Shown here one piece after another: positions 1 to 64,000 of a stretch of DNA of 64,000 bases. The stretch's first letter is position 1, and the number at the start of each line of letters is the position of its first letter. Below the pieces are notes generated by a model. The model was not told where the DNA came from and searched no databases. It was given only the letters and a program-made list of their open reading frames with translations. The DNA is from Gemmobacter lutimaris. GTDB taxonomy: Bacteria; Pseudomonadota; Alphaproteobacteria; Rhodobacterales; Rhodobacteraceae. Both the position numbers and the translations under genes were made by a program. The DNA lies in assembly GCF_003570715.1 (NCBI RefSeq), contig NZ_QXXQ01000013.1, forward strand, positions 1 to 64,000. Reading direction: 5' to 3'.

Positions 1-857
1 ATCAGCAGGCAGGCGCGCACCACCGGCTCCAGCAGGTCGCGCAAGGCCATGGGAACGAGGCCGAAAGAATTGGCCCCGGCGAGCAGCAGAAAGCCCAGCA
101 CGAAGCCCGGCACCAGCGGCGGCCGTGTGCCGCCGCCCGCCGCCGCGCCCCGCAGGATCAGCGCGCCGATCACCACGGCCGGGGCCAGCATGATCACGCG
201 GAACAGCTTGAACAGGGTCGCCACCTCGCCCACCTCGGTCGAAACCGAAAAGCCTGCGCCGACCACCTGCGCGACATCATGGATCGTGCCCCCTAGCAGC
301 AGCCCGGTGGCGGTGGTCGACAGGCCAAGGTTTGCGGCGATGATCGGATAAAGGATCATGGCGAGGGTGGAAAGCACGGTCACCGCGATGACGGTGAAGG
401 CAATATCCCTTTCGCGGCGGTCATCCTGTGGCAGCAGGGCACCGATGGCCATGGCGGCAGAGGCGCCGCAGATCGCCACCGACCCGCCTGTCAGAAATCC
501 GAACCGCCCCGGCTGGCCCAGCAGACGCGACAGCAACAGGCCAAAGCCGATGATCAGCGGCACCGAAAGCGCCACCATCACCAGCGGCAGGGCGCCCAGC
601 CCCAGCAGCATGTCGGCGCTGATGCGGATACCCAGAAGTGCCACGCCCAGCCGCAGCACATGACGCGCCGCTAGCGCGATCCCCGGTGCCGTGCGCGCCT
701 CTGCCCCCAGAAAGTTGAGCGCGAGCCCGATCAGGATGGCCATGAGCATGGCGGGTGGGCCGTAATGATCGGCCAGAAACTGCGCCGAAAGCGCCACGAC
801 CGCCGCAATGGCAAGGCCCGGAAAATAGCGGCGCGCGGAAAGGGAAAGGCTGTGCAT
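1..857 (-). CDS. YeiH-family (UPF0324) putative sulfate/sulfite exporter, 3' end outside window
   Basis: Reading the minus strand from the ATG at 857 gives an uninterrupted, very hydrophobic protein of at least 285 residues that leaves the window before its stop codon. It begins MHSLSLSARRYFPG and carries the family stretches GGSVAICGASAAMAI and GGTIHDVAQVVGAGFS, typical of the YeiH/UPF0324 family of inner-membrane proteins often annotated as putative sulfate exporters. It lies 48 bases after the TRAP binding-protein gene on the same strand, so it is probably the last visible gene of the desulfonation operon. An exporter of sulfite or sulfate is what a cell releasing sulfite from an organosulfonate would need. 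The substrate is inferred; the family is clear. Confidence 0.85.
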   Translation of the reverse strand, partial: MHSLSLSARRYFPGLAIAAVVALSAQFLADHYGPPAMLMAILIGLALNFLGAEARTAPGIALAARHVLRLGVALLGIRISADMLLGLGALPLVMVALSVPLIIGFGLLLSRLLGQPGRFGFLTGGSVAICGASAAMAIGALLPQDDRRERDIAFTVIAVTVLSTLAMILYPIIAANLGLSTTATGLLLGGTIHDVAQVVGAGFSVSTEVGEVATLFKLFRVIMLAPAVVIGALILRGAAAGGGTRPPLVPGFVLGFLLLAGANSFGLVPMALRDLLEPVVRACLL

Positions 858-905
858 GGCTGATCTCGAAACGGGGCGGGGGCTGCGCCCCGCCCCTGTC
901 TTGTC

Positions 906-1964
906 TTACTTCAGATCGGCCGCGCGGTCGGCATCGACCTTGGCCTGCGCCTCGGCAACGGCGGCGTTGAACAGGTCCAGCACCTCGGGGCCCCGCGCCA
1001 CATTGTTGCGGAACCAGTCGAACACCGGATCGACGGCAGCCTTGAACGCGGCCTTCTCTTCCGCCGAAGGCACATAGATTTCGCCACCCGCAGCGCGGAA
1101 ATCTGCGTAAGCCTGAATTTCCTTGCGCTTGGGCGAGGCGAAAGTGGCCTGTTGCAGCGCCGCGAACCCGTCCAAAACCACCTGTTTCTGAGTGTCCGTC
1201 AGGCTGTTGAAGCGGTCATTGCCCATCCACCAGAAGGCGCCCATGTAGCTGTGCCCGTCAAGCGTGAGGTATTTCACGCCGGCATCGGTGAACTTCATCG
1301 ACATGATGTCGGTGATCCCGTTCGCGGTGCCCTCGACCACCCCGGTCTGAAGCGAGGTGAACAGTTCCGGCCACGGAATCGGCGTTGGCGCGGCGCCCAG
1401 CGTGGTGGCCAGCGTCTGCGGCAGATCAGCCGGAACGGTGCGCATCTTCATCCCGGCCAGATCGGCAGGGGCGGCGATGCGCTTGCGGGTGTTGGCATAA
1501 TTGCGCCAGCCGCCGGTATTGCCAATGGTCATCAGCCGGATCTTGCTGTCTGAATCCTCCAGCACCATGTCGCGCAGCTTGCGGGTGAAATCACCCTCCA
1601 GCACGGTTTCGGCAACGCGGTCATCTGACATCAGATAGGGCAGGTCCAGCACCTGAATATAGGGGAACAGCCCCGCCGCGCCGCCGCTGGTGGAAATATA
1701 GATGTCGATCGACCCGTCGGCGAGGCCCGCGAGGCATTCATCGCCCTTGGCGCAAAGCTGGGTGCCGATGAACAGCTCGACGCCGATCTGCCCGTTCGAG
1801 GCATTCTCGACATAGTTCTTGAACACAACGAGCCCGTCGTAATCCTCGTCATTCTCGTTGGAATTGGCGGTGGCGCGCAGAACGATATCCTGTGCGAACG
1901 CACCACCGGCAGCCCCGGCCAGCGCCGATGCCAGCAGCAGCGCCTTCAGCGTCTTCGAGATCAT
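906..1964 (-). CDS. TRAP transporter solute-binding protein (DctP)
   Basis: 352-residue protein with a clear N-terminal signal peptide (hydrophobic to about residue 24, cleavage after GGAFA). It has the DctP-family layout, with the GMKMRTVPADLPQTLATTLGA region and the PWPELFTSLQTGVVEGTANG signature in the middle. As the periplasmic receptor it would capture an organic anion for the DctQM membrane pair encoded just upstream (gap of 27 bases to dctM). The gene order monooxygenase, AKR, flavin reductase, dctQ, dctM, dctP on one strand suggests that the ligand is the sulfonate substrate (for example sulfoquinovose or its glyceride). The family is certain; the ligand is inferred from neighbours only. 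Confidence 0.9.
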   Translation of the reverse strand: MISKTLKALLLASALAGAAGGAFAQDIVLRATANSNENDEDYDGLVVFKNYVENASNGQIGVELFIGTQLCAKGDECLAGLADGSIDIYISTSGGAAGLFPYIQVLDLPYLMSDDRVAETVLEGDFTRKLRDMVLEDSDSKIRLMTIGNTGGWRNYANTRKRIAAPADLAGMKMRTVPADLPQTLATTLGAAPTPIPWPELFTSLQTGVVEGTANGITDIMSMKFTDAGVKYLTLDGHSYMGAFWWMGNDRFNSLTDTQKQVVLDGFAALQQATFASPKRKEIQAYADFRAAGGEIYVPSAEEKAAFKAAVDPVFDWFRNNVARGPEVLDLFNAAVAEAQAKVDADRAADLK

Positions 1965-1991
1965 GTCATCCTCCCTGTCATTTTCTCTTGG

Positions 1992-3284
1992 TCAGTTCAC
2001 GAAACCCGCAAGGCGCGGGATGGTCAGGCTTAGCGCGGGGAAATAGGTGATCAGGAAGATCACGACGATTTCGACCGCGAGGAAGGGCAGGGTGGCGCGT
2101 GCGACGGTCTCGACCCGCAGGCCTGACACCGAGGATGTCACGAACAGCACCAGCCCCATCGGCGGGGTCAGCAGACCAACTGTCAGGTTCACCGCCATGA
2201 CGATGGCGAAATGCACGGAATCGACGCCCAGCGAGGTGAAGATCGGCCCGAGAATGGGGCCAAGGATGATGATGGCGGGGCCGGCATCCAGAAACATGCC
2301 CACCACGAACAGAAGCAGGTTGATCAGCAGCAGCAGGACCAGCGGATTGTCGGACAGGCCAAGGATGATCGAGGCCAGAAGCTCGGGCGTGTGCGACAGC
2401 GAGGCGACGGTCTTGAACGCCATGGCGGCGCCCACCAGCAGCAATACCACAGCCGAGGTGATCCCCGCCCGTGTCAGGATGCCCGGAAGATCGGCGAGCC
2501 GCAGGCTGCGCAGAACGAACATCCCGATCAGCACCGAATAGCCGACGGCCACGGCAGCGGCCTCGGTCGGGGTGAACACACCGCCCAGAATGCCGCCCAG
2601 AATGATGACTGGCGTCATCAGCGGCCAGATTGCCTTGATACTCGCCTGCCCACGTTCGCCCCAAGAGGCGCGGCGGGTGGCAGCCGGAAGGTCATAGCGG
2701 TCGGCCAGCAGGTGAATGACCAGCATCAGACCACCCCCGATCAGGATGCCCGGCACGATCCCGGCAAGGAACAGCGCGGCCACGCTTTCGCCCATCACAT
2801 AGGCATAGATGATCATGATGCCCGAAGGCGGAATGATCGGCCCGATGATCGACGATGCAGCGGTGATCGCGGCGGCGAAACGGCGGGTATAGCCCTGTTT
2901 CTCCATCGCCGGGATCAGCATGGACCCGAGGGCGGAGACATCCGCCACCGCCGAGCCGGAAAGACCCGCGAACAGCATGGATGAAAGCACATTCACATGT
3001 GCCAGCCCGCCGCGCAGATGGCCCATCATGGCCTGGCTGAACTCGACCAGCCGCAAGGTGATGTTCGAGCGGTTCATCACCTCGCCCGCCATCATGAAGA
3101 ACGGGATCGCCATCAGCGGGAAGCTGTCCATGCCGTTGTAGACATTTCGGTATAGCAGGACGAGATCACGCTCTTGCCCGTTGGCCCAAAGCAGCAGGCC
3201 GGGTGCCGCGATAAGGCCGAAGAACACCGGCAGGCCCATCAGCAGCAGCACAAGGAACAGGGGAAGGAACAGGTTCAGCATCAC
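1992..3284 (-). CDS. TRAP transporter large permease (DctM)
   Basis: 430-residue polytopic membrane protein of normal DctM length. Recognisable features are the start LFLPLFLVLLLMGLPVFFGL, the DSFPLMAIPFFMMAGEVMNRS segment, the SGSAVADVSALGSMLIPAM loop, the FTPTEAAAVAVGYSVLIG segment and the C-terminal LTPPMGLVLFVTSS. It couples a sodium gradient to uptake in TRAP systems. The start overlaps the dctQ stop by 4 bases, showing translational coupling. It is also a useful intact reference for the damaged dctM at 21361-22582. Confidence 0.93.
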   Translation of the reverse strand: MMLNLFLPLFLVLLLMGLPVFFGLIAAPGLLLWANGQERDLVLLYRNVYNGMDSFPLMAIPFFMMAGEVMNRSNITLRLVEFSQAMMGHLRGGLAHVNVLSSMLFAGLSGSAVADVSALGSMLIPAMEKQGYTRRFAAAITAASSIIGPIIPPSGIMIIYAYVMGESVAALFLAGIVPGILIGGGLMLVIHLLADRYDLPAATRRASWGERGQASIKAIWPLMTPVIILGGILGGVFTPTEAAAVAVGYSVLIGMFVLRSLRLADLPGILTRAGITSAVVLLLVGAAMAFKTVASLSHTPELLASIILGLSDNPLVLLLLINLLLFVVGMFLDAGPAIIILGPILGPIFTSLGVDSVHFAIVMAVNLTVGLLTPPMGLVLFVTSSVSGLRVETVARATLPFLAVEIVVIFLITYFPALSLTIPRLAGFVN

Positions 3285-3871
3285 TCGGCCCTCAGATCGG
3301 CGGCATCGGTGATCGCCACCAGTCCGTGATGCTGCCCGGTCAGCTCGGCCAGCCCGCGCAGCATGAGTTCGATATTGACGAGGATCAGCATGGCCAGCCC
3401 GGTGACGAGCGAGGCCATCATCCAGGATTTCGGCACCTTCACCCAGGTATCGAGGGCAAGAGACGCAGGCACCTTCAGACTGTCGGTCGCAAACCTGCCG
3501 CCAAAGCCCGTGACCTCGGACAGGCCGATGCGAAAGCCCGCGACCAGAACAACAAGCGCCAGCGCCAGAAGTGCAAGGCCCAGCAGCCGCCCGACGATGC
3601 GGGGCAGGAAGGACACCAGCATTTCGACCGAGACGAACCCGCCCCGGCGATAGGCGGTCGGGATCATCAGCCCGGTCGCCCAGAGCATGAGGAACCGCGC
3701 CGCTTCCTCAGGCCAGGGCAGCGCATTGCCGATCACATAGCGGAAGAAAACCTGTGCCAGAATGATGAGCACCATAAGGCCCATGGCCGTTGCACCAAGC
3801 AAGCGTCCCAACCAGAGCAGGGCCGCATTGAAGGCGCCCAGACCGTTCAAAAGCCTTGTGAAGGCCCCCAT
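3281..3871 (-). CDS. TRAP transporter small permease (DctQ)
   Basis: 196-residue membrane protein starting MGAFTRLLNGLGAF. The start at 3871 is preceded by a strong GGGAGGGGG ribosome-binding sequence and avoids a non-DctQ-like N-terminal extension in the longer open frame. It has about four transmembrane segments and the DctQ-type QVFFRYVIGNALPWPEEAARFLMLW motif region (split here across the first loop). It partners DctM at 1992-3284, with a 4-base overlap. It sits between the flavin reductase and the other TRAP genes in a single transcription unit. Confidence 0.9.
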   Translation of the reverse strand: MGAFTRLLNGLGAFNAALLWLGRLLGATAMGLMVLIILAQVFFRYVIGNALPWPEEAARFLMLWATGLMIPTAYRRGGFVSVEMLVSFLPRIVGRLLGLALLALALVVLVAGFRIGLSEVTGFGGRFATDSLKVPASLALDTWVKVPKSWMMASLVTGLAMLILVNIELMLRGLAELTGQHHGLVAITDAADLRAE

Positions 3872-3926
3872 GAATTCCCCCTCCCTTGTCGCGCCACCCC
3901 TCCCCGGGGGCGCGTATGCGTTGCCT

Positions 3927-4430
3927 TCAGGCGGCAGGCATAAACTGCCCGTATCGCCCGCGGGAAAATACCAGCGGCGCGCCTTCCTGCATCGCGGCCC
4001 GCAGCACACGGCCCACGATGATCAGGTGGTCGCCGCCGTCATGCGTGCCGTGTTGTGCACAGTCGAACCGCGCCAGCGCACCGGGGATCAGCGGGACACC
4101 CTCGGAATTGCGCGGCACGTCGAGACCGGAAAATCCGCCGCCGTCCCGCCCGAAACGGGCGATCCAGTCGGTCTGATCCTCGGCAAGGACATGGATCACA
4201 TAGTGCGGCGCATCCGCGAAAAAGCGGAACCGGCGCGACGCGCGGGCGGGCGACCACAGCACCAGAGGCGGGTCCATCGACAGGCTGGAAAAGCTGTTGG
4301 CGACAAAGCCCATCGGGCCTTCGGCGCTGTCGATGGTGACGACGGTGATGCCGGTCGCAAAGCAGCCAAGGGCATCGCGGAAGGCGCGCGCGCTCAGCGC
4401 GTCGGGGGTGAAGGCGGTTTCGGAACTCAT
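3927..4430 (-). CDS. Flavin reductase (FMN-binding split barrel), SmoA/HpaC-like
   Basis: 167-residue protein of the flavin reductase-like FMN-binding split-barrel family. Diagnostic segments are FRDALGCFATGITVVTIDS near the N-terminus, GFVANSFSSLSMDPPLVLWS (residues about 41-60), and the central HVLAEDQTDWIARFG. Such enzymes use NAD(P)H to make free reduced flavin for a partner monooxygenase. The partner is encoded two genes upstream (5320-6477). The ATG at 4430 overlaps the stop of the aldo/keto reductase gene (ATGA), so the monooxygenase, AKR and reductase genes are translationally coupled. This trio matches the smoA-smoB-smoC set of the sulfo-SMO sulfoquinovose pathway. The longer open frame upstream is a shadow of the AKR gene. 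Confidence 0.88.
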   Translation of the reverse strand: MSSETAFTPDALSARAFRDALGCFATGITVVTIDSAEGPMGFVANSFSSLSMDPPLVLWSPARASRRFRFFADAPHYVIHVLAEDQTDWIARFGRDGGGFSGLDVPRNSEGVPLIPGALARFDCAQHGTHDGGDHLIIVGRVLRAAMQEGAPLVFSRGRYGQFMPAA

Positions 4431-5320
4431 GGCACTTCCTGCCCCTGCGCAAGGGTGTAAAGCTCGAACCAGGTCTGCCGGTCCATAGGCACCCGCAGCG
4501 CATCGGATATGCCCGCGATGCGCGACAGGGTATTGGTGCCCAGCACCGGCAGGATGCGCGCAGGGTGATGCAGCAGCCAGGCGATTGCCGCCGCCGACCA
4601 GTCCACCCCGGCCGCGGCGCCAAGCTCGGCCAGACGCAGGCGCAAGCCTTCGCGCGATTCCGCCAGCAGGTGCCCGCCGGCGAGCGGGCTCCATGCCATC
4701 GGCGCGATACGGTTTTCCTGAAGGAACGCCAGATCGCCGTTCACGAAAGCCTCGCGTGCCAGCAGATTCAGCTCGATCTGGTTGGTGACCAGAGGCGCGG
4801 CCATGCGCGATTGCAGCAGGCGGAAATCCCACGGGCGGAAGTTCGACACACCCACCGCGCGCACCTTGCCGCTGACCACCAGCGCATCCAGCGCCGCCCC
4901 GGTTTCATCCGCATCCATCAGCGGATCGGGGCGGTGAATCAGCAGAAGGTCGATGCGGTCGGTCGCCATCTCCCGCAGGCTGGTCTCGACGCTGGCGGTG
5001 ATATGGGCGGCGCTGGTGTCGTAATATTTCACCCGCGCGGCGGCATGACGACCCACCGGCGCCACGATGTCGCATTTGGTGACAATCTCGATCCGGTCAC
5101 GCAGACCGGGCGCTGCGCGCAGGGCCGCGCCGAGAAGCCCCTCGGCAGTATAGCCGCCATAGATGTCGGCCTGATCCATCGTGGTGATGCCCTGCGCCAG
5201 ACAGGCCTCGACCTTGGCCTGCACATGGGCGGGCGAGGTATCGGCATCATCGCCCAGCCGCCACATGCCATAGACCAGCCGCGACAGGGTGATGTTTCCA
5301 AGCGTGATGCGTTCCATCAT
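4427..5320 (-). CDS. Aldo/keto reductase, SmoB-like candidate
   Basis: 297 residues from the ATG at 5320, which overlaps the monooxygenase stop by one base (TGATG); the in-frame extension upstream is a shadow of that gene. It has a full AKR barrel with the catalytic tetrad visible: D49 and Y54 in MDQADIYGGYTAEGLLG, K82 in VTKCDI and H129 in LLLIHRPDP, followed by GVSNFRPWDF and PVLGTNTLSRI. AKRs reduce aldehydes or ketones with NADPH. In the sulfo-SMO pathway the equivalent enzyme reduces 6-dehydroglucose, formed by desulfonation of sulfoquinovose, to glucose. The family call is firm; the substrate follows only from the context of the flavin reductase and SsuD-like neighbours. Confidence 0.88.
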   Translation of the reverse strand: MMERITLGNITLSRLVYGMWRLGDDADTSPAHVQAKVEACLAQGITTMDQADIYGGYTAEGLLGAALRAAPGLRDRIEIVTKCDIVAPVGRHAAARVKYYDTSAAHITASVETSLREMATDRIDLLLIHRPDPLMDADETGAALDALVVSGKVRAVGVSNFRPWDFRLLQSRMAAPLVTNQIELNLLAREAFVNGDLAFLQENRIAPMAWSPLAGGHLLAESREGLRLRLAELGAAAGVDWSAAAIAWLLHHPARILPVLGTNTLSRIAGISDALRVPMDRQTWFELYTLAQGQEVP

Positions 5321-6477
5321 CAGCGGCGTTCTCCGTTTGCAAGGGGCGTGGCGGGAGGGCTGGCGGGCACCCGGCCATAGGCATGGGGCAGCGAGCAGGT
5401 CTTGATCTGTGGCAAAACCTTGGTCCCGAAGTGGTCGCATTCATCCAGATGCGGATAGCCCGAGAAGATGAAGGCCCGGATGCCCATCTTGCGGTATTCC
5501 TCGATCCGGGTCAGCACCTGATCGACCGATCCGACCAGCGCTGCGCCGCAGCCGGAGCGGGCGCGTCCGATGCCCGTCCATAATTGCGGCTCCACATAGC
5601 CGAACTGATCGGCCAGTTCGCGCGCGCGGGCCTGATGCGCGACACCCAGCGAGATGCTGTCATGCGCCCGGTCGCGGATCAGCTTGCCATATTCATAGTC
5701 CAGCTTGCTGACCAGATGACCGGCATATTCGCGGGCCTCTGCCTCGGTATCGCGGACGATCATATGCACCCGCAGCCCGTAATCCAGCGTGCGGCCATGC
5801 GCCGCCGCGCGTTCGTGAACCGCGCGCATCCGGTTGGCCAGCATCTCCTGCGGTTCGGGCCACATCAGATAGACATCACATTGCGCCCCGCAGAGTTCCA
5901 GCGCATCGGGGCTGTAGCCACCGAAATACAGCAGCGGGCCGCCGTTCTGCTGATAGGGCCGTGCCGGATCGCTGCTGACTTTTGCAATCTTGTAGACCTC
6001 GCCGTCATATTCGATGTGATCGCGGGTCCATGCCTGGCGCAGGATCTCGACCACCTCGTGACTGCGGCGATAGCGATAGGCACTGTCGGCCACCTCGCCC
6101 GGAAAATCAGAGGAAATGACATTCAGTGTCAGCCGCCCCTGCAACATGTGGTCCAGTGTCGCCACGGTGCGGGCCAGCATGACAGGCTGCATCTCCCCGC
6201 AGCGGATGGCGGCGAGAAAGTTGATGCGGTCGGTGATCGGCGCGCAGCCCGCAACGAAAGACAGGGTATCCTGCCCGACCTGATAGGAGGACGGGCAGAG
6301 GATATTGCGAAACCCGTGCCCCTCGGCGCGCTGCACGATCGAGGAACAATGCGCCCAGCTGGAGCGCAGGCGGCCGTCCGGCACGCCGAGATATTCATAA
6401 TCATCGGAGCAAAGCGCCGCGAACCAGCTGACTTCGGCGGCATCCAGATCGGCGGAGGTTACAGGAACGACGGTCAT
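5320..6477 (-). CDS. LLM-class flavin-dependent sulfonate monooxygenase (SsuD/SmoC-like)
   Basis: 385-residue luciferase-fold monooxygenase. Active-site features of alkanesulfonate monooxygenase SsuD are present in order: C61 in ILCPSSYQVGQD, the R236-x-H238 pair in YGLRVHMIVRDT, an arginine/glycine-rich loop RARSGCGAALVGS (305-317) and SGYPHLDE (339-346), which matches the SsuD Tyr-Pro-His motif. It would use reduced flavin and O2 to cleave a C-S bond, releasing sulfite and an aldehyde. The reductase supplying flavin, an AKR for the aldehyde, a TRAP importer and a possible sulfite exporter follow on the same strand. SmoC (sulfoquinovose monooxygenase) fits this set better than SsuD, because simple alkanesulfonate operons do not normally include an AKR or a TRAP system. 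The substrate is inferred. Confidence 0.88.
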   Translation of the reverse strand: MTVVPVTSADLDAAEVSWFAALCSDDYEYLGVPDGRLRSSWAHCSSIVQRAEGHGFRNILCPSSYQVGQDTLSFVAGCAPITDRINFLAAIRCGEMQPVMLARTVATLDHMLQGRLTLNVISSDFPGEVADSAYRYRRSHEVVEILRQAWTRDHIEYDGEVYKIAKVSSDPARPYQQNGGPLLYFGGYSPDALELCGAQCDVYLMWPEPQEMLANRMRAVHERAAAHGRTLDYGLRVHMIVRDTEAEAREYAGHLVSKLDYEYGKLIRDRAHDSISLGVAHQARARELADQFGYVEPQLWTGIGRARSGCGAALVGSVDQVLTRIEEYRKMGIRAFIFSGYPHLDECDHFGTKVLPQIKTCSLPHAYGRVPASPPATPLANGERR

Positions 6478-6531
6478 CGATTCTCTCTATTCCACATGCA
6501 TCTTTTCTCTTGCGTAGCATCCGCCAATATG

Positions 6532-6551
6532 TAGATCAATACTATATCAAT
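6532..6551. promoter_or_regulatory. Candidate GntR operator: tandem direct repeats in divergent promoter
   Basis: In the 85-base region between the divergent monooxygenase and gntR starts there are two near-identical 9-mers, TAGATCAAT (6532-6540) and TATATCAAT (6543-6551). They are 11 bp apart, about one helical turn, just before the gntR ribosome-binding site. Such a site would allow the regulator to control both transcripts. It is a visual motif only. Confidence 0.35.
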
Positions 6552-6562
6552 TTGAGGTGGTC

Positions 6563-7264
6563 ATGGCGAAGCCCGGCTCTCTGCCCGTCTATCAACAGGT
6601 TGCGGAACTGCTGATCCGTGACATCGCGGCCGGTCGGCTGATTGACGGCGAACGCCTTCCGCCAGAGCGCGAGATGGCCTCCGGCCTTGGCATCGCGGTG
6701 GGAACCCTGCGTCAGGCGCTGAAATCGCTGGCAGAAAAGGGTTTGCTGGACCGGGTGCAGGGGTCGGGCAACTATATCCGGGCGAAATCGGACCCGGCTT
6801 CGGTCTATGCCATGTTTCGGCTGGAACGGGTGGAGGGGGGTGGCCTGCCCACGGCCGAGGTGCTTTCGGTGGACCGCCTGGCCAAATCGCCCGACCTGCC
6901 AGCCTTTGGCACCAGCGCCGAAGGCCACCGCATCCGCCGCCTGCGCTTTCTGTCAGGGCAGGTCGCGGCGGTCGAGGAAATCTGGCTCGACGGTGACATC
7001 GTTCCGCAGATCGGTGCCGATGACCTGTCGGAATCGCTTTACCTGTTCTACCGGCAACGGCTTGGCCTGTGGATTGCACGCGCCGAAGACCGTATCGGCC
7101 TCGGCCCTTGCCCCGACTGGGCACCTGCGCGCTTTACCCACCGGCCCGGCGCGCCGCTACCGTTGATCACCCGGATCAGCTGGTCCCAGGGGGGCCAGTC
7201 TGCCGAAGCGTCCTTCACCTGGTATGACCCCGATACCGTGCGCTATGTCGCGCGGCTGAAATGA
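6563..7264 (+). CDS. GntR/HutC-family transcriptional regulator (wHTH + UTRA)
   Basis: 233 residues from the ATG at 6563, chosen because GAGG lies five bases upstream; a GTG two codons earlier is possible. The N-terminal winged helix is typical GntR: PVYQQVAELLIRDIAAGRL, then LPPEREMASGLGIAVGTLRQALKSL and a wing ending VQGSGNYIR (about residue 70). The C-terminal part, about residues 80-233, reads as a UTRA effector domain (RIRRLRFLSGQVAAVEEIWL, then LITRISWSQGG). It is divergent from the desulfonation operon and overlaps the next gene. It is therefore probably a local repressor responding to a pathway sugar or sulfosugar. Confidence 0.88.
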   Translation: MAKPGSLPVYQQVAELLIRDIAAGRLIDGERLPPEREMASGLGIAVGTLRQALKSLAEKGLLDRVQGSGNYIRAKSDPASVYAMFRLERVEGGGLPTAEVLSVDRLAKSPDLPAFGTSAEGHRIRRLRFLSGQVAAVEEIWLDGDIVPQIGADDLSESLYLFYRQRLGLWIARAEDRIGLGPCPDWAPARFTHRPGAPLPLITRISWSQGGQSAEASFTWYDPDTVRYVARLK

Positions 7265-7272
7265 GGATTCCC

Positions 7273-8388
7273 ATGAAAACCTTGCGTTATGGCATCATCG
7301 GCTGCGGCATGATGGGGCAGGAACATCTGCGCAATATCGCGCTGCTGCCCGATGCCGAGGTGGTGGCCATTTTCGAACCCGATGCCGCCATGCGGGCCGA
7401 GGCGGCGCGTCATTGCCCCGGTGCGCGGCTCGTCGATTCGGTGGCGGCGGTTCTGGCTGTGGCCGAGGTGAACTGCCTGCTGATCGCCAGCCCGAACTTC
7501 CTGCATCTTGCGCAGCTTGAGGAAATTGCGGAGATCCGCCCGCTGCCGGTGCTATGCGAAAAGCCGCTGTTCACCGATCCGGCGGATGCGCCCCGGCTGG
7601 CGGCCCTGCGCGCTGCCTATCCCGCGCCGATCTGGGTGGCGATGGAATATCGCTACATGCCCCCCGTCGCGCATCTGATCCGCGAGGCCGAAGCGGCGAC
7701 CGGCGGCATCCGCATGCTGACAATCCGCGAACACCGCTTTCCCTTTCTGGAAAAGGTGGGCGACTGGAACCGGTTCAACGCCCGGACCGGCGGCACACTT
7801 GTTGAAAAATGCTGCCATTTCTTTGATTTGATGCGCCTGATCGCGCAATGTGATCCGGTCCGGGTCATGGCTTCGGGCGGGCAGGCGGTGAACCATCTGG
7901 ACGAATGTTACGAGGGCGCGACGCCGGACATCTGGGATCATGCCTATGTCATCGTCGATTTTGAAAACGGCATGCGCACGATGCTGGAACTTTGCATGTT
8001 CGCCGAGGGCAGCCGCTATCAGGAAGAGATCAGCGCCGTCGGGCCGTCGGGCAAGATCGAATGCCTTGTGCCGGGACCGGGCCGGTTCTGGCCGGCGCAT
8101 CTGGGCGCCCCGCCGGTGCCGCAGGTGATTGTCAGCCCGCGTGAGCCGAAAGGGCCGCGTCTGCTGGAAGTGCCGGTGGACCCAGATCTGCTGGCGGCGG
8201 GCGATCACAACGGATCAACCTTCTATCAGCATCAGGGATTTGCCCGTGTGGTTGCAGGCACGCAAGCCCCCGAAGTCAGCCTGACGGACGGCTGGTGGGC
8301 CGTAGCCATCGGCATGGCCGCACAGGAAAGCGCCCGCACAGGTCAGGCGGTGGATCTGCGCCATGCTGTGCCCGAGGCGACGGTGTGA
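7273..8388 (+). CDS. Gfo/Idh/MocA-family NAD-dependent protein; candidate NAD-dependent sulfoquinovosidase or sugar dehydrogenase
   Basis: 371 residues from the ATG at 7273, which has GAGGA six bases upstream; an ATG four codons earlier overlaps the gntR stop. It has an N-terminal Rossmann fold with GIIGCGMMGQEHL, the family EKP motif (VLCEKPLFTDPAD) and the C-terminal-domain motif GGTLVEKCCHFFDLMR, where the catalytic His/Asp of this superfamily are found. Members are sugar dehydrogenases or, in several GH families, NAD-dependent glycosidases. NAD-dependent sulfoquinovosidases (GH188) of this general architecture are known from sulfoquinovose clusters that lack a classical GH31 sulfoquinovosidase, and no GH31 gene is visible here. 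That makes this role attractive but unproven. A dehydrogenase role is the alternative. Confidence 0.85.
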   Translation: MKTLRYGIIGCGMMGQEHLRNIALLPDAEVVAIFEPDAAMRAEAARHCPGARLVDSVAAVLAVAEVNCLLIASPNFLHLAQLEEIAEIRPLPVLCEKPLFTDPADAPRLAALRAAYPAPIWVAMEYRYMPPVAHLIREAEAATGGIRMLTIREHRFPFLEKVGDWNRFNARTGGTLVEKCCHFFDLMRLIAQCDPVRVMASGGQAVNHLDECYEGATPDIWDHAYVIVDFENGMRTMLELCMFAEGSRYQEEISAVGPSGKIECLVPGPGRFWPAHLGAPPVPQVIVSPREPKGPRLLEVPVDPDLLAAGDHNGSTFYQHQGFARVVAGTQAPEVSLTDGWWAVAIGMAAQESARTGQAVDLRHAVPEATV

Positions 8389-8408
8389 TCTGATGGTTTG
8401 ATCTTGTT

Positions 8409-8431
8409 CTGCCGCCCGGAATGGGCGGCAG
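8409..8431 (+). terminator. Stem-loop after the Gfo/Idh/MocA gene
   Basis: Perfect 9-bp inverted repeat CTGCCGCCC (8409-8417) and GGGCGGCAG (8423-8431) with a 5-base loop, 20 bases after the stop codon. There is no clear T-run after it, so it may be a Rho-aided or mRNA-stabilising 3' end. Nothing else is recognisable between here and 8634. Confidence 0.6.
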
Positions 8432-8634
8432 GATCAGCTTTGCGTATCAAGCAACATAACATTGATTATCCGCAAAATATCACGGCCAAGGGCTGCGCCG
8501 CAGTGCTGAACATCAAGACAGTTGCGATGCGGGCGCCGGTTCCACTGTGACCACGCCCACCATAGGTGCAAGCCGGACTTCGGACCCTGCCCCCCGCGCG
8601 GCAGCTATATGACTGACTGGTCACCAACAAGGCT

Positions 8635-8661
8635 GTGGCCCGCGCACTGAAGGCGGGCCAC
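8635..8661 (-). terminator. Stem-loop terminator of the quaternary-amine ABC operon
   Basis: Perfect 9-bp inverted repeat GTGGCCCGC (8635-8643) and GCGGGCCAC (8653-8661), ten bases beyond the permease stop on the minus strand, followed by a weak T-containing run (AGCCTTGTTGG). The position fits an operon end. Confidence 0.6.
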
Positions 8662-8670
8662 GGTCGCGGG

Positions 8671-10593
8671 TCAGCCTGCTGCCTTGCGCCGTCGTGCGGC
8701 CCAACCCGTCAGCAGGTGATCCGCCATCAACCCCATGAAAGCGACGGCAAGACCCAGCACTAGCCCCTTGCCGACATCGGTGGAGGACAAGGCGCGCTGC
8801 ATTTCCTGACCCAGATCCTGCGTGCCGATGAAGGCCGCAATGATCACCATGAACAGGGCGAACATGATCGACTGGTTTGCACCGATCATCAGGGTCGGCA
8901 AGGCCAGGGGCAGCTTCACATGCCACAAGAGTTGCGCCCGGCCCGCGCCCGACATTTCGGCCGCTTCGATCGTTTCGGGCGGAACTCCACACAGCCCCTC
9001 GATGGTGAAGCGCAGGATCGGCACTGTGGCAAAGACCATGACAGCCGCAACGACCGCCACATCATTCACCCCGAACAGCATCACGACCGGGATCAGGTAG
9101 ATGAAGCTCGGGAAGGTCTGGAGCGTGTCGCAGAGCAGCAGAAATCGCCGCGCGCGGTTGGGGCGGGCGGCGGCCCATAACCCCAGCGGCAGCCCGATCA
9201 GAAGCGCGATGGTTACAGCTACGGTCACCGTATATACGGTAATCATCGCCCGGTCCCACCAACCCGACAGCGCAATCGGCAGGATGAAGGCAAGGCAGAT
9301 CAGGGCCGAACGCACACCACCCACCAGCCAGCCAAGGGCAGCGATAAATGCCAGAACGGCGCTGAATGGCAGCCACAGGAATCCGTCGCGCAGCGGTATC
9401 AGAACCCATGTGATCAGGAACCAGCGGAGCCAGTCGGTCAGCGGGGTCACAAGGCGGATGAATCCGTCCACCCCGGCATCTATCGGCACCGCGAGGCTCA
9501 GCGCCTGTTTGCGTTCGACCCCCGCGAAATAGGGATGCGCTGCTGCCAGCGCGAAGCCCGCGGCGCACAACCCCAGCCAGATCAGCAACAGCCGGTTGCG
9601 CGCGGCCCAGGTGGCGCCGGGTTCCAGATGCGCGGGCTGCTTCATCGCCCAGGCTTTGGACAGCCGGTCCAGCACCACGGCCAGCAACACGATGGTGATA
9701 CCGATCTCGACGGACAGTCCGATTTTCAGTGATTGCAACAGGTTCAGCAGCTTCTGCCCCAGCCCCGGCATCCCGATGAACGAGGCCAGCACCACCATGG
9801 CAAGGCTTTGCATGATGACCTGATTGATACCGATCAGCAGCTCGGTCCGGGCAGCCGGAATGCGGACGCTGCGCATCAGCTGCCATTTGGTTGTGCCGCT
9901 CATCTTGCCGCTTTCGATGATCTCGGGCGGCACAGCGCGCAGACCCAGCAGCGTCATGCGGATCATCGGTGGCACCGAGAAGATGATGGTGACGATGGCG
10001 CCCGCTTTCGGCCCGACGCCGATGAACACCACAACCGGAATCATATAGGCGAAATGAGGCAGCGATTGCGCGATGTTGAGGATCGGGTTCATCACCCGCT
10101 CGACCCCGCGGAACCGCCAGGCCAGTGTGCCCGCCGACAGGCCCAGAGCCACCGAAAAAGGCGCTGCGACCATGATGACCGACAGGGTTTCCATCGCCCA
10201 TTTCCATTGCCCCATGACGGCGATCCAGACGAATGTGCCTGCCGACAGCAGCGCCAGCCGCCAGCCGGCCAGGGCATACCCCGCCATGCCCATCGTGGCG
10301 GCGATGACGACCCAGGGGATCGGCCCCAGCCGCGGCCAGCGCGACTTGCCGTAAAGCAGGTTCGCCGTCACATCGAGGCAAAACTCCACCGCGCCGGAAA
10401 AGGCACGAGTCACCGCCATCAACCCCAGATCGTCGCGCAGAAAGGCAAAGACCGCGTTGATCCAGTCCGCGAAAGGCAGGATCAACGGTTCGGGCAGTCG
10501 GATCAGTGCTTCGGGCAGGGCGAAACGGCCAAGGCACAGCAGCAACGCCAGACCTAGCAGCATGAGCGCGGGGTGGGAAAGACGCGGGTTCAT
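8671..10593 (-). CDS. Quaternary-amine ABC transporter permease, duplicated-domain (ProW/OpuAB/TmoW type)
   Basis: 640-residue membrane protein made of two binding-protein-dependent permease modules. The first covers roughly residues 130-310 and carries the EAA-type loop PPEIIESGKMSGTTKWQLMR. The second covers roughly 430-620 with PPETIEAAEMSGAGRAQLLW. The two loops are clearly homologous, showing an internal duplication. ProW/OpuAB of ordinary betaine systems have one such domain; a double-length permease is seen in some proteobacterial betaine/TMAO systems. The start overlaps the ATPase stop by 4 bases. It would carry a small methylated amine across the inner membrane. Confidence 0.9.
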   Translation of the reverse strand: MNPRLSHPALMLLGLALLLCLGRFALPEALIRLPEPLILPFADWINAVFAFLRDDLGLMAVTRAFSGAVEFCLDVTANLLYGKSRWPRLGPIPWVVIAATMGMAGYALAGWRLALLSAGTFVWIAVMGQWKWAMETLSVIMVAAPFSVALGLSAGTLAWRFRGVERVMNPILNIAQSLPHFAYMIPVVVFIGVGPKAGAIVTIIFSVPPMIRMTLLGLRAVPPEIIESGKMSGTTKWQLMRSVRIPAARTELLIGINQVIMQSLAMVVLASFIGMPGLGQKLLNLLQSLKIGLSVEIGITIVLLAVVLDRLSKAWAMKQPAHLEPGATWAARNRLLLIWLGLCAAGFALAAAHPYFAGVERKQALSLAVPIDAGVDGFIRLVTPLTDWLRWFLITWVLIPLRDGFLWLPFSAVLAFIAALGWLVGGVRSALICLAFILPIALSGWWDRAMITVYTVTVAVTIALLIGLPLGLWAAARPNRARRFLLLCDTLQTFPSFIYLIPVVMLFGVNDVAVVAAVMVFATVPILRFTIEGLCGVPPETIEAAEMSGAGRAQLLWHVKLPLALPTLMIGANQSIMFALFMVIIAAFIGTQDLGQEMQRALSSTDVGKGLVLGLAVAFMGLMADHLLTGWAARRRKAAG

Positions 10594-11621
10594 GCTGCGG
10601 GACCAAGCAGCAGGTCCAGTGCCGCAGCGCGGTCGATCAGGCCGGTGACCACGCCGTCACGGCCCGCGACCGGGATCAGGGCACGGTCGTCCTGAAGAAT
10701 GCGCCGGGCCAGCGCATGCAACGTCTCGATCGCGGGAAGCGCCGGCCCGTCGATGGCCCGTCCTTCGACCGCCAGCGCCAGCGCCCCGGCATGCACCACC
10801 CGCGCGCGATCTACAGCCGAGGTGAACTTGGCCACATAGGGGGTCGCCGGTGCCATCACGATGCGTTCCGGCGTGTCGATCTGTTCAATGGCGCCGTCCT
10901 TCATGATGGCGATGCGGTCGGCCAGCCGCAGCGCCTCGTCGAAATCATGGGTGATGAAAACGATGGTCTTGGCGAGCATCCCCTTCAGCCGCAGGAATTC
11001 ATCCTGCATCTCGCGCCGGATCAGCGGGTCCAGCGCCGAAAAGGGTTCGTCCAGAAACCAGATGTCCGGCTCTACCGCCAGACTGCGGGCGATGCCGACG
11101 CGCTGCTGCTGTCCGCCCGAAAGCTCGCGCGGGAAATAGCCCTCGCGCCCGCCGAGGCCCACGAGATTCAGCATCTCGCTGGCCCGCGCGATACGCGAAA
11201 TCCGGTCCTGCCCGCGCATTTCCAGCGGAAAGGCCACGTTTTCCAGCGCGGTGCGATGTGGCAGCAGGCCGAAGCTTTGAAACACCATGCCCATCTTGCG
11301 GCGACGCAGGTCGATCAGCTCGGTTTCGGTCATTGTGCCCAGGTCACGGCCCTCGACGGTGATCGCGCCGTCGGTAATGTCGATCAGCCGGGCAAGACAA
11401 CGGATCAGCGTGGATTTGCCGGAACCCGAAAGCCCCATGACCACCAGCATCTCGCCCCGCGCGATGTCGAGCGACACATTGCGCACCGCCGCGACATGGC
11501 CGGTCGCGCGCAGCTCTTCCGAAGTGGTTTCAGGCTTCAGGTGCCCGGTCAGTCGCTCGGGGTGATCGCCGAATACCTTCCAGACGTTCTTGCAGGAAAT
11601 GACGTTGTCGTTCTGACCCAT
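10590..11621 (-). CDS. Quaternary-amine ABC transporter ATPase (ProV/OpuAA/TmoV type)
   Basis: 343-residue ATPase with Walker A (GLSGSGKST), signature LSGGQQQR and Walker B (DIWFLDEPFSALDP). The ProV-type N-terminus KNVWKVFGDHPE is present, as is a long insert before Walker A including TSEELRATGHVAAVRNVSL. The C-terminal ~70 residues (LHALARRILQDDRALIPVAGRDGVVTGLIDRA) look like a CBS-type module, as in osmotically regulated ProV/OpuAA. It is coupled to the double permease gene by a 4-base overlap. It powers uptake of the ligand bound by the protein encoded at 11717-12670. Confidence 0.92.
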   Translation of the reverse strand: MGQNDNVISCKNVWKVFGDHPERLTGHLKPETTSEELRATGHVAAVRNVSLDIARGEMLVVMGLSGSGKSTLIRCLARLIDITDGAITVEGRDLGTMTETELIDLRRRKMGMVFQSFGLLPHRTALENVAFPLEMRGQDRISRIARASEMLNLVGLGGREGYFPRELSGGQQQRVGIARSLAVEPDIWFLDEPFSALDPLIRREMQDEFLRLKGMLAKTIVFITHDFDEALRLADRIAIMKDGAIEQIDTPERIVMAPATPYVAKFTSAVDRARVVHAGALALAVEGRAIDGPALPAIETLHALARRILQDDRALIPVAGRDGVVTGLIDRAAALDLLLGPAA

Positions 11622-11646
11622 GGTCGGACCTCGCAGCAGGGAAAGG

Positions 11647-11667
11647 CCACCCGGAAGAGCCGGGTGG
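11647..11667 (-). other. Intercistronic stem-loop between binding-protein and ATPase genes
   Basis: Perfect 8-bp inverted repeat CCACCCGG (11647-11654) and CCGGGTGG (11660-11667) with a 5-base loop, in the 95-base gap between the binding-protein stop and the ATPase start. Such hairpins commonly protect the upstream binding-protein message from 3' decay and so raise its level over the permease. Confidence 0.55.
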
Positions 11668-11716
11668 AGTTGGGCGTCCTGTCACAGGGAGGTGACGGAT
11701 GAACGCGCGGGCGAAG

Positions 11717-12676
<960 letters not shown>

Positions 12677-12794
12677 TTATCTGGCGCCGGGTTCGGGGCG
12701 GCGTTTTCCCCGGAAAGAGCACGTCTTTCCTGACAGGCAATATTAGCCAGCACTTGTGAACAGGTCAGGCTGTCGGGATGAACGGGCTGGAAAA

Positions 12795-12814
12795 AGATGT
12801 TACAAGATGTTAAC
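12795..12814. promoter_or_regulatory. Tandem candidate TorR-type boxes
   Basis: Two direct copies of AAGATGTTA, starting at 12795 and 12805, are spaced exactly 10 bp, as expected for an OmpR-family dimer on one face of DNA. They lie between the binding-protein gene (minus) and the response-regulator gene (plus). The second copy extends to GATGTTAAC, whose reverse complement GTTAACATC recurs between the kinase and periplasmic sensor genes at 16463-16471. Confidence 0.45.
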
Positions 12815-12849
12815 AGAATGAAGACCAGCAAGCCGGGACAAGCCAAACC

Positions 12850-13554
12850 GTGACCTCTCAAGCGGCGCATATCGTTGTGATCGAGGACGACGCGGTTACA
12901 CGCTCGGCGCTGGCCGGTTATCTGGAAACCTTCGGCTATCGCGTGACGGTCTGTGCTGGTGCCGAAGCGGCCGAACGGGTGCTAAATCAGGAAAACCCGG
13001 ATCTGCTGATCGTTGACATCAACCTGTCGGGCAAGGACGGGCTGGAGATCACCCGCGAACAACGCGCGCGGTCAGAGATCGGCATCATCCTGCTGTCGGG
13101 CCGCACAGATGACGTGGATCGCATCGTCGGGCTGGAACTGGGCGCCGACGATTATGTCTGCAAACCATTCAACCGGCGCGAATTGTTGGCGCGGGTGAAG
13201 AACCTGCTGCGCCGCACGGCGGCCATGCGGCAACTGGCGCGGCGGGTTGTGCATTTCGCAGGCTTCACCTTCGACACCGCCGCGCGCCATGTCAGCGGCG
13301 CCGATGGCGCACCGATTCAACTGACGCGGGCGGAATATGAACTGCTGCGCGCTTTCGTGATGAACCCCGGTATTGTGATGAACCGCGACCGCCTGCTGTC
13401 GGCGATCACCCATCGGCGACTGGCGACCAGCACACGCACGGTCGATGTTCTGGTGAAACGCCTGCGTGTCAAATTCGCCGATGATCCGAAGGTGCCGCGC
13501 ATTTTCGGCACCTCGCATGGCGAGGGCTACGTCTTCACCGCGCCGCTGGACTGA
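12850..13554 (+). CDS. OmpR/TorR-family response regulator
   Basis: 234 residues with a GTG start. The receiver domain (about 6-120) has the acidic pair in IEDDAVTR, phospho-acceptor D56 in LIVDINLSGKDGLE and conserved K in DDYVCKPFNRREL. The winged-helix output domain (about 140-232) has LTRAEYELLRAFV and RTVDVLVKRLRVKF, ending GTSHGEGYVFTAPL as in TorR/DorR proteins. Its cognate kinase is very likely the TorS-like hybrid encoded convergently; the two 3' ends overlap by 20 bases. A TorT-like periplasmic protein completes the set. Regulation of the adjacent ABC operon is inferred from the shared upstream motif. Confidence 0.9.
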   Translation: MTSQAAHIVVIEDDAVTRSALAGYLETFGYRVTVCAGAEAAERVLNQENPDLLIVDINLSGKDGLEITREQRARSEIGIILLSGRTDDVDRIVGLELGADDYVCKPFNRRELLARVKNLLRRTAAMRQLARRVVHFAGFTFDTAARHVSGADGAPIQLTRAEYELLRAFVMNPGIVMNRDRLLSAITHRRLATSTRTVDVLVKRLRVKFADDPKVPRIFGTSHGEGYVFTAPLD

Positions 13555-16420
13555 GGGATGTCGCTTCTATCCGGGGCTTTAAGGCCGCGAGGGTCGATTG
13601 CAGATCCTGCTCTGCCCGTGCGACCGCTGCCAGAAAGCGGGACAGCACGGTTTCCGGCACAGGCGGGTGCAGCCCGGCAAGCAAGTCTACCAGTTCGGGC
13701 ATGTCGAAATTGCCGACGGCACTTTTCAGTTGATGGGCATGACGCGCCAGTGCCGGGCGGTCGTCGCAGCGCGCCGAGGCGATGATCGCCTCGGCCCCCG
13801 GCCGCAGAGTTTCCAGCATCAGCGCCACCAGCGCACGGGTCTGGTCTGGCCCCAGATCGGTCAGCGCAGCCTGAACCGAGGCCGGAACGGCGGGTAGCGG
13901 GCAAGCCCGGTTCAGCGCGGCTGCCAGTGCCTCGGGTGTCAGGGGTTTGGCGATCATGTCGTTCATCCCGGCCGCGCGGCAGGCCTCCATTTCCTCGGGC
14001 TGGACATGGGCCGAAAGCCCGATGACCGGCAGATGCGCGGCGCCCGGTGTCGGGAGGGCACGGATGAGGCGTGTGGCCTCGATACCGGAGATACCGGGCA
14101 GGTTGACATCCATCAGCACGGCGTCGAAGTCGCAACGGGCCAGCCGGGCAACAGCATCTTCGCCAGTTTCGGAAAGGACGCAGATATGCCCCAGCGCATG
14201 CAGGAAGGACCGCGCCACCTCCTGATTGACGGGGTGATCCTCGACCACCAGCACCTTCAGCGCCCGCGGCGGGGCGACGGGTGCAGGGGCAAGCTCCGGC
14301 TCCGGCACCGCCTCTGCACGCTGGAATGGCACAGTCAGCGTGAAGGCCGCACCCATTCCGGGGCGGTTCTCGGCGCTCAGCGCGCCTCCCATCATTCCGG
14401 CCAGCCGCCGCGAGATCGACAGGCCGAGCCCGGTGCCGCCATAGGTGCGGGCGGTCTGGCTGTCCTCCTGCTGGAAGGGGGCAAAAATGCGTTCCATCGC
14501 GTCGGGGGCAATACCCTTGCCGGTATCCTCCACCCGGAAACGCAGGCACAGCGGCGCCTCGGGGCCGTCGCAGGGTTGCAGGATTGCGTGCAGCACCACT
14601 TCGCCTTCGGAGGTGAACTTGACCGCGTTCGACAGCAGATTGAACAGGATCTGCCGCAGCTTGCCCATATCGCCCTGCAAGGGCGGGACCGGCGCATCAG
14701 GCAGGATGCAGCGCAGACGCAGCCCTTTTTCCTCGGCGACCGGGGCCATCAGCAGGGCGATATCATGCAGCGCCATCGCAAGATCGAAGGTGACGCTGCT
14801 TTCGCTTGTGCCGCCCTGATCCAGTTTCGAATAGTCCAGAATACTGTTCAGAAGCCCCATCAGCCCGTTGCCAGAAGCCAGAGCTACGTTGACCCGTTCG
14901 GCCTGACGACGGGAAAGCCCTTCGTCCGACAGGCTGCGCAACATGCCCAGAACGCCATTCATCGGTGTGCGGATTTCGTGGCTCATCATGGCAAGGAAGT
15001 CCGATTTCGCACGGTCGGCCGCCTCGGCCCGCACACGGGCGGCATCATGGGCGGCTACCTCGCCGCGCAGTTGCTCGGTCTGTTCGTCTACCAGGGCCTG
15101 AAGTTCGTTGCGATGGCGATGCAGTTCGGTCAGATGGCGTTCGCGTTCTGCCGCGAAGGTGCGGTTGGCGATCGCCTGCTGGCGGAACACCTCGACCGCA
15201 CTTTCCATCCGGGCGATCTCGTCCTGCCCGTCAGGCTGGATTTCGGGGCCTAGATCGCCTTCTGCCAGCCCCGTCATCCGCGCAGACAGGACGTTCAGGC
15301 GCCGGATCAGGTTGCCCCGGACATAAAGCCACAGCACGGCCAGCGACAGCACCAGCGCCAGCAGGGCGGAAAAGGCATAGAGCCGCCGGGTCGCGGTGAT
15401 CGCCTGTTCGGCTGCCTGCCCCGCAGACATGGCGCGCGCCTCGATCTCATCGGCCAAAGCCGCCGCTGCAAGCTCCAGCGTCACTGCCGCCTGCCGCAAT
15501 TCGGTTTCCGCCGCCGCAATATGGTCGGTCAGCACCAGAACGGTGGCGGCGGTTTCAAACAGCGTGGCGCTTTCAGGTGGCGTGGCCACGCCTGTGCCGA
15601 TGGTGCGCAGCAGCACCAGCGCGCGTTCAGCGCGCCGCGGATCGTTCACCGACGCCAGACGTCGCGCGATTACCTTGGCGCGCAGGTCCAGATCCTGCCG
15701 GATCGTATCAAGCTCGTCCTGACTGCGAACGCCGGTCACCCTGTTGAGCAGAAGCCCGATTTCCGAAGCATGGGCACGCAGTTCAAACATCAGGCCCATC
15801 TGGAACAGATCGACCTCAATCAGCTTGTCAAGCGCTTCCAGCCGGGTATCCAGACTGGAAGCGGGGTCCATCTCAAGATCGTAAAGGCCCGAGATGACCG
15901 CCGCCGCGCCGGTTTCGGCATTGGCCACCAGCGTATCGGCGATTTCGGTCAGTTCGGCGGCGGCGGTGCGTCCGGCTTGCAGTTGCGTGTCGCGGCGCGC
16001 GATCAGATGAATGCGCTGGCGCACCTGACCGTCGATCGCCGCCAGCGCCCGCCGCAGTGCCGCTTCGGCCTCCATGGCGCGGGGCAAAGCCTCTCCCGGC
16101 ACATCGGATTGCCGCGCCAGACGGTCGCGCAGCGCATCTGCCCTTGAGAACAGGAAATCCGAGCGTTCGGTGCGCAGCGTCTCGTCAGTGACGGCGGCCA
16201 GTTCGGGTGCCATGGCGACGACACGGCTGGTTTCCTCGGCCACGCCGCGCACCTCGGAAATCGCCGGGATTGCCTCGGTCACCACGCGGGACTGGATGCG
16301 CGCCACATCCCGAAGTTCGAACCAGCCCAGAAGACCCGCCGCCGCCGGGAAGCCGGCGATCAGCAGGACGGCCAGCATCAGCCGCCCCCCAAGGCTGGAT
16401 CTGTAGTCGAGGATGCGCAA
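13535..16420 (-). CDS. Hybrid sensor histidine kinase, TorS-like
   Basis: 961 residues. Layout: first transmembrane helix about 13-33, long helical periplasmic sensor to about 345, second transmembrane helix about 349-368, HAMP about 370-420, and a coiled linker. Then come HisKA with H481 in MMSHEIRTPMNG, HATPase (NAVKFTSEGEV, VEDTGKGI, GGTGLGLSIS), a receiver with D771 in VLMDVNLPGISG and a C-terminal Hpt with H896 in HAHQLKSAVGNFD. This His-Asp-His phosphorelay order and the helical sensor match TorS. A separate periplasmic TorT-like partner is encoded divergently. It would sense TMAO or a similar amine and phosphorylate the regulator at 12850-13554. Confidence 0.9.
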   Translation of the reverse strand: MRILDYRSSLGGRLMLAVLLIAGFPAAAGLLGWFELRDVARIQSRVVTEAIPAISEVRGVAEETSRVVAMAPELAAVTDETLRTERSDFLFSRADALRDRLARQSDVPGEALPRAMEAEAALRRALAAIDGQVRQRIHLIARRDTQLQAGRTAAAELTEIADTLVANAETGAAAVISGLYDLEMDPASSLDTRLEALDKLIEVDLFQMGLMFELRAHASEIGLLLNRVTGVRSQDELDTIRQDLDLRAKVIARRLASVNDPRRAERALVLLRTIGTGVATPPESATLFETAATVLVLTDHIAAAETELRQAAVTLELAAAALADEIEARAMSAGQAAEQAITATRRLYAFSALLALVLSLAVLWLYVRGNLIRRLNVLSARMTGLAEGDLGPEIQPDGQDEIARMESAVEVFRQQAIANRTFAAERERHLTELHRHRNELQALVDEQTEQLRGEVAAHDAARVRAEAADRAKSDFLAMMSHEIRTPMNGVLGMLRSLSDEGLSRRQAERVNVALASGNGLMGLLNSILDYSKLDQGGTSESSVTFDLAMALHDIALLMAPVAEEKGLRLRCILPDAPVPPLQGDMGKLRQILFNLLSNAVKFTSEGEVVLHAILQPCDGPEAPLCLRFRVEDTGKGIAPDAMERIFAPFQQEDSQTARTYGGTGLGLSISRRLAGMMGGALSAENRPGMGAAFTLTVPFQRAEAVPEPELAPAPVAPPRALKVLVVEDHPVNQEVARSFLHALGHICVLSETGEDAVARLARCDFDAVLMDVNLPGISGIEATRLIRALPTPGAAHLPVIGLSAHVQPEEMEACRAAGMNDMIAKPLTPEALAAALNRACPLPAVPASVQAALTDLGPDQTRALVALMLETLRPGAEAIIASARCDDRPALARHAHQLKSAVGNFDMPELVDLLAGLHPPVPETVLSRFLAAVARAEQDLQSTLAALKPRIEATSLSPAAR

Positions 16421-16462
16421 CGGATGTCTCCGGGCTTGCTTCCGGGCGGGTGTTCACCGCAG

Positions 16463-16471
16463 GTTAACATC
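16463..16471. promoter_or_regulatory. Candidate TorR-type box between torS- and torT-like genes
   Basis: GTTAACATC in the 78-base divergent promoter region is identical to the reverse complement of the box at 12806-12814. A neighbouring GTTCACCGC may be a degenerate second half-site. The motif is short, so the evidence is its repeated placement at both promoters of the same system. Confidence 0.35.
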
Positions 16472-16498
16472 AATTCCGCAGAATGGGAGTGACCGCAG

Positions 16499-17575
16499 AT
16501 GCGCATTCTTCCGGGCCTTACCCTTGTGCTTGCCGCAGGTCTTGCGGGCGGTGGGCCGGGCCGGGCCGAAACCACATGGCGGCTGGAGGCACGCAGCCTG
16601 CCGTTCGACAGCAACAGTCCTGCGGTGCCCCTGACCTATCGGCCGCTGGACCGTGCAACGCGGCCGTGGCGGTTGTGTGTGTTGTATCCGCATCTGAAAG
16701 ACGCTTACTGGCTTTCGGTCAATTATGGCATGGTCGAGGAGGCACGGCGGCTGGGTGTCGGATTTGATGTGTTCGAGGCGGGCGGCTACCCCAATCTCGA
16801 CCGTCAGATCCAGCAGTTGAAAAGCTGCTTTTCCGCCGAATTTGACGCGGTGATCCTCGGAACCGTGTCCTATGACGGGCTGGTCCCGGTGGTCGAGGCG
16901 CTGGCTGCCCGCAAGCCGGTAATCGCGGCGGTGAACGACATTGACGACCGGGGTATCACCGGCAAGGCCAGCGTGCCCTGGGCCGAGATGGGCGCCGCGG
17001 CAGGACGGTTCATCGCCGCGCGCCATCCGGCGGGCAGCGCGCCGGTGAGAATTGCATGGTTTCCGGGGCCGCGTGGGGCGGGCTGGGTCAGTTTCGTCGA
17101 GCAGGGTTTCCGCGCCGCAATCGCAGGCAGCGCGGCCGAGATCGTGACCACGCTTTACGGTGATACCGGGCTGGAGCAGCAGGTCTTGCTGGTCGAACAG
17201 GCGCTGGAGCAACGTCCCGACATCGACTATCTGGTCGGCAGCGGTCCGATGGCCGAGGCGGCGGTGTCGATCCTGCGGGCACGCGGATTGACAGGGCGTG
17301 TCAGGATTGTTTCCACCTATCTTAGCCATGCTGTTTATCGTGGGATCATCCGGGGGCGGATCATGGCGGCGCCGACCGATTTTCCGGTCGAACAGGGGCG
17401 GCTTTCGGTGGAAATGGCAGTCCGCTCGCTGGAAGAGCAGCCAGGCTTGAAACAGGCCGGGCCGCCCATTCTGGTTGTGACGGCAGAAACCGCTGGCCGC
17501 GCGGTGGTGGACGGCTCGCTTGCTCCGGCAAGTTTCGTCCCGGTGTTTTCCATGTCAGCCGGAAAGGCACCCTGA
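16499..17575 (+). CDS. TorT-like periplasmic sensor-partner protein
   Basis: 358 residues with a signal peptide (about residues 1-23). It has the periplasmic-binding-protein type I fold of the TorT family: WRLCVLYPHLKDAYWLSVNYGMVEEARRLGVGFDVFEAGGYPN, then GAVSY-like GTVSYDGLVP, and RIAWFPGPRGAGWV. TorT binds TMAO and presents it to TorS in the periplasm. The gene is divergent from the TorS-like kinase and is not followed by ABC permease genes, which supports a sensory rather than transport role. No TMAO reductase gene is in the window. The system may therefore control TMAO or betaine uptake rather than respiration. Confidence 0.82.
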   Translation: MRILPGLTLVLAAGLAGGGPGRAETTWRLEARSLPFDSNSPAVPLTYRPLDRATRPWRLCVLYPHLKDAYWLSVNYGMVEEARRLGVGFDVFEAGGYPNLDRQIQQLKSCFSAEFDAVILGTVSYDGLVPVVEALAARKPVIAAVNDIDDRGITGKASVPWAEMGAAAGRFIAARHPAGSAPVRIAWFPGPRGAGWVSFVEQGFRAAIAGSAAEIVTTLYGDTGLEQQVLLVEQALEQRPDIDYLVGSGPMAEAAVSILRARGLTGRVRIVSTYLSHAVYRGIIRGRIMAAPTDFPVEQGRLSVEMAVRSLEEQPGLKQAGPPILVVTAETAGRAVVDGSLAPASFVPVFSMSAGKAP

Positions 17576-17732
17576 ACCAGCGATACGCAGATACGGGAAT
17601 GACACCGCTGGCCCGGTCAGGGAATACAGAGTGTAACATCCTGAATCGGACCTGAGAAGCGGGCCGCAGAACGCTGTGAAGACGCCCGGTCAAACTCCGC
17701 TTCCAGAGACCGGGGTCAGGCTCGGCCTTGCG

Positions 17733-17815
17733 TCATGGCCGGAACATGACGGTCGCAGCCAGGGTGACGGTGGAGAGGACCATCTTGGGGCATCAGTCGT
17801 AGCGGGTGGCTCACT
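17733..17815 (-). pseudogene. IS5-family transposase C-terminal remnant
   Basis: Read on the minus strand, this stretch translates as ATRYD, stop, CPKMVLSTVTLAATVMFRP, stop. That resembles the usual C-terminus of IS5-family transposases (TRYDRCPK...LAATVIFW), but with the conserved arginine codon changed to a stop. Sequence further upstream on this strand no longer reads as transposase, and no terminal repeats were identified. It is an old insertion scar. Confidence 0.6.
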
Positions 17816-18075
17816 CGAACCCCGGAATGCTTTGTGGCTATTGCTGTTGTAGGGCGACTGTCGGGACGAACAGGCCCGGTTTTCCCTGTCACCAAGCCCC
17901 CTGACCCGCTCCCATCAGCATCCAGATCGGATCGCAGAACTTGACTGAGAGGCGATCAGCGCGGCCGATCTTGCCCGTGGCTGTGCCGCGTCTGCCCACA
18001 TGCCAAGCTGGATTCCTAAGTATCGTATATCACCTAACGCGCCTTTATTTGCAAAATATGACTAATAGTCTACAC

Positions 18076-18096
18076 AATTATTGACATTCAATAATT
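18076..18096. promoter_or_regulatory. 21-bp palindrome overlapping a TTGACA -35 element, upstream of cupin gene
   Basis: Perfect 9-bp arms AATTATTGA (18076-18084) and TCAATAATT (18088-18096) flank CAT. The element contains TTGACA (18081-18086), a good -35 hexamer, so a protein bound here would block RNA polymerase. A weaker TTGACAT-centred palindrome lies before the dctP gene at 18924-18940. A common regulator, perhaps the IclR protein at 22593, is a reasonable candidate. Confidence 0.5.
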
Positions 18097-18249
18097 GATG
18101 TAACATAGAACCGCAAGGTTAGGGAAAATGCGCTGATGATTGCGAAGCTGCTCCCCTGTCGAGCCTCTTCATCAAGGACGGCGCGGGCCGGCGCCCCGCT
18201 GTCTTCGCCCGCCGCCCTGCACAGCTTTTGCCCCTCAATGAAGAAAAGG

Positions 18250-18684
18250 ATGTCCGACATGGCAGCCAGAGTTATCCCGGTCGTTACTCGCGCCCTCGCA
18301 TTGGACGACAGCACACAGCAATCGGGCGAATGCGTCCGTCGGTCCGGTGTCAGCCCTCAGAACACCCCGGCGACGAAGATCTGGTTCGGCCGTGTCTCGA
18401 ACGAACCCGGCCACCGTTCGCCCCCGCATCACCACGAGGAATGCGAGACCGGGGGTTATGTGCTGAAAGGGCACGGCCGGATCTATTACGGCGAGGATTA
18501 CAGCGAATATGTCGATCTTCATGAAGGCGACTTCGTTTTCGTGCCGCCCTTCATGCCGCATGTCGAGGTGAACATGTCCACGACCGAGGAGCTGGTCTGG
18601 CTGACCTGCCGCACGCCGGACAATCTGGTGACCAACCTGCCTGACGTGCCGGATTCGGCGCTGGAGGGCTATCGCAGGGCCTGA
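18250..18684 (+). CDS. Cupin-domain protein
   Basis: About 144 residues. The start is uncertain: ATG 18250 is used here, and ATG 18259 has AGGA at better spacing. A longer frame from 18136 has an arginine/proline-rich, non-conserved extension and no ribosome-binding site. A single beta-barrel cupin is visible: PPHHHEECETGGYVLKGHGRIYYG (metal ligands H, H, E then Y) and GDFVFVPPFMPHVEVN (second-motif histidine). Function cannot be read from sequence; many such proteins are small sugar or sugar-acid binding enzymes. It lies upstream of the second TRAP operon and shares a TTGACA-centred palindrome with it, so it may act in the same pathway. Confidence 0.8.
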   Translation: MSDMAARVIPVVTRALALDDSTQQSGECVRRSGVSPQNTPATKIWFGRVSNEPGHRSPPHHHEECETGGYVLKGHGRIYYGEDYSEYVDLHEGDFVFVPPFMPHVEVNMSTTEELVWLTCRTPDNLVTNLPDVPDSALEGYRRA

Positions 18685-18742
18685 CCGCGGCGCAACATCA
18701 ACGGGCACGCAGAGATGCGTGCCTGAATCTCAATCTGTGACC

Positions 18743-18761
18743 AGTATCGTATTTCGATACT
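18743..18761. promoter_or_regulatory. Palindrome between cupin and dctP genes
   Basis: Perfect 7-bp arms AGTATCG (18743-18749) and CGATACT (18755-18761) with a 5-base AT-only centre. The left part, AGTATCGTAT, also occurs near 18019 upstream of the cupin gene. An operator is more likely than a terminator, because the arms are AT-rich and no T-run follows. Confidence 0.35.
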
Positions 18762-18923
18762 ATTTCCTGTGCAAATCCGCGCCAGGCAACCGAAGGGTAG
18801 CCTCTGCCTTCTGGCGTAGAATCGAAGAACTACGCGTAATATATTGAAATTTTAACGATTTCTGTTCGGCCATGCAATCATCTCGGCGTATGGCTCACAA
18901 GAAACATATATCACTTACTAATA

Positions 18924-18940
18924 ATTTGTTGACATCAAAT
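18924..18940. promoter_or_regulatory. TTGACA-centred palindrome upstream of TRAP operon
   Basis: ATTTG (18924-18928) and CAAAT (18936-18940) flank TTGACAT, making an imperfect 17-bp palindrome with 7 of 8 pairs. TTGACA at 18929-18934 is a plausible -35 for the dctP operon starting at 19005. It resembles the stronger element at 18076-18096. The rest of the 320-base region between the cupin stop and dctP is AT-rich without other recognised features. Confidence 0.4.
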
Positions 18941-19004
18941 CTCACTATCTGCGAAACAGGTATCGCGCCGCAAGGAAAGCGGCCATAACGCTCTGGGAGG
19001 AGTC

Positions 19005-19997
19005 ATGACCAACTTTAAGGCCGCCACCGCGGCATCCCTGATCGTGCTTGGCGCCACCGCGGCGCAGGCGGATGTGATCAAGTTCAGCTATCCGGTGGCC
19101 GAGGACAGCACCATGGGCCAGACGGTGAACAAGTTTGCCGAGCTGGTCGAGGCCAAGACCGGCGGCGCGGTCACGGTCAAGGCATTCCCGAGCGCGCAGC
19201 TTGGTAATGAAATCCAGTCGATCTCGGCTGCGCAGGGCGGCATCGTCGAGGCGGCGGTGACGACCACGGCAGGTCTTGCCGCCATGGTGCCTGAATTCGA
19301 CATGTTCAACGCGCCCTTCACCTTTGACAGCTACGCCCAGCTTGACGCCGTGACCCGCAGCGCGGTCGGCAATGACATTCTGTCCAAGCTGGAGCCGAAC
19401 AACATCGTTGGCCTGTGCTACTGGGATTACGGCTTCCGCAACATCACCAACAACAAGCGCCCGGTGAAGACGCTGGAAGATGTCAGCGGTCTGCGGGTGC
19501 GCACCATCCAGAACGCGGTCTATATCGACTCGCTTCAGGCCATGGGCATGAATCCGACGCCCCTGCCCTTCCCCGAAACCTTCACCGCGCTTGAGACCGG
19601 CGCCATCGACGGCAACGAGATCGCCAATGACGTGACGCGCGCCGGATCGTTCTTCGAGGTGCAGAAATACCTGACCGAGACACGGCATTTCACGACGCTG
19701 TCTGTGATGTATGTGTCGAAGAAGCTCTGGGACGGGCTGGAGCCGGCGGAGCAGACCGCCGTGCGCGAAGCCTGCCTCGAAACTTCGGAGTTCAACCGCC
19801 AGATCATCAATGACGGCGCGCAGGGCACGCTTGATTTCCTTGCGGAAAAAGGCATGCAGATCGACGAGATCGCCCCCGAGGAGCTGGCGCGGTTCCGCAC
19901 AGCCGTGGCGCCGGTGGTGGAAAAGATCAATGCCCGGTTCGACCCTGCCTTCGTGCAGGCTTTCAAGGCCGAAGTCGAAGCCAACAAGGGCAACTGA
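19005..19997 (+). CDS. TRAP transporter solute-binding protein (DctP)
   Basis: 330 residues, preceded by a strong GGGAGGAG ribosome-binding site. Signal peptide to about residue 23 (TAAQADV). DctP features include GLRVRTIQNAVYIDSLQAMGMNPTPLPFPE and FTALETGAIDGNEIANDV, the conserved binding-arginine region. It is the receptor for a second TRAP system whose small and large permeases follow after an SDR gene. Ligands of this class are carboxylates. Linked FAH and SDR genes suggest a sugar acid. Confidence 0.92.
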   Translation: MTNFKAATAASLIVLGATAAQADVIKFSYPVAEDSTMGQTVNKFAELVEAKTGGAVTVKAFPSAQLGNEIQSISAAQGGIVEAAVTTTAGLAAMVPEFDMFNAPFTFDSYAQLDAVTRSAVGNDILSKLEPNNIVGLCYWDYGFRNITNNKRPVKTLEDVSGLRVRTIQNAVYIDSLQAMGMNPTPLPFPETFTALETGAIDGNEIANDVTRAGSFFEVQKYLTETRHFTTLSVMYVSKKLWDGLEPAEQTAVREACLETSEFNRQIINDGAQGTLDFLAEKGMQIDEIAPEELARFRTAVAPVVEKINARFDPAFVQAFKAEVEANKGN

Positions 19998-20052
19998 GCC
20001 CGCAGCGGCAGGGGCATCGCCCCTGCTGCCAACCAGAAACAGGAGAGAACGC

Positions 20053-20796
20053 GTGCTGTTGCAAGGTCGGACCGCCATCGTCACCGGCGCCGGGAATCTG
20101 GACGGGATCGGCTTTGCCGTCGCCCGCCTTTTCGTGGCCGAAGGCGCGCGGGTCATTCTGGCAGATCGCGATGCGGCGGGCGTGGCCGAGGCGGCCGGGG
20201 TGCTGGGTCCGGCGGCGCTTGGCTCGGCGACCGATGTGACCGATGCCGGGGCCTGCGCCGATCTTTGCGCCCTTGCGCGCGACCGTTTCGGCGGGCTGGA
20301 CATTCTGGTCAATTCCGCAGGCCGCGTGCAGGCCCGCCGCACCGTTGACATCACACGCGAGGATTATGACGCCGTGATGGATGTGAACCTGCGCGGCACC
20401 TTGCAGATGTGCCAGTCGGCGCTGGGGCTGATGGGGGCCGGCGCCTCCATCATCTGCATCGCCTCCATCGCTGCGCAGCGCGGCGGCGGGCTGATGGGCG
20501 GGCCGCATTACGCCGCCTCCAAGGCGGGGGTTCTGGGGCTGGTCCGGGCCATGGCGCGCGATGTCTCGCCCTCCGGCATCCGGGTCAATGCCATCAATCC
20601 CGGCGTGATCCTGTCTTCCATGACCCGCGGCTTTTATGACGACGACCTGACCGAAAAGGTCATGTCGCAGATCCTGCTGCGCCGCTTTGGCGAAACCGAC
20701 GATGTGGCACGGGCCTGCCTGTTCCTCGCTTCGGACCTGTCATCCTACATCACCGGATCGTCGCTCGACGTGAACGGCGGCATGCACATGAACTGA
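20053..20796 (+). CDS. SDR-family oxidoreductase
   Basis: 247 residues from a GTG at 20053 with AGGAGA five bases upstream; the long upstream frame is a shadow of dctP. Classical SDR features: TGAGNLDGIGFAVA nucleotide-binding loop, LVNSAG, catalytic S in CIASIAAQRGG and the Y-A-A-S-K motif in HYAASKAGVLGLV, then NAINPGVI. It would oxidise or reduce a sugar or sugar acid with NAD(P). The gene is inserted between dctP and dctQ, which ties it to metabolism of the transported compound. Confidence 0.88.
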   Translation: MLLQGRTAIVTGAGNLDGIGFAVARLFVAEGARVILADRDAAGVAEAAGVLGPAALGSATDVTDAGACADLCALARDRFGGLDILVNSAGRVQARRTVDITREDYDAVMDVNLRGTLQMCQSALGLMGAGASIICIASIAAQRGGGLMGGPHYAASKAGVLGLVRAMARDVSPSGIRVNAINPGVILSSMTRGFYDDDLTEKVMSQILLRRFGETDDVARACLFLASDLSSYITGSSLDVNGGMHMN

Positions 20797-20834
20797 GGCC
20801 GCGCGCCTGTCGCGCGCCCGCCGGGGAGGAGCCG

Positions 20835-21359
20835 ATGACGACCCTGTTCCAACTTTATCTGCGCCTGTTGAAGGGCTTCATCGTCTTTTGCCTTGCCGGC
20901 ATGGTGGTGCTGGTCTTCGGCAATGTTGTGTTGCGCTATGCTTTCAACTCGGGACTGACCATGTCCGAGGAGTTCTCGCGCTGGCTGTTCGTCTGGATGA
21001 CCTTCGTCGGTGCCATCGTGGTGCTGCATGAAAACGGCCATCTGGGGCTGGATTTCATCGTGAACGCCCTGCCCCGCCCGCTGCGCCGCCTGTGCCTCGT
21101 GCTGGCGCACGGGCTGATGGTCTATGCGACATGGCTGGTGCTGGCCGGAAGCTGGGTGCTGGTTTCGGTCAACAGCAATTCCTATGCCCCCGCCACTGGC
21201 CTTCCAATGTCGCTTCTGTTCGGGGTCGGGCTGGTGTTCGGCCTGTCCACTGCCGCGATCCTGCTGTGGCGGATCTGGCTGATCCTGACCGGACGGCTGG
21301 ACCGCATCACCATCATCGACGAAGAGGCCGCCGCGCTGCATCAGGCCGGGGTGAAATGA
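20835..21359 (+). CDS. TRAP transporter small permease (DctQ)
   Basis: 174-residue protein with about four membrane segments and the DctQ-type region VVLRYAFNSGLTMSEEFSRWLFVWMTFVGA, followed by HLGLDFI. GGGGAGGAG precedes the start. It ends one base before the damaged dctM gene, so the pair was once co-translated. Confidence 0.9.
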   Translation: MTTLFQLYLRLLKGFIVFCLAGMVVLVFGNVVLRYAFNSGLTMSEEFSRWLFVWMTFVGAIVVLHENGHLGLDFIVNALPRPLRRLCLVLAHGLMVYATWLVLAGSWVLVSVNSNSYAPATGLPMSLLFGVGLVFGLSTAAILLWRIWLILTGRLDRITIIDEEAAALHQAGVK

Positions 21360-21360
21360 T

Positions 21361-22582
21361 ATGACGCTGCTGATCTTTCTGGGCTGCCTGCTGGGCGGCA
21401 TGGCGATCGGGATGCCGATTGCCTATGCGCTGATCATGTCCGGCATCGGGCTGATGGTCTATCTGGATTTCTTTGATGCGCAGATCGTGGCGCAGAACCT
21501 GCTGAACGGGGCAGACAGTTTCCCGCTGATGGCCGTGCCCTTCTTCATGCTGGCGGGCGAGGTGATGAACACCGGCGGCCTGTCGCGCCGCATCGTCAAC
21601 CTGTCGGTGGCGGCGGTGGGCCATGTGCGGGGCGGGCTGGGCTATGTTGCCATTCTGGCGGCGGCGGTGCTGGCCAGCCTGTCGGGCTCGGCCGCGGCGG
21701 ATGCGGCGGCGCTGTCGGCCATTCTGGTGCCGATGATGGTGCGCGCCGGACATGGGCCGGGCCGGTCGGCCGGGCTGATTGCCTCGGCCGGGATCTCGGC
21801 GCTGATCATCCCGCCCTCCATCGGGTTCATCCTGCTGGGCGTTGTGGGCAATATCTCGATCACCCGGCTTTTCATCGCCGGGATCGTGCCCGGGATTCTG
21901 ATGTGCGGGGTTCTGGCGCTGACCTGGATGCTGGTGGCCCGTCACGACCGGGTAGAGCCGCTGCCGCGCGCACCCCGCGGCGCCGTGCTGGCCGAGGCGC
22001 GCGCCGGGATCTGGGCACTGATGCTGCCGGTGATCATTCTGGTCGGCCTGCGCATGGGCATGTTCACCCCGACGGAAGCCTGCCGATCTGTATCCGGTGT
22101 TTCTGGGCGCGGCCAAGACTACGGCCATGGTGATGTTTCTTGTCGCCGCCGCCATGGTGTCCAGCTGGATGGTCACGATTGCGGGCCTGACCGACCAGAT
22201 CGCGGCACTGACTGCCCCCTTCGCGCATGATCCGCGGCTTCTGATGCTGGTGGTCGTGGCGCTGGTGCTGGTGGTCGGTTGCGCCATGGATATGGTGCCG
22301 ATCATCCTGATCCTGTTCCCGGTGCTGCTGCCGGGCGTCAAGGCGGCGGGCATCGACCCGGTCTATTTCTCGGTTGTGTTCATGATCGCCACGGCGGTCG
22401 GCCTGCTGACCCCGCCGGTCGGATCGGTGCTGAACGTGGTGGCGGGCGTGTCGCGGGTGCCGCTGACGCGGGTGATCGGAGGCATTTGGCCCTTCATCAT
22501 CGCACAGCTTCTGGTGCTTGCGCTGCTGATCCTTTTTCCTGCAATCGTGATCGTACCCGCCGGGTTTATCTCGGGGCAGTGA
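21361..22582 (+). pseudogene. TRAP large permease dctM, frameshifted by an internal deletion
   Basis: From 21361 the frame is a normal DctM N-terminal two-thirds (SFPLMAVPFFMLAGEVMNTGG, SGSAAADAAALSAILVPMM) through RMGMFTPTEA near 22080, then becomes nonsense. The C-terminal third continues in the +1 frame as ADLYPVFLGAAKTTAMVMFLVAAAM and runs to the stop at 22582 with LTPPVGSVLNVVAGVSRVPL. Compared with the intact DctM at 1992-3284, roughly 20-25 residues that normally join PTEAA to this segment are missing. A deletion of about 65-70 bases, not divisible by three, explains both the loss and the frame change. Either the transporter is inactive, or this is an assembly error. Confidence 0.82.
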
Positions 22583-22592
22583 GGAGAGGGTG

Positions 22593-23429
22593 ATGCAGGA
22601 CGAAGACGGCGGCGGCAAATCGAACAGCCTTGAAAAGATGCTGGCCATCCTTGACGGGTTCGACGAGGATCATGTGGTGCTGGATGTCGGCCGCGCGGCC
22701 GCGCTTTCGGGTTCGTCGCGCCCAAGTGCCTACCGTTATCTTCAGGCGCTGACACGCTCGGGCCTGCTGACCCCGGCCAGCGGCGGCACCTATGCGCTGG
22801 GGTCGCGGGTGATCGAACTGGAGATGGTGCGCCGCGTCAACGATCCGCTGTATCGCGCCTCGCATCACCTGATCCGCCATTACAGCCAGACCACCGGGCT
22901 GAACATCATGGTGTGCAGCTATTACGGCGACAAGGTTCTGTGCACCGATTTCGCATGGGCAGACCGCAGCACCCCGGACATCTATCGACCGGGGCGTTCG
23001 ATGCCGCTGTTTCGCGGCGCGATGGCCAAGGTCATTCTGGCCAATCATTCGCTTGCGCTGCTGAAATCCATCTGGACCCATAACGAGACGCAGATCCGCG
23101 AGGCCGGGCTGGGCGACAACCTTGCTGCCTTCCTTGACCAGATGGCGGCGATCCGCGCCGCCGGGGCGCTGGTCACGCGGGCCGAGGTCTTTGCCGATCT
23201 GGTGGGTGTCGCGGCGCCGGTGCTGGATCTCAACGGGCAGATTCTGGGCAGCGTGGTCTTCGTGCTGACGGTGCAGCGCTACCAGACCTCGGACCCCGAG
23301 CAACTGGCCGAGGAAATCCGCGAACTGTCACGAGGCATCCAGCGCGGGATCAGCCGCGCCAACCGTTTCGATGCGATCACCCCCGGCGCCGCCGCCAAGC
23401 CGCGCCGCGCCCCGGTCTATCGAAGCTGA
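22593..23429 (+). CDS. IclR-family transcriptional regulator
   Basis: 278 residues from the ATG at 22593 (GAGGAG six bases upstream; a GTG one codon earlier is possible). The N-terminal helix-turn-helix is typical IclR: NSLEKMLAILDGFDEDHVVLDVGRAAALSGSSRPSAYRYLQALTRSGLL. The C-terminal effector domain is about residues 90-260, with RPGRSMPLFRGAMAKVILA and APVLDLNGQILGSVVFVL. It follows dctM within about ten bases and precedes the FAH gene. It is therefore probably the local regulator of the TRAP/SDR/FAH locus. Confidence 0.9.
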   Translation: MQDEDGGGKSNSLEKMLAILDGFDEDHVVLDVGRAAALSGSSRPSAYRYLQALTRSGLLTPASGGTYALGSRVIELEMVRRVNDPLYRASHHLIRHYSQTTGLNIMVCSYYGDKVLCTDFAWADRSTPDIYRPGRSMPLFRGAMAKVILANHSLALLKSIWTHNETQIREAGLGDNLAAFLDQMAAIRAAGALVTRAEVFADLVGVAAPVLDLNGQILGSVVFVLTVQRYQTSDPEQLAEEIRELSRGIQRGISRANRFDAITPGAAAKPRRAPVYRS

Positions 23430-23467
23430 AGCACCGGGCGGGCGGCCCGACACGAAAGGACGAAGGC

Positions 23468-24310
23468 ATGAAACTGATGCGAGTGGGCCCCCTTGGGCAG
23501 GAAAAACCGGCGCTGCTGGATGCGGCTGGACAGATGCGTGATCTGTCGGCCCATGTTGCTGATATCGCTGGCGCCGCGCTTTCTCCGGAGGGGCTGGCGC
23601 GTCTTGCGGCGCTGGACCCTGACAGCCTGCCGCTGATCGAGGGCACGCCGCGCATCGGCGCCTGTGTTGGCGCGGTGGGCAAGTTCCTGTGCATCGGTCT
23701 GAACTACGCAGATCACGCCCGCGAAACCGGCAAGGAACCCCCCGAGGAACCCGTGGTCTTCGCCAAGGCCACCAGCGCCATTTGCGGCCCGGATGACGAT
23801 GTGGAAATCCCGCGTGGATCGGAAAAGACCGACTGGGAGGTCGAACTGGGCGTGGTCATCGGCAGCCGGACCAAATATGTCTCCGAGGCCGAGGCGATGG
23901 ACCATGTGGCGGGCTATTGCCTGATCAACGATCTGTCGGAACGGGCCTTCCAGTCGGAACGCGGCGGGCAATGGACCAAGGGCAAGAGCCATGACACCTT
24001 TGGCCCCATCGGCCCCTGGCTGGTGACGCGCGACGAGATCGCCGATGTGCAGTCGCTGTCGATGTGGCTCGATGTCGATGGGGTGCGGCGTCAGACCGGC
24101 ACCACCGCCACCATGATCTTCGGCGTGGCGCATCTTGTCAGCTATCTGTCGCAGTTCATGACCCTGCTGCCCGGTGACGTGATCTCGACCGGCACACCGC
24201 CCGGCGTCGGGCTGGGGATGAAACCGCCGGTCTATCTGCGCGCGGGTCAGGTGGTCACGCTGGGGATCGAGGGGCTGGGCACCCAGCGCCAGCGGATGAT
24301 TGCGGCATGA
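23468..24310 (+). CDS. Fumarylacetoacetate hydrolase-family protein (diketo-acid hydrolase type)
   Basis: 280 residues. FAH-family C-terminal domain with FLCIGLNYADHARETG, PVVFAKATSAICGPDDDVEIPRGS, the acidic metal ligands in DWEVELGVVIG, then NDLSERAFQ, KGKSHDTFGPIGPWLVTRDEI and PGDVISTGTPPGVG. The last segments resemble 2,4-diketo-3-deoxy-L-fuconate hydrolases, which split the oxidised keto-deoxy sugar acid to pyruvate and an acid. An SDR that could make that diketo acid is encoded next, with a 4-base overlap. The exact sugar acid is not readable. Confidence 0.88.
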   Translation: MKLMRVGPLGQEKPALLDAAGQMRDLSAHVADIAGAALSPEGLARLAALDPDSLPLIEGTPRIGACVGAVGKFLCIGLNYADHARETGKEPPEEPVVFAKATSAICGPDDDVEIPRGSEKTDWEVELGVVIGSRTKYVSEAEAMDHVAGYCLINDLSERAFQSERGGQWTKGKSHDTFGPIGPWLVTRDEIADVQSLSMWLDVDGVRRQTGTTATMIFGVAHLVSYLSQFMTLLPGDVISTGTPPGVGLGMKPPVYLRAGQVVTLGIEGLGTQRQRMIAA

Positions 24311-25110
24311 CCGGCCCCGCAGAATGGCGGCAGGCCCTGACCGATCTGGCGGGCAGGACCGCGATCGTGACGGGCGGCGCGCGCGGGCAGGGGGCGACCG
24401 AGGTGCGGCTTCTGGCCGAATGCGGGGCGCGGGTGCTGATCTGCGACGTGCTAGATCAGGACGGCGCCGCGCTGGCAGCAGATCTGGGCGAGGCCGCGCG
24501 CTTCCTGCGCCTTGACGTGACCAGCGCCGAAGGTTGGGCCGATGCGATCCGGACCTGCCGCGACTGGACGGGGCGGCTGGACGTATTGGTGAACAACGCG
24601 GGCATCATCAACCGCACACTGATTGCCGAGACCACGCCCGAGGCATGGCGGCGCCTGCTGGATGTGAACCTGACCGGCGCTTTCCTTGGCATTCAGGCGG
24701 CGGCGCCACTGATGGCGGAAGGTGGTGGCGGGGCGATCATCAACATCTCGTCCAACTCGGCCTTCAGCGGCCATGCGGACCCTGCCTATACCGCAAGCAA
24801 ATGGGGCCTGCGCGGGCTGACACGCTCGGCCGCAATGGAATATGCCGCGCAGAACATCCGGGTAAATGCGGTCTGTCCGGGGCTGATCGTGACCGACCTC
24901 AACCGCAACTCGCCGCATCTGCAACCGATGATCGACCTGACCCCGGCCCACCGCTCGGGCGAGGCGGAGGAGGTGGCGCAACTGGTGCTATACCTCGCCT
25001 CCCCCGCCGCGCGCTTCGTCACGGGCGAGGATTTCCTGATAGACGGCGGTTTCATTGCCGGGGCCGCCTATCGGCACGTCGCGGTCAGGACCGGGCTTCT
25101 GCCCGAATGA
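24307..25110 (+). CDS. SDR-family oxidoreductase, coupled to FAH gene
   Basis: 267 residues, ATG overlapping the FAH stop. SDR motifs: TGGARGQGATEVRLL, DVLVNNAGIINRT, NISSNSAFSG with catalytic serine, and the Y-T-A-S-K motif of DPAYTASKWGLRGL, then NAVCPGLIVTDL. The pairing with an FAH hydrolase suggests oxidation of a 2-keto-3-deoxy sugar acid, as in non-phosphorylative L-fucose/L-rhamnose-type pathways. This is the last gene of the plus-strand locus. The 98 bases after it, before the convergent GNAT gene, hold no clear feature. Confidence 0.88.
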   Translation: MTGPAEWRQALTDLAGRTAIVTGGARGQGATEVRLLAECGARVLICDVLDQDGAALAADLGEAARFLRLDVTSAEGWADAIRTCRDWTGRLDVLVNNAGIINRTLIAETTPEAWRRLLDVNLTGAFLGIQAAAPLMAEGGGGAIINISSNSAFSGHADPAYTASKWGLRGLTRSAAMEYAAQNIRVNAVCPGLIVTDLNRNSPHLQPMIDLTPAHRSGEAEEVAQLVLYLASPAARFVTGEDFLIDGGFIAGAAYRHVAVRTGLLPE

Positions 25111-25208
25111 CCGGCGCCTCTGGCGCAAGGTTTTTGGGATGAGCCGAGAGGCAACGCGCGGCGCGCAACCTTGCCTTGGGCGGCGGGCACGGGCATTCGC
25201 CGGTCCGT

Positions 25209-25895
25209 TCAGGCGACTTCGCGGAGGAGCCTGCCGAAGATATAGGTGCTGCACCCCGGATCGAAGCCGATGATTTGCAGGCCCGCCTCAAAGCGGCTTT
25301 GCATGGCGAGGCGGCCTTCGGCGCGGGCGGCGCGGGCGGCCGCCTCGTCACTGCGGAGCAGCTTGTGAAAATCCGGCACCACGGCGACCTTGTCCTCGGC
25401 CCGCACCTCGGGGCGACCCGTCACGAACAATTCGGCGACCACCCGGTCACTTTCGACGCCGGCCTGATAGCTGCCGCCCGATCCGTAGTAATTCACCAGA
25501 TAACCCGTGCCGAAGGCTCCGAGATTGTTGATGTTGAGATTGGCATTGCGTGTCATCAGCGGGTCGTAAGTCCAGCGAATGCGGCGAATGCCGCGCGACT
25601 GGCACCAGTCTTTCTGATAGGCTTTCAGCGCCACGCCCAGACCCTGCCCGCGATATTCGGGCAGAACGGCAAGCCGGTGGCTGTGCTGCACGGTGGGATC
25701 GGACGTCGGAAATCCGAATACATACCCAGCCAGCCGGTCCCCGTCGAAGGCGCCGGCGACGATGCCCCCCTCGGACTGAACCACCATCATCAGATCGGGC
25801 GGGTCCGCCAGATCATCCATCCCCCAGACAGCATGTTGCAAGTCATAGGCGGCCTGAAACTCGGTCAGCCCGCGCAGGTCGCGATAGGTGATCAT
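25209..25895 (-). CDS. GNAT-family acyltransferase, likely N-succinyltransferase partner of the racemase
   Basis: 228 residues. GNAT core visible as GGIVAGAFDGDRLAGYVFGFP and the acyl-CoA loop HRLAVLPEYRGQGLGVALKAYQ, then DPLMTRNANLNINNLGAFGTGYLVNYYGSG, typical of the COG3375 group. This group commonly sits next to N-succinylamino-acid racemase genes and is thought to succinylate D-amino acids before racemisation. Its start overlaps the stop of the upstream enolase-superfamily gene by 4 bases, so the two enzymes are coupled. An M20-type desuccinylase, usual in the Gram-positive version, is not adjacent. The AstE-type domain at 44376-45902 could be a functional substitute, which is speculation. 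Confidence 0.85.
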   Translation of the reverse strand: MITYRDLRGLTEFQAAYDLQHAVWGMDDLADPPDLMMVVQSEGGIVAGAFDGDRLAGYVFGFPTSDPTVQHSHRLAVLPEYRGQGLGVALKAYQKDWCQSRGIRRIRWTYDPLMTRNANLNINNLGAFGTGYLVNYYGSGGSYQAGVESDRVVAELFVTGRPEVRAEDKVAVVPDFHKLLRSDEAAARAARAEGRLAMQSRFEAGLQIIGFDPGCSTYIFGRLLREVA

Positions 25896-27025
25896 GCCGG
25901 GAACGCCTGAACCGAAGTCGAGATGCTGTCCAGAAAATCCCAGTCCATCGTGACCCCGATCCCTGCCCCATTCTGCGGTATCGGCATCAGGCCGTTTTCC
26001 GTTTCAAGCTTTTCGACCACGATGTCGCGCTCGAAATAACGCGACGATGACGAGGTGTCGCCCGGCCGCGAAAACTGTTCCAGCGTGCAAAGGTGGATGT
26101 TGTGGGCGCGGCCGATTCCGGCCTCAAGCATGCCGCCGCACCAGACCGGCACGTCATGGGACAGGCACAGGTCATGCACCTGTTTGGCAACGGTATGGCC
26201 GCCCAGTCGCCCGACCTTGATATTGATCACCCGGCCCGCATCGGAGACCAGTGCCTTGCGGCAATCGGGCAGCGTGCGGATGCATTCGTCCAGACATATC
26301 GGGGTCCGCAGTGCCGCTTGCAGTCGCACATGATCATGCAGGTCATTCCATGCCAGCGGCTGTTCGATGTAGTCCAGCGCATAGTCATCCATGCGACGCA
26401 GCACCGGCATATCGGCCAGCGTATAGCAGCAATTGGCGTCGATGGTCAGGTGCGTATCGGGAAAGTCCGCGCGCACCGCATCGAGCAGCTTCAGGTCATG
26501 CCCTGGCATCACCTTCAGCTTGATGCGGCGATAACCTTGCTGCACATGAATCTCGACATCCCGCAACGTGCGCGGGATGTCCTTGATGCCAAGCGAAACG
26601 CCCACCTCGATCTCGCTTCGCGTGCCGCCTAATGCCTGCCACAGGGGCAGGCCCTGCGCCTTGGCCCACAGATCCCAGAACGCCATCTCGACCGTCGCCT
26701 TGGCCATCTGGTGATCCCGCCAGGGCCGGAACAGCCGTTCGATTTCCTGCGGATTGGCAAAGCTCTTGCCCACGACCTGCGGCAGGAACACGTCGCGCAG
26801 CATCATCATGGAAGAAGCGAGCGTTTCGGGCAGGTAATCGGGCAGCACATCGGCCACGCCCTCGGCATAGCCCTCGTGCCCACCCCCGCGCAGCACCAGA
26901 ATCGGCATGACCTTCCGAACCATGGTGCCCGTGGCGATGGTGAAGGGTTGCAGAAGCGGCAATTCAATCAACCGCAGCTCGGCCGATTCGATCACCAGAG
27001 GGTCGCGGAGGGGCGAAAGCGGCAT
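25892..27025 (-). CDS. Enolase-superfamily N-succinylamino-acid racemase / o-succinylbenzoate synthase-type enzyme
   Basis: 377 residues. Muconate-cycloisomerase subgroup residues are all visible: K169-x-K171 (RIKLKVMPG), metal ligands D196 (TIDANCCY), E221 (YIEQPL) and D246 (CLDECIRT), and K270 (INIKVGRLGG). WCGGMLEAGIGRAHN at 295-309 is characteristic of the OSBS/NSAR family rather than muconate cycloisomerases. No menaquinone genes are nearby, so racemisation of N-acylated amino acids is more likely than OSB synthesis. An L-Ala-D/L-Glu epimerase-like role in murein peptide use is an alternative. The gene is divergent from the RpiR regulator and coupled to the GNAT gene. Confidence 0.88.
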   Translation of the reverse strand: MPLSPLRDPLVIESAELRLIELPLLQPFTIATGTMVRKVMPILVLRGGGHEGYAEGVADVLPDYLPETLASSMMMLRDVFLPQVVGKSFANPQEIERLFRPWRDHQMAKATVEMAFWDLWAKAQGLPLWQALGGTRSEIEVGVSLGIKDIPRTLRDVEIHVQQGYRRIKLKVMPGHDLKLLDAVRADFPDTHLTIDANCCYTLADMPVLRRMDDYALDYIEQPLAWNDLHDHVRLQAALRTPICLDECIRTLPDCRKALVSDAGRVINIKVGRLGGHTVAKQVHDLCLSHDVPVWCGGMLEAGIGRAHNIHLCTLEQFSRPGDTSSSSRYFERDIVVEKLETENGLMPIPQNGAGIGVTMDWDFLDSISTSVQAFPA

Positions 27026-27142
27026 GGGTCTTCCTTTGCGAAACGGGGTTTTTCCCGCGACGGGTTTGGCCGGGTTCAGGCACGCGGGATGTGCGGTGGT
27101 CCGGGCGCGACGACGAGCTCAGAGAAATCCATTTTTAGTTTA

Positions 27143-27158
27143 CGGTCAAGATTGACCG
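27143..27158. promoter_or_regulatory. Perfect palindrome in the racemase/rpiR divergent promoter
   Basis: Arms CGGTCAA (27143-27149) and TTGACCG (27152-27158) flank a 2-bp centre. The site is flanked by TTAGTTT on both sides (27135 and 27163 regions). Its location between two divergent starts makes it the best operator candidate for the RpiR regulator. Confidence 0.55.
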
Positions 27159-27271
27159 ACTGTTAGTTTGCTGTCATGTTCGATTCCAAGCGGACTGAAG
27201 CACTGACCAACCGCAGACGCGGCCCTTTCGGCAAAGGGGCGCACCTGCCCTTGAACGCCTTGGGGAAGCTG

Positions 27272-28168
27272 ATGGAACCAGCCGAAGGAACAGGCCTGCA
27301 CGCCCGGCTTGAGGCGATTCTGGGCACCGGCACCCCGGTTGAACGGGCAATTGCGGCCTATCTGCTGAACCATATCGCCGATCTGCCGTTTGAAACCGCG
27401 GCCAGCCTCGCGGCGCGGATCAGGGTTTCGGAAGTGTCGATCGGCCGTCTCGCGCGGGCTCTGGACTATCGCAACCTGAAAGAGATGAAAGAGGCGCTGA
27501 AGGCCGAGGCTGATCTGAAGGCCATTGCCGCTGTCAGTGACAGCCCCTGGCTGAAGGGGGTGGCTCTTGCCGAACGCTTTGCCCGCAGCGAGGGAAGCAA
27601 GCCCGATGGCGGCCCCGCCGCGCTGGAGCGTGAAATCCATGCAGTCATGCGCAACCATGAAACGGCGGCAGGGCCGGACTTCGCCCGTTGCGCCCGGCGT
27701 CTTGCCTCCATCGGTCAGGTGCAGATCGCAGGTTTCCAGACCGAACGCGGTCTGGCGCAATATATGGCCCATAACCTGAGCTATCTGCGCCCCCGTGTCA
27801 CGTCGCTGGCGCTGGACAGCGGCCATTTTGCCGAGGTGTTTCTGGACGATCCGGCGAATACCGCGCTCGTCATCATCGAGACACGGCGCTACTCGCGTCT
27901 TGCCTATGATCTTGCCAAGGCGGCCAGATCACAGGGCATTCCGGTGACATTGATCACCGATCCCTATTGCGGCTGGGCGACCGAGGTCGCCGACGAGGTG
28001 CTGCGGGTCGAGACCGATTTCAACCATTACTGGGATGCCACCGGCCAGATCGCGGGTCTGATCAACCTGCTGGTCAACCGGATCTTCGGCGAGCTGGGCC
28101 CCGGTATCGAAGCGCGCCTGAACGGGATCAGCCGCCACTATCAGCAATTCGTGGGTCACCAGAGGTGA
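27272..28168 (+). CDS. RpiR/MurR-family transcriptional regulator (HTH + SIS)
   Basis: 298 residues from the ATG at 27272, preceded by GGGGAAG. An upstream in-frame ATG at 27176 lies inside the promoter region, lacks a ribosome-binding site and adds a basic stretch. The HTH domain, about 20-80, has AAYLLNHIADLPFETAASLAARIRVSEVSIGRLARALDYRNLKEMK. The SIS domain, about 135-260, has VQIAGFQTERGLAQYMAHNL and IIETRRYSRLAYDLAKAARSQGIPVTLITD. RpiR proteins sense phosphosugars or related metabolites; MurR, one member, controls murein sugar use. It probably controls both the divergent racemase-GNAT pair and the downstream peptide transporter. Confidence 0.85.
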   Translation: MEPAEGTGLHARLEAILGTGTPVERAIAAYLLNHIADLPFETAASLAARIRVSEVSIGRLARALDYRNLKEMKEALKAEADLKAIAAVSDSPWLKGVALAERFARSEGSKPDGGPAALEREIHAVMRNHETAAGPDFARCARRLASIGQVQIAGFQTERGLAQYMAHNLSYLRPRVTSLALDSGHFAEVFLDDPANTALVIIETRRYSRLAYDLAKAARSQGIPVTLITDPYCGWATEVADEVLRVETDFNHYWDATGQIAGLINLLVNRIFGELGPGIEARLNGISRHYQQFVGHQR

Positions 28169-28230
28169 CACCTTAGTCAAGCCGACCGGCCTGAACCGGA
28201 ACCGGCATTTCAACAGGAAGGAAAGTCCGT

Positions 28231-29793
28231 ATGAAATCCCTTGGAAAGCTGCTGCTTGGCACGGCCCTTGCCGGTGGCATGATGTTGCCCGCGCAGGCAC
28301 AGGACGTTGTTGCCGTCCTCTCGCAGAACGAGACGGGCGCCACCTCCTACAATCCGGTATCGGCGACGTTGCTGTCGGTTGGCGCCTGGCTGATGTATGA
28401 CCGGCTCGTCGTCAAGGACGAGAACCTGCAATATGTGCCGAACCTCGCCGAAAGCTGGGAAGAAGCGCCGGACGGCATGACCTGGACCTTCAAGCTGAAG
28501 CCCGGCGTCACCTTCCACAACGGCACCCCCTTCACCGCACAGACCGTTGTCGATTGGCTGCCGCTCTACAAGGGGTCGGAGAACGAATATCTTTTCGACG
28601 CCATCGAATATGCCGAGGTGGTTTCAGATACCGAAGTCAAATTCGTGATGAAGCGGCCCGAGCCGAACCTGCTTTACAACCTGTCCACGGTCTATGCCTC
28701 GATCCCCGATCCGGCCGCATTCACCGAGCTGGGCGAGGAATTCGGCGTGGCCGAGGTGGTCGGCACCGGGCCGTTCAAGCTGGACAGTTTCGAGATCGGC
28801 AACCAGACCGTCCTGCTGCGCAATGACGATTACGCATGGGGGCCGGGCGATGCGACCGGCCATCCGGCCAAGATCGAAACGCTGACCCTGCGGGAAATCG
28901 CCGAGGCCTCGACGGCGTTCCTTGAACTGAAGACCGGCGGCGTTGACATGCTGATGAACGTGCCCACCGATTTCGTGGGCGAGGTCGAAGGCAGCGGCAA
29001 TCTGAAATTGCTGGAACTGCCGGGCACCGATCTTGTCTACATGCCGATCAATGTGACCAAGCCACCCTTCGATGACATCAAGGTGCGCGAAGGCGTGGCC
29101 TTTGCCATCAATCGTCAGGAAATCGTCGATGCGGTCTTCGGCGGGCGGGGCAAGGCGGCCGATGGCTTCCTGATTTCGGCGCTGCCGGAATCGCAGATCG
29201 CGCCGGAATACCGCATGACCTATGACCCCGAGCGCGCCAACAAGGCACTGGATGACGCGGGCTGGGTCAAAGGGGCTGACGGCATCCGCGAAAAAGGTGG
29301 CGAGAAGCTGAAAGTGACGCTATGGACCCAGTCGGACAGCATCTTCCGTCGCCTGTCGGAAGTGGTGCAGGCGCAGCTGAAGGCGGTGGGGCTTGAGGCC
29401 GAAATCCTGACCTTCGACAATGCGGCGATCCGCGACCAATACAAGACCGGCGAACAGCAACTGGCGGTGCGCACCTATCTTTGGGACAATGCCGACATCC
29501 TGGAATGGTTCTTCAGTGGCGAGCGGCTTTATTATCCCAACATCTCGATGCTGAATGATCCCAAGGCCGAAGAGCTGAAGGCGGCGGCGATGACGGGGGC
29601 CAAGAACTCGGCCGAACGCGAGGCGAACTTCCGAGCCTATCACGAGTATATCAACTCGCTGTATCCCTACGCCCCGATCTACGAGCCGGTGCAGTTGATG
29701 GGCTACAATACCGACCGCGTGACCCTGCCGGAACCGCTTCATGCCGCGCGCTTCAACACGCTGGGCTTCCTTCAGCTTGAAGTGAAAGAATAA
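28231..29793 (+). CDS. Peptide ABC transporter substrate-binding protein (family 5, DppA/OppA type)
   Basis: 520 residues with a signal peptide (cleavage near MLPAQAQD). SBP family 5 features: LMYDRLVVKDENLQYVPNLAESWEEAPDGMTWTFKLKPGVTFHNGTPFTAQTV region (domain I), TGPFKLDSFEIGNQTVLLRND, and VREGVAFAINRQEIVDAVFGG. It is the receptor for the transporter encoded by the next four genes. Together with the M81 peptidase at the operon end this suggests short-peptide uptake. The ligand is not readable from sequence. Confidence 0.92.
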   Translation: MKSLGKLLLGTALAGGMMLPAQAQDVVAVLSQNETGATSYNPVSATLLSVGAWLMYDRLVVKDENLQYVPNLAESWEEAPDGMTWTFKLKPGVTFHNGTPFTAQTVVDWLPLYKGSENEYLFDAIEYAEVVSDTEVKFVMKRPEPNLLYNLSTVYASIPDPAAFTELGEEFGVAEVVGTGPFKLDSFEIGNQTVLLRNDDYAWGPGDATGHPAKIETLTLREIAEASTAFLELKTGGVDMLMNVPTDFVGEVEGSGNLKLLELPGTDLVYMPINVTKPPFDDIKVREGVAFAINRQEIVDAVFGGRGKAADGFLISALPESQIAPEYRMTYDPERANKALDDAGWVKGADGIREKGGEKLKVTLWTQSDSIFRRLSEVVQAQLKAVGLEAEILTFDNAAIRDQYKTGEQQLAVRTYLWDNADILEWFFSGERLYYPNISMLNDPKAEELKAAAMTGAKNSAEREANFRAYHEYINSLYPYAPIYEPVQLMGYNTDRVTLPEPLHAARFNTLGFLQLEVKE

Positions 29794-29800
29794 GCGCAAG

Positions 29801-30727
29801 ATGCTGGGCTTCGCCATCCGACGCATCCTGATGCTGGTTCCGGTGTTCCTTGCGGTGTCGGTGATCATCTTCCTGATGATCCACATGCTGCCGGGTGATC
29901 CGATCGACAATCTGCTCAGGATCGGGGCGGGGCCCGATCAGCGGGCGGCCCTGACCGAGAAATACGGCCTCGACCGCCCGCTGTACGAGCAATACCTCTA
30001 CTGGATCGGCAATGTGGTGCAGGGGGATTTCGGCAATGCCATCGTGCAGCGCCGTCCCGTGGCCAGCCTGATCGGCCAGGCCCTGCCCTATTCGCTGACA
30101 CTGGGCGGGCTGGCGCTGCTGGTCTCCACCGTGCTGGGTGTCACGGTGGGCATCATCGCGGCCAGCTTCAAGGGAAGCTGGCTGGATCAGGGGCTGATGG
30201 GCGGGGTGCTCTTTGGTTCCATGCTGCCGAATTTCTGGATCGGCCTGCTGCTGATCCTTGTCTTTTCGGTATCGCTGGGCTGGACACCGGTGTCCGGTGC
30301 CCGCGGCTGGGAAAGCCTGATCCTGCCCGTGGTCACCATCGGTCTGGGCGGCACCGCGCTGGTGGCGCGGGTGACGCGGGTGGCGATGATCGACGCGCAG
30401 GGGCGCGACTTCGTGATGCTGCTGCATGCCAAGGGCGTGCATCCTGCGGTGATCCAGTTGCGGCATGTCCTGCGTCACGCCCTGATCCCGGTCGTCACCA
30501 TTCTGGCGCTGCGGATCGGCTGGATTATGGGCGGGGCCGTTACGGTAGAGGTGGTCTTTGCCCGGCCGGGTCTTGGCTCTTTGCTGATCAAATCCTTGAA
30601 CCAGCATGATTATCCGGTCGTTCAGGCCTCGCTTCTGATCCTTGCCATGGCGGTCCTGCTGGGCACACTGCTGGGAGACCTGTTGCAGGCTGCGATGGAC
30701 CCGCGCATCCGGGACAATCTGAAATGA
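29801..30727 (+). CDS. Peptide ABC transporter permease (DppB/OppB type)
   Basis: 308 residues, six predicted membrane helices. It begins MLGFAIRRILMLVPVFLAVSVIIFLMIHMLPGDP, the standard DppB start, and carries the ATPase-contact EAA-like loop FVMLLHAKGVHPAVIQLRHVLRHALIPV and the end DPRIRDNLK. It is separated by seven bases from the binding-protein gene and overlaps the next permease. Confidence 0.93.
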   Translation: MLGFAIRRILMLVPVFLAVSVIIFLMIHMLPGDPIDNLLRIGAGPDQRAALTEKYGLDRPLYEQYLYWIGNVVQGDFGNAIVQRRPVASLIGQALPYSLTLGGLALLVSTVLGVTVGIIAASFKGSWLDQGLMGGVLFGSMLPNFWIGLLLILVFSVSLGWTPVSGARGWESLILPVVTIGLGGTALVARVTRVAMIDAQGRDFVMLLHAKGVHPAVIQLRHVLRHALIPVVTILALRIGWIMGGAVTVEVVFARPGLGSLLIKSLNQHDYPVVQASLLILAMAVLLGTLLGDLLQAAMDPRIRDNLK

Positions 30728-31605
30728 CCGTGACCGCTCCTGTTTCGGGCCTGCTGCCCGCGCTGCGCCGCTCGGCCCCTGTCCAGGCTTTTGCAAGCTG
30801 GAAAGGCGGTGTGGCCGGCACCTTCCTGATCCTTGTCGTGCTGGGGGCCCTTTTTGCACCCTGGCTGACGCCCTACGGCTTTGACGTGCAGAACCTGCCG
30901 GGTGCCTTTCAGCCCCCCAACCTTGCGCACCCCATGGGAACCGATGAATTCGGACGCGACGTGCTGACCCGCATTCTTTACGGCGCGCGGACATCGCTTT
31001 CCGTCTCGGCGGTGGCAATCGCGATTTCGCTGTTCTGCGGTATGGTTCTGGGGGCCAGCGCCGGATACTTTGGCGGGCGTTTCGACCGGGCGGTGATGGT
31101 CGCGGTCGATCTGACCTGGGCATTTCCCGAAATCCTTGTCGCGCTGATGCTGGTGGCGATCATCGGCCCCGGCACGACCGGAACGCTGGTTGCGATTTGC
31201 GTCGCCTATCTGGCGCAGTTTACCCGCCTGACCCGCGCGCAGGTCATGGCGCTGAAATCGGAAACCTTTGTCGAGGCGGCCCGCGGTATGGGCGCATCGA
31301 ATGCCGCGATCCTGTTCCGCCATCTGCTGCCGAACTGTCTGGGTCCGGTGCTGGTGGCCGGGATGCTGGCGACCGGCGATGCGATCATCCTTGAGGCGAC
31401 GCTGGGCTTTTTCGGCCTCGGCGCGCAGCCCCCGACCCCGTCCTGGGGCGGCATGATGTCCTCGGGGTCCGGGCTGCTGTTCAAAGGGCCATGGATCATC
31501 CTGTTTCCGGGCCTCTGCATCGCGTTGACGGTGGTGGCAATCAACATGTTCGGCGACGCGCTGCTGCACAAGCTGGATGTCCGCGAACGGGTGAGGACCG
31601 CCTGA
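30724..31605 (+). CDS. Peptide ABC transporter permease (DppC/OppC type)
   Basis: 293 residues. DppC features are MGTDEFGRDVLTRILYGARTSLSV near residue 75, the loop SETFVEAARGMGASNAAILFRHLLPNCLGPVLV and LEATLGFFGLGAQPPTPSWGGMMSSG. It overlaps dppB-like by 4 bases and the first ATPase gene by one base. Confidence 0.93.
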   Translation: MTVTAPVSGLLPALRRSAPVQAFASWKGGVAGTFLILVVLGALFAPWLTPYGFDVQNLPGAFQPPNLAHPMGTDEFGRDVLTRILYGARTSLSVSAVAIAISLFCGMVLGASAGYFGGRFDRAVMVAVDLTWAFPEILVALMLVAIIGPGTTGTLVAICVAYLAQFTRLTRAQVMALKSETFVEAARGMGASNAAILFRHLLPNCLGPVLVAGMLATGDAIILEATLGFFGLGAQPPTPSWGGMMSSGSGLLFKGPWIILFPGLCIALTVVAINMFGDALLHKLDVRERVRTA

Positions 31606-32585
31606 TGCTGATGGAAGTCAAGGATCTCTCGCTGTCCATCGGCAAGGTTGCCTTGCTGGATCGGGTCAGTTTCGCGGTCGATCGCGGGCAGGTGCTGGGC
31701 CTGGTCGGCGAAAGCGGCTCGGGCAAATCGCTGACCGCGCTGGCGCTGACCGGGCTTGTGCGCCGCATCGGCGGCAGGATCACCGGCGGCAGCATCGTTT
31801 TTGACGGGCAGGAGCTTTCGGACCTGCCCGAACCGGCCTACCGCAAGCTGCGCGGCAAGCGGATCGCCTTCATCACCCAAAACCCGATGTCGGCGCTGGA
31901 TGCGCTGAAAACCATCGGCGATCAGGTCGATCAGGTCTCGCGGCTACATCTGGGCCTGTCGCGCAAGGCAGCGCGGGCACATACCGTCGATATCCTGACG
32001 CGGCTGCGCATCCCCGAGGCGGCAACCGTAGCCCGCGCCTATCCGCATCAGCTTTCCGGCGGGATGAAGCAGCGGGTGGTCATCGCCATGGCATTGGCCG
32101 CCGATGCCGATCTCATCATCGCGGATGAGCCGACCACCGCGCTGGATGTGACGGTGCAGGCCCAGATCGTGATGATCCTTTCCGAGCTGGTGAGGAAGCG
32201 CAACATCGGCCTCATCCTGATCACGCATGACATGGGCGTGGTGGCCCAGATCTGCGACAAGGTCTGTGTGCTGTATGCGGGCCGCGTGGCGGAAAGCGGG
32301 CCGGTCGGGCAGTTGTTCGACGCGCCGCGCCACCCCTATTCGGCGGCGCTGATCGGCTGCATCCCGCGCGAAGGCATGGCGACCGGTGCGCTGAAGGGCA
32401 TTCCGGGCACCGTGCCCTCGGCGCTGAACTATGGTGCCGAATGCTGCCGCTTTGCCAGCCGCTGTTCCCGCGCGGACGCCCTGTGCCATACCACCCGGCC
32501 CCTGCCGCATGCCCAGGGCGCGGCCTGGGTCGCCTGTCATCATCCGCAAGGCATTGCCGCACAGCCCGAGGCCCTCGATGTCTGA
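31605..32585 (+). CDS. Peptide ABC transporter ATPase (DppD/OppD type)
   Basis: 326 residues from the ATG at 31605 (TGATG overlap with the permease stop); the longer frame is a permease shadow. Walker A GESGSGKS, Q-loop FITQNPMSALDA, signature LSGGMKQR, Walker [14 protein letters not shown], switch ITHDMG. The C-terminal oligopeptide motif has the cysteine cluster CCRFASRCSRADALC, typical of OppD/DppD iron-sulfur-like tails. Confidence 0.93.
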   Translation: MLMEVKDLSLSIGKVALLDRVSFAVDRGQVLGLVGESGSGKSLTALALTGLVRRIGGRITGGSIVFDGQELSDLPEPAYRKLRGKRIAFITQNPMSALDALKTIGDQVDQVSRLHLGLSRKAARAHTVDILTRLRIPEAATVARAYPHQLSGGMKQRVVIAMALAADADLIIADEPTTALDVTVQAQIVMILSELVRKRNIGLILITHDMGVVAQICDKVCVLYAGRVAESGPVGQLFDAPRHPYSAALIGCIPREGMATGALKGIPGTVPSALNYGAECCRFASRCSRADALCHTTRPLPHAQGAAWVACHHPQGIAAQPEALDV

Positions 32586-33531
32586 ACCGATCCTTGCCCT
32601 GTCGGGACTGACCCGACGCTTCTCGACCGGCGGTGGCTTCCTGCGCCCTGCCCGCAGCATGACGGCCGTGCGCGGTGTCGATCTGCAAGTGGCGCGCGGT
32701 GACATCGTGGGGGTGGTCGGCGAAAGCGGCTGCGGCAAATCCACCCTTGCCCGTCTTGCCATGCGACTGCTTGAGCCAAGCGATGGCACGATCCGTTTCG
32801 AGGGGCAGGATGTGACCCATCTTGGCGGGCGGGCCCTGAAATCCCTGCGCAAGAAGCTGCAAATGGTGTTTCAGGACCCCTATTCCTCGCTGGACCCGCG
32901 ATATACCGTGCGCGACTGCATCGAGGAGCCGTTCCGCGCACTGGGAGAGCCGGTTCCCCCCGGCCGGGTCGAAGACCTGCTGGATCAGGTGGGCCTGCCG
33001 CGCAGCTTTGCCGAAAGCTACCCGCACCAGATGTCGGGCGGCCAGCGCCAGCGTGTCGGCATCGCCCGCGCGCTGGCCTATGCGCCGGATTTTGTCGTGC
33101 TGGATGAACCGACCGCCTCGCTGGATGTCTCGATCCAGGCGCAGATCATCGCGCTCTTGCAGGATCTGCACCGGCAGCGCGACCTGACCTATCTGTTCAT
33201 CAGCCATGACCTTGGGCTGGTGCGCTACTTCTGCTCGCGCATCGTGGTGATGTATCTGGGGTCCGTGGTCGAGGTGATGGAAGATCCCCATGCCGCGCCA
33301 CGCCACCCCTATACACGGGCACTGATGGAATCCTCCTTCGTGCCCGACCCCGAAGCCCGCGCCACCATCGTGCCGCTGGAGGGCGAGATCCCCTCGCCCT
33401 TCGCGCTGCCGCAGGGCTGCCCCTTCGCGCCGCGCTGCCCCCGTGTGCAAGACCGCTGCCGCAGCGAACTGCCACAACCCACGGCCACCACCATCGGCCG
33501 TGTGAGCTGTTTCAACCCAATCGAGGCCTGA
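32578..33531 (+). CDS. Peptide ABC transporter ATPase (DppF/OppF type)
   Basis: 317 residues from the ATG at 32578, overlapping the first ATPase by 8 bases. Walker [11 protein letters not shown]-loop VFQDPYSSLDPRYTV, signature MSGGQRQR, Walker B FVVLDEPTASLDV. The C-terminal cysteine pattern CPFAPRCPRVQDRC is present. It completes the five-gene transporter. Confidence 0.93.
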   Translation: MSEPILALSGLTRRFSTGGGFLRPARSMTAVRGVDLQVARGDIVGVVGESGCGKSTLARLAMRLLEPSDGTIRFEGQDVTHLGGRALKSLRKKLQMVFQDPYSSLDPRYTVRDCIEEPFRALGEPVPPGRVEDLLDQVGLPRSFAESYPHQMSGGQRQRVGIARALAYAPDFVVLDEPTASLDVSIQAQIIALLQDLHRQRDLTYLFISHDLGLVRYFCSRIVVMYLGSVVEVMEDPHAAPRHPYTRALMESSFVPDPEARATIVPLEGEIPSPFALPQGCPFAPRCPRVQDRCRSELPQPTATTIGRVSCFNPIEA

Positions 33532-33535
33532 TGTC

Positions 33536-35065
33536 ATGTCCTTCCATATCCTGACCGCCGAGCTGATCCAGGAATGCAGCACCTTCAATACGGGCCGCAC
33601 CGGGCTTGACGAATACCGGGTGGAAATTCTGGCCACCGGAACCGAGGCCATCGCACAGCGGCGGGAAGGCCGGGCCGAACTGAAGGGGTTTCTTGATGTC
33701 GCCGAGGCCGAGGGCTGGCAGGTGACGCATGCGCTTTCGGCAACCGCGACCCCCGGCCCGATTGTCACCGCCGAGGCGTTCGAGCATCTGGCGGGCATCA
33801 TCACCGATGCGGCCCGCGCGCAGAAGGGCCGCATCCACGGGGTTCTGCTGGGCCTGCACGGCGCCATGGGCGCCGAGGGGTTTGACGATCCGGAAGGCGA
33901 GCTGATCACCCGCTTGCGCGCGATCCTCGGCCCCGATCTGCCCATTGGCATCACGCTGGACCTGCATACCAATACCACGCCGGAAATGGCCGCCGGGGCC
34001 AATGTGGCCGTTTCCTACAAAACCTATCCCCATATCGACCATGTCGAGACCGGCGCGCAGGCAGCCCGCGTCCTGAAGCGGTTGATGGAGGGCAGCGCAA
34101 AGGGCCGCACCCTGCGGTTGAAGCTGCCGATGCTGGACGAGGCGAATGGCGGGCGGTCGGATGTGATGCCCACGATGGAATTTTATGACCGCGCCCGCCG
34201 CTACGAAACCGAGCCGGGTATTCTGGCGGTTTCGGTCAATGCGGGCTTTGCCGATGCCGATACTCTGGAGGCCGGGCCGTCTGTGCTCGTCAGCTATGAT
34301 GAGCTGACCGCCGGTGCCGCTGCGCGGGCAGAAGAGATCGCCCGCGATCTGGCACAGTCGATCTGGGAGGCGCGCAATTCCTGCGTGAACCGCTTCCTCA
34401 GTGTGGCAGAGATGGCCGAATATGTGCGCGCCTTCAAACCCGCGCGCCCCGGCCCGCTTGTGATTGCCGATTTCGCAGACAATCCGGGGGCTGGTGCCTA
34501 TGGCGATGCCACCAACATGCTGGCCGGAATGCTGGATCTGGGGCTGGAGAATGCGGCCTTCGGCCCCATGATCGACCCCGAAGCCGCCGCGATCCTGCAC
34601 CAGTCTCAGCAGGGCGACACGGTCACCCTCGCGGTCGGCGGCAAAAGCGACCCGCGTTTCGGTGGTGGCCCGCTGACGTTGACCGGCGAGATCCGCCACC
34701 TCTCGACCGAAGGGCTGCTGGTCGGTGACGGGCCGGTGATCGGTGGCATCACCTTCCGGTTCGGCAAGACCGCCGTGCTGCGGGTGAACGGGGTCGATAT
34801 CCTGATCGTGACAGAGCGCGGACAGGCCTATGACCTGCAACAGTTCAAGGCTTTCGGCATCACTCCCGAGCAATGCTCGGTGCTGGGGCTGAAGTCGCAG
34901 CAGCACTTCCGCGCCGCCTTTGAGCCGATTGCCGCAGAGGTTATCGTTTGCGACTGCGGCGCCATCGCCTCGCCAGACTACAAGATCCGCGATTACACGA
35001 AGGTCCGCAGACCGATCTGGCCGTTGGACACTATTTCGGGCGCGCCAGAATTCATTATCAGTTGA
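33536..35065 (+). CDS. M81-family (MlrC-like) metallopeptidase
   Basis: 509 residues. Family features: AELIQECSTFNTGRTGLDEY at the N-terminus, GVLLGLHGAMGAEGFDDPEGEL, metal-ligand region ITLDLHTNTTPEM, VSYKTYPHIDHVETG, then VIADFADNPGAGAYGDATNML and an end of ASPDYKIRDYTKVRRPIWPLD. MlrC of microcystin degraders cleaves linearised peptides containing D- and beta-amino acids; many relatives of unknown substrate sit beside peptide ABC transporters, as here. No signal peptide, so it acts in the cytosol on imported material. It supports the idea that the locus handles unusual peptides. Confidence 0.9.
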   Translation: MSFHILTAELIQECSTFNTGRTGLDEYRVEILATGTEAIAQRREGRAELKGFLDVAEAEGWQVTHALSATATPGPIVTAEAFEHLAGIITDAARAQKGRIHGVLLGLHGAMGAEGFDDPEGELITRLRAILGPDLPIGITLDLHTNTTPEMAAGANVAVSYKTYPHIDHVETGAQAARVLKRLMEGSAKGRTLRLKLPMLDEANGGRSDVMPTMEFYDRARRYETEPGILAVSVNAGFADADTLEAGPSVLVSYDELTAGAAARAEEIARDLAQSIWEARNSCVNRFLSVAEMAEYVRAFKPARPGPLVIADFADNPGAGAYGDATNMLAGMLDLGLENAAFGPMIDPEAAAILHQSQQGDTVTLAVGGKSDPRFGGGPLTLTGEIRHLSTEGLLVGDGPVIGGITFRFGKTAVLRVNGVDILIVTERGQAYDLQQFKAFGITPEQCSVLGLKSQQHFRAAFEPIAAEVIVCDCGAIASPDYKIRDYTKVRRPIWPLDTISGAPEFIIS

Positions 35066-35223
35066 GTATGGGTCGGCACAGTGCTGGCGGTGATCATTCT
35101 GGCGCTGTGCTGCCTCTCGCAGAGAGCCGGAGGCCCGTGGCGCCTGTGACCTTTCAGCGGTGCCCGTGACCGATCTGCTGTCCAGGATAAACTGCTGCAC
35201 GGGTTGCGCGGCCTTCTCAGGCC

Positions 35224-35251
35224 GCGGTGCGATTGTCACCGCAACTTTTTT
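35224..35251 (+). terminator. Intrinsic terminator after the M81 peptidase gene
   Basis: Stem GCGGTG (35224-35229) and CACCGC (35237-35242) with a 7-base loop, followed by AAC and six T residues. It separates the peptide operon from hipBA. The 160 bases before it, after the peptidase stop, show nothing recognisable. Confidence 0.7.
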
Positions 35252-35257
35252 CCGAAA

Positions 35258-35329
35258 GGTGATGTTTTCGGGCTTTCTTGCAATGGTGATGTATTTGGGT
35301 TATTTCTAAAAATCCACGTTCTCATCACC
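35258..35329. promoter_or_regulatory. hipBA promoter with repeated GGTGATG operator-like sites
   Basis: Two direct repeats of GGTGATGTNTTYGGG (35258-35272 and 35285-35299), spaced 27 bp, and an inverted TCATCACC at 35322-35329 precede the hipB-like gene. Multiple sites upstream of a HipB gene fit autoregulation by the antitoxin. Confidence 0.5.
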
Positions 35330-35343
35330 TTGCGGGCAGGACC

Positions 35344-35601
35344 ATGCAGACCCAGATCCTTCGTGACGCAACCAGCCTGACACAAGCGCTACGCAGTCGC
35401 CGCCGTGCGCTGGGGCTGACGCAGGAAGAGCTTGGCCAGCGCGCAGGGCTTGCGGCAAAGCATGTATCGCGGATCGAGAATGGCACACATGAACCCAAGG
35501 TATCGACCCTTTTCGCACTGATTTCCGCCCTCGGGCTGGACCTTGTGCTGGGTGAGGCGGGCAAGGTCGCCCCTGCTCCCTCCATCACGGATATCTTCTG
35601 A
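35344..35601 (+). CDS. hipB: HipB-like antitoxin / HTH repressor
   Basis: 85 residues, Xre-type helix-turn-helix: SRRRALGLTQEELGQRAGLAAKHVSRIENGTHEPKVSTLFALISALGLDLVL (about 18-70). It is the DNA-binding antitoxin that neutralises HipA and represses its own operon. The stop overlaps the hipA start by one base. The operator-like repeats lie just upstream. Confidence 0.85.
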   Translation: MQTQILRDATSLTQALRSRRRALGLTQEELGQRAGLAAKHVSRIENGTHEPKVSTLFALISALGLDLVLGEAGKVAPAPSITDIF

Positions 35602-36932
35602 TGGGGCGCCCGCCGGTAACGCGGCGGCTGGATGTCCGCATCAACGGACGGCTGGCCGGGGAATACCGCTATACCCCGGCGGGTGGGGTAAGCTTTGCCT
35701 ATGATGCCGACTGGCTGGCATGGGAATTTGCCTTCCCGATCTCGCGCCAGTTGCCGCTGATGACGGGCAATCAGTCCGGGGCACATGTCAGCGCGGTGTT
35801 TGAAAACCTGCTGCCCGACAATGCCGATCTGCGCCGCCGCATCGCGGAACGGACTGCCGCGCGCAGCGACCGCCCGCATGACCTGCTGGCCGCCATCGGG
35901 CGGGATTGCATTGGCGCGATGCAGTTCCTGCCGCAGGGCAGCGATCCGGGCGATCCTTTCCGCATCGAAGGGCTGCCACAGGACGAGGTGCAAATCGCAG
36001 CCACGCTGCGCGAGCTTGCCACCGCACCGCTGGGCCTGCATGCGGATGAGTCCTTCCGCATCTCGCTGGCCGGGGCGCAGGAAAAGACCGCCTTCCTGTG
36101 GCAGGAGGGCCGCTGGCTGAAACCCGTCGGGCTGACGCCCACCACCCATATCTTCAAGCGGCGCATGGGGATCGTGTCGCACGGGATCGACATGACCGAC
36201 AGTGTCGAAAATGAATGGCTGTGCCTGCGTCTTGCCGCCGCGCTTGGCCTGCCGGTAAACGAGGCGCGGATCGAAAGCTTCGAGGATCAGACGGTTCTGG
36301 TCGTCACCCGCTTTGACCGTGCGCCCCGCCCGCGCGGCGGTATTCTGCGACTGCCGCAAGAAGATTTCCTTCAGGCTCAGGGGCTTGAATCGGCACAGAA
36401 ATATCAGGAACATGGCGGTCCGGGGGTGCAGGACGGGCTGCATCTGCTGGAAGGTTCGGCCGAACGGGCGGGCGATCAGCTTCTGTTTCTGAAAGCCCAG
36501 ATCGTGAACTGGTTGCTGGCGGCCATCGACGGGCATTCCAAGAATTACTCGGTCTTCCTCGGGCCAGCCGGGTTTCGGATGACCCCGCTTTACGACATTC
36601 TCAGCGCCGCCCCTGCCATGGGGTCCGGCGCCTTCCGACACCGCGAGCTGCGGCTGGCCATGTCGGTCGGGCGCAGGCGGCATTACCGGCTGGACCAGAT
36701 CCAACCGCGACATTTCGACGAAACGGCCGCCCGCGCGCGGGTGCCGCCCGCGTTGCGGCGCAGGGCCTTCGCCGACCTTGCGGCGGCGGGTCTTCCCGCC
36801 ATCGAACGTGTCGCGGATGCCCTGCCGGTTGGCTTTCCCGATCGGGTTTCGGGGCCGATTCTCGACCATGCGCGCAACCGCATGGCGCTTCTGGTCGCGC
36901 AGATCGAAGCGGGTCTTGTCACCGGCTCCTAG
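35601..36932 (+). CDS. hipA: HipA-like serine/threonine kinase toxin
   Basis: 443 residues, full HipA length. The N-terminal subdomain has AHVSAVFENLLPDN. S155 lies in SLAGAQEKTAF, corresponding to the regulatory autophosphorylated serine of HipA. The catalytic loop D310-GHSKN and metal-binding D332 in PLYDILS are intact, so the kinase should be active. E. coli HipA phosphorylates glutamyl-tRNA synthetase and causes persistence. The module sits between two peptide-uptake loci, oriented with them. Confidence 0.9.
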   Translation: MGRPPVTRRLDVRINGRLAGEYRYTPAGGVSFAYDADWLAWEFAFPISRQLPLMTGNQSGAHVSAVFENLLPDNADLRRRIAERTAARSDRPHDLLAAIGRDCIGAMQFLPQGSDPGDPFRIEGLPQDEVQIAATLRELATAPLGLHADESFRISLAGAQEKTAFLWQEGRWLKPVGLTPTTHIFKRRMGIVSHGIDMTDSVENEWLCLRLAAALGLPVNEARIESFEDQTVLVVTRFDRAPRPRGGILRLPQEDFLQAQGLESAQKYQEHGGPGVQDGLHLLEGSAERAGDQLLFLKAQIVNWLLAAIDGHSKNYSVFLGPAGFRMTPLYDILSAAPAMGSGAFRHRELRLAMSVGRRRHYRLDQIQPRHFDETAARARVPPALRRRAFADLAAAGLPAIERVADALPVGFPDRVSGPILDHARNRMALLVAQIEAGLVTGS

Positions 36933-36938
36933 CGCCGC

Positions 36939-37865
36939 TCAGATCAGGTGCAGCGCTTGCAGACGCTGCTGCGCCTCGGCGCAGATTGCCTTCAGATGCC
37001 CCGTCAGCCGCCCGGCGGTATCGACCCATGGCCGGTCCACCGGATGCAGGGCCGAAACCTCAAAGGCCGGTGCCTGCGCAAAGGCCCGCAGCACGACGCG
37101 ATCCCCCAGATAGCCGAGCGCTGTCAACGGGTTGAGGATACTGACCCCGATGCCGCTGCGCACCATCTCGCAGGCACCGTTGGCCGATTGCATGGTCACA
37201 GGCAGGCGCCGCGTTACGCCGGCCTCCTCGAACAGCCGGTCGAGGATCAGCCGGTAGGGATCTTTCGGTCCCAGCGAGACAAATGCCTGATCCTCGAAAT
37301 CCTGCAAACGCAGCGGCCCCGTGCCACTGGCCAGAGGATGCCCCGCAGGGATCAGGCAGACCTGACGGAACGCCCCCAGCCGGATCACCTCGGTCGTAGG
37401 GTCGTCATATTCGCCTTCGATCAGGCCAATGTCGAAGTTGAACCCCGAGATGGGCGACTGGCTGCGGGGATCGCCATTGTCGATCTCGATGGTCAGACCC
37501 GGTGCCTCGCTGTGCAGCCGCGCCACCGCCTCTGGCAGCAGGCTTTGCGCGAAGGTCGGCAAGGTCGAGACCTGGAGAATTTCGCCAGAGGCGGCGCGCA
37601 TCCGTTGCAGCGAGGCATTGATCTTGTCGAGGCCGGAATAGGCCTCTTCAATGGCGTGATAGAGTTTCAGCGCCCGCGCCGTCGGGTGCAGCCGCTGTCG
37701 GCGGCGTTCGAACAACTGAAACCCGACCGAGGCTTCCAGCCGCAACACCTCGCGCGTCAGGGTGGGTTGCGACGATCCAAGCGCGGCCGCCGCCGCCGTG
37801 ACGGTGCCGAATTTCACGATGGCGCGGAACACATCGACCTGTCGCAAGTTCAGCTCTGGGTTCAC
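36939..37865 (-). CDS. LysR-family transcriptional regulator
   Basis: 308 residues. N-terminal winged HTH: LRQVDVFRAIVKFGTVTAAAAALGSSQPTLTREVLRLEASVGFQLFERRRQRLHPT. C-terminal PBP-like effector domain from about residue 92 (GEILQVSTLPTFAQSLLPEAVARL), with GICE-like ANGACEMVRSGIGVSILNP. It diverges from the beta-lactamase-like gene and the second peptide operon, so it probably activates them. It ends only seven bases from the hipA stop, convergent with it. Confidence 0.92.
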   Translation of the reverse strand: MNPELNLRQVDVFRAIVKFGTVTAAAAALGSSQPTLTREVLRLEASVGFQLFERRRQRLHPTARALKLYHAIEEAYSGLDKINASLQRMRAASGEILQVSTLPTFAQSLLPEAVARLHSEAPGLTIEIDNGDPRSQSPISGFNFDIGLIEGEYDDPTTEVIRLGAFRQVCLIPAGHPLASGTGPLRLQDFEDQAFVSLGPKDPYRLILDRLFEEAGVTRRLPVTMQSANGACEMVRSGIGVSILNPLTALGYLGDRVVLRAFAQAPAFEVSALHPVDRPWVDTAGRLTGHLKAICAEAQQRLQALHLI

Positions 37866-37888
37866 ACGGGCCTCCGATCATCGCCGAT

Positions 37889-37907
37889 ATTCATATCCAA
37901 AATGAAT
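37889..37907. promoter_or_regulatory. Candidate LysR-type operator
   Basis: ATTCAT (37889-37894) and ATGAAT (37902-37907) form a perfect inverted repeat with a 7-bp spacer just upstream of lysR in the divergent region. It has the T-N11-A format of LysR binding sites. Confidence 0.5.
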
Positions 37908-37999
37908 GAACTTCCATAGCCTTTTCTATATCCCCGACTGCCTTGCACCGCTTAGCATCCATCAGGATTTCGTCGTCCTTCCAGCCGGGAACACAGCTT

Positions 38000-38905
38000 G
38001 TGACCATTCCAGCCGAGGCAAGCACCTTTCGCCTGAACCGCGCCGCGCAGGCCGGGCTGGATGCCTTGTTGCGCGAAGCCGGGGGTGCCTTCGGGGCCGG
38101 TCAGGTGGCGGTTTGCGCCGTGCTGAACGACCGCCCGCTGGTCGAGGCCGATCCCGGTCCCTTCGCCGTGCAACCTGTCTGGCAACATCGTGGCGATGCA
38201 CAGATCTATCCGGCCTCGGTCTGCAAGATGTTCTATCTGGCCGCGCTTGCCGCTTTCGAGGCAAAGGGCCGCCTTGTGCTGGATGACGAGGATCATCGGG
38301 CCACCAAGGCGATGATCGGCATATCGTCCAACGATGCGACCACCTATCTGCTGGGCCGCCTGACCGGCGCTTTCGATGGCCCGGTGCTCGACCCCGCCGG
38401 ACTGGAGGAATGGGTGACTGCGCGCCATCAGGTGCAAGACTGGCTGGAGGGGCTGGGCCTTCCGGCGCTGGCGGGCATCCATCTGATTCATTCGACCTAT
38501 GAGGACAGCCCCTATGGCCGCGCCCGTCAGGCGCGTCAGGTGCGGCCCGGCAACCAGCTTTCCGCCCGCGCCTGCGCCGCGATGCTGCATGAAATGCTGC
38601 GCGGTGCCTTGCCCGGACGCGACTGGATGGCCGGGCATCTGTCACGCGACTGGCAGCGCACCGCAGCCCCGGACCCCGAGGGCGACCAGATTGCCGGTTA
38701 CCTGACCGGCGGCGTTCCCGAAGGGTTTCGCGTCTGGTCCAAGGCCGGGCATACCTCGTGGACGCGGCATGATGTGGCGGCGATTTCCGCCCCCGATGGT
38801 CGTTCAGCCACGCTGGCGGTGATGACGGAAGGCCCTGCCGCTGCCGCCCATCCGGGCACCCTGCCTGCCTTCGCCCGCGCCTTCATCGCCGAAGCCTTTG
38901 ACTGA
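38000..38905 (+). CDS. Class A beta-lactamase-like serine hydrolase
   Basis: About 301 residues if the GTG at 38000 is used; a TTG at 37943 would add 19 residues. The penicillin-recognising fold is shown by the SxxK box S-V-C-K in YPASVCKMFYLAAL, a second box SSNDATTYLLGRL in place of SDN, and a KTG-like SKAGHTSW. PF13354-type enzymes of this kind include beta-lactamases and DD-peptidase relatives. No convincing signal peptide is visible, which is odd for a true beta-lactamase and suggests a cytosolic amide hydrolase acting on imported peptides. It heads the second peptide ABC operon. Confidence 0.8.
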   Translation: MTIPAEASTFRLNRAAQAGLDALLREAGGAFGAGQVAVCAVLNDRPLVEADPGPFAVQPVWQHRGDAQIYPASVCKMFYLAALAAFEAKGRLVLDDEDHRATKAMIGISSNDATTYLLGRLTGAFDGPVLDPAGLEEWVTARHQVQDWLEGLGLPALAGIHLIHSTYEDSPYGRARQARQVRPGNQLSARACAAMLHEMLRGALPGRDWMAGHLSRDWQRTAAPDPEGDQIAGYLTGGVPEGFRVWSKAGHTSWTRHDVAAISAPDGRSATLAVMTEGPAAAAHPGTLPAFARAFIAEAFD

Positions 38906-38947
38906 CCCTTCAAACATAACAAGCCGATATACAACAGGAAGCTGACC

Positions 38948-40585
38948 ATGACCCATTCGCCCGTCTCCCTGACCCTGAGCCGCCGCCGCATGCTGGCCGC
39001 CATGCTTGCCAGCACCGCGGCCGCGGCCACCGGCCTTGCCCCCTTCGGCGCCCGCGCGCAGGACGCGGGCACGCCGCGCCCCGGCGGCAAGTTGCAGATG
39101 GTGGCGCCCTTCGGTTCGGCGCTGCAAAGCCTTGACCCGCATGCCACCTATGAATCGCAGGACATGGCGGTGTCGAAAGCCTTCCACCGCTCGCTGTACA
39201 ACTGGGATTCGGCGACCAATTCGGTCGTGCTGGAACTGGCCTCCGAGGTGCAGGTCAGCGAGGATGGCAAGACCTTCACCTACAAGCTGCTCGACAACAT
39301 CTTTTTCCACAACGGTCGCCAACTGGTCGCCGATGATGTGATCTGGTCCTATTCGCGCATCCTTGCGCCGGGCAGCAGCCTCTCGGCCATTTCCAACCTG
39401 CAAAACATCCTTGGCGCGCAGGATTATCTGGACGGCAAGGCCGATCATGTGGCGGGTCTGGCGAAGATCGACGACATGACCTTTTCGATCACCTTCGAAA
39501 GCTTCGCCGATCCCGGCTATCTGCTGTTCGAGGCGGTCACGGCGATCCTGCCGCGCGAGGCGGTGGAAAGCGGCACCTTCCTGTCGAACCCGGTCGGCTG
39601 CGGCCCCTTCACCTTCGTTGAACATATCGAGGGCTCGCGCATCTCGGGCAAGAAGTTCGACAAGTATTTCAAGCCCGGCAAGCCTTATGCCGATGCCATC
39701 GAATTCACCATCACAGACGACTATTCGGCGCTGGACGTGGCCTTCCGCGCCGGTGAGATCGACGCGACCGTTCTGTCGGAAAACGGCTATGTGATGTATG
39801 CGCAAGACCCGGATCTGTCGAAGGGCATCATCGAGATTGCCGAGATGTTCACCCGCCACATGGGCATGAACCTCGACATGAAACCCTTTGACGATGTTCG
39901 GGTGCGGCAGGCGATCAACTATGCGGTGGATCGGGACATCATCATCGAAAAGCTGTTGAAGAACAAGGCATTCAAGGCGGTGGGCTGGCTGCCCACGCCG
40001 TCTTCGGGCTTCGACCCCGACCGCAAGCCCTATGCCTTCGATCCCGAAAAGGCCAAGGCGTTGCTGGCCGAGGCCGGGCTGGCCGATGGCGTCAGCTTTG
40101 AAGCCTGGGTGACCGATGCCACCTCGTCGCTGGGCGTGTTGCAGGCCATGACCCCCTTCCTTGCGGCCGTGGGCATCACCGTGACCCCCAAGGTGGTCGA
40201 GGCGGGCGTGCTGGTCGAGGCGATCAACAAGGGCGAGGCGCCCGCGTGGTTCCGTTCCAACGGCACCGGGCCGGACCCGATTTCGGCGCTGCGCAGCTTT
40301 GACAGCCGCCGCCCGCGTTCGACCAACCGGGCGGGCTTCAAGGATGCGGCCTATGACGCGATGCTGGACGAGGCCATGGCGACGGTCGATCCGGTCAAGC
40401 GGATCGAACTGGTGAGGAAAGCCGATGCCTATATCTTCGAGCAGGCGCCGGTCTGGTTCCACAACTACAACAAGGCGGTGCTGGCGACGCAGCCCTGGGT
40501 GCATGGCGTCGATGCCAATGTGACCGAGGCCGCGATCATCGAGGTCGATCAGGTCTGGCTGGACGAAAACGCGCCTTCGCGCTGA
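38948..40585 (+). CDS. Peptide ABC transporter substrate-binding protein (family 5), possible Tat signal
   Basis: 545 residues. The N-terminus has S-R-R-R-M-L followed by a hydrophobic stretch ending GARAQDA, a twin-arginine-like signal. SBP family 5 domain with FHRSLYNWDSATNSVVLELASE, FFHNGRQLVADDVIWSYSRIL, FDDVRVRQAINYAVDRDIIIEKLL and PVKRIELVRKADAYIFEQAPVW. It is the receptor of the second peptide transporter and is distinct from the first SBP in sequence, so the two systems probably take different ligands. Confidence 0.92.
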   Translation: MTHSPVSLTLSRRRMLAAMLASTAAAATGLAPFGARAQDAGTPRPGGKLQMVAPFGSALQSLDPHATYESQDMAVSKAFHRSLYNWDSATNSVVLELASEVQVSEDGKTFTYKLLDNIFFHNGRQLVADDVIWSYSRILAPGSSLSAISNLQNILGAQDYLDGKADHVAGLAKIDDMTFSITFESFADPGYLLFEAVTAILPREAVESGTFLSNPVGCGPFTFVEHIEGSRISGKKFDKYFKPGKPYADAIEFTITDDYSALDVAFRAGEIDATVLSENGYVMYAQDPDLSKGIIEIAEMFTRHMGMNLDMKPFDDVRVRQAINYAVDRDIIIEKLLKNKAFKAVGWLPTPSSGFDPDRKPYAFDPEKAKALLAEAGLADGVSFEAWVTDATSSLGVLQAMTPFLAAVGITVTPKVVEAGVLVEAINKGEAPAWFRSNGTGPDPISALRSFDSRRPRSTNRAGFKDAAYDAMLDEAMATVDPVKRIELVRKADAYIFEQAPVWFHNYNKAVLATQPWVHGVDANVTEAAIIEVDQVWLDENAPSR

Positions 40586-40648
40586 TCTGCCTGCCGGGGG
40601 GGTGGCTGACCGCCCCCTTGCCCGCTTTTCCTAGCCCGTGGGTCCGTC

Positions 40649-41581
40649 ATGCTGAATGTCCTGCTCAGACGGCTTGTTCAGGCCGCGCTGACTGTCTTTG
40701 TCGTCATCACCCTTGTCTTCCTGCTTTTCAGCGTGATTCCGGGCACCTATGCCTCGTCGCTTCAGGCCGACAAGCGCGATGTCTCTGCCGAGGTGCTGGA
40801 GAGGATCGAGGCCGAGCTGGGTCTGAACGATCCGCTGCCGCAACGCTTTGGCCGCTACATGGCGGGGCTGGTGCAGGGCGATCTGGGCACCTCCTACGCC
40901 ACCAAGCGTCCGGTGGCCGACATGCTGGCGGGGCGGATCTGGGCCTCGTTCCGGCTGGCGTGCGGCGCGATCCTGTTCGCGGTCTGCATCGGGCTGCCGC
41001 TGGGGTTCTTTGCCGCGATGCGCCGGGGAACCTGGCTCGACACCGCCACGATGTCGCTGGCGGTATCGGGCCTGTCCATCCCCGCGTTCTGGGCCGGGCT
41101 GGTGCTGATGTATCTGTTCTCGCTCAAGCTGCACTGGTTGCCGACCTTCGGCTATGGCTCGGGCGGGTTGCGTCACCTGATCCTGCCCGCCATCACGCTC
41201 GGCATCGCGCCCATGGCGCTTCTGGCCCGCACCACCCGCGCCGCCGTGCTGGAGACGCTGAATGCCGACTTCATCCGCACCGCCCGCTCCAAGGGCATGT
41301 CAGAGCAGCGCCTTGTGCTGCGTCATCTGGCGCGCAACGCCTTCGTGCTGGTGCTGACCACGATCGGGCTGCAATTCGGCTCGATGCTGGGCGGGTCGGT
41401 CGTCATCGAAAAGCTGTTTGCCTGGCCGGGCGTCGGCTCGCTGCTGATCGATTCGGTCGGGCTGCGTGACCTGCCTGCGGTTCAGGGGGCCATTCTGGTG
41501 ATCGTGCTGTTCTTCCTTCTGATCAACACACTGGTAGACCTTGCCTATCTGGTGGTCGATCCGCGCATCCGCTACCGCTGA
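40649..41581 (+). CDS. Peptide ABC transporter permease (DppB/OppB type)
   Basis: 310 residues. Starts MLNVLLRRLVQAALTVFVVITLVFLLF, has GLNDPLPQRFGRYMAGLVQGDLGTSYATKRPV and the cytoplasmic loop FIRTARSKGMSEQRLVLRHLARNAFV, and ends VVDPRIRYR. First of two permeases, nine bases before the next. Confidence 0.93.
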   Translation: MLNVLLRRLVQAALTVFVVITLVFLLFSVIPGTYASSLQADKRDVSAEVLERIEAELGLNDPLPQRFGRYMAGLVQGDLGTSYATKRPVADMLAGRIWASFRLACGAILFAVCIGLPLGFFAAMRRGTWLDTATMSLAVSGLSIPAFWAGLVLMYLFSLKLHWLPTFGYGSGGLRHLILPAITLGIAPMALLARTTRAAVLETLNADFIRTARSKGMSEQRLVLRHLARNAFVLVLTTIGLQFGSMLGGSVVIEKLFAWPGVGSLLIDSVGLRDLPAVQGAILVIVLFFLLINTLVDLAYLVVDPRIRYR

Positions 41582-41590
41582 GGAGGCACC

Positions 41591-42409
41591 ATGAAAGCCG
41601 GAGCCAACCTTTACGTCGGTGGCGGGATCATCCTGCTGATCGCGGTGCTGGCAATCTTTGCCCCGCTGATCGCCCCTTATGACCCGGTCACCTCGGCCAA
41701 TCTGATGTATGCCGAAGAGCCGCCCGGCGCCCAGTTCTGGCTGGGCACCGACGAACAGGGCCGCGACATCTTTTCCCGCATGGTCTATGGCGCGCGGATT
41801 TCGCTGTTCATCGGTCTGGCGGTGCAGGTGATGAACACGGCCATCGGCGTCTCGCTGGGCCTGTCGGCCGGCTATATCGGCGGCTGGTGGGACGAGATGG
41901 TGCAGGGCTTGACCAACCTCATGCTGTCGATCCCGACCATCGTCTTCGCGCTGGCGCTCATGGCGATCCTCGGGCCGGGGCTTCTGAGCCTTCTGATCGC
42001 GCTTGGCATGACCGACTGGGCCTATAGCTGCCGGATTTCGCGCGCGCAGGTGCTGACGCAGAAGTCGCTGAATTATGTGCAATCGGCCCGCACCATGGGC
42101 TTCGGCCCGCTGCATGTGATGTTCCGTGAATTGCTGCCCAATATCGCGGGGCCGCTGATCGTCGTGGCGACCATGGGTGTCGGTTCCGCCATCATGGCGG
42201 AGGCATCGCTGTCCTTTCTGGGCCTTGGCGTGGTGCCCCCGAACCCGAGCTGGGGCGGCATGCTCTCCTCGGCGCGAGAGCAACTGATGGTCGCGCCCTG
42301 GGTCGCCATCTTTCCGGGGCTGGCACTGTTTGCCGCCGTTCTGGGCTTCAACCTTCTGGGCGACGGCCTGCGCGACCTGCTGGACCCGCATGGAAAGGGC
42401 CGCAAATGA
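41591..42409 (+). CDS. Peptide ABC transporter permease (DppC/OppC type)
   Basis: 272 residues, preceded by TGAGGAGG. DppC hallmarks: LGTDEQGRDIFSRMVYGARISLFIG, loop LNYVQSARTMGFGPLHVMFRELLPNIAGP, then MAEASLSFLGLGVVPPNPSWGGML and ending [10 protein letters not shown]. Overlaps the first ATPase gene by 4 bases. Confidence 0.93.
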   Translation: MKAGANLYVGGGIILLIAVLAIFAPLIAPYDPVTSANLMYAEEPPGAQFWLGTDEQGRDIFSRMVYGARISLFIGLAVQVMNTAIGVSLGLSAGYIGGWWDEMVQGLTNLMLSIPTIVFALALMAILGPGLLSLLIALGMTDWAYSCRISRAQVLTQKSLNYVQSARTMGFGPLHVMFRELLPNIAGPLIVVATMGVGSAIMAEASLSFLGLGVVPPNPSWGGMLSSAREQLMVAPWVAIFPGLALFAAVLGFNLLGDGLRDLLDPHGKGRK

Positions 42410-43383
42410 CCGAAACGGTTCTGGACGTCCGCGATCTTGCGATCAGCCTGTGTGACGGCCCCACGCCCGTCGCGGCGGTCGAAGGGGTGAATTTCAGCAT
42501 CAACCGGGGCGAGGTCTTTGGCCTTGTCGGCGAATCCGGCTGCGGCAAGAGCCTTTGCGCACTGGCGCTGGCCGGGCTTCTGAAGGCGCCCATGGCGATC
42601 AGCGGCGGGCAGATTCTGCTGGAGGGTCGCGATCTGGCCACCCTGCCCCCGCGCGAGATGCGCCATCTGCGCGGCAACAAGGTGTCGATGATCTTTCAGG
42701 AGCCGATGACCGCGCTCAACCCGCTGATGACAGTGGGCGACCAGATCGGCGAGATGTTCGTGCTGCATCGTGGTCTGACCGCCCGCGCCGCCCGGATGAA
42801 AGCCATCGAGGCGCTGGAACAGGTGCAGGTCTCCAGCCCGGAAAGGCGCATCAATGCCTATCCGCATCAGCTTTCAGGCGGGATGCGGCAACGGGTGATG
42901 ATTGCCATTGCGCTGGCCTGCGATCCGGCCCTGCTGATCGCCGACGAGCCGACCACCGCGCTGGATGTCACCATTCAGGCCGAGATCGTCGAACTGGTGC
43001 TGGACCTCTGCCGCGCGCGGGGCACGGCGGTAATGATGATTTCGCATGACCTCGGGCTGGTGGCGCGCATCTGCAACCGTGTGGCGGTGATGTATGCGGG
43101 CCAGATCGTCGAACAGCGCAGTGCAGGGGATATCTTCACCGCCCCGGCCCATCCCTATACCCGCGGGCTGGTCGATGCCCTGCCCCGGCTGGGGCGTCGG
43201 CTGGAGCGCGGGCAGGAACGGCTGACAGAGATCGGGGGCGTGGTGCCTGCGATCCGCGATTTCCCGCAGGGCTGCCGCTTTGCGCCACGCTGTGGCCGCG
43301 TCACCCCTGAATGCCGTGCGGCGCCCGTTTCGATGACCGATCTGAACAAGGGGGGCCGGGTCCGGTGTCTGCATCATGTCTGA
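42406..43383 (+). CDS. Peptide ABC transporter ATPase (DppD/OppD type)
   Basis: 325 residues. Walker [10 protein letters not shown]-loop [12 protein letters not shown], signature LSGGMRQR, Walker [20 protein letters not shown] switch. C-terminal cysteine segment [14 protein letters not shown]. Overlaps the second ATPase gene by 8 bases. Confidence 0.93.
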
Positions 43384-44383
43384 GGCTGCAATGATCCCCG
43401 AAGCCGAACCCCTGCTGTCGGTTCAGGGTCTCAAGGTGCATTATCCGGTGCGGCACGGCTGGCGCGGCAAGCCACTTGCCGTCAAGGCGGTGGATGGGGT
43501 CGATCTGACGTTGCACACGGGCCAGTGCCTTGGTCTGGTGGGGGAAAGCGGCTGCGGAAAATCCTCGATCGCGCAGGCGCTGCTGGGTCTGGTGCCCGCC
43601 ACCGAAGGCGTGATCCGGCTTGACGGGCACGAGATCACCGGCACGGCCAAGGTTCCGGCCATGGCGCTCGCGCGGTCGGCGCAGATGGTGTTTCAGGACC
43701 CGATGTCATCGCTCAACCCGCGCCAGACCATCCGCGAGATCCTGTCCGGTCCGCTGCGTCTGCATGGCATGACCGACCGGGCCGAGCGTGAGGCCCGCGT
43801 GGCCGAAATGCTGTCGCTTGTCGGCATGGCTCCCGAAGTCGCCAGCCGCTACCCGCACGAATTTTCCGGCGGGCAGCGCCAAAGGCTGTGCATCGCCCGC
43901 GCGCTGATCCTGCGGCCGAAACTGGTGATCTGCGATGAGCCCGTTTCAGCGCTGGACGTTTCGATCCGGGCGCAGATCATCAACCTTCTGCTGGAACTGA
44001 AGGACAGGCTGGGCATTGCGCTGCTGCTGATCTCGCATGATCTGGGCGTGGTCGAACACATGAGCGACAGGATCGCTGTCATGTATCTGGGCCGGATCGT
44101 CGAGGAAGGCGGCTGGCGCGAGATTTTCACCGCTCCGGCCCATCCCTACACCCGCGCGTTGATCTCTGCGATCCCCGATCCGATGCACCGCGACCGGGCA
44201 CCCGCCCGGCTGGGGGGCGAAATTCCCAGCCCGCTCAGCCCGCCGGAAGGTTGCGCCTTTCATCCGCGCTGCCCGCTGGCCATGCCCCGCTGCCACAGTG
44301 GGGGCGGCCCCGAATTCACCCGCATCAGCGCCGATCATCGGGCACGCTGTCATCTGCTGCAAACCGGAAATCCCCATGTCTGA
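43376..44383 (+). CDS. Peptide ABC transporter ATPase (DppF/OppF type)
   Basis: 335 residues. Walker [11 protein letters not shown]-loop VFQDPMSSLNPRQTI, signature FSGGQRQR, Walker B LVICDEPVSALDV, ISHDLG switch. Its 3' end overlaps the start of the fusion hydrolase gene by 8 bases, so the fusion protein is made together with the transporter. Confidence 0.93.
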   Translation: MSEAAMIPEAEPLLSVQGLKVHYPVRHGWRGKPLAVKAVDGVDLTLHTGQCLGLVGESGCGKSSIAQALLGLVPATEGVIRLDGHEITGTAKVPAMALARSAQMVFQDPMSSLNPRQTIREILSGPLRLHGMTDRAEREARVAEMLSLVGMAPEVASRYPHEFSGGQRQRLCIARALILRPKLVICDEPVSALDVSIRAQIINLLLELKDRLGIALLLISHDLGVVEHMSDRIAVMYLGRIVEEGGWREIFTAPAHPYTRALISAIPDPMHRDRAPARLGGEIPSPLSPPEGCAFHPRCPLAMPRCHSGGGPEFTRISADHRARCHLLQTGNPHV

Positions 44384-45902
44384 GCTTTTTGCCGCCCCCA
44401 TTCCCGAAATCGGGCCGGACCTGATCATCACGGTGCGCGCGGGGGATGATCCTGCCGCCCCGCATCGCGGCACGCTGACGATTGGGGACTGGTCTGTGCC
44501 CTGTGCCGTCGGCCGGTCGGGCATCGTCGATCCGGCGCTGAAACGCGAGGGCGATGGCGCCACCCCGGCGGGGCGCTTTGCCCTGCGCTACGGTTATTAC
44601 GAGCCGGGCGTTTTTGCCGACGCCGAAATGGCCGCCATGGCCTTTCCGTTCAAGCCTAAGCCCGACAGCTATGACTGGATCGAGAACCCGGCCAGCCCCG
44701 ATTACAACCGGATGCGCGCCCGCAGCCATAACGAGCCGCCGCCCGACCGCGCGCCGAAGCTGTTCGACATCTTCATCCCGCTGGGCTGGAACGATGCGGT
44801 GCCGCGCGCGGCCGGGGGCAGCGCGATCTTCCTGCATGCCGCCCGCACCGAGATGACGGGCACCGCCGGTTGTGTCGCCGTGCCGCATGACCAGTTGCTG
44901 AACCTTGCGCGCCGCCTGCGGCCGGGCATGGTCATCGACATCGCCGCACCCGATCAGGCGGCCGGGCCGCTTGCCCTGCCCGACAGTCTGGAAAGTGTCA
45001 GCTTCCACAGCCTGCGGCCCGGTCCGCGCGTCATCGTGACCGGCGCTGTCCATGGCAACGAGGTCTGCGGGCCAAAGGCCATCGCTCGGATGATCGCCGA
45101 GTTCCGCAGCGGGCGCCGCAAGCTTCTGTGTGGCTCGGTCACCTTCGTGCCGGTGGTCAATGCCCTGGCCTATCGGCTTGACCAGCGCGAGGGCGAGCGG
45201 AACCTGAACCGCAACCTCCGCGACTATCCGGTGCCGCAGGTGAACGAGGACCGGGTGGCGAATGTGCTGTGTCCGCTGCTGCGCGCCCATGACGTGCTGA
45301 TCGACCTGCATTCCTTCGGCTCGGAAGGGCCCGCCTTTGCGCTGTTCGGTCCCGATGCACCGGGCGGCACGCTGGAACCCCATGCCCGCCCGGAAGAAGA
45401 ACGCCGCCTGATCCGCGCGCTGGGTCTGCCCTTCGCAGTGCAGGGCTGGATGTCCGCCCATCTGAAGGCACTGGCGCAGCAGGGTCGGGCACAGGACATC
45501 GCCCATGCCGTCGGCACCACAGAATTCATGCGCTTTGTCGGTGGGGCGGCGATCACGGTGGAATGCGGCTCACACAAGGACCCGGCCTCGGTCGGTGTGG
45601 CCTATGACGTGATCGCGCGCGGTTTGGCGGCGCTTGACCTGATCTTGGGCGAGGCAGGCCCGCCGCCCCCACCGCCGCAGATCCTCCAGATCGGGGATGC
45701 GATCTTTGCGGAAAGCGATGACGACCGTCTGCTGCGCAGCTTCGTCACTGGCGAGCCGGTGCGCGCGGGCGAGGTGATCGGCCAGCGTGCGGACGGCAGC
45801 CCGATCACGGCGCCACATGACGGGGCGGTGATCTTTGCCAGCGGCAAGGTGAAAGCGGGAACCGAGATGTGCTTCCTTTGCCTTCATGGTCCGGCCGGGT
45901 AG
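44376..45902 (+). CDS. Fusion of L,D-transpeptidase (YkuD) domain with AstE/aspartoacylase-type zinc hydrolase
   Basis: 508 residues from the ATG at 44376. Residues about 15-192 read as a YkuD L,D-transpeptidase domain: GDGATPAGRFALR (59-71), H154 in IFLHAARTEM and the nucleophile C166 in TGTAGCVAVP. Residues about 205-425 are a succinylglutamate desuccinylase/aspartoacylase domain: H226 and E229 in GAVHGNEVCG, RNLNRNL (275-281), H312 in DLHSF and the catalytic E396 in TVECGSH. A polyproline linker leads to a small C-terminal barrel (about 435-505) usual in AstE relatives. No signal peptide is seen, whereas YkuD enzymes normally act in the periplasm. Cotranslation with a peptide importer suggests trimming of imported murein-type or N-acyl peptides. 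This role is inferred. Confidence 0.85.
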   Translation: MSELFAAPIPEIGPDLIITVRAGDDPAAPHRGTLTIGDWSVPCAVGRSGIVDPALKREGDGATPAGRFALRYGYYEPGVFADAEMAAMAFPFKPKPDSYDWIENPASPDYNRMRARSHNEPPPDRAPKLFDIFIPLGWNDAVPRAAGGSAIFLHAARTEMTGTAGCVAVPHDQLLNLARRLRPGMVIDIAAPDQAAGPLALPDSLESVSFHSLRPGPRVIVTGAVHGNEVCGPKAIARMIAEFRSGRRKLLCGSVTFVPVVNALAYRLDQREGERNLNRNLRDYPVPQVNEDRVANVLCPLLRAHDVLIDLHSFGSEGPAFALFGPDAPGGTLEPHARPEEERRLIRALGLPFAVQGWMSAHLKALAQQGRAQDIAHAVGTTEFMRFVGGAAITVECGSHKDPASVGVAYDVIARGLAALDLILGEAGPPPPPPQILQIGDAIFAESDDDRLLRSFVTGEPVRAGEVIGQRADGSPITAPHDGAVIFASGKVKAGTEMCFLCLHGPAG

Positions 45903-46234
45903 CGGCGCCACAAACGGCAGGCCAGGTCCGGTCGGATCGTGCCATCGGCCGCCATGGCGTCCGACCGAACCTGCCTGCCGCCATCCGCAATCGTGGCGGT
46001 CATGGTCACACCAGCACGCGGAAGTGCAGCGGCGCATCTGCCGCGGTAATACAGATGCCGGAACGCACCTGCATTCGGTGGACTGGTTATGACGTTGCCC
46101 TCCTGCACGGCTGGCAAGTCTATCTGAAAAGCTGTCCCCGCCTTCATCAGCTGACGCGAAGATGACGTGCAGGTGGATCTGACCCATGCCGTCGAAGCAG
46201 CGCGGCTGACCCAAGATCGGGGACAGGCCAGCCG
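45903..46234. other. Intergenic region between fusion-hydrolase and sit operons
   Basis: This 332-base gap lies between two convergent operons. It contains the large hairpin at 45915-45980. A minus-strand frame (45884-46147, 87 codons, beginning MKAGTAFQIDLPAVQEG) is open across it, but has no recognisable domain and runs through the hairpin, so it is not called as a gene. Confidence 0.5.
45915..45980. other. Large inverted repeat / stem-loop
   Basis: Left arm 45915-45936 (CGGCAGG, AGGT, CGGTCGGA blocks) pairs with right arm 45960-45980 (TCCGACCG, ACCT, CCTGCCG blocks) over about 20 pairs. An inner stem GCCAT (45941-45945) with ATGGC (45954-45958) extends it. It begins 12 bases after the fusion gene stop and lacks a T-run. 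It may be a bidirectional terminator, an mRNA-protecting hairpin or a REP-like element. Confidence 0.6.
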
Positions 46235-47092
46235 TTACCGGCCGGACCCCTCCCCTGTTCTGGCGCCAGACAAGGCCATGCGGCCATCGCGCAGATTGCG
46301 GGTCAGAAGCGCCATAACGAACAGCCCGGTCAGGATCAGCACAATGGTGGGCGCCGGGGCGGCGTCCAGCCAGAAGGACGCATAGACGCCGCCAGCACCT
46401 GCCAGCACCGCAACCGCTACAGAGACCGTCATCATGGTCACGAACCGGCGTGTCAGCAGAAAGGCAATGGCGCCCGGCGCGATCAGATAGGCCACGGACA
46501 GGATGATCCCGACCGAGGACAGCATGGCAACGATGGTCGCGGACAGGATGGCCAGCAGCCCGTAGTGCAGCGCCCCCACCCGCAACCCGATCATCCGCGC
46601 CTGCACGGGGTCAAAGCTCTGGGCAAGGAAGTCGCGCCATTTCACCCCGAGGATCAGCGCCACCCCGCCCGAGATCAACCCGCTCGTCCACAGATCCTGT
46701 GCGCCAACACCCAGCATGTTGCCGAACAGGATGTGGTCCAGATGCAGCGAGGTCTCGATCTGGGTGTAGATGACGATACCCAGACCGAACATGCCGGAAA
46801 AGACCACGCCCATCACGGTATCCTGCTTGATGCGGGAATTGTCCTTGATGAACCCGGTGCCAAGCGCGCAGATCAGACCGGCAAGAAATGCGCCTATCAG
46901 CAGCGGAATACCGGCCACATAGGCCAGCACAACGCCCGGCAGAACCGCGTGGCTGGTGGCATCGCCCATCAGCGACCAGCCCTTCAGCACCAGAAAACAG
47001 CTCAGCAACGCGGCCGCCGGGGCAATCAGCAGGATGATCAGCAGCGCGTTCTGCATGAAGGGGAATTGGAACGGCAACAACAGGTCGGCCAT
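46235..47092 (-). CDS. Metal (Mn/Fe/Zn) ABC transporter permease, SitD-like
   Basis: 285 residues from the ATG at 47092 (overlapping the sitC-like stop); the much longer open frame is a shadow. ABC-3 family permease with about eight helices: LVLKGWSLMGDATSHAVLPGVVLAYV, VKWRDFLAQSFDPVQARMIGL and VAYLIAPGAIAFLLTRRF. It pairs with the second permease at 47092-48012. The two are homologous but not identical, as in SitC/SitD manganese and iron systems; zinc ZnuB systems have one permease. Confidence 0.88.
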   Translation of the reverse strand: MADLLLPFQFPFMQNALLIILLIAPAAALLSCFLVLKGWSLMGDATSHAVLPGVVLAYVAGIPLLIGAFLAGLICALGTGFIKDNSRIKQDTVMGVVFSGMFGLGIVIYTQIETSLHLDHILFGNMLGVGAQDLWTSGLISGGVALILGVKWRDFLAQSFDPVQARMIGLRVGALHYGLLAILSATIVAMLSSVGIILSVAYLIAPGAIAFLLTRRFVTMMTVSVAVAVLAGAGGVYASFWLDAAPAPTIVLILTGLFVMALLTRNLRDGRMALSGARTGEGSGR

Positions 47093-48012
47093 CACAGCGG
47101 CTCCTTCAGGGCAGATTTCGCGCGCGCGCGCGCCGCCAGCAGGTCTTGCGCTTGAGCCGATGCGGGGAGAGCAGCGGCAGATTTCGCGCGCGCGCGCGCC
47201 GCCAGCATGCCATGCTTGGGGGCGAAGAAGAACGCGGCCAGAAACAGCAGCGTCTGAAGGCAGACGATCACCGCCCCGGTCGCACCGTCGAGGAAATAGC
47301 TGAGATAGGCGCCGAAGGCCGAAGTGAGCGATCCGATGGCCACCGACAGCGCCAGCAGCCGGGGAAAGCGGTCGGTCAGCAGATAGGCCGTCGCGCCCGG
47401 TGTAACGACAAGTGCGATCACCAGAAACGCCCCCACCGTCTGCATCGCCGCCACGGTCGAGGCCGAAAGCAGGGTGAAGAAGACCAGCCGCAGTGCCGTG
47501 ACATTCAGCCCGATGGAACGCGCATGCGCCTCGTCGAAGAAGACCGCCAGCAGATCCCGCCATTTCGCCAGCAGGATGATCAGAGACACCCCCCCGATCA
47601 GCGCCAGTTGCAGCGTGTCCTCGGGTGTGATGGCAAGGATATTGCCCATGATGATGGTCTGGATCGACACGGCCATCGGGTTCAGCGACACCATGAACAG
47701 CCCCAGCCCGAAGAAGGCGGTGAAGATCAGACCGATCACCACATCCTCCTTCAATCCCGACCGGCTGCGCAGGAACAGCATCGCCAGCGCGGCAAGCCCG
47801 CCCGACAGGAAGGCGCCAAGGGCGAAGGGCAGGCCCAGCATATAGGCCCCGGCCACCCCCGGCACGACAGAATGGGACAGCGCATCCCCGATCAGCGACC
47901 AGCCTTTCAGCATCAGATAGGCCGAAAGAAAGGCGCAGACCGCACCGACCAGCGCCGACACCCAGATCGCATTGGTCATGTAGCCATACTGAAAGGGCTC
48001 GAACCAGTTCAT
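47092..48012 (-). CDS. Metal ABC transporter permease, SitC-like, with duplicated C-terminal tail
   Basis: 306 residues. ABC-3 family: MLKGWSLIGDALSHSVVPGVAGAYML, AKWRDLLAVFFDEAHARSIGL, and VVTPGATAYLLTDRF. The normal hydrophobic end FLAAFFFAPKHG is followed by an unusual tail in which MLAARARAKSA and LLAARARAKSA are repeated 22 residues apart. This reflects the 66-bp-period DNA duplication at 47110-47207. The tail is Ala/Arg-rich, cytosolic and unlikely to be needed for transport. The start overlaps the ATPase stop by 4 bases. Confidence 0.88.
   Translation of the reverse strand: MNWFEPFQYGYMTNAIWVSALVGAVCAFLSAYLMLKGWSLIGDALSHSVVPGVAGAYMLGLPFALGAFLSGGLAALAMLFLRSRSGLKEDVVIGLIFTAFFGLGLFMVSLNPMAVSIQTIIMGNILAITPEDTLQLALIGGVSLIILLAKWRDLLAVFFDEAHARSIGLNVTALRLVFFTLLSASTVAAMQTVGAFLVIALVVTPGATAYLLTDRFPRLLALSVAIGSLTSAFGAYLSYFLDGATGAVIVCLQTLLFLAAFFFAPKHGMLAARARAKSAAALPASAQAQDLLAARARAKSALKEPL
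47110..47207. repeat. Two identical 32-bp direct repeats with an alternating CG run
   Basis: Positions 47110-47141 and 47176-47207 are identical (GGCAGATTT, then seven CG, then CCGCCAGCA). The period is 66 bp, exactly 22 codons, so the sitC-like frame is kept. Alternating CG is prone to slippage and Z-DNA formation. This looks like a recent in-frame tandem duplication, or a mobile palindromic-type repeat, inside the gene's 3' end. Confidence 0.8.
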
Positions 48013-48860
48013 TGCCGGCCCTTCAGGGTGCGGGCCCGGTCATCATAAACCACCAGCGGCCGTTCATCGTCGGAATAGACTTCCAGACGGCGCGGGTCGG
48101 CGTCGTCATGCAGCCGTGGCCCTTCCAGCAGAAAGTGCCGCAGCACACCGCCGAAGGTTTCGCGCAGCCGGTCCGGGGTAAAGACCTCCTCGGTCGGGCC
48201 ATGCGCCAGAACCGTGCCCTTCACCAGCACCACCCGGTCGCAGAACTCGGGCACCGAGCCGAGGTTATGCGTGGCCACCAGCATCACCCGCCCTTCGGCC
48301 CGCATCTCGCGCAGCAGCGTGATGATCTGTTCCTCGGTCGTCACATCCACGCCGGTAAAGGGTTCGTCCAGAAGGATCACCTGCGCATTCTGGGCCAGTG
48401 CGCGGGCCAGAAAGACGCGCTTTTTCTGCCCGCCCGACAGTTCGCCGATCTGGCGATGCCGAAATTCGACCATGTTGACCCGTTGCAGCGCCGCTGTCGT
48501 GGCCGCATGATCCGCCGCACGCGGACGGCGCAGAAAGCCCATATGGCCATAGCGCCCCATCATCACCACATCCTCCACCAGCACCGGGAAGGTCCAGTCG
48601 ATCTCCTCGGATTGCGGGACATAGGCGACGGCCTGTTTCTTCATCATGGCCTGAACCGGCTGGCCCAGAATCTCGATCTTTCCGGCGGAAACGGGGATGA
48701 ACCCCATCAGCGCCTTGAACATCGTGGATTTGCCCGCACCGTTCACCCCCACCAGCGCCGCGATACTGCCGCGCGGGATGGCGAAACTGGCATCCCGCAA
48801 CGCGGTATGACCGTTGCGATAGGTAACCGTCAGGCCGCTGGCGCGGATGCCGTCGCTCAT
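48009..48860 (-). CDS. Metal ABC transporter ATPase, SitB-like
   Basis: 283 residues. Walker A GVNGAGKST, Q-loop AYVPQSEEIDWTFPVLVEDVVMMGRYGHMG (a hallmark of Mn/Zn ABC ATPases), signature LSGGQKKR, Walker B VILLDEPFTGVDV and H in VATHNLGSVPEF. It energises the two permeases downstream; overlaps on both sides are 4 bases. Confidence 0.9.
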   Translation of the reverse strand: MSDGIRASGLTVTYRNGHTALRDASFAIPRGSIAALVGVNGAGKSTMFKALMGFIPVSAGKIEILGQPVQAMMKKQAVAYVPQSEEIDWTFPVLVEDVVMMGRYGHMGFLRRPRAADHAATTAALQRVNMVEFRHRQIGELSGGQKKRVFLARALAQNAQVILLDEPFTGVDVTTEEQIITLLREMRAEGRVMLVATHNLGSVPEFCDRVVLVKGTVLAHGPTEEVFTPDRLRETFGGVLRHFLLEGPRLHDDADPRRLEVYSDDERPLVVYDDRARTLKGRQ

Positions 48861-49753
48861 GGCTGAAGGCCCGTCACGATGGTTTCCGAGGTGACGCGCA
48901 GCAGGTCAAGATAGGTCGGCACCGGCCCGTCCGGTTCAGAGAGGCTGTCGACATAAAGCACACCGCCATAGGCAGCGCCGGTCTCGCGTGCGACCTGCCG
49001 CGCGGGTTTGTCCGATACGGTGCTTTCGGAAAAGACCACCGGGATGCTTTCGGCCCGCACGGTGTCGATCACCGACCGCACCTGTTGCGGCGTGCCCTGC
49101 GCATCGGCGTTGATCGGCCAGAGGTACACCTCCTGCAATCCGAAATCCCGCGCGAGGTAGGAAAATGCGCCTTCCGATGTCACCAGCCAGCGGCGCCCTT
49201 CCGGCAGGGCTCGCGCGGCCTCGCGCAGCGGGCCGATGACCGCAGCCACCTGCCGTTTGTAGGCATCGGCATTTGCGGCATAGACGGCGGCATTGTCCGG
49301 GTCTGCGGCGCTGAGCGCATCCCGAATGTTGTCGATGTAGATTTCGGCGGAATCGAGCGCCATCCAGGCATGCGGATTGGGCTTGCCTGCATAGTCGCCG
49401 CCCGCAATGGCGATGGGCGCGATCCCGTCCGAAACGGTCGCGGCGGGAACATCGCGCAGATTCACAAAGAATTTTTCGAACCAGCGTTCAAGGTTCAGCC
49501 CGTTCCAGAGGATCAGATCCGCCCCCTGCGCCTTCACCAGATCACGCGGCGTCGGCTCGTAGCCGTGGATTTCGGCACCGGGGCGGGTGATCGAAACCAC
49601 CTCGGCCGCATCACCGGCCACGTTCTGTGCCATATCGGCAATGATGGTGAAGGTGGTCACGACCTTCAGCCGCTCCTGCGCGGCGGCCGCACCCGTCAGG
49701 CCGGTCAGGGCAAGGCTTGTTGCCATGCTCAAAAGTGCTCGTCTGTAAATCAT
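48857..49753 (-). CDS. Periplasmic metal-binding protein, SitA-like (cluster A-I)
   Basis: 298 residues from the ATG at 49753, which has GGGAG seven bases upstream; a frame start at 49798 lies inside the operator region. Signal peptide ends near GAAAAQER. Metal ligands of the ZnuA/SitA family are visible: H63 (EIHGYEPTP), H128 (NPHAWMAL), E194 (TSEGAFSYLARDFG) and D269 (YVDSLSEP). The glutamate in the third position and the lack of a long His-rich loop point to manganese or iron rather than zinc. First gene of the operon, divergent from a Fur-family regulator. Confidence 0.88.
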   Translation of the reverse strand: MIYRRALLSMATSLALTGLTGAAAAQERLKVVTTFTIIADMAQNVAGDAAEVVSITRPGAEIHGYEPTPRDLVKAQGADLILWNGLNLERWFEKFFVNLRDVPAATVSDGIAPIAIAGGDYAGKPNPHAWMALDSAEIYIDNIRDALSAADPDNAAVYAANADAYKRQVAAVIGPLREAARALPEGRRWLVTSEGAFSYLARDFGLQEVYLWPINADAQGTPQQVRSVIDTVRAESIPVVFSESTVSDKPARQVARETGAAYGGVLYVDSLSEPDGPVPTYLDLLRVTSETIVTGLQP

Positions 49754-49810
49754 CGGATTCTCCCTGTCGCCCCACATGCATTTAGGAATGATTTGCAACT
49801 GTCAAGCCAG

Positions 49811-49827
49811 ATGCGAGCCATTTGCAT
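49811..49827. promoter_or_regulatory. Candidate Mur/Fur-family operator between sitA and the regulator
   Basis: An imperfect 17-bp palindrome with ATGC-A arms (ATGCGA at 49811, TTTGCAT to 49827) lies in the divergent promoter. A second TTTGCA occurs near 49791 and TTGCAT near 49835. The TTTGCA/TGCAAA core resembles Mur-responsive sites of alphaproteobacteria. Confidence 0.4.
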
Positions 49828-49869
49828 CTGAGACTTGCATCCGCACGGGAAAATGCGCGAAGAGAAAGT

Positions 49870-50313
49870 ATGACCGACCACGACCACAGAACCGAAAAGC
49901 TGACAGACGCGCTGCGTCAGGCAGGCGTGCGCATAACCCGCCAGCGGGCGGCGCTGCTGTCGGTGCTTGCCGATGCCGAAGACCACCCCGAAGCCACCGA
50001 GCTTCATCGCCGCGCCGAAGAAGTGGTGCCGGGAATTTCCCTCTCGACCGTCTATCGCACCCTGACCGAACTGGAGATGCAGGGTGTGATCCTGCGTCAT
50101 CAGTTCGAAGGCACGCCCGCACGCTTTGAACATACCGAGACGCATCACCACGACCATATGATCGACGTGGAAACCGGCGAGGTGGTGGAATTTGCGAACG
50201 AACGGATCGAGCGGCTTCAGGCCGAGATCGCCGATGCGATGGGCTACGAAATCGTCCATCACCGGCTGGAGCTTTATGTCCGCAAGAAGGCAAGTCCTGC
50301 CCCGCAAGGATAA
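49870..50313 (+). CDS. Fur-family metalloregulator, probably Mur (manganese-responsive)
   Basis: 147 residues from the ATG at 49870. Fur fold: LRQAGVRITRQRAALLSVLADAEDHPEATELHRRAEE and VVPGISLSTVYRTLTELEMQGVI (winged HTH, to about 75), then the metal site HTETHHHDHMIDVETGEVVEF. No paired CxxC zinc cysteines are present, as in alphaproteobacterial Fur/Mur. The divergent location next to a SitA-like operon supports manganese control. A Zur role is less likely because Zur proteins usually keep structural cysteines. Confidence 0.85.
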   Translation: MTDHDHRTEKLTDALRQAGVRITRQRAALLSVLADAEDHPEATELHRRAEEVVPGISLSTVYRTLTELEMQGVILRHQFEGTPARFEHTETHHHDHMIDVETGEVVEFANERIERLQAEIADAMGYEIVHHRLELYVRKKASPAPQG

Positions 50314-50483
50314 GCGCACGGAAAATCCGCGATTGCAGTGGCCAGAAACACCCGGCATCAGCGGATGTTTCTGGACATGGCAACGCTATGGGGAAGATGG
50401 CGCGAGCCTGCTTCAACCCTGTTGAGGAATGTGCCTCAAGACCCGCCCTGAATTCTGGAGGATGACGGTCCTGCCGGGCAGCG

Positions 50484-51392
50484 TCATAACGGCACAAGCG
50501 ACAGGGCAGCGGTTTCGGCAAACCGATCACAGAGCGCGGAGATTTCGGCGCGGTCCTGCATCAGGCAGGCTGCGGTTGACAGCGCATCGGCCAGCGCCGC
50601 CGAAGGGGCGGCGATGGTCACGGCACGCCAGACCGGCCGCGCGGGGTTGCCCGTCACCGGATCAAGGATGTGGCCCCGCGTCCCCGCCGCATCGAAAGTC
50701 GTGCCCAGTGTGCCCGAGGTCGCCAGCGCCCGGTCACGCAGCGGCACGGTTCCGCCATCCTGCAAGCGCACCGGCCAGTCGCCGCCACGCGGATCGCCGC
50801 CAAGCGCGCGCATCTCGCCGGTGTCGATCAGAATATCGCCCAGCCCCTCTGCCCGCAGCAGATCCGCCACCCGGTCGGCGATATAACCCTGTGCGATACC
50901 GTTCAGTGTCAGCGCCATGCCGGGGTCGATCCGGACCTGCCCCGCTTCGGCGCGCAGCCGGTGCCAGCCGGTCCGGGCGCGGGCGGCGGCCAGTTCACTG
51001 GCATCAGGAACCCGGCCCCGGCTCGCGGTTTCGGCCTGCAACGACCAAAGCGGCTGCACTGTCGGATCGAAGCGGCCACCGCTTGCCGCATGAACCCGTC
51101 CCGCCAGCGTCAGGCACTCCAGCAGGTCGAATGGCGGTGCCTCCAGCACACCCGCCGCGTTCAGCCGCATCAGCGCCGATGACGGGCGGTAAAGGCTGAA
51201 CACATCCTCCAGCCGGGCAATCTCGGCCAAGGCGCGGGCGGCAATCTCCGGGGCTTCGGGATGGGCCAGCCGCAAGGTCACACGCGCCCCGAGCGCCTGC
51301 CCGGTGGCAATATGCAAGGGCGGCGCGGCGCGGGCGGCTGCGGGCAGCGCCAGCACGGCGGAAATGGCAAGAAAACGGCGACGGGTCAGCAT
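50484..51392 (-). CDS. nosX: NosX, ApbE-type FAD:protein FMN transferase
   Basis: 302 residues from the ATG at 51392, with GGAGG eight bases upstream. The N-terminus LTRRRFLAISAVLALPAAARA is a Tat-like or Sec signal for periplasmic export. ApbE family features: FSLYRPSSALMRLNAAG, TLNGIAQGYIADRVADLL, DTGEMRALG and the C-terminal TAACLM region. NosX transfers FMN from FAD to a threonine in NosR, and the acceptor motif is present in NosR here. It is the last gene of the nos operon, four bases after nosL. The 170 bases between it and the fur/mur-like gene show no feature. Confidence 0.92.
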   Translation of the reverse strand: MLTRRRFLAISAVLALPAAARAAPPLHIATGQALGARVTLRLAHPEAPEIAARALAEIARLEDVFSLYRPSSALMRLNAAGVLEAPPFDLLECLTLAGRVHAASGGRFDPTVQPLWSLQAETASRGRVPDASELAAARARTGWHRLRAEAGQVRIDPGMALTLNGIAQGYIADRVADLLRAEGLGDILIDTGEMRALGGDPRGGDWPVRLQDGGTVPLRDRALATSGTLGTTFDAAGTRGHILDPVTGNPARPVWRAVTIAAPSAALADALSTAACLMQDRAEISALCDRFAETAALSLVPL

Positions 51393-51396
51393 CGGA

Positions 51397-51948
51397 TCAA
51401 CCTCCGGTCTGGCGGGACAGGTCTTGCAGGCGGCGCTGCCAGTCGGCGTCTTCTGCGGTATCGGGGGCGGCAAGGGTCACAAGCGCATCGGGGATCGCCT
51501 GCAAGGACATGACCTGCCCGCCATGGCGCGCGGCAAAGGCGCGGGCGGCGGCAAAATCGGAGAAGGGCACGAATTCCGGCGCCCCCATACCACCTTCAAT
51601 CGCGGCCCCGACAACGTAATGTGCAATCCGCGCGTCGATCCAGTTGGTCGCGCCGGGGGTTTCCCATGTGGCGCCGGGCGCGGCCATGTCATTGACCCAG
51701 ACCGCCAGCACCCGGTGGCTTTGTTCAGGCGCGCGCAGATAGGCGACCAGATCGCGGACCTGACTGAAGAACAGCGGCGCGCCGGGCAGCCCCTCCAGAT
51801 GGGCCTGCGCCTTGGGGCCCGGATGCTCCAGCAGGTTCATCTGGCAATAGTAGCCCACCGCATCGGGGGTCAGCGCCACCGGATCGGTGACTTGCGTGGC
51901 CTGTTCCTGACAGGCGGCCAGCAGCAGGAGGAGGAACAGATGTCTCAT
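51397..51948 (-). CDS. nosL: NosL copper-chaperone lipoprotein
   Basis: 183 residues with a lipoprotein signal (MRHLFLLLLLAACQEQ, lipobox LAAC). NosL signatures: DPVALTPDAVGYYCQMNLLEHPGPKAQ with the Cu-linked C and M residues, PLFFSQVRDLVAYL and VNDMAAPGATWETPGA. It delivers Cu(I) to apo-NosZ in the periplasm with help from NosDFY. Overlaps the nosY stop by 4 bases. Confidence 0.93.
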   Translation of the reverse strand: MRHLFLLLLLAACQEQATQVTDPVALTPDAVGYYCQMNLLEHPGPKAQAHLEGLPGAPLFFSQVRDLVAYLRAPEQSHRVLAVWVNDMAAPGATWETPGATNWIDARIAHYVVGAAIEGGMGAPEFVPFSDFAAARAFAARHGGQVMSLQAIPDALVTLAAPDTAEDADWQRRLQDLSRQTGG

Positions 51949-52769
51949 GGCGTCACCCTGCGAAACCCGAGCACGGCAAACGCCATTGCCAGCAGCGGCC
52001 ACAACAGCACAGAGGCCAGCGACTGCCACGGCGGAATGCTTGCCGACGCGCCCGCCACGCCCGCCGCTACCGCCGTCGCCTCGGATGCAGCAAGGTTGTA
52101 GAGCCGGAACGCATCGGCCGGATTCGCCAGCAAGGCCAGCGGAAAGGCGTTGAGCGTGAACCACCCGCCATTGTCGGCCACCACCGCGGCCAGCAAGCCA
52201 AGGTCATACAGGACCACCAGCCCGAGCCACAGCCCGATTGCCAGCCCGGCCGCGCCCGAGGGCCGCCGTGACAGGGCCGACAGCGCATAGCCCGCGCCGA
52301 TGAAGGTGGCGCCCAGCAGAACCGAGGTCCAGAACAGCCGGACCAGCGCGGGCAGCCCGGCAACCGCCCCCGGATCGGACCAGAGCGCCGCAACACCGGC
52401 CAGCCCGTAGCCCGTGCCGCAAGCCAGGGCCAGCACCGCCAGATGTGCCAGCATCTTGCCCGCCAGCACCTCGGCCCGCGCGACCGGATAGGTCAGCAGC
52501 AGGGGCAATGTGCCGCGCTCCGCCTCGCCCGCGATGGCATCAAAGCTCATCAGCAGCGCCAGAAGCGGCACAAGATAGACACCCAGCGAGGTGAGGGAGG
52601 CCACGATGACCGACAGCCGGTCCACCCCCAGCCCTCCGGTGGGCGCCGATCCTGCGGCGGCCAGCACCAGCGAGAACAGACCCATCAGCGCAACGGCGAT
52701 AGAGACCCAGCGATTGCGCAGCGCGATGCGGAACTCGCAGCCGGCGGTGGCAAGAATGCGTCGGATCAT
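51945..52769 (-). CDS. nosY: NosY ABC permease
   Basis: 274 residues, about six membrane helices, ABC-2 type. It starts ILATAGCEFRIALRNRWVSIAVALMGLFSLVL and contains SFDAIAGEAERGTLPLLLTYPVARAEVLAGKML. It forms the membrane part of the NosDFY complex that works on NosZ copper-site assembly. Overlaps at both ends with nosF and nosL. Confidence 0.93.
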   Translation of the reverse strand: MIRRILATAGCEFRIALRNRWVSIAVALMGLFSLVLAAAGSAPTGGLGVDRLSVIVASLTSLGVYLVPLLALLMSFDAIAGEAERGTLPLLLTYPVARAEVLAGKMLAHLAVLALACGTGYGLAGVAALWSDPGAVAGLPALVRLFWTSVLLGATFIGAGYALSALSRRPSGAAGLAIGLWLGLVVLYDLGLLAAVVADNGGWFTLNAFPLALLANPADAFRLYNLAASEATAVAAGVAGASASIPPWQSLASVLLWPLLAMAFAVLGFRRVTP

Positions 52770-53650
52770 TGCCCGGCCCTCTGGCTGAAATGGCTGTAGA
52801 TGTCTTCAAGGCTGGGGGGCAGCACCTCCAGATCGGCAACCGCATCGCCCATCGCGGTAATCCGCGCCAACAGCGCCAGCTTCTCGTCCTGCGCACAGGT
52901 CAGATGCAGCACACCGCCCACTGCCACCGCGCCCGGCAGATCCAGTTCTGCCCCCGCGCGCGGCGTCACATGCAGCGCGACGGGCAGCGCCGCCTGCCGC
53001 CGCAGATCGGCCAGCGGGCCTTCGGCCACGAGCCGCCCTTTCGAGAGGATCAGGATACGATCCGTCCGCGCCTCCACCTCGGTCAGCGCGTGCGAGGAGA
53101 GCAGAATCGAAGCCCCGCGCGCCGCCAGCCCGTCCAGCAGCGCATAGAAATCGCGCCGCGACACCGGATCAAGGCCCGAAGTCGGTTCGTCCAGCACCAG
53201 AAGGCGCGGGCTGCCGATCAACGCCTGCGCAAGGCCGACACGCTGCCGCATCCCCTTGGAATAGGTGCCGATCCGCCGCCGCGCGGCCGCGCCCAGCCCC
53301 ACCTGCTCCAGCAGTGGCAGCGCCGCCGTTGCAGGCTCACCGCGAAGCGCGAGGTAGTGGCGCATCTGTTCCAGCCCGGTCAGCGCCGGGTGGAAGGCCG
53401 CGTTTTCCGGCAGATAGGCCACCTGCGCCCGTGCCGCAGCCGACCCCGGCGCGGCGCCGCAGACCGTAACCTGCCCCGCCGTTTGCGGGATCAGCCCGAG
53501 GATGATCTTCATCATCGTCGACTTGCCCGCACCATTATGGCCCAGCAGTGCGACACGCTCGCCCGGCGCGACGGAAAGCGTCACGTCCGACAGGGCCGTC
53601 ACCCCCGCGAATTGCTTAGTGAGACCCGAGATCGTCAGGGTTGAAGTCAT
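52766..53650 (-). CDS. nosF: NosF ABC ATPase
   Basis: 294 residues. Walker A GHNGAGKST, Q-loop AYLPENAAFHPALTGLEQMRHYLAL, signature YSKGMRQR, Walker B LLVLDEPTSGLDP and HALTEVE. Its 5' end overlaps the nosD 3' end by 35 bases, longer than the 4-base overlaps elsewhere in the operon. It provides energy to NosD/NosY. Confidence 0.93.
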   Translation of the reverse strand: MTSTLTISGLTKQFAGVTALSDVTLSVAPGERVALLGHNGAGKSTMMKIILGLIPQTAGQVTVCGAAPGSAAARAQVAYLPENAAFHPALTGLEQMRHYLALRGEPATAALPLLEQVGLGAAARRRIGTYSKGMRQRVGLAQALIGSPRLLVLDEPTSGLDPVSRRDFYALLDGLAARGASILLSSHALTEVEARTDRILILSKGRLVAEGPLADLRRQAALPVALHVTPRAGAELDLPGAVAVGGVLHLTCAQDEKLALLARITAMGDAVADLEVLPPSLEDIYSHFSQRAGQ

Positions 53651-54941
53651 CGAAATTGCCTTTCGCCCAACGGCCGGCCACTTCGGCCTCCATCGCGGCG
53701 ATGTCTGCGGATACGGGAAGGGTGAGCGGCGCCATCAGCGGCGCACTGTCCACCACGCCACCGGGCAGCGTGGCGGGGAAGTTCGATTGCGACCAGCGGA
53801 TCAGCTGCACCGATGGCGCGCCGGTCAGCAGCCGGGCCGCAGGCTGCGACCAGAGGATATGGTCCATCAGATCGTTCGGGCGGAACACCGAATCCGCGAT
53901 ACCATCGCCGTTCAGGTCGAAGGCCGGATGATCCGACCAGTAATTGCCGCGCCCCTTGAAGCTCCATTCCAGAAGCCTTGTGCCGACATATTTCACCTGC
54001 TCGGCATTGCCGATGAAGGCATTCCCGGTCAGAACATTGCGTTCCGATCCGGCGGTGAAATGGATGCCGATGCCGCAGCCCTCGAACCTGTTGCCCCAGA
54101 TCAGGTTCTTGTGGGCATTGTAGATGAACAGACATTTCTTCGTGCCGCCCCGCACCAGATTGCCCGAGACATCGGCGCTGTTGGCGAAGTTCAGCATCAC
54201 GCCATGCTCGCGATCGCCGAGGCTGCGGTTACCCTGCACCTTCACCCGGTCGGAGAACATGATGGCAAAGCCAAGATGGTTGCCGATGCTGATGTTGTCC
54301 GACACCTCGCTGTCATGGGTATACATATAGTGGACGGCAAAGCGCAGGTCGCGGAACAGGTTGCCGCGATACAGCCCCTTGCGCGAGGTGTTGGAAAAGA
54401 TGCCGTCGCGTCCCCAGCGCACGGAATTGCCGGTGACGACCGTGCCGGGGCTGTTCCAGATGTAGATACCGTTGCCCCGGTCATTCATGCGGGGGTTCCG
54501 GCGGCCCTCGATCACATTGCCGGTGACCTGTGCATCACGCCCGCCATGCACGTCGATCCCGTGCATGTTGTCTTGCAGCAGCAGGCCCGAGATGCGGGCG
54601 CGGTCGGCGCCCTTGAGGATCTTCACCCCCGAGTCCAGATCGGCATTGGCATTGCCCGATCCGGTGACGCTGAATCCTTCCAGCGCCACATCGGGGGCGG
54701 CGATGGTGATGACGGTGCCCTGCCCCAGCCCGTCAACCCGCGCCTCGCGCGGGCCGCGCAGGGTCAGCGGGCGGTCGATGCGAACGGGGCCAGGGTAGTC
54801 CCCGCCCTGCAACAGCAGCACATCGCCGGGGGCCGCCCCGGCGATGGCGGCGGCCAGCCCCGGCCCCGGCGCCACGGCACGCTGCTCCGCCAGGGCGGGC
54901 AGTGCGAGAAGGCACAGGGCAAGGGCCAGCCGCAGGGTCAT
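53616..54941 (-). CDS. nosD: NosD periplasmic beta-helix copper-assembly protein
   Basis: 441 residues from the ATG at 54941; the longer frame is a nosZ shadow. Signal peptide [16 protein letters not shown]. The right-handed parallel beta-helix (PbH1 repeats) is seen as recurring GNxI/VxG turns, for example [39 protein letters not shown] and [21 protein letters not shown]. It works with NosFY and NosL to load the CuZ cluster. Overlaps nosZ by 4 bases. Confidence 0.93.
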
Positions 54942-56866
54942 TTCGGCTCCACGAACATGCGGCCGCGCATTTCCATGTGCAGCGCGTGGCAGAACCACTG
55001 GCAGTAATACCAGTATACCCCCGGATTGGCCGCGACGAAGGTCACCGACGAGGTCTGTTGCGGCCCGATCTCCATGGCAACACCGTGATTGCCCATGGTG
55101 AAGCCGTGGGTCAGATCGTCGATGTCGTCGAGGTTGGTGATGGTCACCGTGACCTCGTCGCCCTGCGTGACAGTAAATTCTTCCAGCGCGAACTGCGGCG
55201 CCTGGCTGGACATGTAGACCCGCACCTTGTTGCCATCGCGGATCACCGTGTCCTGATAGTCGTCGAGGTTGACCCCGTCCGCCTCGGCCTGCTTGCGGGT
55301 TTCGGCCCACATCGGATCGTTGCGATCCCAGACTGATTTGATGTTGGTCATCTTGCTGGCATGAACCGCAATCGCATCATGGGGTTCGGCGAAGGTGGGG
55401 CCGTCATGCACCACCACCATCTTGTCGCCCGAAATGTCGATCAACTGGTCATTCTCGGGCTTCAGCGGACCGACGTTCAGGAAGCGGTCTTTCGAGAATT
55501 TGCAGAGACAGACCATCCATTTTCCGTCGGCCTCCAGCGTTTCGCCCATCGAGGTCTTCAGGTGGCCGGGCTGATACTGCACATCCACCTTGTCGAGGAT
55601 CGGATCGACCTTTTCGCCCTTGTAGGCGGCAATCGCCTTGTCGATGTTCCACTTCACCACCTGGCTGTCGAGGAACAGCGAGGTATAGACATTGCCCTGC
55701 CCGTCAAAGGCATTGTGCAGCGGGCCAAGGCCCAGTTCCGGTTCGGCCACCACGCAGGACCGGGGTTCAGCGCCGGCAAAGACTGCATCCAGCAGCGTCA
55801 CGTCGATCACCGTGACGGTGGGCGACAGCTTGCCACCGATGCAGAGGTGGCGCTTGTCGGGCGCCATGTTGCAGCCATGCGGGTTGTTGGCGACCGGGAT
55901 ATAGCGGGTGAACTGGCTGTTCGCCTCTTTCCGGCCATCCAGAACCTTGACGCCATTCACCTCCTGATACTGCCCGGCCGCGATGGCCTTCTCGATCTCG
56001 GCAATGTTGAAGACGACCACATGGTCCATCTCGCTGGCCGTCATGTCGGCCAGATTCATGCCCATCTCGCTGTTGTAGCTGGTCGAGAAGGCCCATTTGC
56101 CCTCGTAATCGGCATCGCAGTTGTCAAGGTTGCCCGACACCATCACCTGCCATGCGACATCCCATTTGTCGGCATCGACGGCGGTGAAAATGTTCACATA
56201 GCTGCCGACATCCTTCATGGTGGAACCGTCGTTCACCAGCGGCGCTTCATCTTCGCCGTTGCAGAAGACATAGTTGGAACGCGGCCATTTCTGCGGGCGC
56301 ATGCCGTGGATGCCCTTGGCATTCGGGATTTCCAGAATGGCGTCGCATTTCATCACATCGCCACGCACCCGCGCCACCCGGGTATTGGCCTTGTCGTTCA
56401 TATAGAGGTAGCGGCCGTCATACTTGCCCTCGGTATAGGACATGTGGACATGGTGCAGGTCGCCATTGTCATGGATTTTCTTGCCATTGGCCTCCAGCAG
56501 CTTCTTTGTGCTGTCGCTCATCGTGCGCTGGTGGATGCGGATGGATTCATTCGTCTGCCCCCAGCCGGTTGCGGAGCAGCGGTTGAACACCGGCACGCGC
56601 ATCAGCTCGCGCATCGAGGGGATGCCCAGAATGCGCATCTCGCCGGTCTGGCCTGAAGACCAGAAGCCATAGTATTCATCAAGCTGCCCCGGCGCGACCT
56701 CGATACCCGCGGCGCGGGCGGCGCTTGTCGCGGCCATGGTGGCAAGGCCCGAGGCACCGGCGCCAAGCGCCAGCCGTCCACCAAGGGTGCTGGCAAGGGC
56801 GGCCCCGCCTGCGGTGGCGCCCAGCAGGGAACGGCGGCTCAGGCCGGATTTCGGTTCGGTGGTCAT
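54938..56866 (-). CDS. nosZ: NosZ nitrous oxide reductase, clade I (Tat-exported)
   Basis: 642 residues. Tat signal with S-R-R-S-L-L near residue 10 and a long hydrophobic/alanine stretch, placing it in clade I. The seven-bladed propeller with CuZ histidines includes [33 protein letters not shown] and [18 protein letters not shown]. The C-terminal CuA cupredoxin domain has C622, W624, C626, H630 and M633 in [13 protein letters not shown]. It reduces N2O to N2 in the periplasm, the last step of denitrification. Overlaps nosR by 4 bases. Confidence 0.97.
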
Positions 56867-59031
56867 GGGGTCACTCCTTCAGAGGCGACGGGTTTTGCGT
56901 TGGGATGCCCGGCGGGTGGCGTGCCGATCGCCTCGCGCCGCTTCATCTTTTTGATGACCACCGGGCAGATGGTTTTTGACTGGTACAGAACCTGGCAATG
57001 CAGGCAGTTCACACATTCATTGGGGTTGATTTCCCCTGTCGGATGAATGGCTTGCACCGGGCATTGGTTCGCGCAGCTCTGACAGGGGCTGCCGCACTCC
57101 TTGTAGCGTTTCAGCCAGTCGAACATGCGGATACGCGCGGGGATCGCCAGCGCCGCCCCCAGCGGGCAGAGATAGCGGCAATAGAACCGCTCCACGAACA
57201 GACCCGCCATCAGCAGCGCCGCCGCATAGGCGACGAAGGGCCAGGCGCGGATGAATTTCAGGATGATCGCGGTCTTGAACGGCTCGACCTCGGCCAGATG
57301 CTCGGCCTGTTCGATGGACATGAGGCTGACCCCGAACAGGCCGAGGAAGATCATGTATTTCACCGGCCAGAGCCGTTCATGCAGGCCCCAGGGCAGTGTC
57401 CATTGCGGCACATGGAGCGCCCGCGCGATGCGGTTGGTGATTTCCTGAAGCGCGCCGAAGGGGCAAAGCCAGCCGCAATAGGCCCCGCGCCCCCAGAACA
57501 GCAGCGCGGCGGCCACGGCAAACCACAGGATGAAGGTCAGCGGGTCCAAAAGGAACGCCTGCCAGGAAAACCCGTTCACCAGCGCGCCGAACAACGCCAT
57601 CAGGTTCACGACCGACAGTTGCGCATTGGCGATCCAGCCCAGCCAGACCAACGTGACGGTCAGAAAGCCCATGCGGAACCAGAAGAACAGCCGCGCATTG
57701 CGGGTGGCGAAGGTCTGGAAGAAGAAAACCCCGGTCAGCACCAGCAGCATGACGGCAAGCGCGATGATGTCGGCCTGTGACCCCCGCCAGATCTTCTTCC
57801 ACAGATCGGCCTGCGCACTGCCTTCCTCTTGCGTGGCGACCACTTCGGCAGCGGCCGGGGCAGGCATGACCTTGCGCAGATAGGCGGCGGGCAACTGATA
57901 GCTCAGGTCAAACGTGGTGAAGACCTTTTCAATCGGCCCGACCTCGCGCTGCACAAGCAATTGGATGCGGAAGGGTTTCGCCGGATCGAAGCCGCTGTCG
58001 GCGGGAATGCGGAACAGATCTTTCTCGGTGAAATCCGGCGCATCGGCAGGGGCGAGGCTGACAAGCCTGCGGTGCATCCGGTCGCGGAAACGCACCGAAA
58101 CATCATCCTGAATCAGCACGATCCGGTCAAAGATACCGCCGCGCACATAGCCCGACCCCTTGAAGCTGTAGAGGCCGCGTCCCGCCAGCATCAGCGCGTG
58201 ATCGCCGGGTGGCAGCCAGCTTTGCAGGTTGGTGTATTCGGCCTCGCCCAGCAGCGCCCGGCCGATCCCCGGCACGGACACCAGCGCCGCCTGCATTTCG
58301 ATATAGCGGGTGTCGGGCGCATCCTTCAGCGCGCGTTCGCCCGCGCGCCTGTCCTCCAGCGCGGCGAAAGCCTCGTTCACCTGCGCCACGTCCAGCGACA
58401 GGCGGCGCAGCGTGCCGTTGCCTTCCATCGTGGCCCAGTCGGCAGGGGCTGCGACCTCGGGATCGACCTGAAACACCGGCCCCTGCGCAGGCGCATCGGG
58501 GTGCAAACCGCCAAGCCCAAGGGCCCGTGCCACCTTCAGCCCGGACCGCACGATGGAATCGTCGATCACCATGACCGTGACCGTAGCGCCGGAAATGATG
58601 TCGATGTCATGTCCGGTGCCGCCGGCATTGACCTCGGCCACCAGATCCAGCCCGATATAGCCCGCGACCATCGCCTTGATCTTCGCGTCGGGAATGCCGA
58701 TCAGCACGATGGGTTCGGAATGCTTGACCAGCGCTACCCCCAGTATGCGCGCCTGCGGATCCAGCGCGACAAGCGTGTGGATCGGCTTGCCGGAATAGCC
58801 GGTGGTGCCGACAAAGTCGCTTGTGACGAAAGCCCAGCCGATGGTCTCGCCACCTTTGAGGACGGGCACGACCGGCAGGTCGTCACGCATCGGACCATAG
58901 CCATCGGCCTGTGGCACCAGTTCAGCGGCTGGCAGTTTGGCCAGAAGGCCGGACAACAGCGGCTCGGCCAGCGCGAGCCGTGGCAGCATCAGCGCAAGGC
59001 AGACAAGGATCAGACGGACAAGCAGAATCAT
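56863..59031 (-). CDS. nosR: NosR flavo-iron-sulfur membrane protein
   Basis: 722 residues. Signal ([12 protein letters not shown]), then a periplasmic FMN-binding domain with the flavinylation motif S147-G-A-T-V-T152. Membrane helices lie about 415-640, with the cytoplasmic cysteine motifs CGWLCPFGA and [12 protein letters not shown]. Two [4Fe-4S] motifs are at the C-terminus ([17 protein letters not shown] and [12 protein letters not shown]). It passes electrons toward NosZ and is needed for nos expression and activity. NosX, encoded six genes away, is the matching FMN transferase. Confidence 0.96.
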
Positions 59032-59504
59032 CGGGCAACCTCTTTCAGGTTCCCGGTTTCTGCCCCGGCGCTGCGCGACAGGACTTGACCAAACTCAAGA
59101 CCCGTGGCGAAACGTCGAGGCTGCGGCAGGTCGCCGCGCTGGCAATGGGGCACATGCCACGCCTGCGGGGGACCGCGCGCCACCGGGCGAAGGTGCTGGC
59201 GCCGCACGGCGGTCACACCGGACAATACCCTGCCCAGCCGGACAAACCGGACAGGTGCTGCGCGAAGGACGACAGCGGGTTCAGGAAGGAACGTCAGCGA
59301 TGGCAGGCACTTCACACAATCGCAGCACCGCTTGCCCTCGACCGGGTTGCCCTGCGCATCCAGAAGGATCGTGGTGGCTCCGCCATCGCCGCAGATCACC
59401 ATTTCGGTGACACCGCCAAGGGCCGCATCACTGCGCAGCGCGCCCGACAGCACGAAAGCCAGCGTCAGCAACAGGCAGAGAAGGGCATGGAACAGGTGGC
59501 GCAT
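59028..59504 (-). CDS. nosC: NosC, small Cys-motif protein upstream of nosR
   Basis: 158 residues with an N-terminal signal or anchor (FHALLCLLLTLAFVLSG) and a C-x2-C-x2-C motif (C60, C63, C66 in KRCCDCVKCLP). This matches the small nosC gene that precedes nosR in Paracoccus-type nosCRZDFYLX clusters. Its function is unknown. The C-terminal half is Arg-rich and poorly conserved in appearance. It is first in the operon and overlaps nosR by 4 bases. Confidence 0.8.
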   Translation of the reverse strand: MRHLFHALLCLLLTLAFVLSGALRSDAALGGVTEMVICGDGGATTILLDAQGNPVEGKRCCDCVKCLPSLTFLPEPAVVLRAAPVRFVRLGRVLSGVTAVRRQHLRPVARGPPQAWHVPHCQRGDLPQPRRFATGLEFGQVLSRSAGAETGNLKEVAR

Positions 59505-59537
59505 GCGGCGGGTCTAGGCCCGCAGGGCCTTCGCAGC

Positions 59538-59553
59538 CTTGACCATAGTCAAG
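59538..59553 (-). promoter_or_regulatory. FNR/NnrR-type box of the nos operon
   Basis: Perfect palindrome with arms CTTGAC and GTCAAG around CATA (59538-59553). This is the FNR/CRP-superfamily format TTGAC-N4-GTCAA seen at oxygen- and NO-responsive denitrification promoters. Its centre is about 41 bases from the nosC start codon. If it acts at the usual -41.5 position, the transcript would begin at or very near the start codon. Confidence 0.75.
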
Positions 59554-59879
59554 ACTGACTGGTCAGCCCGTTGTCAGGGCTCCGGGATCTGCGGACGACA
59601 TGCCCGGCATGGGGCGAAAGCCGCGACACCGGCTGCTGGACGCCCGGTGGAATCGTCCAGCGTGTCGCATGCCGCAGCGGGAAAGGCGCGGGCGGTCGAT
59701 CTGGCGACATTCGCCGCGCTGGAGGACATAAGGCACGAAATGACGGCCTTTGCAGCGCCGATGCGGAAATGGCGGGCAGTTCGGGGGGCGGGGGGCGCCA
59801 TCGAAGGCTGCGGGATTGCCATGCTGCGGGGCGCGCTGCATGCTGCGGATCACCCTGCCTCGCTGATCTGACCGGCCTG
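59554..59879. other. Region between nos operon and nasT without a convincing gene
   Basis: The 326 bases hold plus-strand open frames, including one of 110 codons ending at 59871 that starts inside the FNR-type box. None has a recognisable domain or ribosome-binding site. The segment probably carries the nasT promoter and untranslated sequence. Confidence 0.5.
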
Positions 59880-60455
59880 ATGAAACCACTTTCCATCGTT
59901 CTGATAGAGAAAATCCCCGAACGCGCCGTGCTGATCACCGAGGCGTTGCGTGCAGAATGCGAGGTCACTGTGATCGACAGCGATCAGGGGCTGGCGCGGC
60001 GGATTGCCGAAATCGCCCCCGATCTGGTGCTGATCGACGTGGCCAACCCCTCGCGCGATACGCTGGAGGAACTCAGCCTCGCCTCCTCGCCGATGGAAAG
60101 GCCCGTGGCAATGTTCGTCGATCGTTCCGACCGCGATCTGACGCGCGCGGCGATCGAGGCCGGGCTTTCGGCCTATGTGGTAAACGGCCTCAGGGCCGAA
60201 CGCTTGCGCCCTGTGCTGGATGCGGCCATCGCGCGCTTTCACCTGTTCCAGCGGATGCGCGCCGAACTCACCGCCACCCGTGCGGCCCTGGAAGAACGCA
60301 AGATCGTGGATCGTGCCAAGGGCATCGTGATGAAGGCGCGCGGCATCGGCGAGGACGAGGCCTATGCCCTGCTGCGCCGCACCGCGATGGACCAGAAGAA
60401 GAAGATCGCCGAAATCGCACAGGCCATCCTCACGGCGGCGGACCTGCTGAAATGA
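59880..60455 (+). CDS. nasT: NasT, ANTAR-domain antiterminator
   Basis: 191 residues. The receiver-like domain (about 1-120) keeps D53 in LVLIDVANPS, but the usual acidic pair is replaced by E-K in LIEKIPERAV, fitting a receiver controlled by protein binding rather than phosphorylation. The C-terminal ANTAR RNA-binding domain is about 128-188: TRAALEERKIVDRAKGIVMKARGIGEDEAYALLRRTAMDQKKKIAEIAQAI. NasT binds leader RNA and prevents termination. NasS, encoded next with a 4-base overlap, holds it inactive without nitrate or nitrite. The matching leader is at 61563-61728. Confidence 0.95.
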   Translation: MKPLSIVLIEKIPERAVLITEALRAECEVTVIDSDQGLARRIAEIAPDLVLIDVANPSRDTLEELSLASSPMERPVAMFVDRSDRDLTRAAIEAGLSAYVVNGLRAERLRPVLDAAIARFHLFQRMRAELTATRAALEERKIVDRAKGIVMKARGIGEDEAYALLRRTAMDQKKKIAEIAQAILTAADLLK

Positions 60456-61537
60456 GCCATCTGTCCGTCACCGCCGGGTTTCTGCCGCTGATCGACGCCG
60501 CGCCGCTGATCGTGGCGCGCGAACTGGCCTTCGCCGAGGAAGAGGGGCTCGACCTGACCTTGCGGCGCGCGCCCTCGTGGTCGGCGCTGCGCGATCTGCT
60601 GACTTTCGGGCAGGTCGATGCGGCCTCGATGCTGTCGCCCATTCCCGTGGCGCAGGCGCTTGGGCTGGGCGGCGGCGCGGCGGCGCTGGACGCGTTGATG
60701 GTCACATCGCTAGGGGGCGAGATGATCGCCCTTCCCGATCATATCGCCCGGCAACTGGACGGGGTGGACCGTGCCGATCCCTTTGCGCTGCGGGCCGCGC
60801 TGCCGATGCCGCTTCGGATCGGGGTGCCCTTTCCCTTCTCGATCCATGCAGAGCTTCTGTATCGTTGGCTGGGCGAGGGGATCACGGTGCAGACCGTGCC
60901 GCCACCCCTGTTGCCCGATGCCATGGCGGCAGGCGAGCTGGATCTTTTCATCGTGGGCGAACCCTGGGCCACCGGGGCAATGGACCGGGGCATCGCAAGC
61001 CTTCTGCTTCCTGGCACCACGATCTGGCGCGCGCCGCCCGACAAGGTGCTGGCGATGCGGCACGACAGGGCGGAGGCAGACCCCGATCTGACCGGCCGTC
61101 TGATGCGGGCGGTCTGGCGGGCCTGCCGCTGGTTGCGCCTGCGCGAAAACCGGATCACCGCTGCCGAAATCATGGCCCGCCGCCCCTATCTCGACCTGCC
61201 GCCCGACCTGATCGAGCGCGCGATGGACAGCGGTGTGGAGTTCTTCGAAGGCTGCGCGACCTTTCCCTGGCGCAGTCAGGCCGAATGGATCGGCGCAAGG
61301 CTTGCCCGCCGACACGGGCTGGATGTCGCGCAGGCCCGCCATGCCGCGCAGGCAGTGTTTCGCAGCGATCTTTACCGTCTCCATCTGGGACCGGCAGGGG
61401 CCGACCTGCCCGCCGCCTCTTCCAGGCTGGAAGGCGCGGTCAGCGAGCCCGGCCTGCATCCGGCAGCCGCGGGACGGGTGCTTCTGCTGCCAGACAGGTT
61501 CTTCGACGGTGCGGTTTTTGACCCCGACACCGCCTGA
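60452..61537 (+). CDS. nasS: NasS, cytosolic nitrate/nitrite sensor
   Basis: 361 residues, similar to NrtA-type periplasmic nitrate-binding proteins but without a signal peptide, as expected for NasS. Features: VTAGFLPLIDAAPLIVARELAFAEEEGLDLTLRRAPSW, DAASMLSPIPVAQALGLGG, and LDLFIVGEPWATGAMDRGIASLLLPG. It sequesters NasT and releases it when nitrate or nitrite binds. The 3' end is followed by the 239-base nas leader. Confidence 0.94.
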   Translation: MSHLSVTAGFLPLIDAAPLIVARELAFAEEEGLDLTLRRAPSWSALRDLLTFGQVDAASMLSPIPVAQALGLGGGAAALDALMVTSLGGEMIALPDHIARQLDGVDRADPFALRAALPMPLRIGVPFPFSIHAELLYRWLGEGITVQTVPPPLLPDAMAAGELDLFIVGEPWATGAMDRGIASLLLPGTTIWRAPPDKVLAMRHDRAEADPDLTGRLMRAVWRACRWLRLRENRITAAEIMARRPYLDLPPDLIERAMDSGVEFFEGCATFPWRSQAEWIGARLARRHGLDVAQARHAAQAVFRSDLYRLHLGPAGADLPAASSRLEGAVSEPGLHPAAAGRVLLLPDRFFDGAVFDPDTA

Positions 61538-61562
61538 TCCGCACATATTCTAGGCATTTTCC

Positions 61563-61652
61563 GCGCCCTCACCGGCTGGCCCGGCGGATCGCTTGACCAG
61601 ACCGGCAGCAGGGCGCAGCGTGAAGGGGACTTCGGGAACAATGGCGTTCCCG
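61563..61652 (+). promoter_or_regulatory. ANTAR-target leader RNA hairpins of the nas operon
   Basis: The first element is a stem with arms GCGCCCT (61563-61569) and AGGGCGC (61610-61616) and inner pairing (CCGGCTGG with CCAG-A-CCGG). The second is a perfect 7-bp hairpin, CGGGAAC (61633-61639) and GTTCCCG (61646-61652), with hexaloop AATGGC. Its A1 and G4 are the bases conserved in ANTAR targets. It lies just before an intrinsic terminator, the architecture for NasT antitermination. Confidence 0.85.
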
Positions 61653-61680
61653 CAAGACTCCCCCCGAACATCATCCGAGC

Positions 61681-61728
61681 AAAGCCGCTCGACCGCAGGG
61701 TCTGTTCCCTGCTGTCGTGCGGCTTTTT
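61681..61728 (+). terminator. Leader attenuator of the nas operon
   Basis: A long nearly continuous hairpin: AAAGCCGC (61681-61688) pairs with GCGGCTTT (61719-61726), CGAC with GTCG, and GCAGGG (61695-61700) with CCCTGC (61707-61712), around loop TCTGTT. TTTTT and further T residues follow. It would stop transcription before the first structural gene at 61777 unless NasT binds the upstream hairpins. Confidence 0.85.
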
Positions 61729-61776
61729 CATTTTTCCAGAAAGGGACGAACCCATGATCCCGACTGCGGTGAAAAC

Positions 61777-62574
61777 ATGAGCCTGCTGCCCCCCGACCCG
61801 CCACATGGGCACCCGTTGGGCAGGATTGCGCTTGTCGGCGCCGGGCCCGGCGCGGCCGATCTGCTGACCACGCGGGCGCTGAACCGGCTGCGCGAGGCCG
61901 ATGTCGTGTTCCATGACCGGCTGGTCAGCCCCGAGGTGCTGGCCCTGACCCCGGCGCGCAAGGTCGATGTCGGCAAGGCGGTAGGTGCGAACCTCTGGCC
62001 CCAGCCCCGCATCAATAGCGTTGTAATCGCGGCCGCCCTGGCGGGACTGCGGGTCGTGCGGCTGAAATCCGGCGATCCTTCGGTCTTCGGCCGCGCCTGC
62101 GAAGAGATCGAGGCCGCCCGACTTGCGGGTGTGCCGGTCGAGATCGTGCCCGGCATCACGGCGGCCAGCGCCGCCGCCGCCGCGCTGACCCGCCCGCTGA
62201 CCGAGCGGGGCCAGACCGAGCGGCTGGTGCTCGCCACTGCCACCTGTCGTCCCGGCGAAACCGCCGATCTGGCAGGCAGCTTCCGGCCCGGCACCACGCT
62301 GGCGCTTTACATGGCGATGCACCGCCTGCCCGCCGTCGAGGCGGAACTGCTGGCCACCGGCGCCCCCGAAACCTGCACGGTCGAAATCGTCCAGCAGGCC
62401 GGAACTGCTGCAGAGCGCATCCTGACCACTGCGCTGCGCGGCATGGCCGCCGCAGCCGCCGACATGACCAACCCGGCCATCCTGCTGATCCGATGGCCTG
62501 TCCCGCAAGCCCGCACGGGCACCCGTCCGACCGGCTGCCACGTTGCCGCCGCCTCGCCCCTCCCCCTCCTCTGA
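61777..62574 (+). CDS. cobA: Uroporphyrinogen-III C-methyltransferase (siroheme synthesis)
   Basis: 265 residues from the ATG at 61777; an upstream in-frame ATG at 61717 lies in the attenuator hairpin. SUMT family motifs: LVGAGPGAADLLTTRALNRLREADVVFHDRLVS, VRLKSGDPSVFGRACEEIEA, VPVEIVPGITAASAAAA and TLALYMAMHRLP. It makes precorrin-2 for siroheme, the cofactor of the assimilatory nitrite reductase whose gene begins at 63800. It is the first gene after the leader. Confidence 0.92.
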   Translation: MSLLPPDPPHGHPLGRIALVGAGPGAADLLTTRALNRLREADVVFHDRLVSPEVLALTPARKVDVGKAVGANLWPQPRINSVVIAAALAGLRVVRLKSGDPSVFGRACEEIEAARLAGVPVEIVPGITAASAAAAALTRPLTERGQTERLVLATATCRPGETADLAGSFRPGTTLALYMAMHRLPAVEAELLATGAPETCTVEIVQQAGTAAERILTTALRGMAAAAADMTNPAILLIRWPVPQARTGTRPTGCHVAAASPLPLL

Positions 62575-62594
62575 CGAAACCGGAGCCCGCACCC

Positions 62595-63782
62595 ATGGCC
62601 CAGATTTCTCTTTCCTCGCCGACCAGGGCGCTGACCCTGTCCACCTTCGCCTTCACCATTTGCTTTGCCGTCTGGACGATCTTTGCGATCATCGGCCTGC
62701 AAATCCGTGAATTGCTTCAACTCACCGACACCCAGTTCGGCCTGCTGGTCGGCATGCCGGTGTTGACCGGATCGCTGGTGCGCGTCGTGCTTGGCATCTG
62801 GACAGACCGTATCGGCGGCAGATCGGTCTTTACCCTGACCATGCTGGCCGCCGCGCTGGCGACCCTGCTTCTCAGCTTTGCGACCACCTATGCACAATTC
62901 CTTGTCGCGGCGCTTGGCGTCGGTCTGGCAGGCGGCACCTTCGCGGTGGGCGTCGCCTATGTCTCGCGGTTCTATCCCGCCGGACGGCAGGGCACGGCGC
63001 TTGGCATTTTCGGCGTCGGGAATGTCGGCGCCGCGCTGACCAAGTTCGGCGCGCCCTTCCTGATGATCGCCTTGGGTTGGCAGGGCGCGGCGCAGGTCTA
63101 TGCCGCCGTGCTGGCCGTGACCGCCATCCTGTTCTGGCTCATGTCCGAGGATGACCCGCAGCAGGCCACCGCCACTCCGCGCAGCCTGAAGGCAGAATTT
63201 GCCGTCATGGCCGACATCCGCGTGCTGCGCTTCTCGCTTTACTACTTCTTCGTCTTTGGTGGCTTCGTCGCGCTGGCACTGTGGCTGCCGCGCTACCTGA
63301 TCGGAGTTTACCAGTTCGATGTGGCGACGGCAGGCATGATCGGCGCGGCCTATTCGCTGCCCGGTTCGGTGTTCCGGGCGTGGGGCGGCGCGCTGTCCGA
63401 CAAATACGGTGCGCGGGCGATCCTTTACTGGACCTTTGGTGTCTCGGCGGTGGCGACCCTGCTGCTGGCGCTGCCGCTGGGCATCGGACCTGCGGGCTTC
63501 ATCGCCATCACCTTCGTGCTGGGCCTGTTCATGGCGCTTGGCAAGGCTGCGGTCTACAAACACATCCCCGTCTATTATCCGCAGAATGTGGGGGCCGTCG
63601 GCGGCATGGTCGGCATGATCGGCGGGCTTGGCGGCTTCGTCCTGCCGCTGCTGTTCGGCTGGCTGCGCGACGTGACCGGCGACTGGTCAAGCTGCTTTGC
63701 CGCCCTGTTCGTGATCGTGCTGGCCAGCCTCGTCTGGATGCAGTCCGCGATCCGCCGCCTTCCCGATGGTCAACCTGCCTGA
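62595..63782 (+). CDS. nasA: Nitrate/nitrite MFS transporter (NarK/NasA family)
   Basis: 395 residues, about 12 membrane helices. NarK/NasA family features: FAVWTIFAIIGLQIRELLQLTDTQFGLLVGMPVLTGSLVRVVLG with the conserved arginine, and the nitrate signature-like GVGNVGAALTKFGAPFLM and GMVGMIGGLGGFVLPLLFGWL. The start follows cobA by about 20 bases. It imports nitrate and/or nitrite for assimilation. Confidence 0.92.
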   Translation: MAQISLSSPTRALTLSTFAFTICFAVWTIFAIIGLQIRELLQLTDTQFGLLVGMPVLTGSLVRVVLGIWTDRIGGRSVFTLTMLAAALATLLLSFATTYAQFLVAALGVGLAGGTFAVGVAYVSRFYPAGRQGTALGIFGVGNVGAALTKFGAPFLMIALGWQGAAQVYAAVLAVTAILFWLMSEDDPQQATATPRSLKAEFAVMADIRVLRFSLYYFFVFGGFVALALWLPRYLIGVYQFDVATAGMIGAAYSLPGSVFRAWGGALSDKYGARAILYWTFGVSAVATLLLALPLGIGPAGFIAITFVLGLFMALGKAAVYKHIPVYYPQNVGAVGGMVGMIGGLGGFVLPLLFGWLRDVTGDWSSCFAALFVIVLASLVWMQSAIRRLPDGQPA

Positions 63783-63799
63783 ACCCGCGAGGACACCCC

Positions 63800-64000
63800 A
63801 TGACCCAGCGACTTGTCATCATCGGTGCCGGAATGGCCTCCGGCCGGTTGATCGAGCATCTGCGCGACACCGCCCCGAACGCCTGGCACATCACCCTGTT
63901 CAACACCGAACCGCGCGGCAACTACAACCGCCTCATGCTGTCCCCGGTGCTGTCGGGCGAAAAGACTTACACCGAGATCGTCACCCATGACGACGCCTTC
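63800..64000 (+). CDS. nasB: NAD(P)H nitrite reductase large subunit (NasB/NirB), 5' part only
   Basis: 67 codons, cut by the window end. The N-terminus RLVIIGAGMASGRLIEHL is the FAD-binding dinucleotide fold of NirB/NasB, followed by HITLFNTEPRGNYNRLMLSPVLSGE, which is typical of this enzyme. Position after cobA and nasA and behind a NasT leader supports assimilatory NADH nitrite reductase. The remainder, including siroheme and Fe-S ligands, is outside the window. Confidence 0.88.
   Translation, partial: MTQRLVIIGAGMASGRLIEHLRDTAPNAWHITLFNTEPRGNYNRLMLSPVLSGEKTYTEIVTHDDAF

Follow-up and report, generated by a model that had tools for sequence, protein, structure and literature searches.

The gene cluster at the start of the 64,000-nucleotide stretch of Gemmobacter lutimaris DNA analysed here (the window) is, as judged from orthology to the smo cluster of Agrobacterium, a sulfolytic sulfoquinovose (sulfo-SMO) locus, and it is highly likely to be a sulfo-SMO catabolic operon that employs a TRAP system as its importer (Table 1). 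Compared with the smo cluster of A. tumefaciens (locus L187), the predicted proteins display 85% identity for the monooxygenase SmoC, 72% for the aldo-keto reductase SmoB, 56% for the flavin reductase SmoA and 66% for the GntR regulator, and the same operator is found in the divergent promoter region. The two clusters differ in that the window encodes a TRAP system, a GH188 protein and a YeiH-family protein, whereas that of Agrobacterium encodes an ABC importer of the SmoF type together with a glycosidase of family GH31, L187 specifying a protein with a solved structure named SmoF (sulfoquinovosyl glycerol-binding); the locus is therefore not of the Agrobacterium form, having TRAP and GH188 instead. 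While the sulfo-SMO pathway and the use of GH188 within it are already known, DctQMP is probably the first member to be recognised of a family of sulfosugar TRAP importers, serving both SMO and EMP-like routes in Rhodobacteraceae, importing sulfoquinovosyl glycerol for a cytoplasmic GH188 enzyme, and being repeatedly swapped with ABC importers around a largely constant SmoCBA-GntR core and operator.

Table 1. Features of the predicted sulfo-SMO locus and the matches on which their assignments rest
Feature	Position in window	Strand	Evidence
YeiH/TauZ-family exporter (predicted), N-terminal 285 of 331 aa	3..857	-	PF03601, 175 bits
DctP, TRAP solute-binding protein, predicted sulfoquinovose / sulfoquinovosyl glycerol binder	906..1964	-	PF03480
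DctM, TRAP large permease	1992..3284	-	PF06808, 391 bits
DctQ, TRAP small permease	3281..3871	-	PF04290, 77 bits
SmoA-like flavin reductase (predicted reduced-FMN supply)	3927..4430	-	PF01613
SmoB-like aldo-keto reductase (predicted 6-oxo-glucose to glucose)	4427..5320	-	473 bits to 7bbz/7bby, next 230
SmoC-like sulfoquinovose monooxygenase	5320..6477	-	770 bits to 7olf, 740 to 7oh2
Putative operator GTAGATCAATACTATATCAATT, divergent smoC/gntR promoter region	6531..6552	+	match in 174/174 divergent intergenic regions
GntR/UTRA regulator	6557..7264	+	PF00392, PF07702
GH188 NAD+-dependent sulfoquinovosidase (SqgA-like, predicted)	7261..8388, start may be 7273	+	550 bits to 8zn9

Locus layout, replicon and the YeiH-family protein

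Every gene named in a preliminary description of this DNA was recovered in the window from open reading frames and Pfam and NCBIfam matches. Its characterization of these genes as one overlapping operon holds for smoC/smoB, smoB/smoA and dctQ/dctM, but short gaps of approximately 55, 27 and 48 bases separate smoA from dctQ, dctM from dctP and dctP from yeiH, respectively. A fusion of SmoA with DctQ was rejected as a general feature, being represented by a single 377-aa open reading frame (locus L126) among 186 loci. Genes for SmoB, SmoA, GntR and GH188 were recognisable near SmoC, within the stretch examined, in 86 of 106 Rhodobacteraceae SmoC loci, and smoC and gntR are divergent in 101 of the 106 (the window's locus being included in both counts), which argues that this gene arrangement did not come about by chance. 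The putative operator was matched at 16 or more of its 22 letters in all 174 regions, whereas 8 of 3480 shuffles reached 15 letters and none went higher; it is present just once in the genome at up to two mismatches, the reversed control giving no match, and is conserved across TRAP, ABC-I and ABC-II loci.

The first base of the window is also the first base of its contig (C5), and it truncates yeiH, the remainder of which is located at C5:116234-116416, yielding a 331-aa frame across the junction. The contig ends share an exact overlap of 127 bases, and this, coupled with the position of the missing yeiH end at the opposite end of the contig, indicates a circle of 116,303 bp, on which taurine and denitrification genes are also present. 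As cut by the window, the YeiH product scores 106.6 bits with TIGR00698, below the cut-off of 232.6 bits, this being the score of a partial frame. The yeiH gene directly follows dctP at 5 of 59 TRAP loci of the family set (the window's included) and at 8 of 27 named loci, and overall accompanies a minority of TRAP loci (7/59 and 8/27).

We take TauZ to belong to the YeiH family. In the portion of a comparative genomics study of the TauR regulon considered here, sulfite leaves the cell via TauE or, following oxidation, as sulfate via TauZ (PMC5320631), and as sulfate export is thus ascribed to a related protein, the cargo of YeiH may be either sulfite or sulfate. The chance that it exports sulfate generated by a sulfite dehydrogenase located elsewhere in the cell, or that its function is a different one, falls just short of even: in addition to the TauZ precedent, a second YeiH-family gene (58% identical) on the same plasmid is situated in a taurine-type operon, where it adjoins pta, an xsc-like frame and a TauE-family gene, while against such a role no sulfite-oxidising gene was seen within the smo operon itself. 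Export of sulfite by YeiH is retained from the preliminary description as a plausible function.

The TRAP system and its predicted ligand

Pfam matches place the genes for DctP, DctQ and DctM together, as expected of a TRAP system. Orthologues of DctP (62-84% identity) were detected in 86 of 248 Rhodobacteraceae genera, and GH188 was present in 83 of the 86 genomes with DctP, the remaining three having no match, as compared to 45 of 162 without DctP (Fisher p 2e-28, kinship not corrected); as a control, another TRAP DctP from the window was matched in just 6 of 248 genomes. GH188 was also present in 21 of the 23 genomes that possess DctP without a SmoC match. In 16 of these 23 a fucose-isomerase-like gene together with GH188 was found around DctP, accompanied by a PfkB kinase in 14 of the 16 and by a DeoC/LacD aldolase in 14, while near DctP the other seven lack both a full SMO set and an EMP-like one. 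The SMO and EMP labels are interleaved on the DctP tree, requiring 11 changes, at least four of them forced by starred branches, though they are still more clustered than shuffled labels (15.5 changes). The association of the same TRAP with SMO and with sulfo-EMP-like genes, interleaved in this manner, suggests a shared substrate, which would be sulfoquinovose or its glycosides.

In loci with the same core, DctQMP occupies the place where others carry ABC genes. No SmoF orthologue was found in the genome, the best match being 29% identical, and when the binding protein of the second ABC type was searched for in the same genome the result was likewise empty, although an empty answer is not proof of absence. 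Plasmids of Ruegeria sp. TM1040, Roseicitreum antarcticum, Rhizobium sp. SL42 and others also carry TRAP loci, for which the annotation is generic only (TRAP transporter, LLM class oxidoreductase), and of 11 plasmid records in which SmoC was matched at 71% or higher, 10 also had DctP at 65-82%. Taken with the shared operator, the co-occurrence of DctP with GH188 and the reuse of the same TRAP alongside a different sulfoquinovose pathway favour the sulfosugar import put forward in the preliminary description, and point to sulfoquinovose or its glycosides as the probable ligand.

Residues Arg154 and Arg175 of DctP are invariant in 27 orthologues and both align with Arg of 4p47, at positions which presumably contact the ligand in TRAP binding proteins. 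An AlphaFold2 model of DctP, derived from a 27-sequence alignment, was poor (mean pLDDT 54) and no reading was based on it. It is unlikely that, within a sulfo-SMO locus, the cargo of the TRAP is instead a travelling companion, for instance an acid of the uronic or aldonic type or a C2/C3 sulfonate, with sulfoquinovose entering through another importer. TRAP binding proteins are indeed said, in the part of PMC4646407 considered, to be restricted to carboxylates through a conserved Arg, and at 35 of the 106 SmoC loci neither this TRAP nor either of two ABC types was present in the stretch examined (10 of the 35 lying no more than 6 kb from its end), so that other importers can serve. However, the same TRAP accompanies two unrelated sulfoquinovose pathways, both with GH188, it takes the place of ABC genes around the same core, the search of this genome returned no SmoF orthologue, and there is precedent for a sulfonate as ligand in the isethionate TRAP protein 8t9t, which ranked fourth among the profile matches of DctP with 125 bits. 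This protein and the taurine system TauKLM (tauMLK being named a taurine transporter in the part of PMC5320631 considered) are of the same protein family as the DctP system, but they take small C2 sulfonates rather than sugars and are distant from it in sequence. A search of article texts returned no TRAP importer described for sulfoquinovose or a sulfosugar, and an earlier depiction in the figures or supplement of PMC10755693 is possible.

Core enzymes and the GH188 protein

The sulfo-SMO roles ascribed to the three enzymes in the preliminary description agree with their orthology to the Agrobacterium smo cluster. That the operon is of an SsuD type, scavenging sulfur from alkanesulfonates with no role in sulfosugar metabolism, is exceedingly improbable, for while the monooxygenase has a Bac_luciferase domain and alkanesulfonate monooxygenase as its top NCBIfam match, its two NCBIfam SsuD scores, 242 and 236 bits, are under half of the respective cut-offs of 518 and 510 bits, it scores 770 bits with 7olf, near-identical to A. 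tumefaciens SmoC, as against 205 bits with 7jv3 and 199 with 1m41 and 1nqk, all alkanesulfonate monooxygenases and its next-best structures, the SmoC group among 385 Alphaproteobacteria (9 genomes, 752-803 bits) is set apart from its next relatives (12 genomes, 405-436 bits), and SmoB and GH188 partners are present. The monooxygenase thus does not group with SsuD, and a plain SsuD identity for it was ruled out by the SmoC scores, the NCBIfam cut-offs and the gap in scores among the Alphaproteobacteria.

The Gfo/Idh/MocA protein, earlier proposed to be the glycosidase, is assigned as a GH188 sulfoquinovosidase because it retains the residues to which catalysis and sulfonate binding are ascribed in ArSqgA. 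It scores 379 bits with 8qc3 (ArSqgA) and 375 with 8qc2 (FlSqgA), followed by 57.6 bits for the next match, and is closer still to 8zn9, a solved structure titled 'oxidoreductase, putative' alone. Residues K97, Y126, R155, L159, K161, E178, H182, H312 and E153 correspond to K107, Y136, R166, L170, K172, E189, H193, H321 and a Glu written 163 in ArSqgA (PMC10755693, in part), and all nine are identical in 156 of 156 aligned rows. This Glu of ArSqgA is residue 164 in our own numbering. An inositol dehydrogenase was rejected as a candidate, given that non-SqgA chains reach at most 57.6 bits and the NCBIfam score is 96.8 of 355 bits. No GH31 gene was found in the genome, and inspection by eye revealed no signal peptide on the GH188 protein. 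According to the part of PMC10755693 considered, GH188 occurs in sulfo-SMO clusters and is near-universal in those of Roseobacter-clade bacteria.

Proposed pathway and implications

The plasmid-borne cluster very probably serves in the uptake, through an importer of unusual type, of the sulfosugar of plant and algal lipids, the removal of its sulfur and the use of the remaining glucose. DctP would bind sulfoquinovose, and probably also sulfoquinovosyl glycerol, in the periplasm, with DctQM importing it on an ion gradient. The glycoside would presumably be imported intact, since GH188 enzymes need NAD+ and that of the window shows no export signal, and the NAD+-dependent GH188 enzyme would then free sulfoquinovose in the cytoplasm. 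By orthology, SmoC, together with O2 and reduced FMN supplied by SmoA, is predicted to convert sulfoquinovose to sulfite and 6-oxo-glucose, the latter being turned into glucose by SmoB. The YeiH/TauZ-family protein may export the sulfite, or sulfate after its oxidation, and both arms of the locus would be governed by GntR through the single smoC/gntR operator.

If the assignment of the TRAP system is true, approximately one third of the sampled genera of the family (86 of 248) would own a sulfosugar importer, which in the plasmid records examined is labelled merely 'TRAP transporter'. DctQMP could then mark both sulfolytic and sulfoglycolytic users of sulfoquinovose, and DctP would represent a test protein for the recognition of sulfonates, instead of carboxylates, by TRAP systems.

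The sulfo-SMO locus and its replicon

All genes listed in the preliminary description are present in the window, and its interpretation of the locus as sulfo-SMO-like with a Gfo-like glycosidase was right in substance, as the enzymes are orthologous to those of the Agrobacterium smo cluster and the GH188 residues are in place; the catabolic pathway is itself already known. In a profile search against solved chains the window monooxygenase scored 770 bits to 7olf and 740 bits to 7oh2, the next matches being chains named alkanesulfonate monooxygenase (7jv3, 205 bits; 1nqk and 1m41, 199 bits). Chain 7olf is almost identical to SmoC of the A. tumefaciens locus L187, which additionally encodes a protein with a solved structure named sulfoquinovosyl glycerol-binding protein SmoF, and L187 is therefore a canonical smo cluster. 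Identities between the window and L187 are 85% for SmoC, 72% for SmoB, 56% for SmoA and 66% for GntR. The AKR reached 473 bits to 7bbz/7bby, which we take to be Agrobacterium SmoB, followed by 230 bits for the next match. The monooxygenase profile matched 21 of 385 Alphaproteobacteria genomes, nine at 752-803 bits (the SmoC group) and 12 at 405-436 bits.

Genes of the sulfoquinovose locus (window coordinates)
Feature	Position	Orientation and remarks
SsuD-like monooxygenase (SmoC)	5320-6477	leftward operon
AKR (SmoB)	4427-5320	leftward operon
Flavin reductase (SmoA)	3927-4430	leftward operon
DctQ	3281-3871	leftward operon
DctM	1992-3284	leftward operon
DctP	906-1964	leftward operon
YeiH	from 857	leftward operon; remainder at opposite end of contig C5
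GntR regulator	6557-7264	rightward
Gfo/Idh/MocA gene	7261 or 7273 to 8388	rightward

Base 1 of the window is base 1 of its contig, C5, and because the missing end of the YeiH gene sits at the far end of C5 and 127 terminal bases overlap exactly between the two ends, C5 was closed as a 116,303-bp circle, which we take for a plasmid because it encodes ParA-type ATPase and ParB domains. Its cargo includes the sulfoquinovose locus and a taurine-type operon (~74-85 kb of the contig), and genes resembling nir and nor by sequence lie at ~101-112 kb. A cluster at 48012-59031 of the window reads as nitrous oxide reductase genes, with nosZ-type propeller repeats confirmed at 54941-56866 and putative nosR, nosD, nosF and nosY neighbours, such that one plasmid would hold both denitrification genes and an O2-requiring sulfosugar pathway. 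Adjoining the locus, at 8671-12670, are genes for a permease, an ATPase and a binding protein that by sequence resemble the components of a glycine betaine/choline ABC importer.

Importers and a putative operator around SmoC

With one genome taken per genus, 106 of 248 Rhodobacteraceae genomes encode SmoC, and up to 20 kb was retrieved around each gene. A named set from another collection, the best 80 of at least 585 confirmed relatives, brought the loci to 186, with at least seven of the 80 sharing identical SmoC DNA with one of the 106. The TRAP system of the sulfoquinovose locus was encoded at 59 of the 106 family loci and a second ABC type (ABC-II) at 12, leaving 35 with neither, 10 of which sit less than 6 kb from the end of the retrieved stretch. 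Among the best 80 of at least 585 named loci, 27 had TRAP, 16 ABC-II, 15 the Agrobacterium-type ABC and 22 neither, and GH31 accompanied all 15 Agrobacterium-type loci of that selection. When importer type is mapped onto a FastTree tree of SmoC with 189 rows, 17 label changes are required, at least five of those for TRAP being forced by starred branches. In the text passages covered, literature searches yielded no description of a sulfoquinovose TRAP importer, and the body text of PMC12890257, PMC13372026 and PMC9594981 lacks the word TRAP.

In 174 of the 186 loci smoC and gntR are divergent, 30-400 bases apart and have clear starts. A site resembling GTAGATCAATAGTGTATCAATT, from a seed picked after inspecting k-mer counts, was found in all 174 regions with at least 16 of 22 letters matching (median 20), as compared to eight of 3480 shuffled regions with 15 or more (maximum 15). 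One hexamer, ATCAAT, is shared by 173 of the 174 regions, the commonest hexamer in one shuffle reaching 20. This putative operator is common to TRAP loci and both ABC types, and the G. lutimaris genome has a single site, at 6531-6552, with none in a reversed control search of that genome.

Predicted glycoside cleavage and sulfur export

The Gfo-like protein scored 550 bits to 8zn9, which carries only the name 'oxidoreductase, putative', and 379 and 375 bits to ArSqgA and FlSqgA (structure codes as given in PMC10755693), followed by 57.6 bits for the next match. The ArSqgA residues named in that paper, placed via an offset of 13 in chain numbering, are all kept in the window protein and in every one of the 156 aligned rows (the window together with those 155 of the 186 loci, its own among them, that match at more than 300 bits and 330 positions), the Glu written there as Glu163 falling at 164 by our count. 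That sulfo-SMO clusters can include GH188, and that nearly all those of the Roseobacter clade do, was already published in the same paper. No GH31 gene was found in a search of the G. lutimaris genome. GH188 enzymes require NAD+, and since the window protein begins directly at the nucleotide-binding fold, the glycoside would presumably be imported whole and then cleaved inside.

YeiH directly follows dctP in five of the 59 family TRAP loci, including that of the window, and in eight of the 27 named ones (best 80 of at least 585). A second YeiH-family protein (58% identical) is encoded in the taurine-type operon of this plasmid, along with pta, an xsc-like frame, a member of the TauE family and a TRAP system; a further YeiH-family gene (contig C74, 166938-167819, locus L274) is 80% identical to that of the sulfoquinovose operon. 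Sulfite export was proposed in the preliminary description; a TauR regulon comparison (PMC5320631) gives TauE the role of exporting sulfite and TauZ that of exporting sulfate, so the window YeiH may export either species.

Predicted cargo of the TRAP system

Across the 248 genomes, DctP has orthologues (62-84% identical; next matches 48-50% and 38%) in 86, as against matches in six for the window's other DctP (19005-19994), used as a control. That protein belongs to a second TRAP operon (19005-22579), whose DctM homologue is split over ORFs 21361-22227 and 22097-22579, perhaps by a frameshift. GH188 is present in 83 of the 86 genomes with DctP as compared to 45 of the 162 without it (Fisher p 2e-28, uncorrected for kinship). 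SmoC occurs in 63 of the 86; the 23 without a SmoC match include 21 with GH188 somewhere in the genome and 16 with a fucose-isomerase-like gene near DctP. Near those 16 loci lie GH188 (16), a PfkB kinase (14), a DeoC/LacD aldolase (14), a DeoR regulator (13), a 2-hydroxyacid dehydrogenase (11), an aldehyde dehydrogenase (10) and an aldose epimerase (9), families identified by Pfam on one representative per cluster, and from published descriptions this set may be called sulfo-EMP-like. Some of the remaining seven have SmoA, SmoB or GntR-GH188 without SmoC, and two have none nearby. At one locus, L247, GntR, GH188, SmoA, SmoB and TRAP are present and a SmoC match is absent at the expected place, the monooxygenase having been either lost or replaced. 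Mapped onto an 89-row DctP tree (63 SMO, nine other and 17 EMP, one of the latter a distant 48% protein), pathway labels need 11 changes, at least four forced by starred branches, against 15.5 when shuffled, and are therefore partly clustered.

A di-haem MauG/cytochrome c peroxidase family protein is encoded near TRAP, downstream of dctP (loci within L037-L142 and L243-L272, such as L068 and L243), with PF03150 in two representatives and two CXXCH motifs in all 14 members inspected. Its gene occurs at 31 of 59 TRAP loci as compared to three of 47 other SmoC loci (Fisher p 2e-7, uncorrected for kinship) and, for TRAP loci of the EMP-like kind, at 14 of 16; the sole match in the G. lutimaris genome is weak and partial (39% over 155 residues).

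The substrate common to the SMO and EMP-like routes is sulfoquinovose and its glycosides. The TRAP form is a widespread variant, and comparative evidence supports its predicted sulfosugar substrate; as judged from these sequences, the importer is swapped while the catabolic core persists.
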